Origin: Agrocybe praecox | Lineage: Eukaryota > Basidiomycota > Agaricomycetes > Agaricales > Agrocybaceae | Direction of reading: 5' to 3' | Length of the DNA: 64,000 bases | Assembly (NCBI GenBank): GCA_964017145.1 | Contig: OZ024848.1 | Span: 1,190,501 to 1,254,500 of the forward strand | Shown: one piece after another, positions 1 through 64,000 of the stretch | Layout: the number at the start of each line of letters is the position of its first letter | Position numbering within the stretch: the stretch's first letter is position 1 | Position numbers and translations under genes: made by a program | Notes under the pieces: generated by a model | Told to the model about the DNA's origin: nothing | Database searches by the model: none | What the model saw: the letters and a program-made list of their open reading frames with translations, nothing else

Positions 1-420
1 TTCATTCAGGCACTACACTGGGCAACTTCAGGATGAATTTCGGCAAGTGCAAGCATGCAAGATACAAGCAACACATAATACCGATGTTTGGATCGTTCTT
101 ACAACTATGTTATAGTAAGTTCATTGTATGTATCATATACTATGGTTTCTTAAATGTACAAATAGCCCCCGAAGAGTGCAAATCTCGCGTGTTGAAGCGG
201 GAGGATGGGTTTGACCCAATGGTTACGATGGAAACAACGGAGGACGAAGGCATTTTCGTTCACTCATTTGAGTCTGTGTCCGCAAACACATCTCATTGAT
301 CCCCTACACCAGCTTCACTCCCATCTCGGGTGCGGCCTGTATTCGCAAACACATCTCATTGATCCCCTATGCCAGCTTCACTCCCATCTCCACCAGCTAC
401 TGACACCTGCATGTATCATT
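1..420 (+). pseudogene. 5' part of a decayed HMG-like gene copy, split by the KDZ element
   Basis: From the window edge the frame reads HSG then MNFGK and continues to PEEC. It is clearly paralogous to the middle exons of the intact gene at 910-3193, which has HSG, MNFGK and VEEC at the same spacing. A short intron, GTAAGT to ACAAATAG at about 116-166, sits at the same place as in the intact copy. After PEEC the frame runs into a Ser/Pro-rich part and is stopped by TGA at 297-299 and again at 360-362. The second stop is a copy of the first, because a 63-bp segment is tandemly repeated (281-327 and 344-390). Homology stops at about 420, where the transposon end begins. The 3' half resumes at 12548. 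The upstream exons lie outside the window. It is a pseudogene because of the stops and the 12-kb insertion. Confidence 0.75.
411..420. repeat. Left target site duplication of the KDZ element
   Basis: ATGTATCATT directly precedes the left terminal inverted repeat. ATGTATAATT at 12538-12547 directly follows the right one. The two differ at one of ten positions. The true duplication could be a little shorter than 10 bp. Confidence 0.65.
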
Positions 421-500
421 AAGTGGTAGTTGCCCAATATACTTGATGCATCCAGGCCGGAAATGGCCCACTCGCCAGATTTGATATATCACTGAAGCAG
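421..500 (+). repeat. Left terminal inverted repeat of the KDZ element
   Basis: This is about 75% identical to the reverse complement of 12452-12537. The longest shared blocks are GGTAGTTGCCCAATA, TGATGCATCCA and CGGAAATGGCCC. Confidence 0.8.
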
Positions 501-909
501 CCTCACAATGGCAGTCATTATTATGATGGCGGCATCGTTCGGCATGAGTGGCATGTCTCAAACGACCTATTTTTAAAAATACACATAGCCACAGGCTATT
601 TGTAACTCGGCACTGCTCGGCAAATGTTGTCATTGATGGATGCACAGCCCATAAATGATCAAACATTGATAAGATAGCAGATGTTATCATATCTACACTA
701 AATTTAGATCATTGTTATGATTTCGTCTTCATTGAGAATATTATGATTGCACACGTGAATATGAATGATAATTAGAAAGAAAAAAGCTACAGTATGTTTA
801 AAGAACTATCAAAGTTGGGCTAAGATTAAATGAGCAATAAAATAACTACTATGAGAGAGAAACTGTTCAAAAATCGCTGACAATTGATTCGAAAAATTTA
901 GTTCACCCC
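501..909. other. Non-coding subterminal region
   Basis: AT-rich sequence between the left inverted repeat and the stop codon of the HMG-like gene. It probably holds that gene's 3' UTR. I see no convincing coding frame or repeat. Confidence 0.5.
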
Positions 910-3193
910 TTACGAAGATGATACAGTACCCAATATATTTATCACCCAAGAAACATCCTCTAAAGCGTTTTTCCATCCAACTTCTCCGCCTCCGCAATTC
1001 TTTCCTTTAGCAGCCACCCCCCAGAACCACAATGCCGCTATCAAAGTATACAAACCATTCTTACCCGGTCTCTTGAAGACGTCCAGGTTGCCATCAATAT
1101 CACGCCTGAGCTCACTTGAGTTACGCTGAACCCTCCATTCAGGTTGTAGTGTGATCCACCAGTTTCTAAACTCCCGCTGAAAGCTGCGCAGGTTTGTGAT
1201 CTCCGGCCTCAAGTTCCTCGCATGCTTGATCCATTGTGCAACGCATGCCGGGCGTCTTTCGGAGCCGATCTTCCCTTTGTCCTGGTAATTAGATGCGATA
1301 TCCTGGTAGCGTGCCCAGTCACCAAGTAAATGATACCATTCAGAACACATGGGCTCGGATTGGAAGACCTCCAACGCGTGTGAAAACCATGTGTGTGCGC
1401 CAGCTGGCGCCGACACATACGAAACATCTGGTATCAAAGGAATCAGGGTAGGTATGGAAACCGATGTTGAACGCGAGGGAATTGTGGCAGCAGCCACGTC
1501 ATGAGAAATTGTACGAGTTGGTGAACAAGTGGGTGGCGGAGAGTGCACATCTGGGGATTTGTCGTGCACCATGCTAGTTTGGCTGGGTGAAAGTCTTGAT
1601 TTCTTTTTGGTAGGAGATTCGTTGTCTACGACTTCGGCGTTACATTCGTCGATGTTTCGTTTGAGAGATGCAATGTCAGACAATGGTTGAGAGGTATTGA
1701 TGGCTTCGGTCTCAGCCATTGAAAGCTCGTTGATGGATGCGGCTCGAGAAACAGGGGGAGAGGGCACAGGAGACAGATTTTCCCTGCTAGCCACAGGAGT
1801 CGGTACCTCAGCAACTACAGGTCTCGTTGATGTGCTGGCATTTGACTCTGCAGATACTGTCCGAGGTTTCATGAGATTCAAAATCTTGACAGTGCTTGCG
1901 TCCTCGGCAGAATCGAGGGTGAATTTACTGCCATCGTCATCCGCCAAGGCTCGAGCAAGAGAGCCGTAACCGCTGGGCAGAACGGAAGCGCGGCATTCTT
2001 CGACAGCTGAAATTATGTTTAAGACCAGTAATTCGTAGATAAATATGAATAACGTACTGTAACATTTTTTTAAGAAATTACCAAAGATAGGGAGTATGTA
2101 CTCCCTATATGCGCGTCTTTCGGACTTCCCGAAGTTCATCTTGACATTCCCGCGAGTTTCGCCTGAGTGAATACTAGTTATAGAGCTAATTAACTACAAA
2201 AAAACAAAAAAAAAACAAAAGTGGTGTAAACTCACCTAACCATGTTTAATCTACCTTGGTCGGCAGGTTCTGGGCCACCTGCAATCAATGTAACCTTCCA
2301 TCCTGTATGAGCAGCGACAAGGTCCAGAATGGGCTGCACGAATGTTGGTAAGCCATGTATAGCCCTGTATAACGTTAGATATAGTGGATATTGAAACATT
2401 GAATCTGACATAAAATGTACCTCTGTCGATCCTCAGCCTTGTTGGATGGCGAGTCCTGCTTGTGATTTTCCTCGAATTTGACAAGGGCAGCCTTATGCTC
2501 CCCTTTGGCTCGATCTTCCCAGTGTTGACGTTCGTCTTCATCAAGCTTGTTGAAGTGTTCCTTGTATATTTGACATCGCAAGGCCGCGTGTTGCTTGACA
2601 GGAATAGAGTGTTCCTTCACACGGTGTTCAAATATCGGGTCGACAATAGAACGGTTGTGCTGAGCCCAGAAATTGTATGCTGGCTTGAGGCGGGGCTTCT
2701 TCAAAGAAGTGCCAGTGAGCTGAGACATGAGGACCGTCATAGGGTCAGTCGAATTAATTTCCGCTTTTTGCAGTGTCTGGTTCGATTTCTGATACTGGTA
2801 TTGAAGTCGGCGACGAATTTGCTATATATTGAACTTTAATAATGAAGGGTAGAGCAAGATAAAAAGTAACGGGCATACCTCTTTGCGAAATTTGAGTGAC
2901 TTTACTTGATCCTCGTATGTGGCAAGTGCAGCCACGTAGCTATCGGTGTCCATAGTCCCATCTTCGGGTGATTTGAGCTCGTCATCTGGAGCATCATCGT
3001 CAACTTGAGCCAGCCATTCAGGACTCGGTTCGATATTATGGTCCAGAGTTATTGGGAAACGTTTGAAATACCGTCGCTGAATATCAGCAATGGTGTCGGC
3101 GAGGTGATTATTGGCAACTGCCTCAGCATAGAGCCCCATTTGATTCCCGAGAAATTCTTTCCTCAGCGCAGTGAAGGAGCCGGGATTGACCAT
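910..3193 (-). CDS. HMG-box-like protein, KDZ element cargo
   Basis: Five exons (3193-2879, 2821-2421, 2364-2236, 2173-2058, 2006-910) with GT-AG introns of 51-62 bp give 685 residues. The joined length is a multiple of three. The start is the ATG before VNPGSF. Residues about 146-225 (KKPRLKPAYNFW to KAALVKFEENH) have the HMG-box pattern: a basic/proline start, an aromatic FW, a later W and a KAAL helix. This suggests non-specific DNA binding, but the match is by eye. A conserved block follows (FVQPILDLVAAHTGW, then MNFGKSE and YREYILPIFG), then a Ser/Pro-rich linker and a Trp-rich C-terminal domain (TWFSHALEV, QWIKHARNL, KNGLYTLIAALWFWG). The same architecture appears in the split pseudogene flanking the element, so this is a multi-copy family. 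It is transcribed divergently from the gene at 3704 across about 510 bp. A role in target binding or chromatin opening for transposition is inference. Confidence 0.75.
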
Positions 3194-3703
3194 AGTGAAT
3201 AAGCAAGCAAAGAGCAAAAGCAAGCGAACAGACGTCGGAAATGAGATGCAACGTAGCACACTAAGAAAAAAGCGAAAACGTTAGTGAACAACGTGCAAAT
3301 TTGAAACTTCACAAATATGGAGTAGCGTACCTATATTTTTGAGCTTTTGGTTTCATTTTACAATAAATCTTGTATCTTGACCAGTTAAGCGCACAGAATA
3401 ATTCATACGAGGTTAGACTGGTTATCGTTAAGCGTCAACGTAATGTATTCCATTCTCGCATAGCGGTGAAGTTGCCATTTCTGGTTTGGTTTTCGTGACA
3501 TGTCACATTAGTTTCTTTGTCCACAACGTCCACAACCACGATATCGGATGTGCATAACCCTCGCAAATCTCGAACCCAAACCCTGATATTATCAAAGCCC
3601 CAACCGTATAAAAGGAGAGCAGCTATAGCACTGTCATGTAGCTCCTCTACTTTTCTCAATCACCACCACTCGTTTCCCACTTTTTCAACCACACTCGTTT
3701 AAC
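3194..3703. promoter_or_regulatory. Divergent promoter region with a TATA box
   Basis: 510 bp between two divergently transcribed cargo genes. TATAAAAG at 3607-3614 lies about 97 bp upstream of the plus-strand ATG at 3704. No equally clear TATA box is seen for the minus-strand gene. Confidence 0.55.
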
Positions 3704-4484
3704 ATGCAACCGACCTCTGCCCGCGTTGGAACTCGTGTTTCTTCCGGTGTCCCAGGTTAGTTCTACATACAGTTCTTTGGTATCGTCTGGCTAACGTCGT
3801 ACTAGATACCATTGTTGTCTTCTCCCAGTCTGGGAAGACCGAGACGAGCCGTCAGCTTGAGGCCGGTGAACTTGCCGGTTCGTACCCTCTCACATTTCTT
3901 TCATTTATCATTTTACTGTAGCTAAATGATATTCTTAGGTCCTTACCGGTTCGAAACAACAGTCAAGAGCCACGGTGTGAAGATTTTGCAGCATATTACA
4001 CTCCCTGCTGCTCTTATTCCCAGAAGCGAGTAAGTCCATTTACATATATTCTTTTCAATTCACTGCTTATATCACCTTTTCTTTTAGCAACACCATTGTC
4101 GCGTCTTCCATTGGCGTGCACCTCATTATCCCCAATGTTCCCAACGTTGCGCATTCCACTCTCATTCCGATCCTCCAGCGCGCTTTGAATAAGCTGGTGG
4201 CTGAATTGGAAGCTGGCGGTCATCGTCAATGGCCTATCACCTTCGATCACGATCCCGATCACGAAAACGACGCCGACGACGAGTCTGCACCACCACCTCC
4301 AACTGCCTCGGCAACCACCAAACGCAAACGCACTCGAGCAAGCCATGCAACCATCCACAAAAAGGCTAAATCCCTTTCTATCACTCCCCTCCTGGCCACC
4401 GAAGGCAACTCCGATGACGAGAGCTCCAACATTCAGGTTGAAAACGCTGCTGATACTCTTCAGAGCCCTGACATTGCCATGTAA
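3704..4484 (+). CDS. Small unknown protein, KDZ element cargo
   Basis: Four exons (3704-3755, 3806-3877, 3939-4029, 4088-4484) give 203 residues. Every junction is GT-AG and the total length is a multiple of three. The N-terminal ~120 residues look like a compact domain (VVFSQSGKTETSRQLE, PYRFETTVKSHG, HITLPAALIPR, VHLIIPNVPNVAHS). A putative helix with LNKLVAELEAGG follows. The C-terminal third is acidic/Ser-rich with a basic cluster (KRKRTR and KKAK), consistent with nuclear import. I do not recognise the family. SGKTE resembles a nucleotide-binding turn but is not a full P-loop. A TATA box lies upstream and AATAAA at 4609-4614 could be its polyadenylation signal. Position and intact splicing say it is a real cargo gene; its function is unknown. 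Confidence 0.7.
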
Positions 4485-5031
4485 GGACTAGCCCGGGCAT
4501 GAACACATTTATGCGATCATGGTGCCCCAACGTCACTTCTTGGAACTAGGACTTCGCCGCTGCTTTCTTGTTATCATATAATACCCCTATACCCTATATT
4601 AGATTCTTAATAAATACTTGTTGCACTGTACCTCAGCCAGACTGAATGAGCTCCAAATCTGAGACATCAATGCTCGCCTACAACAATCACGGCGACTTCG
4701 GCTATAGTAATTAGTACTGTAACACAGACCGCGTGAGTAGCGTAGTACCCAAACCTTTTCAAAAAATTGTCTGGTCATACGCGATAGGTGGGATTGCTAT
4801 CACAGGGTTCGCTACCGCAATACTGTTCCCTCGAAATCGTATCCGATCCAATGATGTATTCACAGCACCAGAAGCTCGGTACTGACGGAAGTCAATCCAC
4901 ACCTATTAGGACCCCCCTCATGCATCCCAGGAATATACCGATACATCCACATCTGTAAGTTGCACTCACATTCAAAATAAATGATATGTATATCACCCCT
5001 ACAATGACTATCTATCCCTATCTATCCTATT
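4485..5031. other. Convergent 3' intergenic region
   Basis: Lies between the 3' ends of the unknown gene and the dioxygenase gene. It contains AATAAA at 4609-4614 on the plus strand. I see nothing else. Confidence 0.5.
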
Positions 5032-6584
5032 CTACTTTTTCAGCCCAGCTGTCAACTCATTGATAGTAGAATATAAGGATAACCCAAGCCTGCATCTCTC
5101 CATACGCTTCTTCATTTCTTCTTCGAGAGATTCCTCCTCTAACCCATTGAGATACTCTTCAGCCTTTTGGTAGTTATATGCGACCCATCGAAACGTCCCT
5201 CCGGCAGAATATTGGGTGAAGGAATACCTTGTTTCATGTTGGGATATTGGAGTATTTGAGTGGGCAACGGCTGCAGAAGAAACCAGTATAGTTGACCCAG
5301 CTGGAAATTCCACGACCAATTTGAGGGCCCAAAGCACCAGATGTGCACCTTTCTTAGGATCAAAATCGCCCAGAGGAGTGATTGCGCACCACCCAAAAGG
5401 CAGATTCCCGTAGTCCAAGTGGCGCCGTGTAACTGTACGAGGTCCAAAATTGAAGGTTGTGGCGGCCCATATGCTATCCGAGAAATTTCGAATGAGGTTT
5501 GGATCATTTCGAAGAAGATCGTGGAAGTTGTCCAGATAGTACTTGAATAGTTTAGGTCCCCATGTTGCGAAGGCTTTGTTTGAGTGGCCAGAAATGCGCC
5601 GAATGTGCTTATTCTGTAAAAGTTTCCTTAACTCCTTCTCGTTGACCCTACTGTTACGCAAGTTTCCTGGTTTCTAGATACGAATTTTGTGAGATCAGAT
5701 ACTAGTACTAGTTATATGTAGAGACGATTGCTTACCTCTTGGCCGCCTCCATGTGAAATGCCTACACCCAGCGAAGGAAAATCTCCTCTTCGGTTTTGGC
5801 ATGATTTCTTGGTAAAGCGACACCGTATTGCAGACTGCCACATAGCTTCGAATGCGCCTCGAGTAACAATATCCCAGTCAGAATCCTTCGGGCTGCCAAC
5901 CAGAGCGCCAACGACCCTCCTATCGCGGTCTAGTACGGGATGAGATGTCCTAAAGTGTGGGTAAATATCACCGCAAAATCACAAAGCGAAATATACCCAC
6001 CTCCCGTCCCACTCGACAAGCTTGAATCCTTCCTTGTTGACAAGATAATCGGCATCGTATACTTCCCCTTCTTTTTCACGTTTGGACGTAAATCCTGTTG
6101 AGCACGTAGGTATGGTCGATGTGTCAAAAGATGTTTCAATAGCTGCTGATTTCTCGATGTGATTTCTTATCAGAGTTGGATGGACGGGATTGTGGCCGTC
6201 GGGGTCTTCTAGTCCTGCTTGTCGTTTGGCCTTGCGCTTAAGTCGACGACGTTCGTGTCTTTTTTCCCTGTCCCTGCGAGCTTTTTTGCTAAGGGTTGAG
6301 GTCCCAGGAGTCGAATCTACATTGCCAGGACGTATTGGCGATGCCGACCTCGAGCGATTCGGGGAGCTTGGAGGTGAAGAAGTTGGAGTTAATGTACCAA
6401 AATAGATATCGTATTCCAGCTGAGCGACATCCGGCGTCGCCGCGTCCGTAGGTGCTAGATCAAGCATTCCAAGAGTTGTTTCGTTTGCCATACTCTGGAG
6501 AAGGCTGTCCATAAAAGAAAAGGTTGTGTCGTGAGAAAATATTGCATTCTCCAAGTCAAGAGTCGAGGGCACGGGGCTGTCCAT
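5032..6584 (-). CDS. TET/JBP-like 2OG-Fe(II) dioxygenase (putative 5-methylcytosine oxidase)
   Basis: Three exons (6584-6001, 5949-5736, 5673-5032) give 479 residues; the joined frame is a multiple of three. The N-terminal ~190 residues are Ser/Pro-rich with a strongly basic stretch (KKARRDREKRHERRR), a likely nuclear localisation signal. Then come DGRTSHPVLDRDRR, a GGGQ turn and the double-stranded beta-helix core. The iron ligands are visible: H351 and D353 in RRHLDYGN, and H404 in AVAHSNTP. R415 in HETRYSFTQY is the expected 2-oxoglutarate-binding arginine. VLWALKLVVEFPAGSTI and SAGGTFRWV match the pattern of mushroom TET/JBP proteins. Known family members oxidise 5-methylcytosine (TET) or thymine (JBP) in DNA. 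Here the substrate is inferred, 5mC being more likely in a fungus. All catalytic residues are present and no truncation is seen. Confidence 0.85.
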
Positions 6585-7299
6585 TTTTATCTGTAAAGGG
6601 AGTGCGTGTCAACGAGACTTTGAGGAAGCGAGAAAAACGAACAAAAGAAAGCGAACAAAAGCATTGTGCAGCGATTAATGTCCCCAGGGCGTAAGAACTC
6701 AAATTGCGAAACACAAAACTTAGCAAACCGCGATAAATGTCCCCGGGGCGTCAAGAACTCATACCGCGGTTGCGAGAAGAAGAATAAAACAAGAAAACAG
6801 GTCAACGTACCGTCTTTGCGTTGCTAATTGGAAGTTGAAAAATCAATCAAGTTCAAGTTCAACTATGGCTGTGCAGGTGACGTCATAGATCATCGATCAA
6901 CGTTGAACGTTCACGTTCAACCGTGACCGCGTGACCCAACATGGCTTTCAACCCTCTGCATCATCTCTCTGGACTCAACGAACACGGTAGGACATGCTAA
7001 ACGGTAAGTAATTCGTTTATACCCATCTTGATATATGTTTTCTGACCTTATTCGTTTTCCTTAGGTCCCTCCACACCCGAACTCGCTTCCACCCGGGCCT
7101 CTCCTCTCCAGCGAGGGATGTAGGCCACTCAACACGTCAATGTCGATGCATTTCGGGAAGGTTTGTGGGTTGGGGGCAGGTAGTAAACACGAGGGGAGAC
7201 CCATGGTGTGGGAGACCCGCGAGGTACGCAAGGAGGCGAACCATAATCGGTTCGCCTCTCTTTACCTACCTTCCCTGCTGCCTACTAACATTGAAACAG
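6585..7299. promoter_or_regulatory. Dioxygenase upstream region with inverted and direct repeats
   Basis: It holds two near-copies of a ~31-bp motif (6671-6701 and 6730-6761, core GTCCCC then GGGCGT and AAGAACTCA). It also has a perfect inverted repeat GTTGAACGT-TC-ACGTTCAAC at 6902-6921 and a 10-bp-stem hairpin GAGGCGAACC / GGTTCGCCTC at 7233-7258. A GTAAGT at about 7002 and a following TTCCTTAG could be an untranslated intron. No coding frame is convincing. Any operator role is inference. Confidence 0.5.
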
Positions 7300-7359
7300 G
7301 TTAGGACATGCACCGCCCTCTCACACACTCTGTACACCGCACAACGCGACACAGGCTCA

Positions 7360-8115
7360 CGCCGTACCTCCACATTCACCTCCCTCGCGTACAAAAGCGA
7401 GCCGGAGGTGGATTTTTACCGCGTTTAGATTCCGTTCGTGTGTCCTCCACCTCCCTCGCATGCAAAAGCAAGCTGGAGGTGGTTTCGTGGCCTTTCGACA
7501 ATGTTTGTGCGTCCTCCACCTCCCTCGCGTGCAAAAGCGAGCCGGAGGTGATTCTGTCGACGCCGTTTGTGCGTCCTCCACCTCCCTCGCGTGCAAAAGC
7601 GAGCCGGAGGTGATTCTGTCGACACCGTTTGTGCGTCCTCCCTCCCTCACATGCAAATGCGAGTCGGTGGTTCTGTCGCGTTGGTTTCGACGCCGTTTGT
7701 GCGTCCTCCACCTCCCGCGCGTGCACGTCTTCCACCTCCCTCGCATGCAAATGCGAGTCGGAGGTGGTTCTGTCGCGTTTCGACGCCGTTTGTGCGATCT
7801 CCACCTCCCGCGCGTGCACATCTTCCACCTCCCTCGCATGCAAATGCGAGTCGGAGGTGGTTCTGTCGCGTTTCGACGCCGTTTGTGCGATCTCCACCTC
7901 CCGCGCGTGCACATCTTCCACCTCCCTCGCATGCAAGTGCGAGTCGGAGGTGGTTCTGTCGCGTTGCGACGCTGTTAGGGCAAGCTGGAGGTTATTTCGA
8001 CACCGTTCGCACCTCCTCCACCTCCCTCGCATCCAAGAGTGGCCAGGGTAGATCGTTAATTACTTTTTGACGTTATCCTTGTCTCGTCCACCTCCCTCTC
8101 ATGCAGCGAGCAGGA
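7360..8115. repeat. CpG-rich minisatellite of hairpin-forming units
   Basis: About ten tandem units of roughly 63-83 bp. Each contains CACCTCCCTCGC, then TGCAAA, then GCGAG and GGAGGTGG, so each unit folds into an imperfect stem-loop. Inter-stem spacers are also conserved (GTTTCGACGCCGTTTGTGCG). Units are rich in CpG, unlike the AT-rich sequence around them. Long reading frames cross the array in several frames on both strands because the unit lacks stops; they are not genes. It sits between the dioxygenase and transposase promoters. Confidence 0.85.
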
Positions 8116-8127
8116 GGTGGGCTATCA

Positions 8128-8238
8128 TTCCATAGTTTCATGTATATTCCTACTATATATATTTTGCTTAAAACTCTGTGGGTTCCATAGTTTCATGTAT
8201 ATTCCTACCTACTATATATTTTTACTTAAAACCCAGTG
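8128..8238 (+). promoter_or_regulatory. Duplicated ~56-bp TATA-containing segment upstream of the transposase
   Basis: Two tandem copies (8128-8182 and 8183-8238) begin TTCCATAGTTTCATGTATA and contain TATATAT-type boxes. The second lies about 100-130 bp upstream of the transposase ATG at 8331, a plausible core promoter position. Confidence 0.5.
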
Positions 8239-8330
8239 ACCCGTTGAACCTTCAAAAAACCCACGAAACCTTTCCAACCCTTTACCCTGACCTACTGAAA
8301 CCCCTACCCTTACGTACCTTGGCACTGTTG

Positions 8331-11300
8331 ATGACAACGCAAAGAATTAAACGCCTCAAACCCACTGCTTATCACGATCGAATCCCTCTCGAAGACGATT
8401 ACGAAGTTCTGCAAGCGCGTTCACTAAGGACTAGTAGCCGTAATATTCCTCTTGAAAGTGCTCGTTCTCCATTGAAAGGCCGAACGACATGGACGGTTGG
8501 AACGGCCTGGGCACCAGAGGATGACGAAGAACTTTCCTTGGATGAATCGGGAGACTGGTACGATGAAGAAGTGAGCACGGACGTATGTGATAGCAAGTTC
8601 AGCCAGGCTCAGAAAGTTCCTAAAAAGAAAAGGGTCAAGAGCAAAGTTTCGGTATGTTCCTCCAGATAATTTGAACGTACTCACCTGTTAATTTTACAAA
8701 AAATTCTAGATGCGCCCACACGTAGTATGGAAAGATCAGCACCGGTCGGAATACTTGGACGAGGAGATTCGCCGAGATGGGAGAGGCGATTTTATCAGGG
8801 ATACCCAGTGCCCAGACTGCCTCGCTCGCCGGAAAGATATTCCAAACGATGCTGAATATAGATGCCAGGACTGCTTCACTCCAGATCTCGTCTGTCAGGA
8901 ATGTTGTGTGAAGCGCCATCGACAACATCCATATCATATTATCGAGGTAAGAGCATGATTATTTCTATATATATTATTTATTGCAAATTTATTGACTATT
9001 TAACAGCATTGGGTGGATTCAACATTTGTGAAGGTCTCCCTTAAATCACTGGGGCTCAGCATCCATCTAAACCACGCCAGCATGAAGTGTCCACTGCCTA
9101 TCAAGTGCCACAAGGATCTCAGAGTCATACATACGAACGGCGTTCACGAAATTTCCCTCAGCTACTGTGGGTGCAACCGCGCAATACCACAGCATATCCA
9201 ACTTCTCAGACGCGGTCTTTACCCTGCTTCACAGAGGGTGGTGCAGACTTGTTTCACTTTTTCTCTCCTCAAGCTTCTCCACTTGTTATCCCTCTGTGCG
9301 AAAACTTCCGTGTACGATGTTTATGACACGCTCGAACGTTTGTCGAATAACGTGGCCGCAAAACCGACAAGTTCACGATACCGGTCTCTCATGAGGGTCA
9401 TACTGCAGTGGAGGCATCTTAAGTTGTTGAAAAGAGGAGGAAGAGGTCACGACGCCGCAGGAATAGAAGGCACAAAGGATGGCGAACTCGCAGTTATGTG
9501 TCCTACATGCCCTCATGAAGGTATAAATATTCCTGCCGACTGGAAGGACGCACCCCCGGACAAGCAGTAAGTATCATAACTGGTGTTTCATATAATTTTA
9601 TTCATGACATTTCAGATTTTTATACCAGCCTATTGTGTGTATGGACGCGAACTTTCGGCTAAAGAATCGGCTGGTTTCAAATTATTCGGCGGATCCTGGG
9701 CTGGGTACCGGATTGGCGTATATGATTCGCAGAGAGGGCTACGAGGACTATGTACTTAGCCGTGCCGATGATGAGGATGTAGGTTCTTCGTGACGAATTT
9801 TCTCGTTTGACACTAACATGATTTTCAGATTAGTACTTGCGTTGGATTTCAAGCATTGGCTCAAGCCCTTACCAGGTTTAGTCGTGGACTACGGTACACG
9901 GGTGTAGGAGGCACATTCTGTGGTCGAGGTGAAATGTTCTTACCGAACGGGGTTGGTAACCTGCAGAAAGGTGAAAGGTACGTGGAGCTGTCCTTTTCCA
10001 CTTAACACGCACTTACTTTCACGCACAAGATACGCTAACATGGACTATATATTTGCCTCTGCCATTCGAAACATGAAAGCCACTTCAATCGTCATTAGTT
10101 ATGACATCGCTTGCCAGTGGTTCAAGAATCTCGGTCAACGGATGAAAGAACATTGGCCAGAGGACCTTCGAGTCGATCCGCAAGTCAGGCTTCAACCCCT
10201 AATCCCAAAATTTCACGAACCTGCGCACAACGATAAAGACCACCAGCAATATTCGTTCAACCTCGTCGAAGGCATGGGTCTGACGGATGGAGAAGTCCCA
10301 GAAAGAGGCTGGTCTGGGAATAACGGACTCGGCGGATCGACATCAACTCTGAGTCCTGGCTCTCGACACGACGTCCTGGATGATCAATTTGGCTTCTGGA
10401 ATTGGAAGAAGTACTGTACAATGGGTACGCATCTTCCAGATAATATACAGACATTTCCTGACGTCCTAATTAGGTATCACACTTATTCGGAAATACAAAT
10501 CCGCGATCAGTGAGAGGAACCGACAAAAAGAAGCCCACCAAGGATTTACGAATGCAATCTCAGAAAGCACAATCGCAAAATGGGAGTGGATGTGCGAGAC
10601 GTGGAACAATGCGCCATACCCAAAAAATTGTCCCAATCCTTATGAAATAGAAGGCGCAAGTAAGTACTCTCGTTTCAAATGATTCGTATTATTAAATCCA
10701 GGGCAGAAATTACAGAGGCTCAAGTCAAAGAGGAATTATCAAGGGAAGAAAAAGAGAAGTTTACAGAGGGTCAGGCTAGGCTCCACAGTATGGGGCCATC
10801 GGAATTTTTGCTAATGGGTTTAGAACTCGAGGACACTCAGTAAGTACAGATATTGAATGCCGGAACCACGTACTCATAGTCCTCGTTGTCAAATCAGACG
10901 ACGGCTGCGTAAAACAGTTAATGAACGAGGGAACGTACCTCATAACATAGATGATGGGTCATTGCAAGATCAGCGTAGAGTCCTTGCCACCAAAATTCAA
11001 GCATGGGAGCTCGTTCGAGTGGTGTATATTCCCGGCGTACTTCAACTCCAACTCCACCCAGATCATGAAGGCCCAATTAATTGGGACGACTGCCCAAGAC
11101 CAGAAGATGTTAATCTTTGGCTTCCATCGAACATCCCTGAAGATCACAGATCCACCGCCTGCGTCCAAGGTCTCCCAGAATTTGAGGCCAGGCTTCGAAT
11201 AGCACAGTGCTTCGATGCCCTGAATGCACTGCGTCGTTCGCTTCGTGTTAAAACTAGGATGATCTATTTCAAGTATAGAAATATCAGGGGTCAACACCAG

Positions 11301-12203
11301 AGTACGAGGTCTCGCTCACTCATCGACAAGGTCCACGGCCGTGCTTTGGCAGCAGTTGACAAATACAGAGCTGCTCGAACTGCCAAACTTTGTCTTTCTG
11401 GCCCAGGAGCATGGGAGGAGACCCTTCTACCACTGCTTAATTCTGACGTTCGTAGCTACACAGACCCCGAGAGCAAGAAGACCACTAGCGGAAGACGGGG
11501 TATTTGGGAGGATGGGCAAGTGCCCGAGCAACAGGCTTTGAGAGAAGTTGGTAGCGGGATTTCTGGAGAAGATGTGGATGTGAATGGCCACGAAATTGAA
11601 GGCGAGATCGAGGTTTTTCCAGCTGATCGAACTCGACGCGAAGGTACCGGGAAAACCAGGCAGAAAGTCTCCTGGATATGGATGGACATTCGTCCAAAGG
11701 ATGGTGTTTTCGGTGTTACACCACCTGTAGCCAGCGATGAGTCGATGGGTGTAGAAACCAGCACAGACACCGATGAGAGAGACGGACGGGAAGAGGATGA
11801 CATGTGCCGTGCGGAATGGGCTAGGAGTAGAGCTCGGGTTCGACGTTGTGAAGAGGAGGTCAAAATGTTGAGGGAGGAGATGCGGAGGGTCATTGAATTT
11901 CTGAGGTGGAAGGCTGAGTGGTGGGATCTCAGAGCTCAGGCGCGTGAAGTTAATATGGAATTACAAGAGGGATTGCGAGCATACGCCGAACGACAGGCAG
12001 GGATACAGCGCCTCCTATCTGTCACCTTTCAACATATCTGGCGAATTCCTCTTCGTAAAATTGATGAATTGGATGTCCTTCACGGTTGCAACGATGACAT
12101 CCAGGCCGAAACTGATAGTGATGAGGACGGTGATGAGGACGATGGCAATGAGGTTTCTCCTGTTCGAAATCACCCACCGCCAATTGATGACGTCTTTATG
12201 TAG
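8331..12203 (+). CDS. KDZ-family transposase with CxC2 cysteine cluster
   Basis: Nine exons give 1149 residues: 8331-8651, 8710-8946, 9007-9566, 9616-9778, 9829-9977, 10030-10424, 10474-10659, 10707-10839 and 10898-12203. All introns are GT-AG and the total is a multiple of three. The last acceptor could instead lie slightly upstream. Residues about 141-430 form the CxC2 metal-binding cluster (CPDC, CQDC, CQECC, then FCxC-like and CPTCPHEG motifs). The transposase core follows with conserved acidic motifs: D383 in CMDANFRLK, D502 in SYDIACQW and E565 in LTDGEVPERGW. GPGSRHDVLDDQ-like and WNWKK elements come next. The C-terminus has a charged coiled coil and an Asp/Glu-rich tail. The KDZ family is proposed to use an RNase H-fold DDE chemistry for cut-and-paste transposition. 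Uninterrupted coding across nine exons suggests an active enzyme. Confidence 0.88.
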
Positions 12204-12451
12204 CTTTTGTGTATTTTCGCTTTCTCTCACCTGACCCTTATCTATGTGTTATAAATCTTATCTCATCTGTAATTTTGATATGTGTGCAACATAAAAATAA
12301 ATAAATTGTAGCTTCTATGATATCATACCTGCGGTGACGTAGCAGTAATAAAAATACCGAAACAACAAAAATAGATGACACTATATATAAATATATCGCA
12401 GCCGGATATCCGGCTGTATGCGGAACTTCAAACTGCATTCGGTAATGTAGC
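12204..12451. other. Transposase 3' flank with an 18-bp palindrome
   Basis: AT-rich 3' UTR region. CAGCCGGATATCCGGCTG at 12399-12416 is a perfect 18-bp palindrome about 35 bp inside the right inverted repeat. No counterpart was seen near the left end. Confidence 0.55.
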
Positions 12452-12537
12452 ACCCGTTTCCGTGATGCATCAATTTGGGCAACGGGGCCATTTCCGCTGT
12501 GGATGCATCACTTGTATTGGGCAACTACCCAAGGTTG
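12452..12537 (-). repeat. Right terminal inverted repeat of the KDZ element
   Basis: Its reverse complement matches 421-500. It contains an internal near-duplicate of the motif TTGGGCAAC. Confidence 0.8.
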
Positions 12538-12547
12538 ATGTATAATT
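12538..12547. repeat. Right target site duplication of the KDZ element
   Basis: ATGTATAATT, one mismatch from 411-420. Confidence 0.65.
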
Positions 12548-13940
12548 CTGTCTGCACTGGCTGCCATCTCAGGTACGGCCTGACACACTATCACCATCCT
12601 CGACCACCTATAAAGCAGTTACAGTTCCTGCAACGTCGTCCATTTCTTCTCCGAAATATGTCCAAACCAAGGGTCTCATGGACAAGGGCTCTTTGTTAGC
12701 TCCGAGTCCGACTCTCCGCAACAGATCACCGTCTGTTTGTTTTAGCCCTCCTCTATCACCTCGTTCTCCACCACGGCTCATGGCACCGGAATCTAATTCC
12801 ATTCCACGCCAACGGCCCACGTCTCCCAGTCCATCACTGTCGCCCACTACTGCACCTCTTGATGGCAATCCCACGGCTTCAAATTCAAGTGGACGATCCC
12901 CATCACCACCGCCCTCTGTTGTGCCTCTCACTCCTTCAAACGGCCGGAACCAGGTACTGTCTCAAAGTCTATTACTACCACCCACGGTTGCGTCTCCCAA
13001 CGATCCTGCAGCTTCAAATTCAAGTGGACAATCCCCATCACCAGCACCACCCACGATTGCGCCTCTCAACGATCCCATGGCTTCAACTTCAAGTGGGCGA
13101 TCACCATCACCATCGCCCACAGTTGCGCCTCTCACTCCTTCGAACAGCCAGACGCCATTGTTGTCTCCAAATTCTCCAAATCCATCACTACCACCCACCG
13201 TGCCACTCATCGACAATCCCCCTTCAAATGTTCAGACCCCATCGTTGCCTCAAAGTTCTCGTAAACGCAAGCTCGATACCGAATCCATGTCTTCTATCCG
13301 AACAAGAAAACGGCAACGTGAAACGCCGTCCCAGTCAGCCAGCCTTTTTGTTCCTTCATCCCATCTCACCCCTTCGCCACCTCGGTCTACTAATTCCATC
13401 ACTCCATCCATGAAATTCAATTCGGCAACCGTATCCAGGTCAAATGAATGTGCAGCCGAGATACCTCCATGGTTCGAAACTGCCATTTCTTTGCTGAAAT
13501 TAGAGGAGACTCGACTCGGACGCGAATGGAGTAAGCTCGTGGGACTTTGGTGCACGTTTGAGCAAATGAATGCGTACGAAGAAATCAGCCGCTTGAAAGC
13601 CCAATATTGACCAGTTGTCCTCAAGGATTGGATACAGCGCGCACGTCCTGGACTTTCTTCATGGAAGCCTGCTATCCAGAATCCAGCAAAATACCAGGAG
13701 GAATTTCTTCGATGGTACCATATTCTTCAGCCAACATAGAGGCTAGCGAGGGATGGAAATATCATTGCTGGATTGGACGGTGATTGGGAACCATTGAACT
13801 GACCCAGTCTCAACGGTCTCCTTACCGTGATGGTTGGTTTGCTTTATTGGGGCTTGGTTTTAAAGAAGAAAGAGACACAAAAATGGAAAGAGACTGTATC
13901 AGATTTTACCTTCGTTCTGCAGAAATTGACCTCCTTGTAA
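12548..13940 (+). pseudogene. 3' part of the decayed HMG-like gene copy
   Basis: The frame reads Ser/Pro/Thr-rich sequence with degenerate repeats (SNSSGQSPSP type), then KRKRQRE, then a Trp-rich domain homologous to the C-terminus of the gene at 910-3193. IPPWFETAISLLKLEE aligns with its TWFSHALEVFQSE, LKDWIQRARPGLSSW with its QWIKHARNL, and LLTVMVGLLYWGL with its LYTLIAALWFWG. It is broken by TGA at 13608-13610, TAG at about 13738, TGA at about 13798 and a frameshift near 13808. The homologous frame then ends at TAA 13938-13940. The short motif CCATCTC followed by TACGGCCTG near its start also occurs in the left half near 320-340. Together with 1-420 it makes one gene split by the KDZ insertion. 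Confidence 0.75.
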
Positions 13941-14516
13941 TTTTCTTTCCCTTTGTTTATATTTTTCTTTTATTTTGTCCCTGTTCCGCGCTCTATGATA
14001 CCATTATGTTATTTTTATACATATAATGAAAGCTGCACAAATGGTAACCCCGGTCGCCGAGGTCACGCACTGAAAAGAACCAAGGCCTAGACCACACTAA
14101 AATAGACAAGACCCATCACGAAGAATAAAAATAGATTACGAGCTCAAAGCTGTTTATTTTCGAACGTCATCCAAAGTTGAGGTCTTCAATCCATCCATTA
14201 TTCACCTCCTATGACGAGGCAAACATAGTAGATATGTTTTAAAATATTTATAGATGCTATATATGTTTTTTTGTGGCCGGAAATTATCATTCTTCTATGT
14301 TATGGATGAAAATTCAACCAAACTACCCAATATGGGCTTTCTTATTTATATTTGGTAGAAGGGTACACGGATAAGATAAGATAAGGCAGTTGGGCAGTTT
14401 CCACACAGGTAGGCCCCATCCTAGATATATCATAGTGTCAGGCAGGTACCAAGGTATGATATATGTAGGGGACTGCTACAAGTGACCTGCAGAGAAAAAA
14501 CAACTTATTAAACATT
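13941..14516. other. Non-coding AT-rich sequence
   Basis: Contains a short GATAAGATAAGATAAGG run near 14370 and no supported gene. It may be the 3' region of the decayed gene copy or of its host element. Confidence 0.4.
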
Positions 14517-14561
14517 GTGGGACCACAGAAAGCAGCGGTGGCAAGACTTACGCATAACCCA

Positions 14562-14777
14562 ATGCATGAACATACACCCGGGGTTGGAACCAGTGCCAAA
14601 GCGACTCTGAAGCGAAGAATTGGCTACCATGACGAAGAGATGTCAGCAACTCGGGCCAAAATGAGTCGCATGGACATAGCACAAGACGCAAATGAAAGTA
14701 CCATGGGTGACGAAGCCGATGCAGAGGATGGCAACAAAGAGAACATGGGAGAAGAAGAGATAAACTCTCTTGACTGA
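14562..14777 (+). CDS. Short acidic/basic reading frame, unknown
   Basis: From ATG at 14562 the frame gives 71 residues, rich in Glu/Asp and Lys/Arg (KATLKRRIGYHDEEMS, then GNKENMGEEE). Just before the retrotransposon, 14880-15019 has another charged frame (LKRKRHSDF). They could be exons of one small nuclear protein, but no splice pair convinced me. I do not recognise it. It may be a remnant interrupted by the insertion at 15020. Confidence 0.25.
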   Translation: MHEHTPGVGTSAKATLKRRIGYHDEEMSATRAKMSRMDIAQDANESTMGDEADAEDGNKENMGEEEINSLD

Positions 14778-15019
14778 TTTTTTCTGTAAACAACATGCCA
14801 AACAGAGAGGCCGAAGCGAAGCCAAGAATAAGAATATATTTTTTGACATAAACATCATTCAAAATACATATTTTATGACGATACAGACCGAGTTATCTTG
14901 AAGCGGAAGCGTCACAGCGATTTCTCCAATGGTGGAAACTGTTTCAATGAAGGCAAAAGCCCTAATGGAAAACTGAGGAATAAGGACAACTTTGATATGA
15001 CATTCTATCATATCAATGT

Positions 15020-15498
15020 TGTCAGGGTTTCCCCTATTTTCCTCTATTTTTCTATATTTATTTCGCATTTTTCCCTTTTGTAGATGTGTAGATATCTTAT
15101 CTGCTTCATATCTTTGATTATATCTTGATTATCATTTGATTAGATACTTATCACTTTGATTTCCCATGAGCACAGCCTCATTCATTCTACATCATTCCAC
15201 ATTATTCTTTTACTTTCTTTATGATGTCATTGCCTTACTCATCATTCCTTTCTATGATGTCATGAAGGAATATTCTAGAATAGCTGTAGAGTATATATAC
15301 TGGACATGTAGGTAGCTGTAGCCTCAGCTTCAATCTCTTAGGATATCCACTATCATTGGTGTGATCTCTTAGAATCATTGAATGTCTCTCTATCTCTTTA
15401 TCTCTCTCTCTCTCTCTCTCTGTGTCTCTTTTCTCTCTCTCCTCTTGCTTTGTCTTTGTTGGTGGCCTTGTCACACTGATTATAGTGTTGCCCTGACA
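15020..15498 (+). repeat. 5' LTR of gypsy element 1
   Basis: Begins TGTCAGGG and ends CCCTGACA. TATATATA at 15292-15299 lies 34 bp before AGCTTCAATCT (15326-15336), the inferred RNA 5' end. A CT microsatellite follows at about 15395-15420. Confidence 0.95.
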
Positions 15499-15500
15499 GA

Positions 15501-15511
15501 AGATTGAAGCT
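15501..15511 (+). promoter_or_regulatory. Self-priming primer binding site
   Basis: AGATTGAAGCT, 2 nt after the LTR, is the exact 11-nt complement of AGCTTCAATCT at 15326-15336 inside the LTR. That matches the inferred transcript start downstream of the TATA box. This is the Tf1/sushi self-priming arrangement rather than a tRNA site. Confidence 0.75.
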
Positions 15512-16005
15512 CTCTTAGACAACTCCACCACTCACTATTCATCACCTCACACTTATCCACACCAATCTATTCATCTCTCTTCCCACCATTTGCCCCCACA
15601 TCCTCTCATCACATATATCATCCTCTTCATCATCACCAACCCTTCAACCTCCAATACCCTCACAGTCTTCTACATCATTTCTCTCTCCCCAATTTCAACA
15701 TCTCCTCAAGACACCTCTCTTTCTACTGGATCTCTCACTCTCTGCTGTGTGTTGTGTGTGAACTTGTAAATAGGGATACCAACTGTTGGGGCAGATTCAG
15801 GCCAACTGTTTCTGTCTTTGGTGGTCTAGGAAAATACCAGGTAGTCAACCCTGTGATCCTAGGTTTAGACCCACTGTGTTTGGGGTGACAACTGGGTATC
15901 CATTACATAGCCTTTTTTAATTACTTAGTATAGTCTCAAGGGCACTTTTTGTAGATAGCTTCTCCCACACACACACCAGAGAGCCTCTACTTTATCTGCA
16001 CCAAG

Positions 16006-17235
16006 ATGGACACTATCACCACCCCTACCACTACTCTTCCCTCTGTGGAGGAGCTCCTTCAACAAATCTCTCTCCTTACCCAGGAGGTGGCTCTCTTAAG
16101 GCAGCAGCAGCAACAGTCAGTCACACCTCCAACTACTCAATCACCATTCTCCTCTGCTGCTAGAGAAGTCCATCCTTCCTCTGCCAATCATAGTCCCTTT
16201 ACCTTTGGTTCACAGTCTGGAATCAAGGTTTCTCCTCCTGAGCCATATGATGGCTCTATGTCAAAAGCAGAAACCTTCCTCAGCCAACTCAAGTTATATT
16301 TCTATGGGAAGGGGATTACAGATAACCTTCAAAAGGTTGTTTGTGCCCTGTCCTATATGAAAGAAGGCACTGCTGGGAAATGGGCACTTGACAAAACTAA
16401 AATTCTGGATGGAGATTATTCCAAAGAAGGCCTTTGGAATGACTTTGTCTATGAATTCAGGGAGGTATTTGGAGATCCAGACCCTGCTAGCACAGCCAGA
16501 CACAAAATGAATCTTCTGAAGCAGGGAAGTCAAACTGCTGATGAATATGTGGCTAGCTTTAGGGAATTGGTCTCTGATACTGGGTACAATGATGCTGCTT
16601 TGGTTGAGAAGTTTCAGACTGGGCTAAACAGATCACTCAGGGAAAAGGTTTACAATGTCCCTGATATGCCCAAGACTCTGAATGGCTGGATCTCTTGGGC
16701 CACCAAGCTGGACAGGCAGTGGAGACAGATGGAAGCCTTTAACAAGTCTACCTCCACTACTACTTCTTCTTTCTCAAAGGCTCCTAAACCTCAGCCTAAG
16801 CCAGCAGCCCCTAGTCCTTCTTCTTTTTCAAGCAGTCAGAGAGGTTTTGTTGCTCAGGCAAAGCAACCAGATGTTGTTCCCATAAAAGTTGACTCTGGAT
16901 GGAGGTCAGTCAGGCCACTTATCTGCTTTAAGTGCAGAAAGCAAGGACATAAGGCTGCTGACTGTAGATCCTCAGTCAACATCAATGCTATGAACTATGA
17001 GGAGTTGAAAGACTTCTATGGGAAACTCATCAAGGAAGAAGAAGAGAGACAATCACAAGAACAGAAGAAGAATTTAGAGGCACCATTGGTGAAGAACATG
17101 TCCCAATGGAATAGATTTAATGTATTAGAAGATGAAACTGAGTCAATCCCACCTCTTCTGAATCTGATACAGAAATCATGTTCTCAAATTCTGATTCTTC
17201 TCTTTCTTCTACTCCTGAGAGGATATACATCTTAG
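16006..17235 (+). CDS. gag: Gag polyprotein of gypsy element 1
   Basis: 409 residues starting at ATG 16006, about 500 nt downstream of the LTR. An N-terminal coiled coil (LLQQISLLTQEVALLRQQQQQ region) and Pro/Ser linker precede the retrotransposon gag domain (AETFLSQLKLYFYGKG through WNDFVYEFREVFGDP to LREKVYNVPD). A CCHC zinc knuckle CFKCRKQGHKAADC binds nucleic acid. Its last ~31 codons overlap the start of pol in the -1 frame (overlap about 17142-17235). Pol is therefore probably made by -1 frameshifting or by an independent start. I found no textbook slippery heptamer. It forms the virus-like particle that packages element RNA. Confidence 0.9.
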   Translation: MDTITTPTTTLPSVEELLQQISLLTQEVALLRQQQQQSVTPPTTQSPFSSAAREVHPSSANHSPFTFGSQSGIKVSPPEPYDGSMSKAETFLSQLKLYFYGKGITDNLQKVVCALSYMKEGTAGKWALDKTKILDGDYSKEGLWNDFVYEFREVFGDPDPASTARHKMNLLKQGSQTADEYVASFRELVSDTGYNDAALVEKFQTGLNRSLREKVYNVPDMPKTLNGWISWATKLDRQWRQMEAFNKSTSTTTSSFSKAPKPQPKPAAPSPSSFSSSQRGFVAQAKQPDVVPIKVDSGWRSVRPLICFKCRKQGHKAADCRSSVNINAMNYEELKDFYGKLIKEEEERQSQEQKKNLEAPLVKNMSQWNRFNVLEDETESIPPLLNLIQKSCSQILILLFLLLLRGYTS

Positions 17236-20200
17236 GGCATAAGCCAAAGGCCTCTACCCATTTGTCAGTCATTCTCAAGACAATGGACACAGGAAAAAGG
17301 CTGCCTGTAGATGCTTTGCTTGACTCTGGAGCTACTGGTCTTTTTCTGGACACTGAGTTTGTAAAATACCATAATCTCAACACAAGAAAACTTCTTAGAG
17401 CTATTCCAGTCTACAATGTTGATGGTACTCTCAACAAAAGTGGCTCTATTCATGAGGAAGTGGACTTGATTATGGTGTACAAGAACCACACAGAAAAGGC
17501 TACCTTTGCTGTTTGTGACTTGGGAGACAAAACTGCTATCATTGGACATACCTGGCTCTATCTACACAATCCTGATGTCAACTGGAAGTCAGGTGATGTC
17601 CAGTTTACTAGATTTCCATCTGACTGCCATATGGAAGTGATTAGAGCCAGGAGGAAGAGACAGAGGATAGCTGCAGTACAGAGAAGACAGCTCCCTCAGT
17701 TTGATGATGAAGGTGTAGATCTTGTAGATCAGTCACCTGACTCTGACTCTGAGATTGAGCCTGAGGATAGGATTTTTATTTCTTATCTCCATCCTCAGAA
17801 ACAGTCTATCAATGCTACCTCAACTGTGTCTCAGAAATTGGCAGAAGAGTCTTACCAACAGGCTGAATCCCCAAAGAAAACCTTTGAAGAAGCTGTTCCC
17901 AAACACTATCATCAATTTAAAGGAGTTTTTTCAAAAGAATCCTTTGATAGGCTACCTGACAGAAAGCCTTGGGATCATGCTATTGAGCTAAAGCCTGGGT
18001 CTGAGCCTTACAGATCAAAGATTTATCCTCTTTCCCCAAATGAGCAAAAAGAGCTTGATGCTTTTTTAGAGGAGAATCTGAAGTCTGGTAGGATTAGACC
18101 ATCCAAGTCACCTATGGCATCCCCTGTGTTCTTTGTTAAGAAGAAGGATGGCTCTCTTAGACTAGTTCAGGACTATAGAAAGCTAAATGAAATGACTATT
18201 AAGAACTCTTATCCCTTACCTCTCATTTCTGACATCATTACCAAACTCAGCAAAGCCAAGTATTTCACCAAGCTGGATGTCAGATGGGGCTTTAACAATG
18301 TTAGAGTTAAGGAAGGGGATGAGTGGAAGGCAGCTTTCAGAACCAATAGAGGGCTGTTTGAACCACTGGTCATGTTCTTTGGCTTAACCAACAGTCCTGC
18401 AACTTTCCAAACTATGATGAATGACATCTTTATAGAGCTTATTGATGGCAATGTGGTCATTGTTTATATGGATGACATATTGGTCTTCACTGAGACTCTG
18501 GAACATCATAGGGAGGTAGTCAAGAAGGTTTTGCAAATCCTGGAAGATAACAAACTCTACCTGAAAGCAGAAAAATGTGAATTTGAAAAGGAAAAGATTG
18601 AATATCTTGGACTTATCATTTCACAAGGCAAGATTGAAATGGATCCTGTCAAGGTAGAGGGAGTTTCCAAATGGCCTGAACCTGAAAATGTCAAGGATGT
18701 TCAATCATTCTTGGGATTTGTCAACTTCTACAGAAGGTTCATAGAGGATTTTGCAGACATTGCCAAGCCACTTCATGAATTGACAAAGAAAGGGACAGTC
18801 TGGAGATGGGGACTTAGACATCAGGAAGCCTTTGATCAGTTAAAGCTTAAGGTCACATCCTCCCCTGTTTTGGTTTTCCCTGATGATAATAAGCCCTATA
18901 AAGTTGAAGCAGATAGCTCAGATTATGCTACTGGGGCTGTCTTATCTCAGGAAGGATCAGATGGGAAATGGCATCCTGTTGCTTTTATGTCTAAGAGCCT
19001 CTCTGAAGTAGAAAGAAATTATGAGATTCATGACAAGGAAATGCTGGCAATTATCAGGGCACTAGATGAATGGAGACATTATCTTGAAGGGACTCAACAT
19101 ACCTTTGAGATTTGGACAGACCACAAAAATCTAGAGTACTTTATGACTGCCCAGAAACTAAGCAGAAGGCAGGCTAGATGGTCTCTGTTTTTGTCCAGAT
19201 TTGACTTTTCTCTTCATCATAGACCTGGTAAAAAATCCCTTAAGCCAGATGCTCTGTCAAGGAGATCAGATCATAAGAAGGGGGAGAATGATAATGAAAA
19301 TGTAGTTCTCCTCAAACCTTCCTACTTCAAGATCCAGGCTCTCAAACAGGGGCACACCATTTTGTTTGGTCCTGAGACTGATCTTCTGAAGAAAATCAGA
19401 GAGGCAAAGGACATGGATGAAAAGGTTGTGAAGGCAGTACAGGAATTGAAGGGATCCTCAACCAAGAAGATAGAAGGACAGGAATGGGCAGAAGAGCAAG
19501 GACTTATTCTCTACAGAGGGAAAGTGTATGTTCCCAAGGACAAAGATCTTAGAAGGAAAATTGTGGAACTACATCATGATGCCTATATTGCTGGACATCC
19601 AGGAAAATGGAAGACAATAGAGCTTGTCTCTAGAAATTATTGGTGGCCAGGAATGTCTCACTACATTGCAGCCTACACTAGAAGCTGTGATAGATGTAAC
19701 AGGACAAAGACATTCCCAGCTAAGCCTGTTGGCTTCCTGACTCCTACTGAAATTCCTTCTGATGTCTGGCAAACCATTACTGTGGACTTTATCACTGGAT
19801 TACCTGAGTGTCAAGGGTACAATGCCATCATGATAGTTGTAGATAGGCTTAGCAAGATGATCCACATCATACCTACCACAGATGAGGTCACATCTGAAGG
19901 TACTGCTAAGCTCTATAGAGACTATGTCTGGAAACTGCATGGTCTACCTATCAAAATAATCTGTGATAGAGGTCCCCAGTTTGTCTCCAAGTTCATGAAA
20001 GAGCTCAACTCCTTATTAGGTATTCAGACTGCTTCATCTACAGCCTATCACCCTCAGACAGATGGTCAAACTGAAAGGGTAAATCAAGAAGTAGAACAAT
20101 ACCTCAGGCTCTTCATAAACCATAGACAAGATGACTGGGTAGAATGGTTGTCCTTAGCTGAATTCTCCTACAACAACAGAGTTCAAGCATCCACTAGGCA

Positions 20201-20963
20201 AACACCCTTCATGCTCAATAATGGTAGACATCCTAGAATGGGCACAGAACCTCTTAGAGACAGCAAGATGGATACTGTAGATACCTTTGTGAAAAACATG
20301 GAAGAGGCCAGAAAAGAAGCAGAGTCTGCCCTCAAAAAGGCTGCTGATGATATGGCCAAGTTCTATGATAGACACAGAAGTGTACCTACTGAGTATAAGG
20401 TTGGAGACATGGTTTGGCTAGATGGCAAGGACTTGAAGACTGATAGGCCTTCCAAGAAATTGGAGGACAAAAGATATGGACCATACAAGATCACCAAAGT
20501 TGTTGGTCCAAATGCCTATGAATTGAAATTGCCTTCTACCATGAAAATCCATCCTGTATTCAATGTGGTCAAGCTCATGCCCCATCATCCTGATCCAGTT
20601 GGTAGAAAGCCCCCTTCCAGACCTCCACCAGTTATCAAAGGAGAACACCCTGAATGGGAAGTTGAGTACATCAAGGACAGCAGATTATTCAGAAATAAGC
20701 TGCAGTACTTGGTTAAATGGAAAAACTACCCAAATGAAGAAAGTACTTGGGAACCTGCAGAAAATTTGAAGAAGGCAGCTAAATCAATCAAGGAATTCCA
20801 TGCAAAACACCCAGCTGCTCCCAGAAAAATTTCAGCCCTCACTTTTGATAGACTTTCATTTTCTCCTCTAATTAATTTTACTGAACCTCCACCTCCTCTG
20901 AAACCCTCCAAACTCAGTCATACATGTGCACATTGTGGGAAATGTGCCTTAGAGAGGGGGTGA
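17178..20963 (+). CDS. pol: Pol polyprotein (protease-RT-RNase H-integrase-chromodomain) of gypsy element 1
   Basis: 1261 residues from the first ATG; the frame is open from about 17142. Domain order: aspartic protease with LLDSGATG; reverse transcriptase with LDVRWGFNNVRV, FGLTNSPATFQ and the catalytic YMDD near 18465; RNase H with VEADSSDYATGAVLS and HDKEMLAI; integrase with HHCC finger (HHDAYIAGHPG, CDRCNRTK) and DDE core (TVDFITGL, CDRGPQF, HPQTDGQTERVN). A C-terminal chromodomain follows (VEYIKDSR, LQYLVKWKNYPNEESTWEP), typical of chromoviruses that target heterochromatin. The stop TGA (20961-20963) abuts the 3' LTR. No inactivating mutation is visible. Confidence 0.95.
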   Translation: MFSNSDSSLSSTPERIYILGHKPKASTHLSVILKTMDTGKRLPVDALLDSGATGLFLDTEFVKYHNLNTRKLLRAIPVYNVDGTLNKSGSIHEEVDLIMVYKNHTEKATFAVCDLGDKTAIIGHTWLYLHNPDVNWKSGDVQFTRFPSDCHMEVIRARRKRQRIAAVQRRQLPQFDDEGVDLVDQSPDSDSEIEPEDRIFISYLHPQKQSINATSTVSQKLAEESYQQAESPKKTFEEAVPKHYHQFKGVFSKESFDRLPDRKPWDHAIELKPGSEPYRSKIYPLSPNEQKELDAFLEENLKSGRIRPSKSPMASPVFFVKKKDGSLRLVQDYRKLNEMTIKNSYPLPLISDIITKLSKAKYFTKLDVRWGFNNVRVKEGDEWKAAFRTNRGLFEPLVMFFGLTNSPATFQTMMNDIFIELIDGNVVIVYMDDILVFTETLEHHREVVKKVLQILEDNKLYLKAEKCEFEKEKIEYLGLIISQGKIEMDPVKVEGVSKWPEPENVKDVQSFLGFVNFYRRFIEDFADIAKPLHELTKKGTVWRWGLRHQEAFDQLKLKVTSSPVLVFPDDNKPYKVEADSSDYATGAVLSQEGSDGKWHPVAFMSKSLSEVERNYEIHDKEMLAIIRALDEWRHYLEGTQHTFEIWTDHKNLEYFMTAQKLSRRQARWSLFLSRFDFSLHHRPGKKSLKPDALSRRSDHKKGENDNENVVLLKPSYFKIQALKQGHTILFGPETDLLKKIREAKDMDEKVVKAVQELKGSSTKKIEGQEWAEEQGLILYRGKVYVPKDKDLRRKIVELHHDAYIAGHPGKWKTIELVSRNYWWPGMSHYIAAYTRSCDRCNRTKTFPAKPVGFLTPTEIPSDVWQTITVDFITGLPECQGYNAIMIVVDRLSKMIHIIPTTDEVTSEGTAKLYRDYVWKLHGLPIKIICDRGPQFVSKFMKELNSLLGIQTASSTAYHPQTDGQTERVNQEVEQYLRLFINHRQDDWVEWLSLAEFSYNNRVQASTRQTPFMLNNGRHPRMGTEPLRDSKMDTVDTFVKNMEEARKEAESALKKAADDMAKFYDRHRSVPTEYKVGDMVWLDGKDLKTDRPSKKLEDKRYGPYKITKVVGPNAYELKLPSTMKIHPVFNVVKLMPHHPDPVGRKPPSRPPPVIKGEHPEWEVEYIKDSRLFRNKLQYLVKWKNYPNEESTWEPAENLKKAAKSIKEFHAKHPAAPRKISALTFDRLSFSPLINFTEPPPPLKPSKLSHTCAHCGKCALERG
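20951..20960 (+). promoter_or_regulatory. Polypurine tract of gypsy element 1
   Basis: AGAGAGGGGG, 3 nt before the 3' LTR. It overlaps the end of the pol frame. Confidence 0.8.
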
Positions 20964-21440
20964 TGTCAGGGTTTCCCCTATTTTCCTCTATTTTTCTATA
21001 TTTATTTCGCATTTTTCCCTTTTGTAGATGTGTAGATATCTTATCTGCTTCATATCTTTGATTATATCTTGATTATCATTTGATTAGATACTTATCACTT
21101 TGATTTCCCATGAGCACAGCCTCATTCATTCTACATCATTCCACATTATTCTTTTACTTTCTTTATGATGTCATTGCCTTACTCATCATTCCTTTCTATG
21201 ATGTCATGAAGGAATATTCTAGAATAGCTGTAGAGTATATATACTGGACATGTAGGTAGCTGTAGCCTCAGCTTCAATCTCTTAGGATATCCACTATCAT
21301 TGGTGTGATCTCTTAGAATCATTGAATGTCTCTCTATCTCTTTATCTCTCTCTCTCTCTCTCTGTGTCTCTTTTCTCTCTCTCCTCTTGCTTTGTCTTTG
21401 TTGGTGGCCTTGTCACACTGATTATAGTGTTGCCCTGACA
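20964..21440 (+). repeat. 3' LTR of gypsy element 1
   Basis: 477 bp. It appears identical to the 5' LTR except for one CT unit in the microsatellite. Followed by the target duplicate AATGT at 21441-21445. Confidence 0.95.
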
Positions 21441-21445
21441 AATGT

Positions 21446-21744
21446 GCTACTATCCTCATACATTCTTGCATAGCGTAAAACCCAGACGGAACATAGGAGA
21501 GGACGCCTGTATACTCCCTTGTATGGTACCCCGAACATTCATCAGAAGGTTTAATATCCTCCCACATAATCCCGGCTCTTCCTTCTCTCTCGACTAGCTC
21601 CCACTGTTCACGTTCCGCATCTCGAATAATCTTCTCGTTCCCCCAATTTGCCTCATCTGCGTAGCATACATTTCCAGCAGTGTTTCTCAGCCTGTTGGTA
21701 GCTGTGATGCGGTCCTTGCAGTTGTGTGAGAAGCTGAACAACAA
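21446..21744 (-). pseudogene. Fragment of an unrecognised gene
   Basis: The minus-strand frame CKDRITATNRLRNTAG through EDIKPSDECSGYHTREYTG to VPSGFYAMQECM has the composition of a real protein with conserved-looking Cys and Trp. I cannot name a family. It reaches TGA just beyond the retrotransposon junction once the insertion is removed, so it may have lost little of its 3' end. A short GT-AG-like break near 21735-21770 separates it from the P5C dehydrogenase-like fragment upstream. It could be part of a chimeric captured transcript. Confidence 0.35.
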
Positions 21745-21781
21745 AGTGAAAAATTAATAAGTAGTATGAAATGAATGCAGA

Positions 21782-21961
21782 CCAGACATTGTTTCCCTGA
21801 CCCAACATAGTAGCAGCGAGCAGCTTGTATGTGTAACTCCCACTGACAAGATCTGCTGCTTTCAAAAAGATTGCAGCGCAGTCGTTCCAAGGCAAGCTCT
21901 CCCAGTCTGCTGTGGCAACAAGCGCGTCATCGATGGCCTTCGCAACAGTAGCTTTGTGAGC
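21782..21961 (-). pseudogene. Delta-1-pyrroline-5-carboxylate dehydrogenase fragment
   Basis: About 60 residues, containing DWESLPWNDCAAIFLKAAD and YKLLAATMLGQG then NVW, strongly resemble the N-terminal region of fungal P5C dehydrogenase (proline catabolism, mitochondrial). Only this segment is present. The catalytic Cys and Glu regions of the enzyme are absent from the window, so it is a dead fragment. The preceding sequence ends in CCACAG, an apparent splice acceptor, as if the piece were captured with its exon border. Confidence 0.6.
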
Positions 21962-22109
21962 TCTGTGGTAGATGCACAAGTGGCAGGGTCAGAATCAATG
22001 ACAGCGAAGACGCTAGCTACAATGCCTAGGTCTGCGAGGACAGCTAAGGACGTAGAAATGAAGATGTCAGAGCTCGGGTCGTAAGAGCATGAAAAGTACA
22101 TACCTGGTC

Positions 22110-22692
22110 AAACGGTTTGTTACTGAACACTTTTCGGAATACTTCCTCGGTCCACTTCTCATCCCTGTCAGATGCGGTGGCATGGCCATTTGGAAGATTT
22201 CTTCATCTTGAAGCGCACAATTCGCTGCATCGGCAGGTGGAGGGTCTGACCGTCTCTTCTGTTCAGAATCTTATCCGCGATATACTGGTTGACTAGATGA
22301 GTAGGAGGACCGATGAAGAAAAGGAAAGACGCACGTTGTGGTTTCGGCTGAACGGCACGAGAAGAACACTAGTCGCTGGGGGAAGGAAGATGAGTTGCTC
22401 CTCCGAGAACGCGTCGGGGTAGAGTCGGCCCACCTTCCCCCTTGTTGCGAACCTTGTCTTGCGCAGTCTGGTCTGAAGAATATTGTTTAGTGTCATCAAC
22501 CCAGCACAAGCGGAATAGACTCACTGACAACTGTCTCCATAGACAGGACTAAGATCAAGGTACGAGCTCGCATTGTTGAAAAAGATATTGTTGCTGACCG
22601 TTCGGAACAGGGAATGCGTCACAATGGAAGCGCTTAGCGAACGCGAAAATCAGGTTCGACATTCAGCCTGAATGATTTTCGTCGTAGGAGAG
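22110..22692 (-). pseudogene. Ppo/linoleate diol synthase-type fatty-acid oxygenase fragment
   Basis: Broken minus-strand pieces in several frames match the haem peroxidase/dioxygenase family. They are SNLIFAFA, then VTHSLFRT, NASSYLDLSPVYGD, then after an intron LYPDAFSEEQLIFLPPA and VPFSRNHN, then YIADKIL, and DPPPADAANCALQDEEIF in another frame. Intact relatives (Ppo enzymes) make oxylipins from fatty acids. At least two frameshifts and one stop are visible, so this is a pseudogene. The C-terminal haem-thiolate part is missing. Confidence 0.6.
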
Positions 22693-22699
22693 AAATATT

Positions 22700-23330
22700 T
22701 GACTGGAGTAATACCCAAAATGTAAGAAAGAACAGTGTAACAGTGTAGCGAGCCGCGAGAACGCACCTGTTAACAACAGACCCAGACCTCCCCATCCCGT
22801 ATCCCCGAAATTGATGATGATGCTCTGCTTCAATGATGCCCAGATACCATCGAGAGGTGATGAGCCTGAGGTGCTTTTGCGCAGCTGTGCACATCCTTGT
22901 GCGACTGGTACGAACTCAACAAGAAACCAGTGGTTCTAAGACTTTGTAGCTGAGTAAACTGCAGAGGTAGGAGAATAAACGACATAGCAGGAGCTCACTT
23001 TAAATCTGACCATCCTTTCATAGTTGTACCGGTCCTAGTTGCTATTGCATTTCATCCATCCGTGCTGATGAGGTTCACAAACAAAGGTTAGCGACGCAAT
23101 GGAACATATATGTAGCGACAACTAAAAGGAATCGAGAATTAACAGAAACAAGAATTAACACACCGACTAGACCATTAAGAAAATCAAAAAAGGAAATGAT
23201 TGATAAGCCAGGTGTTAGCGGGCCGGCGCGTTAATCTGGACAAGCATATCGAATATAAGAACTCGTCCTCCTGATGGAGGACTCGTAATCATGCGTCTTG
23301 CGCAAGGGGTATGTAAGAAATTTGGTTAGT
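22700..23330. other. Unassigned sequence
   Basis: Possible upstream remnant of the oxygenase fragment, then AT-rich non-coding sequence. No gene supported. Confidence 0.35.
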
Positions 23331-23400
23331 ATATAGGGTTGGTTTATTTTGTTAAGGCACTTTTGACCCCTCCCCCCCTCCCCTCTTACTAAATAAGGCA
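23331..23400 (+). repeat. Left inverted end of the unclassified transposon
   Basis: Matches 33011-33084 in inverted orientation. It includes a poly-C-rich tract ACCCCTCCCCCCCTCCCC. Confidence 0.65.
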
Positions 23401-26400
23401 ATGATCCGATCAATTAGTCGAATATTTGTCATCAAATAAGCAACAAATTGGACCGTGAATCAACTGTGAATACAAATTATCATCATTAATTATCTTTTTA
23501 TCCACTGATCTCTACTATACACAAAATTCCTCATCAAAGGTTCCATCCCCTTTGCCCGATTTATGGCTAAGCTGCATCTCAGCTGGCACGTCATGTGACA
23601 TTTTTACCCAAAATAGGCCTAAATTAGGTCTAAATTAGCTTCTGGCAAGGGGACAAGGCTGAATTGTGTCTATTATGGCTAAAAAATGTGCTTTCAAGTT
23701 GATTTCCATGCTTTAGATGCTTCAAATACTCATATTATATATTTTTATTTTTATTTTGTTAAGGCCAAAACTAGACCCCCCTCCCCCTTCACCCCATGTG
23801 CCTTGGCAATTTGAAATCCTACATACCCCTTGGTCTTGCGTACTTTTCACAAATGCACGTCCTATTTTGGCAATTGTAAGTCACATGATGTACCGGCATA
23901 ATCATGGCTTGATTCCAAATCAGTCGCCAGGGACAAATTTTGTCAAGGTCATTTAATCAACGCCCAATCAACGCCATAACTGATGGCTAAATTGACAAAG
24001 GCAAGTTTTTAGCACGTTCTCGCCAATTAGACACGAAAAATAAATTTATATACCTATTCTTAGACTTCATCTGAATTCACAGCCTCAAGTACTCGTCATT
24101 GTGATGTCTGCAAAGTCGACGTCAAGCTAAGCTACGGTGGAGAGGGAAACTGGTCTATTCACCTCAATAGTAAAGCACACCAGACTCACCTTCAACCCCC
24201 TTCTTGTAGCACAGCCACAACTGCACTGGTAAAAAATCCGTTGACATCTTACTTCTCAAAGAAGCCCAAGGCCGCCGCTACACCAAGTTCGGCATCTTCG
24301 ACAGTTCTAAAAACACCATGAGAACCTCCTGCCAATTTACGTTTACTGTCAATGACGACTTGTGTTTCAGAGGTCATAGATCTCACAAGCTGTGATATTG
24401 AACCCACAGTCGCTCTTGCCTCGCTATCTCTTTTGTCCCAGCTTGTGTCTATCACATTGACACTCCCTGATTCGGTCGCTCTCGCTACTCCCAATGATAC
24501 TCTTGCTCGTTACTCAGGTAGTCCAATTAGCAAATTAGAAGCAGGCCAAGATGCTTGGGAAATGGCGGACGCTGCGCTGAATGGAACATTCAGTTATGCG
24601 AAAAGTGCCGAAGAAATCAGTACCTTTGTTCGCTGGGAACCATTTGGGATGAGTGGTGTTTGCGAGTGGCTGAGGATTCTAGTCAAAGAAATGGGGGTTA
24701 GTGAAGTACTTTTAGAGGGGAAGATTGAACGCATTATTAATGCATTGATAATATGGTGTGTTCACGTGTCTATGTTGTCTCAATCTTTATTAATCTTGTA
24801 TTGGTCTTCAGCGGTGCTACTAAAACACAACCAGCAGTAGCAACAATCGATAACCACCTCAGCCCAGCCCCTAGTTCATCTCTTCAAACGAAGGAGCATC
24901 CAGCAGCATCTGCATCAGCTCATCCAGCGACATCTGTTTCTGCCCCCCAGTCCAGTATTGTCTCAACGACATTGGCATTACCTCAATGCCCAGGATACAA
25001 GCTTACCTTCCCTGAAGGTCAATCGGTTTTTACCTCCTACGCCTTCTATGTGCATGTCCTTCAAGCCTTGCCGTGGAAGCTGCACATCGACAAACAAAAG
25101 TGAACTGTTCTATTCTCTACCTACTGCTCTGGGTTTGCGAAGGTATCAACGAAAGGAAAGGAAAAGTACCCCCTCCCTTGTACACCATGTGCCAACCTCG
25201 AAAACGCCACCATTCTTATGAGAATGAGGCACCATGCACTTGATGGTGTGCATCCAAACACACCTTGGGGCTATCTTGGTACCAAGGACATATTATTGAA
25301 CCTTCATACGAAATCTGATACAATAAATCAGCTCAAGCTCCAAGCCCTCAATTCCACATGGAAGATCTCTGTTTGCAATCGACACCTCGCAGGTTGGAAG
25401 CGCCTTGCAATGGCAATCTCAAAGGATGATATTCCACGAGTACAAAGCCTTATGGCCTCGCAGCTGCGAGCAGGTGCGAGCGTCTTTACAATTATTGAAA
25501 AGCTTGACAAGGCTGCCTGCCGTGTTTATACTCCACATGGATACGATCTTGCCGACTTTGAACATTCATTCCTTATTTACAAACTTGGTGGACAGGCAGC
25601 TGCAAATATCGCCCATAGAGCCCTTGGAATACCGTCAGTAGATGCCACCAAGCGACACATCATGACGACTCCACTCAAACCATCTCCTTCCTTTCCTACG
25701 TTAGCTGAAATGAAGTCAAACCTAATCTTGTGCTATCCCACATTGATGGACGACTCTACAACGAACTTGAACGTTATCAATGGCATGACCATTGCCATGG
25801 TTGACGAGTTGAAAATACAGGAATGTTTGAGGTGGGATCCATGTTCAAATCACATATTGGGTGTATGCCATGAACATGGCAATCAGATGGGTGCCTTGGC
25901 CTTGGAGTTTTGAACCATCGTCCAGGCTGACGACATTCTTACTGGTTTAAAAGATGGAAGCCTTCATTTCACAACAGAGGTATGATATCCCTCTTATTTA
26001 TTTTATATGATATTTATAGTGTATGTAGGCAACTGTAGTCGGCATAACCATCCTGTCGGGAAATCCAAATGAATATACAACATGACCTTTCATTATTTCT
26101 GGGAGCTGTAAATGCGAGACGGTCGTTGATCAAGAACTTTTTCTTTCCCAAGCTGCTTCCTGTGTAGAACAGAATTTCCGTGAAAAGGGAAAGTGATTGT
26201 ACAGCATAGCCACTGATGGAGATGCGCGTCGGCGACGGGCGCTTATTGGGGGATTTTAAACTCATGCCTTAAGTAGCAGACTTTGAAATCAACAGGTGCA
26301 TAGCGTCCGTAAATAGATTGCAAAATTCGACGCTGCCATAGGGCAATTATTTAGAACCTCTTGTGTATTCGCCCTTTCAAATGCAAAATCAAATCCCTTT

Positions 26401-29075
26401 CACATCACAATTCTCAGTACCTGAGCTTCAGGATGTCCCCCCACCTCTTAAACAAAAAATTGATCTCAAATCAATACATCCATCCCTTGCTTGTCAGAAA
26501 ACCTGCCAAAAATTATGATATTGCATGTTATGAATGTAAACCTTGATTATCGATGTTTTGACTACTCTGTCAAGCAACAAGGTAAATGCTTTTATAAATG
26601 TTATAATCCTTAATTTAAATTTCACTCTGCAGAATCAGCCATTCAACTATTATCTGAGCTGCAGCTTTATGTCCCACAGTCTGAAACAGAGGACCGTGGC
26701 ATTCAGGCCAAATTGGCCATCCAAAAATCTCAAGGAAACTATTTTAATGGCAGATTTGTCAATAACAAGAGACACTACCACCGATTTACCTGGATTTATC
26801 AGTGCCAATGTGGTATTGATCATCAATCTGGCCACCATACCTCTAAAAAAAGGCAAATTCCGTGGAAAAATGTCGACTGTCTCTGTTGGATAAAGCTGAT
26901 TACTGTTCATGATAAACAGAATGGTATGTCTGTCTTATAATTGTCCTAAAAATGCGCATATATGATGCATATATTTATATTTTAGAAGGTGTCATGCTAG
27001 CAATTGACGAAATTAGTGGTATTTTTGATCACTCTGATCTTTGCATTGAGCAGATTGAGATGGATCAAAATCCATGCATTCCCCTCCATCCTGATCTTCG
27101 CAAATTTGCTTTAGAACAATTGCGAAAAAATTCACCTCTTGCCCTTTAAACTCCGCTACTTAAGGCGCGGGTTTAATGTCCCTTATTGGGATCACACTAC
27201 TCAGCAATGCTGATTCGACAAACCCACTGGCTTCTCTTTCTCTATACACGGTGTGGAACAGATGGTTTGCTCATGGACTTTGATTGGAAACATGTTTTCA
27301 AACGCTTCCGTAACACATTATTACACTTGATGAAAGGTTTTTCCATTAATGGGATACCTATCAGCAAGTCAATCCTTTGGCAACATCTTATAGACAGCGG
27401 CACATCAAGTGTCACTGTTGATACACTCCTAGAGCCAAACAACAAGCAAGATGTTGTATTAATGATCAAGCTTCTCAATGCCATCGCAAATCTTCCCCCA
27501 GCTCCTTCCACCTCTACGCCACTTTTTCATTCCATGTGCAAGGCTATTCGTCTTCTTGGACATGTCTATCAACATCTTCTTAGTGCATATATGGGTGTTG
27601 AACTCTCGCTTCATCAGCAACTCATCCATCTAAGTGCAGCCGCTCATCTCATCCTTGCTGTGTACAATTGGGACAAGGGTGACTTCATCCCTGTTCAAAC
27701 ATATTTCAATGTAATGTCCATGATAAAGAACATGTACTTTTGTGTGGAGAAAACACAGGTCGACAATCTGGAAGGTTCATTTTGGCTGATTCTTTTGGGT
27801 ACCGATGGACTAGAGAAACTATTTGGAAAGGTTCGAACAATGGTTGGCAATGACACCAATGCTGATCAGCTCCAGCTTACAAACCGAATTGACAGAGCTG
27901 TTCAATGCGTTAAAATTCTTGAATGCCATCCCGAATGGGGTGGTCAGAGCCGCTATCTAAATATTACCGCTCTGCCAACAGATAGTACCACTGAGGTCAC
28001 AAGCAAGTTCAATCACATTAATCCATGCGCATGGAAGGGCGATGTAAGGGTAAAGAATGTTGTTCTTAGTAGCTTGTGGCATGCTGGATGTAAAATGGCA
28101 ATCTCGGAGCTTCAAGAAGCGCAGTTTGACACTCCATTCGATAGGATGAAGTCAGAGGGAGGTTATGACATACTGTGCCCCTTTGGTGGTAACAAAATGG
28201 TACTCGTTGATGGCAATCTAACAGCTGGGAACTGCCATGAGACAGACGAAGAAAGTGACGAACCAGTGATGGTGGCTACCGATGCACGGGCAGAAGATAG
28301 TGTTGAATCTGATTTGGAAAATATCTCTGCAGTTACAGACCTGACTGAGTCACCTGCCACTTCCCTATCACCTCCGAATCCATGGATCTCTGTTGACAAA
28401 GGGCGCTCAAATGCAAAAAAGGCGCACAAGTCAAGCATTCTCTGGATTTACTCCAGTCCACTTACCATCTCAGAATCCAAGGACTGTCTGAAGTGTGTTT
28501 GTGGGTATTCCAGATACGATAAAACAAAAACCACGCCTGGGTCTAGCTATGAGGATATGGTGACAGTGGAGGACAAGGATACGATCTGTGTTCTTGATCC
28601 CGCGCTTGTAGTGGTTCAATGCAATGACCGACTCTTTCTGGCTGTCTTTAAAATATCTGGGATTCAATGTGATTCAAAGGACATTCAGAATCTCCCGATG
28701 GCCTATTTGAATGAACCAAACATGTGACTCAGTGGGAAAATCATGACATTGGCACTAATCCTGGGTGACCCAAGTATTGATGAACCTGACTGGGAATGGA
28801 CTGCTGCATTTGAGCCTCATACCCAGCTTCGAGACATTGAGGGCACCTGGATTGAAGTTATAGATCCTCAACTGCAACCAGCTTCATGGGGCCCAAATGC
28901 AAGGAATGAAACATATGTATTTCAAACAACGGAGCTATGTGGGATAGCAGCAATTCTCTACGAGCAAATAGGTAGTGAAGCTTATTGCTGTCTACCTTCT
29001 GTTGCGTTTACAGAATCTTTCCCTTACCGTTCAGAAACAGGTATGTTGTTTTTCTTTTGTGCATTATGCTAGAAT

Positions 29076-31500
29076 CACTTCAGTGGCCCCCTTGAAGGTA
29101 CCTCCTAGGCTACACAATTTTGGTCTTTTTTGCAGCCTAGAGGTGGTGAAGAAAAAAAAAAAACTCTGCATAAAAATTTTCGTGACATCAAAAGTTTTTG
29201 TCACTCTGTAAATTTTTTTAAATCCAAGCAGGTTTCAGGGGTCCTTCTGAAAAATTTTAAATACAAAAATCATTATTTTTTAGGACATGTTCGCTTTTTT
29301 AGAATGTTGTGAAGGGTTATGGCATATGTTTATGCTGTATAACATACATATGAGGTCTGTCAATAGTTCAAGAATAGTCTTGTATTTTTTAATAGGGTGA
29401 AACCACAGCAAATGTGCGCTTTTTGAGAGCATTTTATAAATAGTACAGATCATTTTTGAAAATTATGTAAATGCACTGCAATCCCATTCGTTTTGGATCT
29501 GTATATGCAGTGGATAAATAATGATAAATGCATAGAATAGTGTATCAGCATTTTATTTGATGAAAAGGCACCCATAATAGAGTGAAATAGACATTTGATG
29601 CGCTTTTTGGACCTATTTATAAATAGACCAGATTATTTTTGAACATTATCCAGATGCACTTTTCTGCATCCATCCCTTCCTCTTAGATTTTCGCATTTTT
29701 GAGTGCACCATAAATCCCTATAAATGTATAGAATGCTATATCCACCTTTCGTTTTGTCAAAAAGCATGCAGATCATAGCAAACTATACAACATGCAGTGA
29801 AAACTGCTTTTTTAGGGAATTAGTCAAGTGAGAGAGATGCCACAGCTACAGATATGATAAGATATGATAAGATAGGTCGTCATAGCCACAGATGTGATAA
29901 GATATGATATGATAAGATTACACAGCCACACAAGATAAGATATAAAATACATAGCCACATTTTTGATAAGGTAGCATTGCACTGCTATGCTTTAGATAAG
30001 ATAAAATAGTGCAGAGTACAGCCACAGATACAAAAATTATATGGCTGTGTAGAGAAAAATTCAGGGATCATGCTAAATATTTTTTATTACATAACCATCA
30101 ATGGATCAACCACAAAACGCACAATGTCCGTGGAAAGCCGGATACAAATCAAAATAAAAGATTGAAATATTCATAGCAAGCCAAAAATAAATTCTAAAAT
30201 GATCAAAAAATATGCCCCATGCTATTTTGGACTTGATCTATCCAAATATATAAAGTGTTCTAAAAATAGATCAAAGTTAAAAATGGATCAAACTAAAAAT
30301 ATTTAAATCTAAAAATATCCTTTTCTGTTTTATTTTTATCCTATTATAAAAAGCTTTTATTTTAAAATCCAGACAGAAGAATTGACATTAAACAAAAACA
30401 AAATTTTAAATTTTAAAAACACAAGAATTTTAATTTTTTGATTTTTTTTAAAAAAAAAACAACAAAAAAACAAAGAACAACAAAATTTATTTAAATTTAA
30501 AAATTTAAAATAAATAAATAAAGTAAAAACCCAAAAATATTATATGGCACACACAGCTATTCAAACTTATTTGTGAGGCCTAATCTAGCTATAATGACTT
30601 GACCCTTTTGACATTGCAAAGCTTGGCCTTCTACTCTATCTGCATAGCCCAACCTAAAGATTTGAACCCAAACACCTAGGCCTTTGTATTTATTCACAAC
30701 AAAATCATAAGCTCTAACATATACGTTCAACACCTTCAGATCTACTCACAACCAAGACATAAGCTCTAACATTCATACTCAAGAAAGACATCTTGTCAGG
30801 GGTCAACTTAGGTATGTGGAGAAGGATGCCCAGCAAACATAAGAGCAGGGAAGATTGGGTCACAATGTAAGAATAGTATAACTGTGGACACAAGAACATG
30901 CCTTGACACATCTCAATCCAGGCCTTCAGAGCTATTCACAACCAAGTTGTAAGCTGTAACATCCACACTCAACAGTGACATCTTAACCTAGCTTCTTGAA
31001 TGTATTTGCACATCTAAACCCAGATGTGAGATCCAATGTGCACACTGTAGCTTATTTACAAGTCCCAAGCTATTTATAAGCACTGATACATACATTCCAA
31101 CCTATAAGCAAGCCCTAACCAAGAGGTTTCAGCCCAGCCATAAGCCCTAATATAAACATTCTAATTTATCTGTTATATCTCTTTTCAGATACTACATATA
31201 TAACCCTAGTATCACACAAAAAATGAGCCCAAATGGCCCATAAATGAACCCTAGAACAGCAAAACAATATGCACCCTACTCTAGGAAAATGCTATAAAAA
31301 TAATGATTTTTGTATTTAAAAATTTTCAGAAGGATCCCTGGAACCTGCTTGGATTTAAAAAAATTTACAGAGTGACAAAAACTTTTGATGTCACGAAAAT
31401 TTTTATGCAGAGTTTTTTTTTTTTTCTTCACCACCTCTAGGCTGCAAAAAGACCAAAATTGTGTAGCCTAGGAGGTACCTTCAAGGGGGCCACTGAAGTG
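29076..31500. mobile_element. Non-autonomous 2.4-kb DNA transposon with ~210-bp terminal inverted repeats
   Basis: The ends read CACTTCAGTGGCCCCC inward and are near-perfect inverted repeats for about 210 bp (29076-29285 and 31291-31500). They are flanked by CTAGAAT at 29069-29075 and 31501-31507; an 8-bp duplication GCTAGAAT is also possible. The interior is AT-rich without coding capacity. A second member with the same end sequence starts at 63499. A hAT-like origin fits a 7-8-bp duplication but is unproven. Confidence 0.9.
29860..30010. repeat. GATAAG-rich tract inside the non-autonomous element
   Basis: Repeated GATATGATAAGATA-type motifs separated by CACAGCCACA. It may only be simple-sequence expansion. 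Confidence 0.5.
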
Positions 31501-33010
31501 CTAGAATTGGTAACAATTTACATATATTAAATGAAGCGTGTTTTGTCTGCAAGTCAGACATTATCGAAGGGACTCGAATGACCAATGACATATCACCTAC
31601 ATGTCCTCTCTGCCCGAACGTCTATATCAAGGCGCTTTCTGGGCCTGATTACCTGAAGCATATTGGTGCTCACATTTTAACTGACCCTCGAGTCAGATAT
31701 AGGCTGAATCCCTGTGGCTTCTGCCTTTGTGCGGACTGCACAATTGCGCTTACTTGGAGTGGTCAATTGTATACTATAGACCTTCTAAAATTTGATTGTC
31801 CGCTGAAACGAATAGTATGACTAAAGCTTGCCAAAGAATTCCACTCAAAGCAACCTTGTACGAACCACCCTCTCTTCTGTCCTGGATGTAAAGAGGTCGT
31901 ATGGAAGTACAACCTTGAGAAACACCTGTCTCAGGGCAGTCATAGCCGAACAGACAAGACTGTGTACAAACTGTACTACCGGCGCAGCCCAGAAGAAGAT
32001 ATACTTATGAGAGGAGTTTTGACAACACAGACTCATACCAAACCTTCAAAGTCAAAGAAAAAGGCTTTGGCAATTTCGGCTGGTCACAGCTCTCGGTCTA
32101 TATTACACTGAGTCGCCTTTTATACTTTTAATTACATGAAGATAGAATTTCTTATTTTTATATGTAAAATGTCAACTCATACGCAGCTGGACAGTATTAA
32201 CTCAATTGCAGAGGACTCTGCTGTTGAAGATGAGTAACATCTCCCTACGAATGCTGATGGAATAGATCTGCTGGGGTCAGACTCTTCAAATCGTACGGAC
32301 AAACCATCAAGCCACGTCACATCTAGCAGTAGTGGGAAAAAACACTAATAAGGACCCTGCAGCTTCTATCAGTAGCACCAACAGTACACAAAGAGTCACC
32401 ACTCCAAATCAGCCAATCTTGCGCTCGGAAATAACATTTAAGGAGCCTGAGCCAAAGAACTCACTTGAACTCAACTCTGCCGATACTAATATCATGAATG
32501 GTAAATTTACTTAGCATTCAAAGTATCTGTTCTGACTGTCATTCTGTATAGATCAATCAGAGATGCAAGAAAATGTGGGAAGTTCTGTGTCAGCATCTCT
32601 AGCTGGACCAGAGTCAGCTTCTCGTTCATCAAGATGCAAGTGCATTCACACAGCTATTTCCTTGGCTTCTGAGGAAAACTTATGTGCAGAAATTGAGTGT
32701 GCTACTCATGTTGAAGGTGGTGATTTATTGTCCTGTGATGCTCCTGGATGCAAGCGGAAGGTATGTACTATTCGTTTTTTTTTTGAGGTTGTATGTATAT
32801 AATCTAACCACATTGTATCCAAAGTATCATCTTGCATGCCATGGATTTATTCATAAACCAACAGAGAACTGGTTCTGTCATGATGACTGCAGAGAGAATG
32901 CTGGATTTAGGGTCGCAACAAGTAAAAAGCATCGAAAGCAGTAATATTCTATATTTGAACACCCCTATTTATCATTTATCTATGATGTAATTACAATCCC
33001 ATGACTACTT

Positions 33011-33084
33011 TATTGCCTTATTTAGTAAGAGGAGAGGGGGGGAGAGGTTGGCAGGGTGCTTAACAAAATAAACCAACCCTATAT
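33011..33084 (-). repeat. Right inverted end of the unclassified transposon
   Basis: The reverse complement matches 23331-23400. Confidence 0.65.
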
Positions 33085-34699
33085 ATCTGGAAATTTTCTT
33101 GAGTACTCCTTGTTTCCAGCACATCTTGGGGTACATAATTGTATGTGCTCCTTTCTCTCGATACGACCTTTTCAGCAACACAGAATGTGGCGAATGGCAT
33201 CAAGAGTGGGTAAAAGATCTATTTTCTTCTTTGCCTCAAGTTTCGAACAAACTTCTTTTCCTTTTTTCTTGCTCTTTGACCACTTCACATTCACGACCTT
33301 TCTTTGCTTGCGAATTAACAACCACTTTACATCATGATATACTCACATACGGCCTAGCGCTCATGCAAGTAATATCAATACCATCTAAAATTTGAACTTC
33401 AATAAGAACACCCACAACCCTCAAAACACCTGCCAAAGCAATATGGTATACCTCCTATCACAATACCACCACTAATGCCCAACTCCAACCACAAACCCAG
33501 ACCAACTTGAACCGCAATAGTCTCATGGTCCCCAATATTGATGTCAGCAGTAAGGTGCTTGCTGTGGGGTTGTGTGTGTATTGTACAATTTTGTACTTTG
33601 TATACAGTCCATAACAAAACCCAATCAATTTGATTAGTTCTTCTCAGGAGGAATACACGATATGCGTCATTGATTACATTTATCTTCACAGAAGGGATGT
33701 TTTTGATGATCAAGATACTTCCTAGGAAGTCTCAGAGAGTGAGAAACAGCACAAGTACTGTTCCTCGGAGGGTTAAACAGTTGATTTAATGTGTTTCCAC
33801 AAAAGGTATAGATAAGTTGGTTTGCCACTTAGGCTGGACACTCAATCCAAAGTCTTTTAATCACTTAGAATAGGGACTCAATCCAAAACGGGCCACATAC
33901 ATCAGGAAAATGCCTTTTGGAATTAGCTATATTTAGATCTCTTTGATACACGTTGAGTTAACTAAGTTTAGTCAAGGACATCAAAACTGATTTAGCACTG
34001 CTTAGCACACTTTTATATGAATTAGCTGGAATTAGATATCTTTCAATGACTTGTAAAGAACAAAAATTGCATCAGGAAAATGCTTCTTGGATTCAGCTCT
34101 CTTTGGGCCGCTTTGATATGCTTTGAGTGTACTAAGTTTAGTCAAGGACATCAAAACTGATTAGCGACCAAAATTTGCTACACATAGTGGGTATTTTTCT
34201 GGTCTACTTACCTGTCTTTTTGGGCACTATTTGGTAACCATACCACCACCACAAAACCTATATTTTGCTGTATCCTGGTATGGACTATATATATTTTGGC
34301 TTATTATGACGTCAAATGCGAACCATTTTGGCTGTCCTTGCATATTTAGCCTCTTTTATATGATAATAGCAAACTCTCAAAAAATCTTACAGATATCTCA
34401 AGCTGTTCCCAAGATACAGCTAATGGGTATGGCATGGGGAGGAGAAAAATGCAATCAGAAATGATCCGGCAAGATGAACTTCACGCCCGTGTGAGATATT
34501 GTCCAAAATAGTATTTATAATAATTAAAAACGATGCCACGACAAAATAAAGGCGAAATTTCAATTGAATCAAAAGATATGTGTGGGGAAGTACAAGGGAG
34601 GGGGAGGATGAGAGAGCAATGTGTAGGGAACTCAGTTCTGGTCCCCCTGTTTTTAAATTTGGAATATCATTTATCATATATAGTGATAGCATACTGGGC
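33085..34699. other. Non-coding interval with a ~90-bp direct repeat
   Basis: 33900-33990 and 34070-34164 are imperfect copies (ATCAGGAAAATGC, then TTGATA, then ACTAAGTTTAGTCAAGGAC). Phrases such as CCACTTAGG are shared with the tandem repeats at 48303-48480. A frame around 33100-33390 (RYDLFSNTECGEWHQEWV) looks protein-like but could not be assigned. Confidence 0.45.
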
Positions 34700-35073
34700 T
34701 GTAAGGCTTGGTTTCGAGATCCCACGAGAATCCCAACGAGCGTAAATTTAGATGTGGGCTTGCCACGTAGAGCACGAAGAAGAGCAGCCTCGTTCCGAGG
34801 TGGGCTTCTTCTGAGGAGTTTAGTTCCTAAACTCCTTACTCAATAGGAATCGGATATTGCGTACAAGAGAGCTACTGTTGGTACAGAGCTCGATCTCAAG
34901 ATAACGATATACGATTGCAAGAAGTGAAAAAGATAAGTACATCAGCCCATCAAGGGCGGGTACACTACTGCGGAGTATTAATTATACAAACTCCGCTCGA
35001 AAGATGTTTAGTAAATACGTAGCAACAGAGTAGTTATAGATTCGAGTTAGTCCGTTAGCCGACACGCCTTACA
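34700..35073 (-). repeat. 3' LTR of gypsy element 2
   Basis: 374 bp, identical by eye to 45910-46283. Confidence 0.95.
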
Positions 35074-35076
35074 TAG

Positions 35077-35086
35077 CCCCCCAATC
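35077..35086 (-). promoter_or_regulatory. Polypurine-like tract of gypsy element 2
   Basis: On the minus strand GATTGGGGGG, three nucleotides before the 3' LTR. Confidence 0.6.
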
Positions 35087-35104
35087 TATAGCTGCTCTTT
35101 GATT

Positions 35105-37663
35105 TCAGCGATCTTCAGGCAGGTACAATTCCGCAAGGCGAACATGATCCCAGGTCACCAGGAGTCCTGCTCGATCAGCGAGGGAGTCGATGTCTCGCAT
35201 ATCATTGGCAGAGAGTAGTCGCGGATTTTCCAAACGGTTGTAAGTCTTTAGCCATTTCTTCCATTGGCTACGCGTCTTCGGTTCTAGTACGCAGGGAACT
35301 TGGGACAACTGATTAGCGAGGTATCCGAAAATAGATTCCAACACCGCATTCCATTGTCCATCCCAATGGTCGCAGAACTCTTCTAATATGGATGGAGTAG
35401 GGAAGATCCATTTGTCTCGAGCAGAATCGCTAGGGAAAGGGATGTGTCCAAACAAGATGCTAATCTCGGTGGCTGAGACTTGGTCCCAGCTGACTCGCTT
35501 GCGGACGCGGTAGTGCGCATCTGTCGCTCCTTTCGTGTGTAACGATGTTTGGAGGGACGGGCCTTGCATGAAAGCGTTGAAAAGATGATCCCCGCCGTAA
35601 CGATGAGCCAACCAGCTGCAAGCTCCTCCTAACCCAATGAATGCTCTCGCATGAGGCCGCCGCAACAAGTCCGCTAGACGTAGGAAGTAACTGTTTGCCA
35701 GCTGTGCAGCAGGTACTTGAACCAATGTATCTTCAGTAAATCCCGGAGCATAGTAGGCTGCTGAGCTCTCCCTCTCTAACGTATTCAGTTGGCGAGGGAC
35801 AAATGCTTCCAGCATTCGTTCGGGGACCGCTATTTGGAAGGCCATGCGATGTTCCAGAGCGACTTGCAGCACTTGCCTAATGTGGCGAAGATAGGGAAGA
35901 TTTCCGGCGAAGTATCGTAGACGCTGTTCGACCCTTTTATCGCGTACGATCATAACACCATGAGCGAACAGGCGAGGGTCCCAGGCTTCAGTGTCCGGGA
36001 GCACGAGAAGTCGATTATGGTACGTGCTTTCACTCCCAATTTCTTTCAACCTCACACGAAACTCCCGTACTCTAGAACGTTCCTGAAGAAAAGCGTCTCG
36101 GGCTTCCTCACCGCTACGCCTAACTGGCGAAGCTGAACGCCTGCCTGAGCTCCTGGCGCTGACTCGGGCTTCCCTTTCCGGCGAGGCCGAACGTCTGTTC
36201 GAGCTTGATGCGACAGCTCGACTCTCTCTTTCCCCCTCTTGTCGAGACGAGCGCGCTGCTGACGACGGGAATTGCGAGATTTCTTCCCTAGGTTCGGCTT
36301 CCCGCCTAACGTTCAGACGTTGAAGCAATGCTGGGGGTGAAGGCGCTCGATGAGGACCAAATGCGGACGACGAAACTGGCAGGGGTAGGCCGGTCTCTAT
36401 ATCAAAGATTCTGGCTTTGACAGGGGCGTAAGAATGTTTGTATAACTCGCGAATTTCGCTCTCCGTCAACCCTTCATCACCCCCGTAATCGCCGCGTAAC
36501 GATTCATCCATTTCCCTTTTCCTCCATCGCCAGAACACAACCGATGATCGGTCCTGATGGTCATCGTAGACGCGGTATAGAAACCTTCGAGAGAAATAAG
36601 CTGGATCCGTATCTTCAGGGAGCGGTCGCCTTCCCCAACCCTCGAAATCGACCACATAAAGCTTGCTGTCGGTCTCGTACGCCAGCTCCATATCCGGTGT
36701 CGACCTCAATTTTTCCTGAAAGTACGAATCATATTCGTGGGTAGCTTCCCCAGCGATAGTCCATGACTCGTCCTTAACAATATCGTATAGGCCTACTCGA
36801 TTTTCGTCACCATCGTCCTCGCTGGCTATCAAACGGGGGTTGAGCTTGCTAAATTTCAAGCTCATCCTCTCCTCCAATTTCCATCGGTAGTAAATGGGCA
36901 CGTTTTGCGAGATCCACAGACGAGGGTTAATTTCGGCCCAGTCGCTGGCAAGATCGATCACACATCCTCGAGAATGCTCCAGTCGGCCTATTTTGGAGAC
37001 TAGCGACTCGCGTAGGGGATCGTCTAGAGTGCTGACGATACCTTGCAAGCTAGCATACACCCAGCGAAGCCACCCTAGCCTATCGCACATGGCTCTCCTC
37101 GCGCGCCCTGCAGAACCTTGGAGTTCCTCCTCCATCAGATAAGATTCGTTGACGAAAGAGAAAGGGAAGTGATCAGGTCGAGGTAGGCGATTGCCAAATG
37201 GTTTAGAGCGGCAGATAGAATTGATCAGATGTTGGGCGTTGTTTAGGTCCCTCATCCATTCGCGGCTGACACTCTTCTCCAGCATGTAGTATCCATTCTC
37301 GTCTCGAGCCGCACGTACTGGCTGGTCGAAATTTAAAAACCACAATAACGATGCTGCTCGGCCACTTCTAACGGGAATATATGGACGCCAACCGCTCGAG
37401 TGCTGGTACCAGTCAGGTTGAAAACCCCAATCAATGCCGACAAGGGATCCGTTATTCGGATTGTAATTCCTCTCTTCCACCGTGACGCGTCCCTCTCTGA
37501 CATCCATCGCAACGTTGGGTACTTGGTCCACGTCGCCACCGATTCCCAACCACGCGCTGAAGTCATCTTCCTGGCTCGAAAAATGAGGAGGGAAATTGTT
37601 TCTATTTCTGAAGAGGTCGGGAATGACGCTGACTTCGGGAGTTCCTCCCTCGGCGGATAGCAT
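35105..37663 (-). CDS. Third ORF (852 residues) of gypsy element 2, function unknown
   Basis: A complete, intact frame from ATG 37663 to a stop 32 bp before the 3' LTR, in the position where some gypsy elements carry env. It has no signal peptide or membrane segment that I can see, so it is not an envelope. The N-terminal half has a recurrent pattern of Trp/Tyr-rich motifs (DDFSAWLGIGGD, WGFQPDWYQHSSGWRP, SREWMRDLNNAQHLI, WAEINPRLWISQNVPIYYRW). The middle is a Ser/Arg-rich low-complexity linker (RRSASPERE, RSSGRRSASP). The C-terminal part begins near FRVRLKEIGSES and includes HIRQVLQVALEHRMAFQ, FIGLGGACSWLAHRYGG and HWDGQWNAVLESIFGYL. I have seen similar proteins as unannotated mushroom genes but know no function. 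It could be translated from a spliced or internal transcript. Confidence 0.85.
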   Translation of the reverse strand: MLSAEGGTPEVSVIPDLFRNRNNFPPHFSSQEDDFSAWLGIGGDVDQVPNVAMDVREGRVTVEERNYNPNNGSLVGIDWGFQPDWYQHSSGWRPYIPVRSGRAASLLWFLNFDQPVRAARDENGYYMLEKSVSREWMRDLNNAQHLINSICRSKPFGNRLPRPDHFPFSFVNESYLMEEELQGSAGRARRAMCDRLGWLRWVYASLQGIVSTLDDPLRESLVSKIGRLEHSRGCVIDLASDWAEINPRLWISQNVPIYYRWKLEERMSLKFSKLNPRLIASEDDGDENRVGLYDIVKDESWTIAGEATHEYDSYFQEKLRSTPDMELAYETDSKLYVVDFEGWGRRPLPEDTDPAYFSRRFLYRVYDDHQDRSSVVFWRWRKREMDESLRGDYGGDEGLTESEIRELYKHSYAPVKARIFDIETGLPLPVSSSAFGPHRAPSPPALLQRLNVRREAEPREEISQFPSSAARSSRQEGERESRAVASSSNRRSASPEREARVSARSSGRRSASPVRRSGEEARDAFLQERSRVREFRVRLKEIGSESTYHNRLLVLPDTEAWDPRLFAHGVMIVRDKRVEQRLRYFAGNLPYLRHIRQVLQVALEHRMAFQIAVPERMLEAFVPRQLNTLERESSAAYYAPGFTEDTLVQVPAAQLANSYFLRLADLLRRPHARAFIGLGGACSWLAHRYGGDHLFNAFMQGPSLQTSLHTKGATDAHYRVRKRVSWDQVSATEISILFGHIPFPSDSARDKWIFPTPSILEEFCDHWDGQWNAVLESIFGYLANQLSQVPCVLEPKTRSQWKKWLKTYNRLENPRLLSANDMRDIDSLADRAGLLVTWDHVRLAELYLPEDR

Positions 37664-38058
37664 CCTATCTAAGAGTTCCTCTTAGATAGAGACCTGGGTG
37701 CACACGGGCGGCGCAAAATCATCCATCATCTCCTGCTCTGCCTCCTTTTAAATCAACTTATTTGAAATTCAGGTACCTTCCCTTCCCACGAGATTTCAAA
37801 GGCATGAGGGTGCAAGGCTCGATTGTACCTCATGATAGCTCGTTCGGCACCTATACTGTATGCTATCCGCGGATAAATATCAAAAGAAATAAAAAGGATC
37901 AGTCATAATCAAAAAATCAAACAGAACGCGATTAAAGAATGAAACAAAAGCTCATGAAATCACAGAAAGACAAATTGAAACAGTGCGAAGGTCGTCATCG
38001 AAAATGCAGGCGGTGGGCCGATTTCATCGTACTCAGCACCCGTCTCGACTCCACTTCG
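37664..38058. other. Spacer between gag-pol and the third ORF
   Basis: 395 bp with no frame. It contains an imperfect palindrome CTAAGAGTTCCTCTTAG at about 37668-37685, just upstream of the third ORF's start. No clear TATA box. Confidence 0.5.
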
Positions 38059-41000
38059 CTAAGAGAGTTTGGCCATTTTTTTGTATTCCCTCAAGATGGT
38101 GGGGGAATTCCTGAGGTCCCGTTCTGAGCGCCAGAGGTCAAACTGCGGTCCATATCCAACCCACCGGACTAGGAATCGCAGCTGTTTCGTTTTCGGAGTA
38201 AGCTTATGGCCCATAATGCGTTCGACTTCGAACTCGTCAGATTCGTTCTTCCTCTTCCAATTGGACGGAAATTGAGTCCTTTCTTCTCCATCTTCCGGTT
38301 CAATATATTTCTTCAAATGGCTGATGTTGATAACAGGACTTCCTGGATAGTTATCTGGTAGGCGTAACCTGAATACGTTCGAATTGACTCGCTCTATAAC
38401 CTCGAATGGTCCGACCCACTTCGGACCGAGTTTCACGCCCTCGCCTTTGGATTCAATCCATTCAAGGGAATGCGGGTTCGCTAACACTCTATCTCCCGGT
38501 TTTATGTCGGGGACAGGCCTACGGTTACGGTTATATTGTTGGGCCTGCTCGTGTTGTGCCTTGGCTATGGCCAGGCGAGCGTTTTCTCGGTGCATGCGTA
38601 AATTAGCTAGGAATTCTTCCGAACCTCGCAGTGGTCCAGTAGCATTTTCGCTGCGTATACGGAACGGGGCCAACAAAGTATCCAAACTCGACCTCGGTAA
38701 ATACCCCAGTAACAGCTTAAAAGGCGCTACTCCCGTTGACGAATGGACTGCGGAATTATAGGAAAATTCCAACAATGGTAACCATTCTACCCAATCGTCC
38801 TTCTCACTTCCCACGAACGCTCGAAGCATCGTCTCTAGGAACCTGTTCACGATCTCTGTCTGTCCGTCCATTTGCGGATGATGTGATGAGGACAGAATCA
38901 TTTCAGTTTTGAGGGCTTTTGCTATTGCGCGCCAGAAATCCGCTGTCCACCTAGGATCACGATCGGTGATAATGCTTTCGGGTAATCCATACCTGCTCAC
39001 CACCCATTTGACGAATAGAAGAGCAAAATCTTCCGAGGTGAGCCCTGTCGTCGTCGGAATGAAGTTTGCATGTTTGGAAAGACGATCAACCACTACGTAT
39101 ATGGCGTTAAAATCGCCACACATAGGTAGATTTACAATGAAGTCCATAGAAATTGACGAATATGGTACGTAAGGGACTGGATTGGGAATCAAATAACCCC
39201 ACTTATTGAAGTGTCCGGTTTTGGTCTTCTGGCAGACATCGCACGACAGGCAGAATCGGATAACGTCAGCCTTCATCCTCTTCCAGTAGTACTGAGGACT
39301 TAGTTTCTGCCACAGTTTCTCGGCTCCATTATGAGCAGTTTCACTGGCGGTTTCGTGTGCAATTCGTATGAGGTACGTCCTCCACCTCTCTGGGACACAT
39401 AACCGAGGTTGATAATCTGCATCCCTGAAGTATAGAAGACCGTGTTCATCCTTGAAATATCGAAATCCCGGCGATACTTTAGTCATCTCCGACCGTTCAT
39501 CCTCCCACAACTTCTTCAGAGAAGGGCTATCTTTGTAAGCCGCGACCCATTCACGAAGAAGTTCTGTGTTCATTTCGACATGAAGATGATTCGGCTTCGT
39601 CGTTTCCTCAGGGTCGACCGACATTTCGTCTCCCGTTCCTTCATCAGAACTCTTGATTCTCTCGGTAGGGGCATCTTCCTTGACTCGTACGGATCGCTTG
39701 GATTTACTTCTGGTACCATAATATCCCGCTTTCTGATCCTCCTCATGGATCGAGTCGACTTCATCGAAAGCATCACGGATGTGCGTCAAGTAGAAAGATA
39801 CACGTTCAGCAGGCTTCGCCTTGTTTTCTCCCAAACCTCCTTCCAGATCCTGCGATATCTGTATTGGAGCTAAGTCGTCTGCTGCTGGGGAGTAATGGTC
39901 GGGCGGAGCGCGTGGAATACGAGACAACGGGTCTACATTCGAATGTTTTCTTCCTGGGCGATGTATGATCTCCAAGCCGGGAGCGTAGGCCGAAAAAATC
40001 GCCCCCCATGCTGCCAGTCGACGATTAGAATTTTCGTAAGTCCGTGCCCACTGCAGTGCTGCATGGTCCGTTACTAATAATATCTTTTCTCCTTCGATAA
40101 ACGGTTGAAAGCGTACAAGACCTTCTTTGGCAGCTAGAGCCTCTCTTTCCGTGGCCGAGTATCTCGTTTCGGCGGGTTTGAAAGTACGCGACCAGTAAGC
40201 AATCACCCTTTCCGTGTAAATAATAGTATCGTCTAACTCTGGAGCCCATTCCTGTTCATGCAGATCGTCGCGTAACCTCGTCGACAATGCCACGGGCAGC
40301 TTGGGAGGCGGGTCCCCTCTCCCATGACATTTCACTATTTGGTCATAGATTCGCGTTCCTCGAAGATCAGCCAATCGAATAGGTTGCACTTGCTGCAAAG
40401 CGCAACCCAAAGCAAAGTCAGAGGCATCGCTGTACAGTCGATACGGCTGGCCTTCCACAGGGTGTCCCAGTACGGGAGCGTTTTGTAAGGCTCTCTTCAA
40501 ACTTTGCCAGGCATGTTCTTCTGGTACCAGCCATCTCCATGTAGTTCCCTTACGAAGCAGCGCGTACAGCGGTATGCAGATGTCGGAATAATAGGGAATA
40601 AAGGCAGAGAAGTATACAGCCATTCCTAAGAAACTCTGCAGTTCCGCTAATTTTGTCGGTCTTTTCAGCTCTAGTATGGCTTTCACCTTCTCGTCGTGAG
40701 TGGATAAACCTAGTCGTGACACTTTATGCCCTAAAAGGAGTATGGATCCATAAAACAGGTGGCATTTCGTGGGGGACAAGGTGATGCCGCTGTCTTCGAT
40801 CTTCTGAAGAACCTTATCTAAGTGGTCTAGATGATCTTCGTACGATTTAGAGTACACGACAATATCATCAATGTAGACAAGGCAAAACAACCACAGGTAA
40901 GGAGCTAAAATCCCTTGCATAACCCGTTGAAAAATGGATGGACCGTTGCGAAGTCCAAAAGGCATACGCTTGAACTGAAACAATCCTTGGTGAGTCCGAA

Positions 41001-44000
41001 AGGCCGTTTTCTCTTTGTGGTCCGCGTCCATCTCCAATTGCGTGAAACCCGACAAGGCGTCTAGAGACGACAGCACCTGTGCGCCAGAAAGCGATGCTAG
41101 TATCTCGCTCTGTCTTGGAATTGGGAATTCGTCGGCGGTAGTCACCGCATTGAGCTTCCGATAATCCACGCAGAACCTGGGTTTTCCGTTACGATACGCG
41201 ATCACCACTGGAGCACCCCATGGGCTACTTGAAGGTTCGATGACGTCCTGCTCAAACCACTTTGTTAATTGCTCGTCGATAACTTGCCGTTTCGCAGGCG
41301 AGGATCCGTACATAGGGAGGGATATTGGAGCCTCCGTCTCCTTAGTACGGATCGTCACTTTGCTAGGATGATGCCCAAGACGCCCATCAAATCCAAAAGC
41401 TCTGACATGAGACCTCAACATCTCCCAGGCCCGCGTTGCCAGATGCTCAGGCAAATCGCCAACATCCAATAGCTCCTCCATCTTATCTGAGGGGTAGACC
41501 GTCAAGTCCGGAAGCTCAGCTGTTTTTGGTCCTAGTTCTGAAGGTTCAACTTCTTCGGAGGTACGGCTCTGTCCCTCTACATTACCGCTAGGTAGATCCT
41601 GAACTAACTGAGTATACAAGGCTGATAAAGCTCGCAGATTTTCCCACTCTGCCGTAGCAGAAGGTGTGTCGAAGTAGAGACTAGGGTCGATTACCCTCCC
41701 CAAGACATCTCCCTTCCTAACCATCCTAGGATGAGTCGACGTATTGGAGACCGGGATAGTCGCGTCCTCGGCGTTGAACAATACGTTGGGTATCGCTAAG
41801 TAGGAGTCATCCGACGATACAACCAAATCCCTTTCAAAGTACCACTCCTTCTTCTCGCCGAAATTCCCTTGGATTAATATCCTCTTGGTTTGCTCAGGCT
41901 TTATAAGAGCGTCTTCCGCAGCTCTTACGACCCATCTGTCTTTCTCCTCCTGGATGCGCGTTCTTTTCCTCTTATTCTTTCTCCGTCGATGTTCCTTGGC
42001 CTTCACGAAAGCTTGTACACCGTAAACGCTTTTCCTCATCCTCTTGAAGTCGTTGGTACGATCCACGGCATCCCCCTTCACTGTAAACGGAGTTCCTTCG
42101 AAAGAAACTAGGTTTCCTCGGGTTACTGATCTACTTACGGCTATCTCATACGTTTGCTGAAAGTCTTCTCCCAGTAGGATCGGCACGGTCATGCCAGGGA
42201 CGATGTACGCTTCGGCCTCGAGCTCTAAGGTCTGCCCTTCACAGGATTCCATAAACACCGGTATACGCACATATCCTTTAATCTCGTTTTCTTTGTCTGT
42301 GAGTTGCCAGAGTTTCATCCTTTGTCCCTGCAGAATTTTGGGCTGATCCATTAAGCAGTCAAAAGTCTCTTGAGAAATAAGAGTCACGTCCGCGCACGAG
42401 TCCAAGCGTAGATCAACCTCTTCATTCCTTAAAGAAGCTAACCTTCCTCTCACGGCCAAGACCGAAATCCCTACAGAAGATTGACCTCCCTCTTTTATTC
42501 TAGCTTTCGGTACTTTGATTATACTTCCTTCCGGTATATCAAATCTAGTACCGTTCATGTATGCCTCCTTATCCGGTAAGGGATCTCCTGATCGTTCTTC
42601 TCCTGATGAAACTTCCGAACTATCACCTAACGTAGCATCGTTCGACTCCTTTTCCACTATGCTAGGCACTTCGTGAGGATTTAACGTATGATTCATCCAT
42701 TCTTCGTTGTCTTCTACTTCCTCCATCGTGGTCCTGAATTTTGCCGCTTCCATCTTCACCGCCACCGGTTCTTGCACTTCCAAGGTCTTACACACTCCAG
42801 CTTTGAGGATCGTGACTTCCTTCAAAGCGTTCCGTGCCGCCTCTTCAAAACCCGAGGGAAGAGGGTACTGAGGGTCTATGGAGCTGTTCAAATCCTTCAA
42901 CTTCTCGTCTAGGAGAATAGAATAAGCGCTGGAATACAGTTCTTCGCTCTCGTCATCTAGCATACCACTCGCTAAATGACCCGAGCGCTTTTGTCGTTCC
43001 AGGTACGTGTGCCAATCAGGGCATTCTTTATCCCAGTGGTTCGCGCTACCACATACCTTACACGGAGACGGAGGAGTTCTCCCCATTTTCGTAGTGACGT
43101 GATCATTCTTCGGAAATGGGTATCCTCCTTTAGGTGGCGGGCGTTGCCGTTGTTTCAGCACTTGGTAAGCTTCCTTTAGGCCAATTTCACTTTCAGCTGA
43201 AGAAGTAACTTCCGTATCATGGACATCGGCCGTATCCCCAGTGCTATCAGCTTCACCCAGGTGCGCCATTCGTTTAGGGTATTCGTTCCTGCGCTGATTT
43301 CCACGATCACCGGTCGATGACCCCGGTAAACTGAGGCCTAACTTCCTCAAATTATATGCTAAGTTCTCCGACGTTAGTAGCCGGGAATGTTCCAACCTGG
43401 AGCTATGTACCAGGGCCTTTTCATGTTCCGTAACTTTAGCATACAGTTCGCTGATGTTATTGATGCTGTCTATGTTTATGACAGGTCCCCATGAAATAGG
43501 AGCTCTCTGCATAACTAGGTAAACTTCTAATGGCCCCCCATTATCACTTCGGACCAGCATTCGGGTAAACATAACCCTCCTCACGATAAAGTGGGAAGGA
43601 GTTTCCTGTTCGTGACCTGTCTGACGGAAAGATTGGTTCTCATAGGTTCGATTCATCTTCAACTGCCAGACTCGGCCTAAATATCCCTCCTTAATTCCTC
43701 TAAGGTACGCTAAGTAATGACTCCTCATGTAAGCTTGCTGATTCGGGGCCAACATAGCGAACCAAATCTGTACTGTCGACCCTTCCTTTAGGTTGTTCCA
43801 CAGCCAATACCCCAGCGCTTGAGGAATATGACCCCCCAGTGCCGCTAGATTCTGAATTTTCCAGAAATAATCAACTGCCGTATCGTGATCGCCGTCCCAG
43901 CTAGGTAGTTGGTCCTGTTTTAATTCAGCTTTGATAGTGGGTACGAAATTCCCATACGGAGCGGGCGGTCCGTTCGGGGCGTTATACGGAAGGCCTGGAT

Positions 44001-45909
44001 TACCTCCGCCACCGCCTCCACCACCACCACCACCACCACCGTTAGGCGGAAAACCTCCGCCTCCGGGGGGTCCAGCGGGTGGCCAAGCAGGGCCTCCACT
44101 AGGATTGCTACCGTTTCCTCCTCCTCCACTGGAACCTCCACCTCCACCTCCGTTCCCCGGAGGGGTAGGAGGATCGTTGGATGGTCCTGTTCCCCCTTTC
44201 GAAGGCGTAATGTTCGAGGAAGTGAAGGCAGCAGCCGCGATCATCGGAGGGACTCTAGTGGGCGGCAATGGAGTTGCCGTAGCTTTCACCACGACAGTCG
44301 CTGGCACCTCGTTGGGAGCCATCCAATTCGACGTTCTAGGTCCAGGACGAGCTCGCCAGTCGTCGTTTACATCCGCGGATTGTGTGTTCCGGAACTGATA
44401 GGACGTCCAATTTTGGGAAGTTATTGCGTTCGGTGGTTGAATAGAGTCGTGATTTGGAGCTGGTAAAGGGGCTGGGGTAGCCAGTCCAAACATTATGTTA
44501 GGTACGTTCGCTTCGTTATTCCTATTCGTTTTGGTTGGGAACGGGTTGCGATAGGGTGAAGACGAGTTTTCGTCTCCTGGATCCTCATCCAAATTCCTAA
44601 AGAAACCCTTGCTCGTCTTGAATGGGGTTCCCCCTCCCATCAGCGGGTCGTTGGCAGATTGCTCATCCTCGTCGGATTGGTTAGCGGTATGAAAAGAGAC
44701 CCTATTCTTACGTCTCGTACCCTTTCCATTCGAGAACCCTTCTTCCACGAACGATTCCTCAACTTCTTCCGCCTGCGATTGAGCGTTCTTTTCAACAGTA
44801 CCCGCATCGGAAACAGCGTCTTCCCGCATCCATTCAGGTAGGTTCAGTGTTTCTTGCCATCTTTCACCTTTACTAACTGCATTCCTCTGATCTTCCGTCA
44901 ACCTTTCTTTGTGTCGGGGAAAGGCAGTGTGAAGGTAGCGAAGCTGGTTGCTCATGGTTACTTTGGACAGTCCTTCGCGTATGGACTCAGTAGTAGAAGC
45001 CGGAGAACTAGGTACATCCTCTCCTTTATATTCTTCTTGATATTTTAAAATGAATCTCTGGGCAGCCTCCATTCGTCGGGCTATGATAGCCCAAGCAGCC
45101 TGCAGCTGTGCTATAGATTCCGACCCCGAAAGATTCCTTTCCACTACCTCCTCCGGATCGACTATGAAGTGCGCTCCTGGTTTCCGCTCAGGAAGGAGCG
45201 CCGTCATCTGTTCGATGAAGATCTGTAGCTCAGTGGTCGTCAACTGCACTTTGGATTGCAGGCTCGATTCGATGCGGTACCGAGTCTCTGCATCATCATT
45301 CACGTTGACAGTATCCCTGATATTTTCCGGTTTCAGGTTCGGATTGGTCGCGATCCACATCGCTCGGGCCTGAGTGGATAGGCCCATCTCCCCCTCTAAT
45401 GCATATTCTCGATATAGCTTCGCCATAGGCGACATCGCGTATCCTTCTTTCATTCCGTCCCTCAAAATCTCTTGAGAGCGTGTTGGCGTTGCACGCACCG
45501 CAGACATTGAATCTCCAACTGACTCAGCACTAACACTCGTTGTAGAACTGGCGGTTCCGAGTGATTTGTCAAATCCGTTATACCTACCCCGTTGACTTCT
45601 CAGTCCTCTCGCGCGAGACGTTCCTCGCCCTCTAACCAAGAAGGTAGGTACTGACGAAAAAGTTGGTATAGACGACGGGATCCTACTCTTAGGATTCTCC
45701 TTTACGCCCGAAGTAGGGGTAGCAGGTTTATCGGGTGAAGCGGAGTGAGACCTAGATAAAGATGCTATCGTAGGTCGGTGTAAACTAGAAAGTCGGGGCT
45801 TAACGATTGGTTTCTCAGTCTGCTCCAGTTTGTTATAATCTTGAATAAAATTTTTATCTCTTGTTTTTACGCCGGCCGGGCTGTGAGGAGTTCCCACAGT
45901 GTCCACCAA
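38059..45909 (-). CDS. Gag-Pol polyprotein of gypsy element 2
   Basis: One open frame of 2616 codons, beginning directly at the LTR edge with TTG and no ATG until codon 135 (45505-45507). Initiation is therefore either at 45507 or non-AUG/spliced. Order: basic, Ser-rich N-terminus; long Gly/Pro tract near 43990-44160; gag domain (LPSWDGDHDTAVDYFWKIQN); zinc knuckle CKVCGSANHWDKEC; protease with the unusual LDSCADVT in place of DSGA; reverse transcriptase (FCVDYRKLN, catalytic YIDD near 40870); RNase H (LYSDASDFALGCALQQ); integrase (HETASETAHNG and CDVCQKTK finger, then SMDFIVNLP, TDRDPRW and HPQMDGQTEIVN). A C-terminal chromodomain-like region (LRFLVRWVGYG) follows. No break is visible. Confidence 0.95.
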   Translation of the reverse strand: MVDTVGTPHSPAGVKTRDKNFIQDYNKLEQTEKPIVKPRLSSLHRPTIASLSRSHSASPDKPATPTSGVKENPKSRIPSSIPTFSSVPTFLVRGRGTSRARGLRSQRGRYNGFDKSLGTASSTTSVSAESVGDSMSAVRATPTRSQEILRDGMKEGYAMSPMAKLYREYALEGEMGLSTQARAMWIATNPNLKPENIRDTVNVNDDAETRYRIESSLQSKVQLTTTELQIFIEQMTALLPERKPGAHFIVDPEEVVERNLSGSESIAQLQAAWAIIARRMEAAQRFILKYQEEYKGEDVPSSPASTTESIREGLSKVTMSNQLRYLHTAFPRHKERLTEDQRNAVSKGERWQETLNLPEWMREDAVSDAGTVEKNAQSQAEEVEESFVEEGFSNGKGTRRKNRVSFHTANQSDEDEQSANDPLMGGGTPFKTSKGFFRNLDEDPGDENSSSPYRNPFPTKTNRNNEANVPNIMFGLATPAPLPAPNHDSIQPPNAITSQNWTSYQFRNTQSADVNDDWRARPGPRTSNWMAPNEVPATVVVKATATPLPPTRVPPMIAAAAFTSSNITPSKGGTGPSNDPPTPPGNGGGGGGSSGGGGNGSNPSGGPAWPPAGPPGGGGFPPNGGGGGGGGGGGGGNPGLPYNAPNGPPAPYGNFVPTIKAELKQDQLPSWDGDHDTAVDYFWKIQNLAALGGHIPQALGYWLWNNLKEGSTVQIWFAMLAPNQQAYMRSHYLAYLRGIKEGYLGRVWQLKMNRTYENQSFRQTGHEQETPSHFIVRRVMFTRMLVRSDNGGPLEVYLVMQRAPISWGPVINIDSINNISELYAKVTEHEKALVHSSRLEHSRLLTSENLAYNLRKLGLSLPGSSTGDRGNQRRNEYPKRMAHLGEADSTGDTADVHDTEVTSSAESEIGLKEAYQVLKQRQRPPPKGGYPFPKNDHVTTKMGRTPPSPCKVCGSANHWDKECPDWHTYLERQKRSGHLASGMLDDESEELYSSAYSILLDEKLKDLNSSIDPQYPLPSGFEEAARNALKEVTILKAGVCKTLEVQEPVAVKMEAAKFRTTMEEVEDNEEWMNHTLNPHEVPSIVEKESNDATLGDSSEVSSGEERSGDPLPDKEAYMNGTRFDIPEGSIIKVPKARIKEGGQSSVGISVLAVRGRLASLRNEEVDLRLDSCADVTLISQETFDCLMDQPKILQGQRMKLWQLTDKENEIKGYVRIPVFMESCEGQTLELEAEAYIVPGMTVPILLGEDFQQTYEIAVSRSVTRGNLVSFEGTPFTVKGDAVDRTNDFKRMRKSVYGVQAFVKAKEHRRRKNKRKRTRIQEEKDRWVVRAAEDALIKPEQTKRILIQGNFGEKKEWYFERDLVVSSDDSYLAIPNVLFNAEDATIPVSNTSTHPRMVRKGDVLGRVIDPSLYFDTPSATAEWENLRALSALYTQLVQDLPSGNVEGQSRTSEEVEPSELGPKTAELPDLTVYPSDKMEELLDVGDLPEHLATRAWEMLRSHVRAFGFDGRLGHHPSKVTIRTKETEAPISLPMYGSSPAKRQVIDEQLTKWFEQDVIEPSSSPWGAPVVIAYRNGKPRFCVDYRKLNAVTTADEFPIPRQSEILASLSGAQVLSSLDALSGFTQLEMDADHKEKTAFRTHQGLFQFKRMPFGLRNGPSIFQRVMQGILAPYLWLFCLVYIDDIVVYSKSYEDHLDHLDKVLQKIEDSGITLSPTKCHLFYGSILLLGHKVSRLGLSTHDEKVKAILELKRPTKLAELQSFLGMAVYFSAFIPYYSDICIPLYALLRKGTTWRWLVPEEHAWQSLKRALQNAPVLGHPVEGQPYRLYSDASDFALGCALQQVQPIRLADLRGTRIYDQIVKCHGRGDPPPKLPVALSTRLRDDLHEQEWAPELDDTIIYTERVIAYWSRTFKPAETRYSATEREALAAKEGLVRFQPFIEGEKILLVTDHAALQWARTYENSNRRLAAWGAIFSAYAPGLEIIHRPGRKHSNVDPLSRIPRAPPDHYSPAADDLAPIQISQDLEGGLGENKAKPAERVSFYLTHIRDAFDEVDSIHEEDQKAGYYGTRSKSKRSVRVKEDAPTERIKSSDEGTGDEMSVDPEETTKPNHLHVEMNTELLREWVAAYKDSPSLKKLWEDERSEMTKVSPGFRYFKDEHGLLYFRDADYQPRLCVPERWRTYLIRIAHETASETAHNGAEKLWQKLSPQYYWKRMKADVIRFCLSCDVCQKTKTGHFNKWGYLIPNPVPYVPYSSISMDFIVNLPMCGDFNAIYVVVDRLSKHANFIPTTTGLTSEDFALLFVKWVVSRYGLPESIITDRDPRWTADFWRAIAKALKTEMILSSSHHPQMDGQTEIVNRFLETMLRAFVGSEKDDWVEWLPLLEFSYNSAVHSSTGVAPFKLLLGYLPRSSLDTLLAPFRIRSENATGPLRGSEEFLANLRMHRENARLAIAKAQHEQAQQYNRNRRPVPDIKPGDRVLANPHSLEWIESKGEGVKLGPKWVGPFEVIERVNSNVFRLRLPDNYPGSPVINISHLKKYIEPEDGEERTQFPSNWKRKNESDEFEVERIMGHKLTPKTKQLRFLVRWVGYGPQFDLWRSERDLRNSPTILREYKKMAKLS
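45891..45908 (-). promoter_or_regulatory. tRNA-type primer binding site of gypsy element 2
   Basis: On the minus strand TGGTGGACACTGTGGGAA begins 1 nt after the 5' LTR. TGG is the complement of a tRNA 3' CCA. The tRNA was not identified. The site overlaps the open gag frame. Confidence 0.55.
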
Positions 45910-46283
45910 TGTAAGGCTTGGTTTCGAGATCCCACGAGAATCCCAACGAGCGTAAATTTAGATGTGGGCTTGCCACGTAGAGCACGAAGAAGAGCAGCCT
46001 CGTTCCGAGGTGGGCTTCTTCTGAGGAGTTTAGTTCCTAAACTCCTTACTCAATAGGAATCGGATATTGCGTACAAGAGAGCTACTGTTGGTACAGAGCT
46101 CGATCTCAAGATAACGATATACGATTGCAAGAAGTGAAAAAGATAAGTACATCAGCCCATCAAGGGCGGGTACACTACTGCGGAGTATTAATTATACAAA
46201 CTCCGCTCGAAAGATGTTTAGTAAATACGTAGCAACAGAGTAGTTATAGATTCGAGTTAGTCCGTTAGCCGACACGCCTTACA
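45910..46283 (-). repeat. 5' LTR of gypsy element 2
   Basis: 374 bp, starts TGTAAGGC and ends GCCTTACA. Target duplicate TGGGC lies outside at 46284-46288. Confidence 0.95.
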
Positions 46284-46288
46284 TGGGC

Positions 46289-46820
46289 AAATTAGGAGTT
46301 AGGTGGTTATGTTTTGCTTAATTTATTTGATGTTCGATGATTTCTCGGAAAAACACATAAAAAAATATGTTCCAAGGTTATTTATTAACGCACCTGCCTG
46401 TAATTTTGTATGGTCTATCTCCAGTATAATGTCTACTTTTTTTTTCTTTCAAATTTTGGACCAGAATAATAAGTATTGCCCAAGTTATTTGAGTTGCGAT
46501 GATTTTGTTCCTAAAATAGAAGGAGATATAAGTAAATTGGATATTTGCAGGCCAGTTCTGGACACCCTTGGCTACAAATTGGCAGGTGCATTTGTATATA
46601 TTATCTTTACATTGTATCAAAAAACCAGCATGTAATTCTAAGTATTGACTGAGATATTGGAGGTGTCATCAAAATATTTCAGCAACAGTGCAGTTCATCA
46701 GTGTTTCCTTTCTTCTTAACCACTACCACCACCCACCGTCCACCACCACCACATTCCATCCCCACCATGCCACAACATCAATGATGATGACACAGTGACG
46801 ATGACAGGTCAGAAAAGACA
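46289..46820. other. Non-coding flank of gypsy element 2
   Basis: AT-rich, with a CCACCACC-rich patch near 46725-46755. The reading frame at 46303-46635 is low-complexity and unlike a gene. Confidence 0.4.
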
Positions 46821-47242
46821 CATCAGAAAAAACACTTTATGCCATTGGAACTTGGAGGAACCCTAGGGGCAGTCAAAGTAGTCAAGGCAGCTTGTANNNN
46901 NNNNNNNNNNNNNNNNNNNNNNNNNNNNNNNNNNNNNNNNNNNNNNNNNNNNNNNNNNNNNNNNNNNNNNNNNNNNNNNNNNNNNNNNNNNNNNNNNNNN
47001 NNNNNNNNNNNNNNNNNNNNNNNNNNNNNNNNNNNNNNNNNNNNNNNNNNNNNNNNNNNNNNNNNNNNNNNNNNNNNNNNNNNNNNNNNNNNNNNNACTA
47101 TAAGGTCTCAGGTTGCCTTGGCACTCCTTGGGGATATGAATGTTGTGCAGACTATAGCCCTCAGGCTACAAGCTGCCTTGACTACTTTGACTGCCCCTAG
47201 GGTTCCTCCAAGTTCCAATGGCATAAGGTGTTTTTCCTGATG
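46821..47242. repeat. Foldback element with 76-bp arms spanning an assembly gap
   Basis: 46821-46896 and 47167-47242 are inverted copies (CATTGGAACTTGGAGGAAC, GGGGCAGTCAAAGTAGTC), with only about two differences near the outer ends. 46897-47096 is exactly 200 N, a placeholder gap. The arms look like ends of a small inverted-repeat transposon, or a hairpin that broke the assembly. Confidence 0.85.
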
Positions 47243-47930
47243 CAACGCCAACAACAACGCACATCAACAACAACAACCGCCAACAATAATGCGACAACAA
47301 TGCCGACAACACACATCAGCAACAACAACTTGACAATGCCAACGCCTGCAACAACAATACGACGGTGACAACAACAACAATACAATGGTGATGACAATGA
47401 CAATGACAATGACGACACCACACTGACAACAACATGAGCGACAGCGACAACAACATGTGCAATGACGACACACCAATGCCAACGACCCCACCAACCACAA
47501 TGGTGAATGAGCTGACAAACACAAGGCGGTAGCATTGGGGGCAAGGGCGTGATGTGGAAACATGAGAGGTGAGGTGTTTAGGGCGATGACAAGGTAAGTA
47601 CCCTGTCCACTCCGTTTTCCTGCTCATCGCTGCCGTTCACAGGCTGGGGCCCCTCTGTCCCTCTTCTCCTATCCTCTTCTTCCTCCTTACCCACTTCTCT
47701 GCCCTATCCCCTCCCATCTCCTCTTCCCTCTGTCCTCTTTCCATATTCCCTTCCCCCCATTTCCTTCAATTAATACTGCCTCCTTACTGTCTGCCCTATC
47801 TCTCTTCTTCCTCCACCTTTCCCCCTCTTGTCCCTTCTCTCTTCTCTGCCCCTTCCCTCTGTCCCCTCTTCTCTTCTCTTACACTTTCTCTCTACACCCT
47901 CCTATGCCTCTTACTTAGCTTTAATAAGTA
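47243..47930. repeat. Low-complexity CAA-rich then CT-rich tracts
   Basis: 47243-47480 is dominated by CAACAA/GACAAC triplets. 47640-47900 is pyrimidine-rich (CTCTTCTTCCTCC style). Frames across them are artefacts. Confidence 0.8.
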
Positions 47931-48302
47931 TATAAAATGCATGTATTATTGTAGATATGAATAAATTGGTTTTTATGCATTTTTGAGAGTGTCCCTCTAA
48001 AATTGAAACATATTTTGCTAGAATTATATGAGAATTACGACAGAATATGAAACTATGCTGACAAGATTACCAGAATTATACAAGTATTTGATAGAAATTT
48101 TGCTGAATTAGTTTGAATTAGCTGAATTTAATGCGAGTTAACATGTGTTAACTCATTGGTCTGCAGGACACCTTTCTCCCAATGCTACCTGGGAGAATTG
48201 ACTAGTGTTACATCATTTTTAATCCCAACACCTCTTAATGCTATATAGGTTGATCTAAAGATATATAGGACAATATAAATCACATGTGCTTTTTCCTGAT
48301 GT

Positions 48303-48480
48303 AGGCGTCACTTAGACAATTTGCCACTTATGCAGGGAACTTATCCTTAAAACAGGCCACTTAGGCGTCACTTAGACAATATTTGCCACTTAGGCAGGGA
48401 ACTTATTCCTAGAACGGGCCACTTAGGCATCACTTAGACAATCTTTGCCACTTAGGCAAGTATTGAGCTTTATGTCACTT
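48303..48480. repeat. Short tandem repeat, ~64-bp unit
   Basis: Just under three units, each with GGCCACTTAGGCGTCACTTAG, are read as GGCCACTTAGGC then TCACTTAGACAAT and a following GCCACTTA.GCAGGGAACTTAT-type phrase. The flanking 47931-48302 and 48481-49465 are non-coding by eye. Confidence 0.75.
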
Positions 48481-49465
48481 AAGACAGAGGAAACTTTATC
48501 CCAACACACTTTCTAATGTTCCTCGAGAACTCTACAAGTTAACTCAAGTCAATCAGATCATGCCAAATTGAACAAGTAACACTTCAGATGGAATCATTTT
48601 AATTATGCCAACTTCCGCAGAGACACTTTAGCTTCCAATAGTCAATAATCGTCAGATAGGCACTTAGGCTTTCTCCTAGGAGTATAAAGAACTGGGTTCT
48701 ATGTTGTCTGGGTTGCTACAATATTTACAGGCTGTTTATATACTGTTGAGTCACGGAAAATATAGGAATACTTGGAATGAATCGGAAATGCTCAGAAAAT
48801 AAAGGAAACAATACTATTGGTTGGTGCACTGCAGCTCCACTCAATGCATAAGTGCGAAGAGGGTGCCATGTGTGCTTTTGAATACCCTCGGAAGGGTTTG
48901 TATGGTTGGGCAAGTTGCTGACTCGAGCATGATGCTCCGAGGGTGCTTATTCACATTAGCCGACGATCATTCAACTATGCTGTCTTGTCTTGTCCCTCAA
49001 AGGATCATTTACCAAAGTGTGTGTAGTATGCATGCCTAATTCATATGATTTCATAGGGAGAGGCCACTACAATGCTGTCTTGTATTGTCCTTTGACTCGA
49101 ATCGGAATCAATTTATATAAATCTTTAACAATATTTTGCTCAAGGCTAAGACTGGGATTGTCAAAATTACTTGGGAGTTTATCAAAGACACTCATTTGAG
49201 CACCTGGCCAAAATAAAGGATCACTACAAAGCTCAGATTAGCAATTAATTGTGAAAGTATTAAAGAAGCCAACCGTTGCTGGGACCACCATCTCAACCCA
49301 GATTGGTTTGTCTTTGACAAGGGAAAAGCAAATATGTGTACACTGTTGATGTCTTTAAACATTAGTTGATGGCCATAGTGTATTTTGTGGGCAGCTTCAA
49401 TTTGGATCATTTCCACTGGGAAATGGTGCATGAAAGATGCACAAACAACAAAAGATAATAAAATT

Positions 49466-49895
49466 GACTTGGGTCATTAAATGGAAATACGAGTCTTTTA
49501 CTTTTACTTTCTTAACATTATGTGAATATTGTCTGACTGTCAGTATGCCCTTCTACTTCACACAGTCACTGTATGTCTTTATACAAAATGTTGCATGCTA
49601 CACTGTTTTCAGCAAAGTTTTGTAAATTTGTGGCAAAATTTGGGCAGCAAAGTTTGGGTATATTGGTGGCCAAGTGTATGTTGGTGGCCAAGTATACATA
49701 CCCAAACTTGGCTGCCAAAATAGAGAACTTTGCCACCAACCTGAAAACAGTGTAGCATGCAACATTTTGTAGAAAGACATACAGTGACTGTGTGAAGTGG
49801 AAGGGCATACTGACAGTCAGACAATATTCACATAATGTTAAGAAAGTAAAAGTACAAGACTTGTACTGCCATTTAATGGCCTCTAACCCAAGTTC
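49466..49895. repeat. Foldback/MITE-like element with ~145-bp arms
   Basis: Left arm from GACTTGGGTCATTAAATGG to ACACTGTTTTCAG (about 49466-49612). It is the inverted match of the right arm (about 49740-49895). The loop contains a second inverted repeat (GCAAAGTTTGGGTAT against ATACCCAAACTTGGC). No target duplication was resolved and no coding capacity seen. Confidence 0.8.
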
Positions 49896-50155
49896 ACTTA
49901 AGTGATTTAGAGTCCGATATGCTTCAATACTAAGGATGATTTACCAAGGCATATGTTAGTTTGTTGCATGCAAGTGTTTTATTTGTTATTATACTATCAT
50001 CTCTATGTACAAATACATTTTCATTGTTTCTGTGTATTATCTTTTATATCTTGCAAGGATTTGAAACTCCAGATACACTCAGTCAACTAAATAATGAAAG
50101 AATTTATTAATCAATATGTACATTACATAGTTAAAAATTCACACCTTATGGTCCA

Positions 50156-53100
50156 CTAAGAGTTTTGCTTAATGTTTGTAATTTTCTCCTCAAGGACTTC
50201 AGCTTCAGTACTATTATCCAATTTTCTGTATATGCAGGAAAGAGCCTGCATGCTTTCCAGGGTATCTGGGTGGGATTCTCCCAGTACTTGAAGGTGTTTT
50301 TCCATGACTTGTACTTGAAGTGACTGTGCTTGATGCCAGAACCCCTGACTCCGGTAGCCAAAAGCCAAATTCACCATACTGGTAAGAGTATCAGGATGAT
50401 TCTCTCCAAGAATTTCCTTGCTTTTTTGCATTACTACAACCTGCAGTGTCTCTGCTTGCTGCCAAAGGCCTTGGGCCTGATATGTAGCTGCCAAATTTGC
50501 CATACTGGTAAGAGTATCAGGATGATTCTCTCCAAGAATTTCCTTGCTTTTTTGCATTACTACAACCTCCAGTGCCTCTGCTTGCTGCCAAAGGCCTTGG
50601 GCCTGATATGTAGCTGCCAAATTTGCCATACTGGTAAGAGTAGAAGGATGATTCTCTCCAAGAATTTCCTTTCTTTTTTGGATTACTACAACCTGCAGTG
50701 CCTCCGCTTGCTGCCAAAGGCCTTGGGCCTGATATGTACCTGCCAAATTTGCCATACTGTTAAGAGTATCAGGATGATTCTCTTCAAGAATTTCCTTTCT
50801 TTTTTGCATTACTACAACCTGCAGTGCCTCTGCTTGCTGCCAAAGGCCTTGGGCCCGATATGTAGCTGCTAAATTTCCCATACTGGTAAGAGTATCAGGA
50901 TGATTCTCTCCTAGAATTTCCTTGCTTTTTTGCATTACTACAACCTCCAGTGCCTCTGCTTGCTGCCAAAGGCCTTGGGCCTGATATGTAGCTGCCAAAT
51001 TTCCCATACTGGTAAGAGTATCAGGATGATTCTCTCCTAGAATTTCCTTTGTTTTTTGCATTACTACAACCTGCAGTGCCTCTGCTTGCTGCCAAAGGCC
51101 TTGAGCCTGATATGTACCTGCCAAATTTCCCATACTGATAAGAGTAGAAGGATGATTCTCTCCTAGAATTTCCTTTCTTTTTTGCATTACTACGACCTTC
51201 AGTGTCTCTGCTTGCTGCCAAAGGCCTTGGGCCTGATATGTACCTGCCAAATTTGCCATACTGGTAAGAGTATCAGGATGATTCTCTCCTAGAATTTCCT
51301 TTGTTTTTTGCATTACTACAACCTCCAGTGCCTCTGCTTGCTGCCAAAGGCCTTGGGCCCGATATGTAGCTGCTAAATTTCCCATACTGGTAAGAGTAGA
51401 AGGATGATTCTCTCCTAGAATTTCCTTTGTTTTTTGCATTACTACAACCTCCAGTGCCTCTGCTTGCTGCCAAAGGCCTTGGGCCCAATATGTAGATGCC
51501 AAATTTCCCATACTGGTAAGAGTAGAAGGATGATTCTCTCCAAGTTTCTTCTTCTTCTTGTATAAAGCTGTCTTAGAGAATACTACAGCCTCTTCATAGT
51601 ATCCTTGCTCTCTACAAAGAGTTTCAATATTATTCAAAATTTCAACATCAAATTCATCCAAATTTCCTGCAACCTCTACATATAGTTGTTGAATATGTGG
51701 CCATAAATTATGCTGGTATTCATGAACATATTCATTGTATTCATATGGAATTGATAAACCAAGAATTGAAAAAACACATTTCTTCATAAACTTTTCATCT
51801 GTTCCCAGTATGGCCCTTCCCCATTGTTGTACAAGTGGATGAATTCTGTATGTACTTTTTTCCCCTTGTTCAAAATGGAATTCAATAAGGAAATAAGCTT
51901 GAAGTTTCAAAATTATGTCCTGAAATGCTTGGGGGCTCCAAGATAATTCTTTTCTTCCAAAATGACTCATAAGATGTTCTACCCTTTTTTGCACAGTGGC
52001 ATCATCTATTTTGATCTGTGCCAATGCAGCTCTTTCAAATATTTCCTCTGAAATACCTTCATGTTGCAAAAGTGAGCAAATTTGCAGAAAGCACTTTGCA
52101 GAATCATCCAGCTTATCATAGCTCATTTTCCAGGTGGTATAAATTGCAATATTTTTATGTTGGGTCCTTTCATAGTGGAGAATGTGATCTCGTTGTTGCT
52201 GATGGAATGTATAATATCTGGATAATGAAAAATTGGTTATAGAAATATAGGCACCAGCATGGGAGATAGCCAAAGCAAGATATCCAAGCTCCTGTAATTA
52301 AAAAAATAAGATTACCGACAAAATTTCTAAAGGTATTTAACAAATTACCTGAACAATTTTTTTGGCTTGTACATGATTCTTCTCATTAGCTTCTCTTTTG
52401 GCCAGAATGAGCAGAAGATCTACAGCTTCCTCTTCAATCAAATTCCCAACAGCAACATAACCATCCTTTGTGGCATAAGAAATGCAAACTTCATGATTAC
52501 GTGTTGTGATAATAATGCTCCCCTTTGTAGGCAGAAAGGACTGCAGATTCAAAGTAACATCATCTGCATTGTCAATCACAAGAAGCCAGTCGTTTGTAGT
52601 TTGGCTTGCAAGCCATTTGGGAATTTGTTCAGCAGACAATTTCAACACTTCTGGAGCAAGAGATTCTAAATCTGCTTTAAGAGTAGCCTCATTGCTTCCA
52701 TCAACATAAAACACTTCAAAAAAGCTATAATAAAGAATAAGTATGAAATTAAAAAACAGAGAATTCAATCCATACAGATTTGACTTTTTTATAAATTGGA
52801 AGGCAATCTGGCTCTTTCCAGCACCACCAAGGCCTTCCAAAACAAAAATGTGCTGTTCAACACTGGCATTCTTGAAGAATTTTGCCATCTTTTCCAAAAT
52901 ATCTCTTCTGCCTGTGAAAGATGGTACTAGAGAGGGACAAGGTTTCCTTCTGAAGTTTTGACCCTGAACTTGTGCAGCTCTTGGAGCAGCTGCATTTAAG
53001 AAATAGAGATAAAGAAGTATTCAAAATATAAAGAAAATGCACTATACCTAATTGCTCAACAGTAGGCTGTACTCTGTAAGACCAAAACACAGAAGCCACA

Positions 53101-54281
53101 TTTGATAATTTGTCTTGAGTCTCCTGCTTATTCATATACTGAGTTGTATGAGCTTGTATGATGCTCAAACTTTCCCATTTAGCCAGCTGCCTGCTTTGCA
53201 AGCCTTGGTCAACATTGAAACGGAAATAAGTATCTGGTGTGTTTGAAAAGCGACGCAAAAGCTCCTGGTGCGTGCGCTCACAGTCTGTAGCCATAGATGT
53301 GAGCATATGAATAACATTCTGTGGAATCACTCTTCCCAAGAATCCAGGTTTCTCAATCTGGATCACAGCAGGTAGGCCAGTCCCAATGCTCACCAAGCAC
53401 TGCAAAGGATGTTTTGGAAAAAGAGAGTGGGCCTCATCAAGGACTAGAAGACAAGGGTTGTTGTGGCTTATCCCACCATCAACATATGCTTGGTTCCGTC
53501 CAATCTCAATCTGCTTAAAGACAGTAGGGGTAGCAGATGTTGCCCGAGCAGCTTCCCAGATTGTGCAGGTCAAAGAAGTCTCACGAGGAGACTCGTAGGA
53601 TCTGAAGAGCACCGGAATATCCATGTTGGTCCCATTCCGAGCACACACAAAGCTATGGTATGTACAACTCAGTTTCAAATATACTCAACTTTGTTGAATC
53701 AAGCAACGCACGTTCGACATATCCCAGATTCATTGCTTTCTACCAAAGAAGCATTGGCATCATTAGTCGCCACATGCACCATAGCCTTGATCGCGCTTGC
53801 GAGGGCGGTTGCCTTGAACACTCCATCTCCGACCATCTTCGTCTGAGAGAAAACACTTTTAACCAGTGTATCGTACTGTGTGATTGCCTCGTCGAGATCC
53901 ATGCGAAGGCGCCCGAGCATCAATGCAATGATCCTATGATGTTTGTGAGTCCCATTAGTCAAAGTGTCAAGATGCATCAATGTATTACGACTCACCCTCC
54001 TGTACTAGTCCCACCGATTATATCAAAATATTCGCATGGCTTCGGTATGTCTTTGAGACTCTCCAAACCATCTCTTGCTCGTCGCGCATTCTCCTCAAAC
54101 TTCAGCTTGTGCATGATCTCCTTCAGGATGAGGAGTTCGGAAAGCCCACGAATTCCGCCGCCATCTATTGAGACGTCTTACTTAGTATCCTTCATCACCG
54201 ATCGACATGAGCACAGTGAACCATCTTACCTAGCGCGAGGAGTCTCAAGGGCCTAGGTGCTTCGTTGATTGGGGTAGTCAT
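50156..54281 (-). CDS. NLR: patatin-like phospholipase, NB-ARC and TPR repeats
   Basis: Seven exons (54281-54230, 54164-53996, 53933-53712, 53652-53048, 52989-52776, 52724-52349, 52291-50156) give 1257 residues; the frame closes exactly. N-terminal patatin phospholipase: oxyanion motif DGGGIRG (18-24), nucleophile elbow GTSTG with S71, and Asp of the dyad D206 in VDGGISHNN, all present. NB-ARC: P-loop GLGGAGKSQ (402-410), Walker B LLVIDNADD (468-476), TTRNHEV sensor, and a later helical region ending RIHPLVQQWGR. From about residue 796 come ten 42-residue kinesin-light-chain-type TPR repeats plus a degenerate eleventh. Fungal proteins of this layout are thought to act in self/non-self recognition and programmed cell death, with the repeats sensing and the lipase executing. 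That role is inferred here. The gene appears complete, and its 5' end faces the unassigned region 54282-57000. Confidence 0.92.
50285..51544 (-). repeat. Near-identical 126-bp TPR-coding repeats of the NLR
   Basis: Ten in-frame units share the consensus LGENHPxTLTSMxNLA followed by xTYxAQGLWQQAEALxV. Changes are confined to a few positions (S/D after HP, G/A before NLA, A/G/S before TY, Q/R/W before AQ, E/Q/K before VVV, T/S/R before KEI). DNA identity between units is very high. Confidence 0.95.
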
Positions 54282-56999
54282 GGTTCAGATGCAGAAAGAG
54301 TCGCTTTACTGATCGTCGATGCTGACAGTGCCTTCTGGGCAGAGGGCTTTCACACGGAAGCCCCGTGGTAGACGGGCTCACCACCCAATATTAATAGACT
54401 CGGCACAATTCGCCGCCCTCCGAGCTTCCAAACACGCCAACTGCTTGTTGCTGGGTAGCATTCATTATAACGCGCAGATTCTCTCGTCGTCGTCAACATG
54501 TTCCTAATGATCTGGCCAAATCACCGAGAAAGACGAGTAGATGATTGAAATACGATTGGAAAAACGCAGAGTTTCTTGAGATCAACACGTGTGCGGCGTC
54601 ATATTTATCCGAATTCAAACCCCCTGAGCAGGCTTTGTTTCGAACGACCGCGACCACGACCGACACTGCCAGTGGTACCTGCACGACTACTCGGAACATT
54701 GTGGAGTAAACAGACCTGATAATCCAACAACATGCTCTCCAGGAGATCATATTCACCACTATGGAGGTTCTGAAACACACGCTAGTGTCGCAATTCGAAA
54801 GCTCGAAAGGCTCGGTCAGGGTCTGCGTTCGTCGTTTTCCTTCTCGTTCTGCTGAATTTCGCACTTGCTTTTGGATTACTTCTTTCTCATACTCATTCCC
54901 CTAGATTCATTTTCGCTTCTCTTTCTTCTGTGCTAGCTTTGTGCGGACTTTGATTATAGCCATTCTGTCGGACTCAAACTATGGCTATGTTATGGTGCCT
55001 TTGTACCCACCGTCTCTGTCGACTCTATGTCCCTTGTCCCAGGTCGCGTTGGTACAAGCTTGAGTGAAGATTTACTTGGCTTAATTTTTCCATGGCTTGA
55101 GTTCTCCTTCGAGGGTATCGAGCCACGGCGACGCATCTGTACTTTCAAGAAGGACAGACGACGCCGCTTTTCCAAAGTTCGTCTAATTTATTGCGACATT
55201 TTGTTTCTTTTCTCGTTAATCTCGTCCTTGAACTGCGCTTCTATCTATATCTCTTTTCTGTCTTGTGGGTTCATTGGGTCGTTATTTCGCTCGCGTTTTT
55301 GGGGAATCTCTATTCACATTCCTTGGTTGATTCGTCACCTATCTTATCTTGACTTTTATCTTTTATCCTATCTTCATATCATAACAGTACGGCACGATAT
55401 CGCGATAAAAAATTCGTATTCACCGCGTAACATCAACTGTGATGAGTGTTGAACGTTGATCTTTGGTATGCGTGAATTTCCAGATGATTCATCGAGTAAA
55501 CCAACCAAATAGAAGTCTGTACTGGCTTTTGCGGTCTTTTCACGTGAATAGCAGCGTTGCGGGAATTGGAACACACACCCATAAATGGCATTCAGTTTGA
55601 TCACGACGACGACGACCGACCGACGACGTTTGCAGCGGCCGTGGCAGAAGGACTCCTGAATATCTCGACCGCCGAATCCGAATGTGCTTGCTTCTGGGAG
55701 GGCTTCGAACAAGGGAAGGGTTGGAAATCTGGGGATGGGTTAAAACTGGTTCTTCATACGTCTTCGTTAGTCGTTCAGCCATTTTTCTCTGCTTTGAACG
55801 CCAATTGGTTCTTGATCTCTTTCTCTCATGCACTTCATGTGCTCAACTTCTTCCTTTGCCTTGTTCTCCGCCTCTGACTCTTTACCAGTGGATGTCTGGT
55901 TGTTAGATAGTCTACAGTCATGACCGTATTCCTAGTCAATCGTTCATTTGACTCAGGTATGTTTCTCGTGCTTTCTGTGTCGACAAGATTGACGCGTTTA
56001 TGTCCTAGAACCTGTACTCTCCCCTTTGTCTAACGTCCCTCAGGTGGTTCCTTGCGAGCATGCCACGGTGTTCCTCCTACATCATACACCCATCATTACT
56101 TCGCCCTCCGCTTCCTTTACACCGGAAGTTCTTCGACTTTGTACGGACTGCACCACGCCATTTTCCCGAACTTGGATTAGTACGCCCGTTCGATCGGCGA
56201 TCCAACGTCCCTGTCCGTCCTCATTATATACCGTCAACGATTTTGATACCCCCAGTTCATACACCACCACCTCCTGCTGTTGCCTTCTGCTCATCTTCTT
56301 TGTCCCACCCACATTCTAATATACCCTTCCACACGTTACTCTCGTTTTTGTTGTACGGGAGAAGCTATGAGACTGGGTGCGTATATCGATAGATAGCTGA
56401 GTACCAGGTATCGCGATTTTGATCCTTGGATTTGGGATATGTGTAGTGTAGTAAAGATTGCGCTTATATGTATAGATGTTAATATGACTTTCGGACATTT
56501 TTGTTATTTTGCTCGCAACGGGATGTTCACATTATGTTATTAAAATTTGTATATACACTACATACTACATAATACACTACGCAAAGGTCAGGAATGGTCC
56601 AAATGAAGGGGAGGACATGCCCGAAATGTCGAATTTCGTAAAGAGTGTTTAGTGCTTAGCGGGAATAGGACTCGGATCCAATGCATTCTAAGCTAAGCGC
56701 TAAAAGTAAGTATACGCAGCGAACCTATATAAGCGACGACGACTTACCTTGAAACATCATCAGCTCACCTCCTTGAGCTGAGTTGTCTCTCCTCTTCCCT
56801 TCATCATCCTCTCGTCGATTTCGGTGGCTGGCTGCGGTGTTCTGCTCCGTTAGTACTCATCGTTGGCAGTGACATTGGTACGTCTTTCGCTTGCAGTCAA
56901 AACTTGCTCGCTGCCGTTGTGCTCAAGCGACGAGCTCGTTGTGGTTGATGACCGAGTGTTGTTTGCTCGTTGTTGACGGCGAGTCGGCGACATTGGTAT
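54282..56999. other. Unassigned region upstream of the NLR
   Basis: Several open stretches exist without a consistent gene model. One reads MSLVPGRVGTSLSEDLLG (55027). One at 55557 contains DHDDDDRPTTFAAAVAEG and ECACFWEGFEQGKGW. Another lies at 56026-56340. CTATATAAG at about 56725 is a plausible TATA box for plus-strand transcription into the duplicated units beyond. I cannot support a named gene. Confidence 0.3.
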
Positions 57000-57700
57000 G
57001 TTGCCTGTTCTTTTCATTGGGGTTCGTCGTTGATGTTGTTCTCAAGCGACGAGTTCGTTCTGGGTGATGACCGAGTGGTAACCGCTCGTGGTACGTGGCA
57101 TGTTCTTTGCGTCAGGTTTCCCTTGCTGACATTCTGCTCAAGGAAGAGCTCGTTCTGATTGGGGGGTGCCCAGAGGTAAGTAGTGGCTCGATTCAAATGA
57201 AGACGAACTCACAGGTTTTTGCTCTGCCCGCAGCCTAGCCTAGCCCTCCTTACTAGTTCTGCACGCTGGTTGTGGTTGTCGGTCTCGCTGGTAAGTGCAC
57301 GGTCTCGTTTGTGTTGAAACATCTCTAACCCGTCCTGTCGCAGCTCGATACCAACGCCATACAACGTCGATATGGGTTCCCAGCATCTCTTTTGACACAT
57401 GAACAGGCACACTGGTACTCGATGCAACGGGCTGGGAGCGAGGGTGAGTGAAGAATTTGTTTTGAACAAAGATAGGGCACTTACCATGTACCAGCTTGCT
57501 CCCAAAGCCTAACCACGAGACGGTCTCGAATTCGGGTCCGTCGTCGGCCTCGGTCATACATCGTCTCTGGTTCTTCCCGTCGCGGTTCGTTACCAACACG
57601 AATTTAACATCGGATAGGCCTCCCTTCGACACATGCTAGTACAGGATATAGCGGGCTGGGTGTGAGGGTGAGTTAGGCATCAGTTTGGAACATCGAGATG
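56900..57700. repeat. Duplicated exon-like units
   Basis: The motif CTCAAGCGACGAGCTCGTT followed by TGATGACCGAGTG occurs near 56920 and 57035, and degenerately near 57125. On the minus strand two GT-AG-bounded segments begin CATGTGTC and read HVSKGGLSDVKF (57540-57633) and HVSKEMLGTH (about 57330-57400). Each is followed by a similar intron, so an exon seems to have been duplicated. Function unknown. Confidence 0.4.
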
Positions 57701-57718
57701 AAGCTTACCGTCGTGTGC

Positions 57719-58253
57719 CCGTCTGGACACGAATTCGCAGTCGGTCTGCTTCCTCCTCCCTGAGTAACCTGTTCCCACTCCTGCAGCGTTCGCACGAAGC
57801 CCCTGTTCGGGTTGATGGACGCACGGCGTTTGAGGACGTACAAAGAAGCAGAGGCGTAATGCCCTAAACGGAGGGAGGGAAAAGGATGTTGAGTCAGTTC
57901 ATAAGGAAAGTATGAAAGAAAAAAGACCCATACACACCTGCTGGCGAATCAACCAGCACTTCCCTCCCCCCACCTTCCTCGATGCGCCCCCAAATCTGTG
58001 TACATGCGCGCTCAAGGAACGGCTTCAGATCGACACTCTCGTCGTCTCACACAGGGATCTTGTAGCACCTGTACACGTCCGCCTCGAAGAGGGGCAGCCG
58101 CGGAACGTCGAGCACTTGCACAGGGTGCGTGATGCGGTGGGTGTGGAGGAAGGAGGGCTCTTGGAGTGCGGAGAGGGAACCAAGGTAGAGGGAGCCGGGA
58201 AGCGGTTGGGAGGGAGAGGGATAAGGCGCATGGATTTTGTCCAATCGGACCAT
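57719..58253 (-). pseudogene. Dual-specificity-phosphatase-like gene, active site lost
   Basis: From the ATG at 58253 the frame reads SLYLGSLSALQEPSFLHTH, ITHPVQVLDVPRLP and YRCYKIPV, then TGA at 58047-58049, then DDESVDLKPFLERA and EVLVDSPAG. A GT-AG intron (57937-57864) follows, then YASASLYVLKRRASINPN and RGFVRTLQEWEQV. Dual-specificity phosphatases have IPV-R/K-D, VLVHCxxGxSRS and the INPN-GF motif in this order. Here the HCxxGxxR loop is replaced by VDSPAG and the following ~10 residues are missing, so it could not catalyse. The TGA sits where Arg (CGA) is expected. It may be spliced onward into the duplicated units at 57240-57633. Confidence 0.5.
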
Positions 58254-59323
58254 TTTGGACGCGACAAGAAACCGTGTATGTTGGTTTTCGATCATAAGAT
58301 GAAAGGAGAGAATGTGGACGGGAAGAAAATGAACGTCAATCATCATATGACGCGTCGTTAGCAAATCAGAATAATGTACAAGCAAGATAAGTACATACGT
58401 AATGGGACCCATCACGAATGAAATGGTCTGTGTGTGTGTGGAGTGAAGAAAAAGGCGGGTGATATCTGCCTACAAGAACGAGGAAGTGAGAATACGACGG
58501 TGGTGGTGCTGAGAAAAGAAGAGCGCGCAGACGTGTACGCGAGGACCAGCACACAATAATGGTGCAACGTTGAGGGGGTCTGAGACAGGCTGAGAAGAGC
58601 AAGCAAAGAAAAGGAAGAAGAAAGCTAATCGATCGAGGAAATGTTCAATCAGAAAACGGCGAACCGCCGAAAGGAAAGAAACAAAAGAGGGAAAATGACA
58701 TCATGGGACGCGAGATGGAACCCCAAACCTGGTTAAACCCAAACGCATCACCATCACCACCACCGTTATGCTGCCCCTGCTGCCTCCTTGCTCAATCCCT
58801 TTATCGTGCTTTCATTTGAGGACGTATCGACTGTATGGCTGAGCGACCTATCGTTGGACTTGGATCCCAACCACAATCAGAATTACATCAATTTGGAGCC
58901 GTCTTCTGCTGACTTTGATTTGTTGCCTTCTCAGGCCTGTAACACGACTACCAACGAGGTACACCTACTACTTCTCAGCATATACTACCCTACCCCGACC
59001 GTATCATTGCATGGCACCACCTTATCCACGTCCAGTACCGCCCAACCGCAGACAAAACTACCGCAAGTGGCACCCGAACTGCTGGGTCTCCTGCCGGCTT
59101 TATCGACTTGCAGACTACTCCTCTAACGAGCGGGCGAGGTGTTCAAAGTGCGGCCTGTGCCGTTTGAAGCGTGCTCTTCCTCGTCATTTCCATCTGCGTC
59201 TGCGTCTGCTTCTTCGTCACAATCAAAATCACACCCCACTAAAGTCTGGCAATGCTCCTGATCAGCGAATCTGCGGAGAAGGAGAAGGAACGCGTAGCAA
59301 AGGAGAGGCTTTGCGAGAGTAGG
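58254..59323. other. Sequence upstream of the hAT insertion, possible split host gene
   Basis: A plus-strand frame from about 58788 (FIVLSFEDVSTVWLSDLS, SSADFDLLPSQACNTT) ends at a GT after AACGAG. Further frames run to 59323 (SSSSFPSASASASSSQSKS). Similar protein-like sequence resumes beyond the hAT element at 63298-63498 (VEVVFVDMELDVPGS, LCITQQQRGPTG). One gene may have been interrupted twice, by the hAT and by the element at 63499. No family recognised. Confidence 0.3.
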
Positions 59324-59331
59324 CGTGCAAG

Positions 59332-62300
59332 TAGTGATGTGCCGGCCCTGGCTTGGCCCAAAAGCCCCGGCTTTGGCCTGGCCTAACACGGCTTTGGCTT
59401 CAAAAAATTTGAAGCCAGGCCAAAAGCCAAAATGGCGGCTCGGCCAGGCTTGGCTTTGGCATAGGCCGGGGCTTTCACTACTTCTAAACTGATTACATAA
59501 GACATCTTAAAAAGGAAATTTTATTCAAATTAGGTCGTTGTCATCGTCGTTATCTATGTCAATGATCAATGAGTCCCAACTGGCGAGTCCATTCTCGTCC
59601 ACCCAGTCAGCGTTACCATCATCATCTACAATTTCGAGCTCCTCTTCGAGAATGGATGAAGGTGCAGGTTCTTGAAATAGGAGATCAGATTTCATCAAGC
59701 ACTTTATTACCTGGAGTGCTTCAATGACGTCTGCGCCCAATCTGTTTCGCCGCTTACTAATAGTAATGCCTGCAGAGGAGAATGCTCGCTCGCTCGAAAC
59801 AGAGGACCCCATAATTGAAAGATAGTCCAATGCGAGCGAAGCCCAGACAGGAAAACGAGTTTCATTCAGCTAAAATTAAATTATATAAGCAAAAGAATAA
59901 GAAAGAAAAACAAAGCACTTACGCCCCACCATTGAATTGGAGACATATCATCAGGAACGACATCTACCGTATCAAGATATTGGTTGAACTCATGTAACCA
60001 TGAACTCGATTCAACACCTGGGGAGGGAGACGGTACCAAATTGTCCTCGGAGTCTTCAAGATGTGCCATAAGTTTGGCAAGTTTCTTGTTGCCTTTGATA
60101 GCAGGCTTTGGTCGACCAGTTTCTCCGTACATCTCAAGATGGCGCTCTTTGAACTATTTCCGTAGAATAAGATTTGTACTACTTGATGTGTACGAAAAAA
60201 AACGTACAATTTTTTCGACTGAAGATCGCACTTCTTGCTGAAGCGACGGTGACCAGTGTTTCTTGAAGTGATCCATTTTCGAGTCTGGGTTAAGTACTAA
60301 ACACGAATAAGAACAAGAATAAATAGATGATTTAATTACGCACCCATAACCATATTATACGCCTCTGAGGTTGCCGTCTTATTATAGTATTCTTCAACCT
60401 TTTTCACACCCACTTCGAGCGCATCTGTAAATGGTTGGTACTTGGTCTTATCTTTTATGCCACTGGTGGCACGGGTGATGCGGTTACTCCAAACGGCGTG
60501 AAGACCTTCAAGCGCAGGTAACGCATTATGCAGGCTGGGGGATGACTCATACGAGAATGCTTGCTGAGCATTATCAGAGTGCTGCAAAGTGCGGACTTGG
60601 TCAAACACATACTCTAAATAAATGAGAAAAGTTACGTACCTCCAAGAGCTCAATCAACGTCTCAACACGATCCCATTCCTCTTCCGAGAGCTCAAGTGCC
60701 TTAATCTTGTCACGCTTTGCCTTATCCGTCTCATCCTTCGAAATCTTCTGGATAAAATCATCGAAGAACTAAACAGTAATAGATTAGGCTGTAGATATAG
60801 TAATAGAAGGTGACGACTTACATCACGAAGGTGCACAGCACGCTTTAACATAACTAACATTGACGACCATCGTACCTTCATGTCAAGGAGGAGGGTCAAT
60901 GGTTTCATCCCTGCCTTGACTTGAAGCTCCTTCAAGCACTCCTTTCGTTTTGCTGATGAGCGTGACTTTGATCATAAACGTTAGTGTTTTGTATACAAAT
61001 GAGAGTAACAGCTACATACCTTGACCGTAACGGCACGTACAAGTCCTACTTCATCTCGGATGTCATCAACAACGTGTGGCTCAAGGACTCCTGGGTTCTC
61101 AGGATCGTAGTGGTCTGACACACTATGGGCGCTGATTAGGGCCTGAGTCGCAAGGTTAATTATATGTGCCAAGCATCTATAGACGAAATATAAGTCGAAA
61201 ATTGATGGAAGAAAATAAATAAAAAAGATACCGAATGTGGTATGTGGTCCAATTCCAACGTTTCTTGGAATTACGACGCATTTTTGAAGCATTGAGAATT
61301 TTCCCAAAGTGGCCGAGCATCGTAAGATTATTTGACGCATTATCACACGTAATCCACCCAACCTAGTATCAACAAGCATCAGTAACTATTTACATATTGG
61401 ATAGAAGACATACTTTATGGCCAAAATTAAGATGCTTCACAATTTTAAATAGGGCGCGTCCGAGGTTCACGCCGTCATGAGCGCAATTAAGCCTCGTAAA
61501 CCCAAGTAATGCTGACTGTTGCGCCCATGCACCGTTTTCCAGCTTCTCGTTCCAGTGTCCAGTGACCGCAAAGTAGGCATCAGCAGTATTGGCCTGCCAT
61601 GCATCACACGTAAGACTGATAAGACCGGATTTATCGCCCTAGTAATACGGAAAGTTAGTAGATGACAGAGATCGCGAAAACTAATCAGGACGTACTGATA
61701 TCCGCTTGTGAAGATCACTCATATTCCTCTTAAAAAGCTCCATAATGTGTTTGCGAGTCGCTTTTCGGTTGGGTATGATCACACCATTTGTCGCCCGAGC
61801 AGCAATATTGATCATGTCGTGGAATTTTGGGTGCTCCAACGCTTGAATAGGCTTTATGAGTGAAAGATGTTAACAAATCGTTGAGAAAAGCGGTGATATA
61901 TAAGTACCTGGTCAGTCGCGATGAGCCATTCAACAGCCGCTTCACGAAACGCTTCGTCAGAGTACTTCACAACCCTCTCCTGCGCCACCCGTTCTCTCAA
62001 ATGAGGATCCAGCGACGTTTGTTTCGTGCGATCTGCCGCTTCCTTGGCCTCCTTCGCTGCTTTCACCACCTTCGGTAGCTTTGACGTGAAATTGTTCTTG
62101 TCGCACCACTTATTATAGGCATTCTACGTATCATAAGTAAAAGATTCTGTAGCTAATAAAAGATAGAATAAACTTACTACATGGTGGGCCTCAATATGGC
62201 GTCGAAGAGTAGTGGATTCGTTTACAATGTATACCATTTTCCCCATTTTAGATCTGTATAGAAATAAGTTAGTATACCACAATAAGCGACCAAAAATACG

Positions 62301-63289
62301 GAGACTTACTTGCAGTAAATACAACAACGCTTTATCTTATTTCCAAATGTAGCACATGGTTCAAAGAACGCGTTGACGTCCTTTACTCTGTCTTGAATTG
62401 AGGAGGTTGGATTTTCCTCGTTTTCGGAATCGGTTACTTCAATAACGGTCGGCAAAGGCGTTGTCGATGTTTTTTTGCGTTTTTTAGTGGGTTTTTCGGT
62501 TGAAACAGATGACGCTAAGTATCCGTTACATTTAGTGAAAATAAAATAAAAAGAAATTGGTGAAAAAACAACATACTTTGTCCCTCGTCATTTCCAAAGT
62601 CACCTAACAATGTTGAAGCTGGTTCCTCGCTTGCCGTGTTTGCCTTTCTTTTTAGCGAGGGCTCAAAGTCCTGGCTATTTGCTATTGCATCTTCATCACA
62701 AAAATCTTCGTTGTCGAATGGCGGGGAAAAGATACGAGGAGGTGTGGATGAGACAAAAAAGGACGGACTAGTGGGGGGAAGGGATGAACGTTGCGACGAA
62801 ACAGAAGTGTCGTTGGTGGCAGTGATGCTATTATTGGCGTGATGGTTGACACGCTCACGGACTTCTTGGTGGGACCGGATTTCAGGTTCGGCCACGTTGG
62901 CGGCATCAGTGAGGCGCGCTGATGGTATAGGCACTCGCTTTGAGCGCTGAGGCTGTGTCAGGTTCGACATTTTGAAGATGTTAAAATAGGTAGTGTTTTT
63001 TGAGAGATTTCGTAGAGAATAAATTTACTGTGTGCTGCCGCAGATGGAACAATTTAAAACTGTACAGTTTTATTTGTTCAGTACCGTGGGAATTGTTTGG
63101 TCTATCTAGGCTCAAAGGCCAAAGATTTCACACGCTCAAGCCGCGGCTCAGCCAGCGGCCCACGGCTTCCAAAAATAAAAGCCAGGCCAAAAGCCGTCAT
63201 AAGCCGTTGGGTTGGCTCGGCTTGGCTGGGCTAATTTTGGCCTGGCTTGGCCTGGCTTGACGGCTCAGGCCGGAGCCGGCACATCACTA
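59332..63289 (-). mobile_element. hAT transposon with 8-bp target duplication
   Basis: Ends TAGTGATGTGCCGGC and GCCGGCACATCACTA are perfect 15-bp inverted repeats. CGTGCAAG occurs at 59324-59331 and 63290-63297, an exact 8-bp target duplication as expected for hAT. Subterminal regions are packed with GGCTTGGCC/GGCCAAGCC-type motifs in both ends (59347-59475 and 63120-63280), a typical transposase-binding arrangement. One multi-exon transposase fills the interior. Confidence 0.95.
59525..62970 (-). CDS. hAT-family transposase
   Basis: Multi-exon gene on the minus strand starting MSNLTQPQRSK at 62970. The first junctions are 62577/62514, 62310/62251 and about 62179/62124; later introns are all short and GT-AG-like. 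A Ser/Pro-rich N-terminus is followed by a BED zinc finger (RCCIYC then LRRHIEAHH). The RNase H-like core has SLTCDAWQANT (first catalytic Asp) and GWITCDNASNN (second Asp), then KVRWSSMLVMLKRAVHLRD. The C-terminal hAT dimerisation region is clear (DYLSIMGSSVSSERAFS, SKRRNRLGADVIEALQV). I saw no internal stop within the exons and the ends are intact, so it may be active. It catalyses cut-and-paste transposition. Confidence 0.88.
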
Positions 63290-63498
63290 CGTGCAAGGGA
63301 GAGTTTTTTCGGGGGGGTGCAGCGATCAAGTGGAGGTGGTATTCGTGGATATGGAACTGGATGTTCCAGGATCTCTTACTGGACCGAATGTATTATGCAT
63401 CACTCAGCAACAACGCGGTCCAACTGGGATGTCTCCTACAGAACCTACTGTCAATGGTTATGTAATCGAGGTCCTAACACGTTCTATGATTATTGCAG

Positions 63499-64000
63499 CA
63501 CTTCAGTGGACCCATTCAAGATACCTTCTAGGCTACAGAATTTGGCACTTTATTGCAGCCTAGAAGGGTCCAAGAAAAAGAATGAAAAGTTGGAAAATAA
63601 AAAAAGAAAATTGTATGTTTTTTTTCTCGGCATTTTGATGGTGCCAAGCTTCTTTTGTGACTTCAAAAACTTTTGTCACCTTTGAAATTTGTAAAATATA
63701 AAAAGGTTCCAGTGGTCTTTGTATTACATTTTAAATACAAAAAAAGATTATTTTCTGGGCCATTTGTACATACTTTTTGGGTGATTCTGTGTGTATTTAG
63801 GCTTTGTTTCTGCTGATTTCTTGTATGCTACTGCACTTATTTGAGCATTATTGGGGGTTATTTATATGAATATGTTTTATATAATTAGAATGATGATATA
63901 AGACTTTTAAAATATGCTTCTACCCTTTGTTTGTTGCATTGGCTTGGGTAAAGGAGTAAGTATACTTGGATATGAAGATTGACATAGGTATGAAGGTTTT
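63499..64000. mobile_element. Left end of a second non-autonomous element (29076 family), cut by the window edge
   Basis: Begins CACTTCAGTGGACCC and continues with close matches to the 29076 element: CTTCTAGGCTACA, GCAGCCTAGAAGG, CAAAAACTTTTGTCAC and TTTTAAATACAAAAA. The inverted repeat is more diverged and the interior differs. The right end is outside the window. Confidence 0.8.

Follow-up and report, generated by a model that had tools for sequence, protein, structure and literature searches.

Results

The element, its ends and its insertion site

The window, a 64,000-nucleotide stretch of Agrocybe praecox contig OZ024848.1, carries near its left end a complete Kyakuja-type KDZ transposon with four predicted genes. 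The element and its surroundings are as follows (G1 is the HMG-like gene of the window element).

1..383, plus strand: 5' portion of the HMG-like (G1-like) host gene disrupted by the insertion; that gene belongs to an older KDZ element and extends upstream of the window
384..390, no strand: left target site duplication CCATCTC, exact 7 bp, single copy at the paralogous empty site
391..12563, plus strand: complete KDZ transposon of Kyakuja type, 12,173 bp long, with 5'-CA..TG-3' termini and an identical twin elsewhere
393..515, plus strand: left terminal inverted repeat (gapped)
12432..12560, minus strand: right terminal inverted repeat (gapped alignment), a right end common to dispersed copies
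12564..12570, no strand: right target site duplication CCATCTC, exact 7 bp, matching the left copy
12571..13937, plus strand: 3' portion of the disrupted HMG-like host gene, from G1 tblastn, with a paralogue on C2

A twin copy lies on another contig (G000:C5:225-12397, hereafter C5a) and is 100% identical to the window element across 12,175 aligned positions. Since the identity stops exactly at 391 and 12563, beyond which the sequences diverge, these positions are the ends of the element. The initial annotation had set the ends at 421 and 12537, and by the twin the true ends lie 30 bp (left) and 26 bp (right) further out. The 10-bp near-perfect target duplication proposed there is located within the element; the true duplication is 7 bp long and exact. 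Copies with different ends would have counted against the unit; the twin has identical ends and identical genes. The lack of a single difference over 12 kb, and the start of the twin at base 225 of its contig, could suggest one insertion doubled through assembly error, but the flanks of the two sites are unrelated and each site has its own exact 7-bp duplication (TTAAATC at the twin), which makes such an error highly improbable. The window element is likely a very recently moved transposon.

In the gapped alignment of the inverted repeats, which begins 3 bases inside the ends, 93 of 136 columns are identical, and the alignment score is 46.5, the maximum among 500 shuffles being 19. The previously proposed inverted repeats of about 80 bp are real in that there is an ungapped 72-nt core (425-496/12458-12529) with 79% identity, but 421-500 is only the inner part of the left repeat. 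The terminal inverted repeats contain TGATGCAT-like motifs. TIR scores exceeded those of all shuffles in seven of the eight elements with fixed ends, window and twin included, and the same genome contains 0.8-kb MITEs whose ends resemble those of the KDZ element.

Around the insertion, tblastn with G1 matches the 5' part of the host gene at 9-245 (30%) as well as DNA directly upstream of the window, and residues 406-664 match 13227-13937 at 25%. The suggested search for an empty site yielded a paralogous locus, C2:3658208-3658714, which is 81% identical to the right flank, runs continuously over the junction and has one CCATCTC. By these matches, the element is nested in an HMG-like gene that belongs to an older KDZ element.

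The four genes

The genes, given as predicted splice models, are the following.

910..3193, minus strand: G1, 667 aa, with a divergent HMG-box-like region; exons 2879-3193, 2421-2821, 2255-2364, 2082-2162, 910-2006
3704..4484, plus strand: G2, a 203-aa orphan; exons 3704-3755, 3806-3877, 3939-4029, 4088-4484
5032..6584, minus strand: TET/JBP-like 2OG-Fe(II) dioxygenase, 479 aa, supported by homologues; exons 6001-6584, 5736-5949, 5032-5673
8331..12203, plus strand: KDZ transposase of 1146 aa in nine exons, with CxC2 and KDZ domains by Pfam

All four models, with GT-AG introns, yield open frames, in agreement with the intact multi-exon genes of the initial annotation. Its identification of a KDZ transposon is borne out by Pfam, in which the transposase matches the KDZ domain PF18758 at 5.7e-60 (203 bits against a cut-off of 26.6) and, in a cysteine cluster ahead of the catalytic domain, CxC2 at 1.5e-35. 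The putative catalytic residues are D383, D502 and E568.

The TET protein of the window had no match to Pfam Tet_JBP (PF12851) at E <= 1, and four of 20 aligned TET sequences matched it (best 9.5e-7). In profile-profile comparison, the probability was 93.4 against seven below-cut-off Tet_JBP fragments of the same genome, 95.3 after the single above-cut-off fragment was added and 34.4 against that fragment alone, with controls at 0.02-0.23; the first two values support the predicted assignment as a TET/JBP-like dioxygenase. The predicted iron ligands are H351, D353 and H404 and the predicted 2OG-binding residue is R415. In 30 aligned sequences both iron histidines are invariant, and the aspartate and the arginine nearly so. 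Among nine TET copies in the genome, all four predicted active-site residues are intact in five (window and twin counted) and altered in three: C10 and C1a have no arginine, and C11b has glutamate in place of aspartate. The remaining copy, C13, is unaligned across these positions. The HxE signature of PE-type TET (Kojima) is absent, the window protein having HLD. AG-type TET (Kojima) has Gly/Ser and Asp at positions 331 and 337 of CcTet, where the window protein has Asn and Cys if the positions are placed by their distance from its first iron histidine. A search of PDB for CcTet by sequence and profile did not recover it.

G1 is probably a divergent HMG-box protein. The window protein itself had no match to Pfam HMG_box, and one of nine aligned relatives matched at 0.022; the profile-profile comparison with HMG gave 66.9 over 36 columns (controls 0.02-0.23), and the AlphaFold model is helical with a pLDDT of 78.6. 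The HMG-like protein noticed earlier is retained, its region belonging to the gene at 910-3193, and the gene without a recognised domain is G2. Searches of Pfam, PDB and the protein collection gave no match for G2, and no public homologue at E <= 0.001 was found among 297 (single-sequence) or 7990 (alignment) candidates; the gene occupies the corresponding position in related elements.

Related elements in the genome

The order G1(-), G2(+), TET(-), KDZ(+) is preserved at 16 loci wherever the genes are present, and the four-gene unit recurs elsewhere in the genome. CA..TG ends with exact 7-bp duplications were found in eight of 13 KDZ-bearing elements (the window element, its twin and six others), about one such pair being expected by chance over 13 elements with a score threshold chosen post hoc. 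TET and transposase, whose failure ever to co-occur would have counted against the unit, lie between like ends in five of the eight elements with fixable ends (window, C5a, C3, C11a and C13), window and C5a counting as two although identical in sequence. C278b, C1b and C17b have complete ends and no TET. Overall, TET is missing in five of the 13 KDZ-bearing elements, on two separate branches, one of which includes near-identical copies, and G1 is retained in all 13. Among the TET loci listed (at least 60 genome-wide), a G1 relative lies within 12 kb at 30 of 60 and a KDZ relative at 15 of 60, the chance expectation being about one each; of the 34 listed KDZ loci, just 14 lie within 12 kb of a TET locus.

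In the moderately diverged pair C5b/C10, dN/dS was 0.27 for KDZ, 0.23 for TET, 0.25 for G1 and 0.27 for G2; in C1b/C17b it was 0.26 for KDZ, 0.14 for G1 and 0.37 for G2. The closest pairs (C1a/C3, C17a/C278b and C9b/C278b) gave 0.42-1.23. Several relatives look decayed because their HMG-like exons contain in-frame stops (C12, C17a, C9b, C10, C1a and C17b). Stop counts on tblastn stretches were discarded because read-through introns produce spurious stops, as they do in the genes of the window itself. On inspection, the gaps of C1b, C17b, C278b and C17a show short ORFs only, and a cargo gene substituting for TET was rejected. A 43-aa ORF of C17b resembling the TET N-terminus was too weak (E 0.07) to be taken as a TET remnant.

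Between the start codons of TET and transposase lies one further feature.

7352..8105, no strand: tandem array of palindromic units

Its RNA fold has a z of -7 against 100 shuffles, and no RNA family reached Rfam thresholds within 1-14000. As a common binding target for an anti-silencing factor the array was rejected, because the arrays of other elements lie elsewhere and have other sequences, and this one was detected in the two identical copies only, by a search that skips simple repeats.

Discussion

We infer an anti-silencing role for the TET of this element. The reading we favour, with a probability of about 0.6, is that a recent Kyakuja (KDZ) element with four predicted genes counters its own silencing by its TET/JBP-like oxidase, likely aided by the HMG-like protein. 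The transposase would recognise the inverted repeats, excise the element and reinsert it at targets cut with a 7-bp stagger, and it would also mobilise in trans the short MITEs whose ends are similar. The TET-like protein may oxidise 5-methylcytosine on or near KDZ elements so that they stay transcribed, the HMG-like protein may bind or bend DNA, and G2 could be an accessory of the transposase or the oxidase. Four loci of the host genome match PF00145, a DNA-methylase family, and in Coprinopsis oxidised methylcytosine is found around Kyakuja elements, as related by PMC12730594.

The TET-like gene might instead be a passenger, inherited cargo of little benefit that is retained merely through the youth of the elements. 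Its absence from five of 13 elements against the constancy of G1, the altered active sites in three of nine copies and a TET dN/dS of 1.23 in the close pair C1a/C3 point this way. So does CpG content, which does not set elements with TET apart from those without: observed/expected ratios span 0.88-1.04 in five TET-containing elements, of which two are identical, and 0.98-1.05 in three TET-less ones. Less CpG was expected in TET-less elements under the idea of CpG decay, and this was not seen; the ratios give no indication that TET protects against decay driven by methylation. On the other hand, the TET dN/dS of 0.23 in C5b/C10, the intact active-site residues in five of nine copies and the abundance of TET loci argue against a mere passenger, which we regard as unlikely. 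The oxidase could also serve transposition itself, or modify bases in some way other than erasing 5mC, for example by marking element DNA for the transposase or acting on another base. The Asn and Cys at the Gly331/Asp337 spacing of CcTet (positions from PMC11040006) would fit such a role, and because of these differences the substrate of the window TET is not inferable from CcTet; however, the residue of human TET2 that corresponds to Asn at the Gly331 spacing is Asn1387, which contacts 5mC (PMC11040006), and we think this reading quite improbable.

Within the favoured anti-silencing reading, TET does not seem to be strictly required for these elements. It is apparently dispensable in cis, since it is absent in five of 13, one branch holding near-identical copies. 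A possible but doubtful extension is that the four genes (HMG, G2, TET and KDZ) are an ancestral anti-silencing transposition module inherited as a unit, in which HMG and G2 would be indispensable and TET would act in trans, TET-less siblings and the 0.8-kb MITEs depending on full elements for oxidase and transposase. A single genome here supplies precisely placed ends, a recent twin, an empty site at a paralogous locus, sibling families that lack TET and MITEs that match, and with these materials together the standing question whether transposon-borne TET genes fight silencing becomes a comparison of like with like. This study also brings G2 to attention as a conserved orphan cargo gene and corrects the end positions of the element.

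The 2014 PNAS work of Iyer reportedly described, in basidiomycetes, linkage of TET/JBP and KDZ genes with further proteins, among them one with a divergent HMG domain, and the window element resembles those KDZ-TET clusters in the linkage and in its probable divergent HMG-like protein.

Complete TET-containing Kyakuja elements with exact ends have already been published for other fungi (PMC12730594). Among them, Kyakuja-1_LB and Kyakuja-2_LB (Kojima 2025, PMC12730594) have CA..TG termini and 7-bp target duplications, and the window element shares with such elements a KDZ transposase, a TET/JBP gene and these terminal features. Because its 7-bp duplications and CA..TG ends match those given in PMC12730594, the element is taken as a further member of the known Kyakuja kind; the transposase trees cover the elements of this genome. 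For the two Laccaria families, PMC12730594 reports no TIRs, whereas those of the window element are strong. Its main text is without HMG, and no G2-like gene was found described there; the window element has G2 and a probable HMG-like gene.

Cryptococcus KDZ1-KDZ3 (PMC12810828) are likewise KDZ elements with TIRs, 9-11 kb long, whose insertion into a reporter gene was observed. They differ in carrying CxC1 where the window transposase has CxC2, and in duplications of 8 bp (KDZ1) or 4-8 bp (KDZ2 and KDZ3) where the window has 7 bp; their TIRs are 139-241 bp long, and TET is not noted in the available text of PMC12810828. CcTet of Coprinopsis cinerea (PMC11040006) shares with the window TET the HxD...H iron triad followed by an arginine and differs at the Gly331/Asp337 spacing.

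Beyond the published Kyakuja elements, the present observations add TIRs, a fixed gene order, TET-less elements, the orphan G2, MITEs, and nesting with an empty site.

Results

The KDZ (Kyakuja-type) transposon at the left of the window is delimited by a second full copy, C5a, which was recovered when the genome of the same fungus (59.2 Mb, 347 contigs) was searched with the left end of the element. The two copies align over 389-12563 with 0 mismatches and 0 gaps in 12,175 positions, and their flanks differ outside this range. The target duplication is CCATCTC around the window copy and TTAAATC around the twin; because both end in TC, two extra identical bases lie beyond the element. The limits of identity, the divergent flanks and the duplications therefore place the element at 391-12563, and these ends replace the 421-12537 and the 10-bp near-perfect target duplication of the initial annotation. 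The paralogous locus C2:3658208-3658714 matches the joined window flanks without a break and has the target once, so it reads as a paralogous empty site. Of the checks proposed earlier, the search for other copies thus yielded a full twin, and the search for empty sites yielded this locus. Cut-and-paste transposition of the element is strongly implied.

Genes of the window element (predicted splice models, each an open frame)
910-3193, minus strand: G1, HMG-like gene, 667 aa
3704-4484, plus strand: G2, orphan gene, 203 aa
5032-6584, minus strand: TET/JBP-like dioxygenase (TET), 479 aa
8331-12203, plus strand: KDZ transposase, 1146 aa

These models, predicted by splicing GT-AG introns of 49-92 bases, agree with the four intact multi-exon genes annotated initially. 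The proposed KDZ transposase is borne out by KDZ and CxC2 matches in Pfam, both above cut-off; G1, G2 and the dioxygenase had nothing above cut-off there. A palindromic tandem array with a very stable predicted fold (z -7) lies at 7352-8105; a search that passes over simple repeats found it nowhere but in the window element and its identical twin.

When 5.8 billion proteins were searched with the dioxygenase, 7993 candidates were scored and 261 of them were relatives at E <= 0.001. Among the 120 matches listed, those named by organism are from mushroom-forming fungi, as far as recognised; a precomputed Tet_JBP domain is recorded for two, and the names given include 2OGFeDO JBP1/TET oxygenase (one protein) and prolyl 4-hydroxylase subunit (two proteins). 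In a 20-sequence alignment, Tet_JBP was matched by four sequences and 2OG-FeII_Oxy_3 by eight. The host genome holds 21 PF12851 places at E <= 1, one of them above cut-off; none overlaps the listed loci of the window TET family, and they form a second Tet_JBP set (e.g. C12:2720989-2721459). Nine of these places were drawn on for profile comparison, the ninth being excluded for an internal stop. Seven, all below cut-off yet each reaching Tet_JBP at E <= 1 in a scan of its own, gave a profile that matched the window dioxygenase with a probability of 93.4 (E 2.4e-7, single comparison) across the HxD...GG...H core. The value was 95.3 with the above-cut-off place joined to the seven and 34.4 with that place by itself; controls gave 0.02 and 0.23. 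The protein is called TET/JBP-like here, in keeping with the initial annotation. Its homologue P0002 is 54% identical to the last exon and has a predicted fold with mean pLDDT 93.3. All four predicted active-site residues are retained in five of nine copies, window and twin counted.

For G1, a profile comparison with nine of the 38 HMG-box places in the host genome gave 66.9 over 36 columns (controls 0.02-0.23), a single weak PDB match was to an HMG-box protein (E 0.094), and the predicted structure is helical. This is moderate evidence that G1 carries an HMG-like region, as had been suggested. For G2, annotated as a protein of no known kind, searches of Pfam, of PDB and of the protein collection found no relative.

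Dioxygenase-matching stretches group into at least 60 loci, and within 12 kb a G1 relative is found at at least 30 of 60 and a KDZ relative at at least 15 of 60, where about one each would be expected. Likewise, at least 14 of 34 KDZ loci have TET nearby and at least 20 have G1, and at least 28 of 44 G1 loci have TET nearby and at least 20 have KDZ. All of these are lower bounds, taken from the best 89 of 120 TET, 66 of 325 G1 and 40 of 552 KDZ candidates, the G1 and KDZ input being a selection among the matches listed.

Sixteen loci were compared, window and twin counted. Thirteen contain most of the KDZ gene; C11b is cut off within that gene by the end of the examined stretch, and C12 and C9b are without KDZ in theirs. 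Of the genes to be looked for in other copies, G1 is present in all 13 KDZ-bearing elements, and TET is present in eight and absent in five. C278a and C278b, two near-identical TET-less elements inverted relative to each other on one 60-kb contig, may possibly be an assembly feature, so the TET-less count of five may be four. G2 is clear in 11 of the 16 loci. In C1a, C3, C13 and C11b a diverged ORF has the same place and strand; taken one by one these ORFs score weakly (E 0.015 to 10), and a profile of the four against G2 gave 54.7 (controls 0.04 and 0.05). The G2 candidate in C11a is at chance level only.

CA..TG ends with exact 7-bp duplications occur in eight of the 13 (window, C5a, C278b, C3, C11a, C13, C1b and C17b) and were not found for C5b, C10, C1a, C17a and C278a; about one such end pair over the 13 is expected by chance, with the motif taken from the window and relatives and the threshold set after the scores were seen. 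Terminal inverted repeats (TIRs) exceed all 500 shuffles in seven of these eight, the exception being C3; with window and twin sharing one sequence, this amounts to six of seven independent elements.

The window element sits within a G1-like (HMG-like) gene that belongs to an older KDZ element; parts of this gene are 1-383, 12571-13937 and the DNA just upstream of the window (L041). G1 matches lie at 9-245, at 13227-13937 and immediately upstream, with a TET match there too, and the paralogous empty site on C2 is also a G1 relative, adjoining TET and KDZ matches. The right end of the element recurs at at least 35 dispersed places at 79-82% (best 40 of 120 candidates).

Short elements (MITEs) with KDZ-like ends
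L011:5137-5936 (G000:C17:10636-11435): 800 bp, 7-bp duplication TCCTCAC
L042 (G000:C2): 859 bp, 7-bp duplication GTTGCTC

Counting the 800-bp MITE itself, at least 21 copies match it over the full length at >=91% (best 40 of 302 candidates). For a third short element, on C6, the left end was not found within the stretch examined.

Elsewhere in the window, 15955-20963 holds uninterrupted Ty3/gypsy-like gag and pol frames with a chromodomain, and a 2632-aa minus-strand frame at 38059-45957 resembles, by eye, a second gypsy-type polyprotein. Minus-strand frames with TPR-repeat and patatin at 50159-53684 are suggestive of an NLR-like gene.

Discussion

In the KDZ tree of the host's own elements, TET-less members stand at two separate places, each adjoining a TET-bearing group, a distribution that two losses or repeated gains would produce. 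The dioxygenase tree mostly parallels that of the transposase, with C11a shifting position. dN/dS was 0.14-0.37 in each gene compared for the moderately diverged pairs C1b/C17b and C5b/C10, and 0.42-1.23 in the three closest pairs; silent sites are mostly saturated in comparisons against the window element.

The leading idea in print is that oxidation would counter silencing (PMC12730594). Such a putative role fits a host holding four loci that match PF00145. CpG observed/expected is about 1 in elements with TET and in those without it.

The window element is an unusually well-bounded member of the TET-bearing Kyakuja kind and is worth describing. Whereas PMC12730594 reports no TIRs for two Laccaria Kyakuja families, the A. 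praecox elements have them in seven of eight cases.
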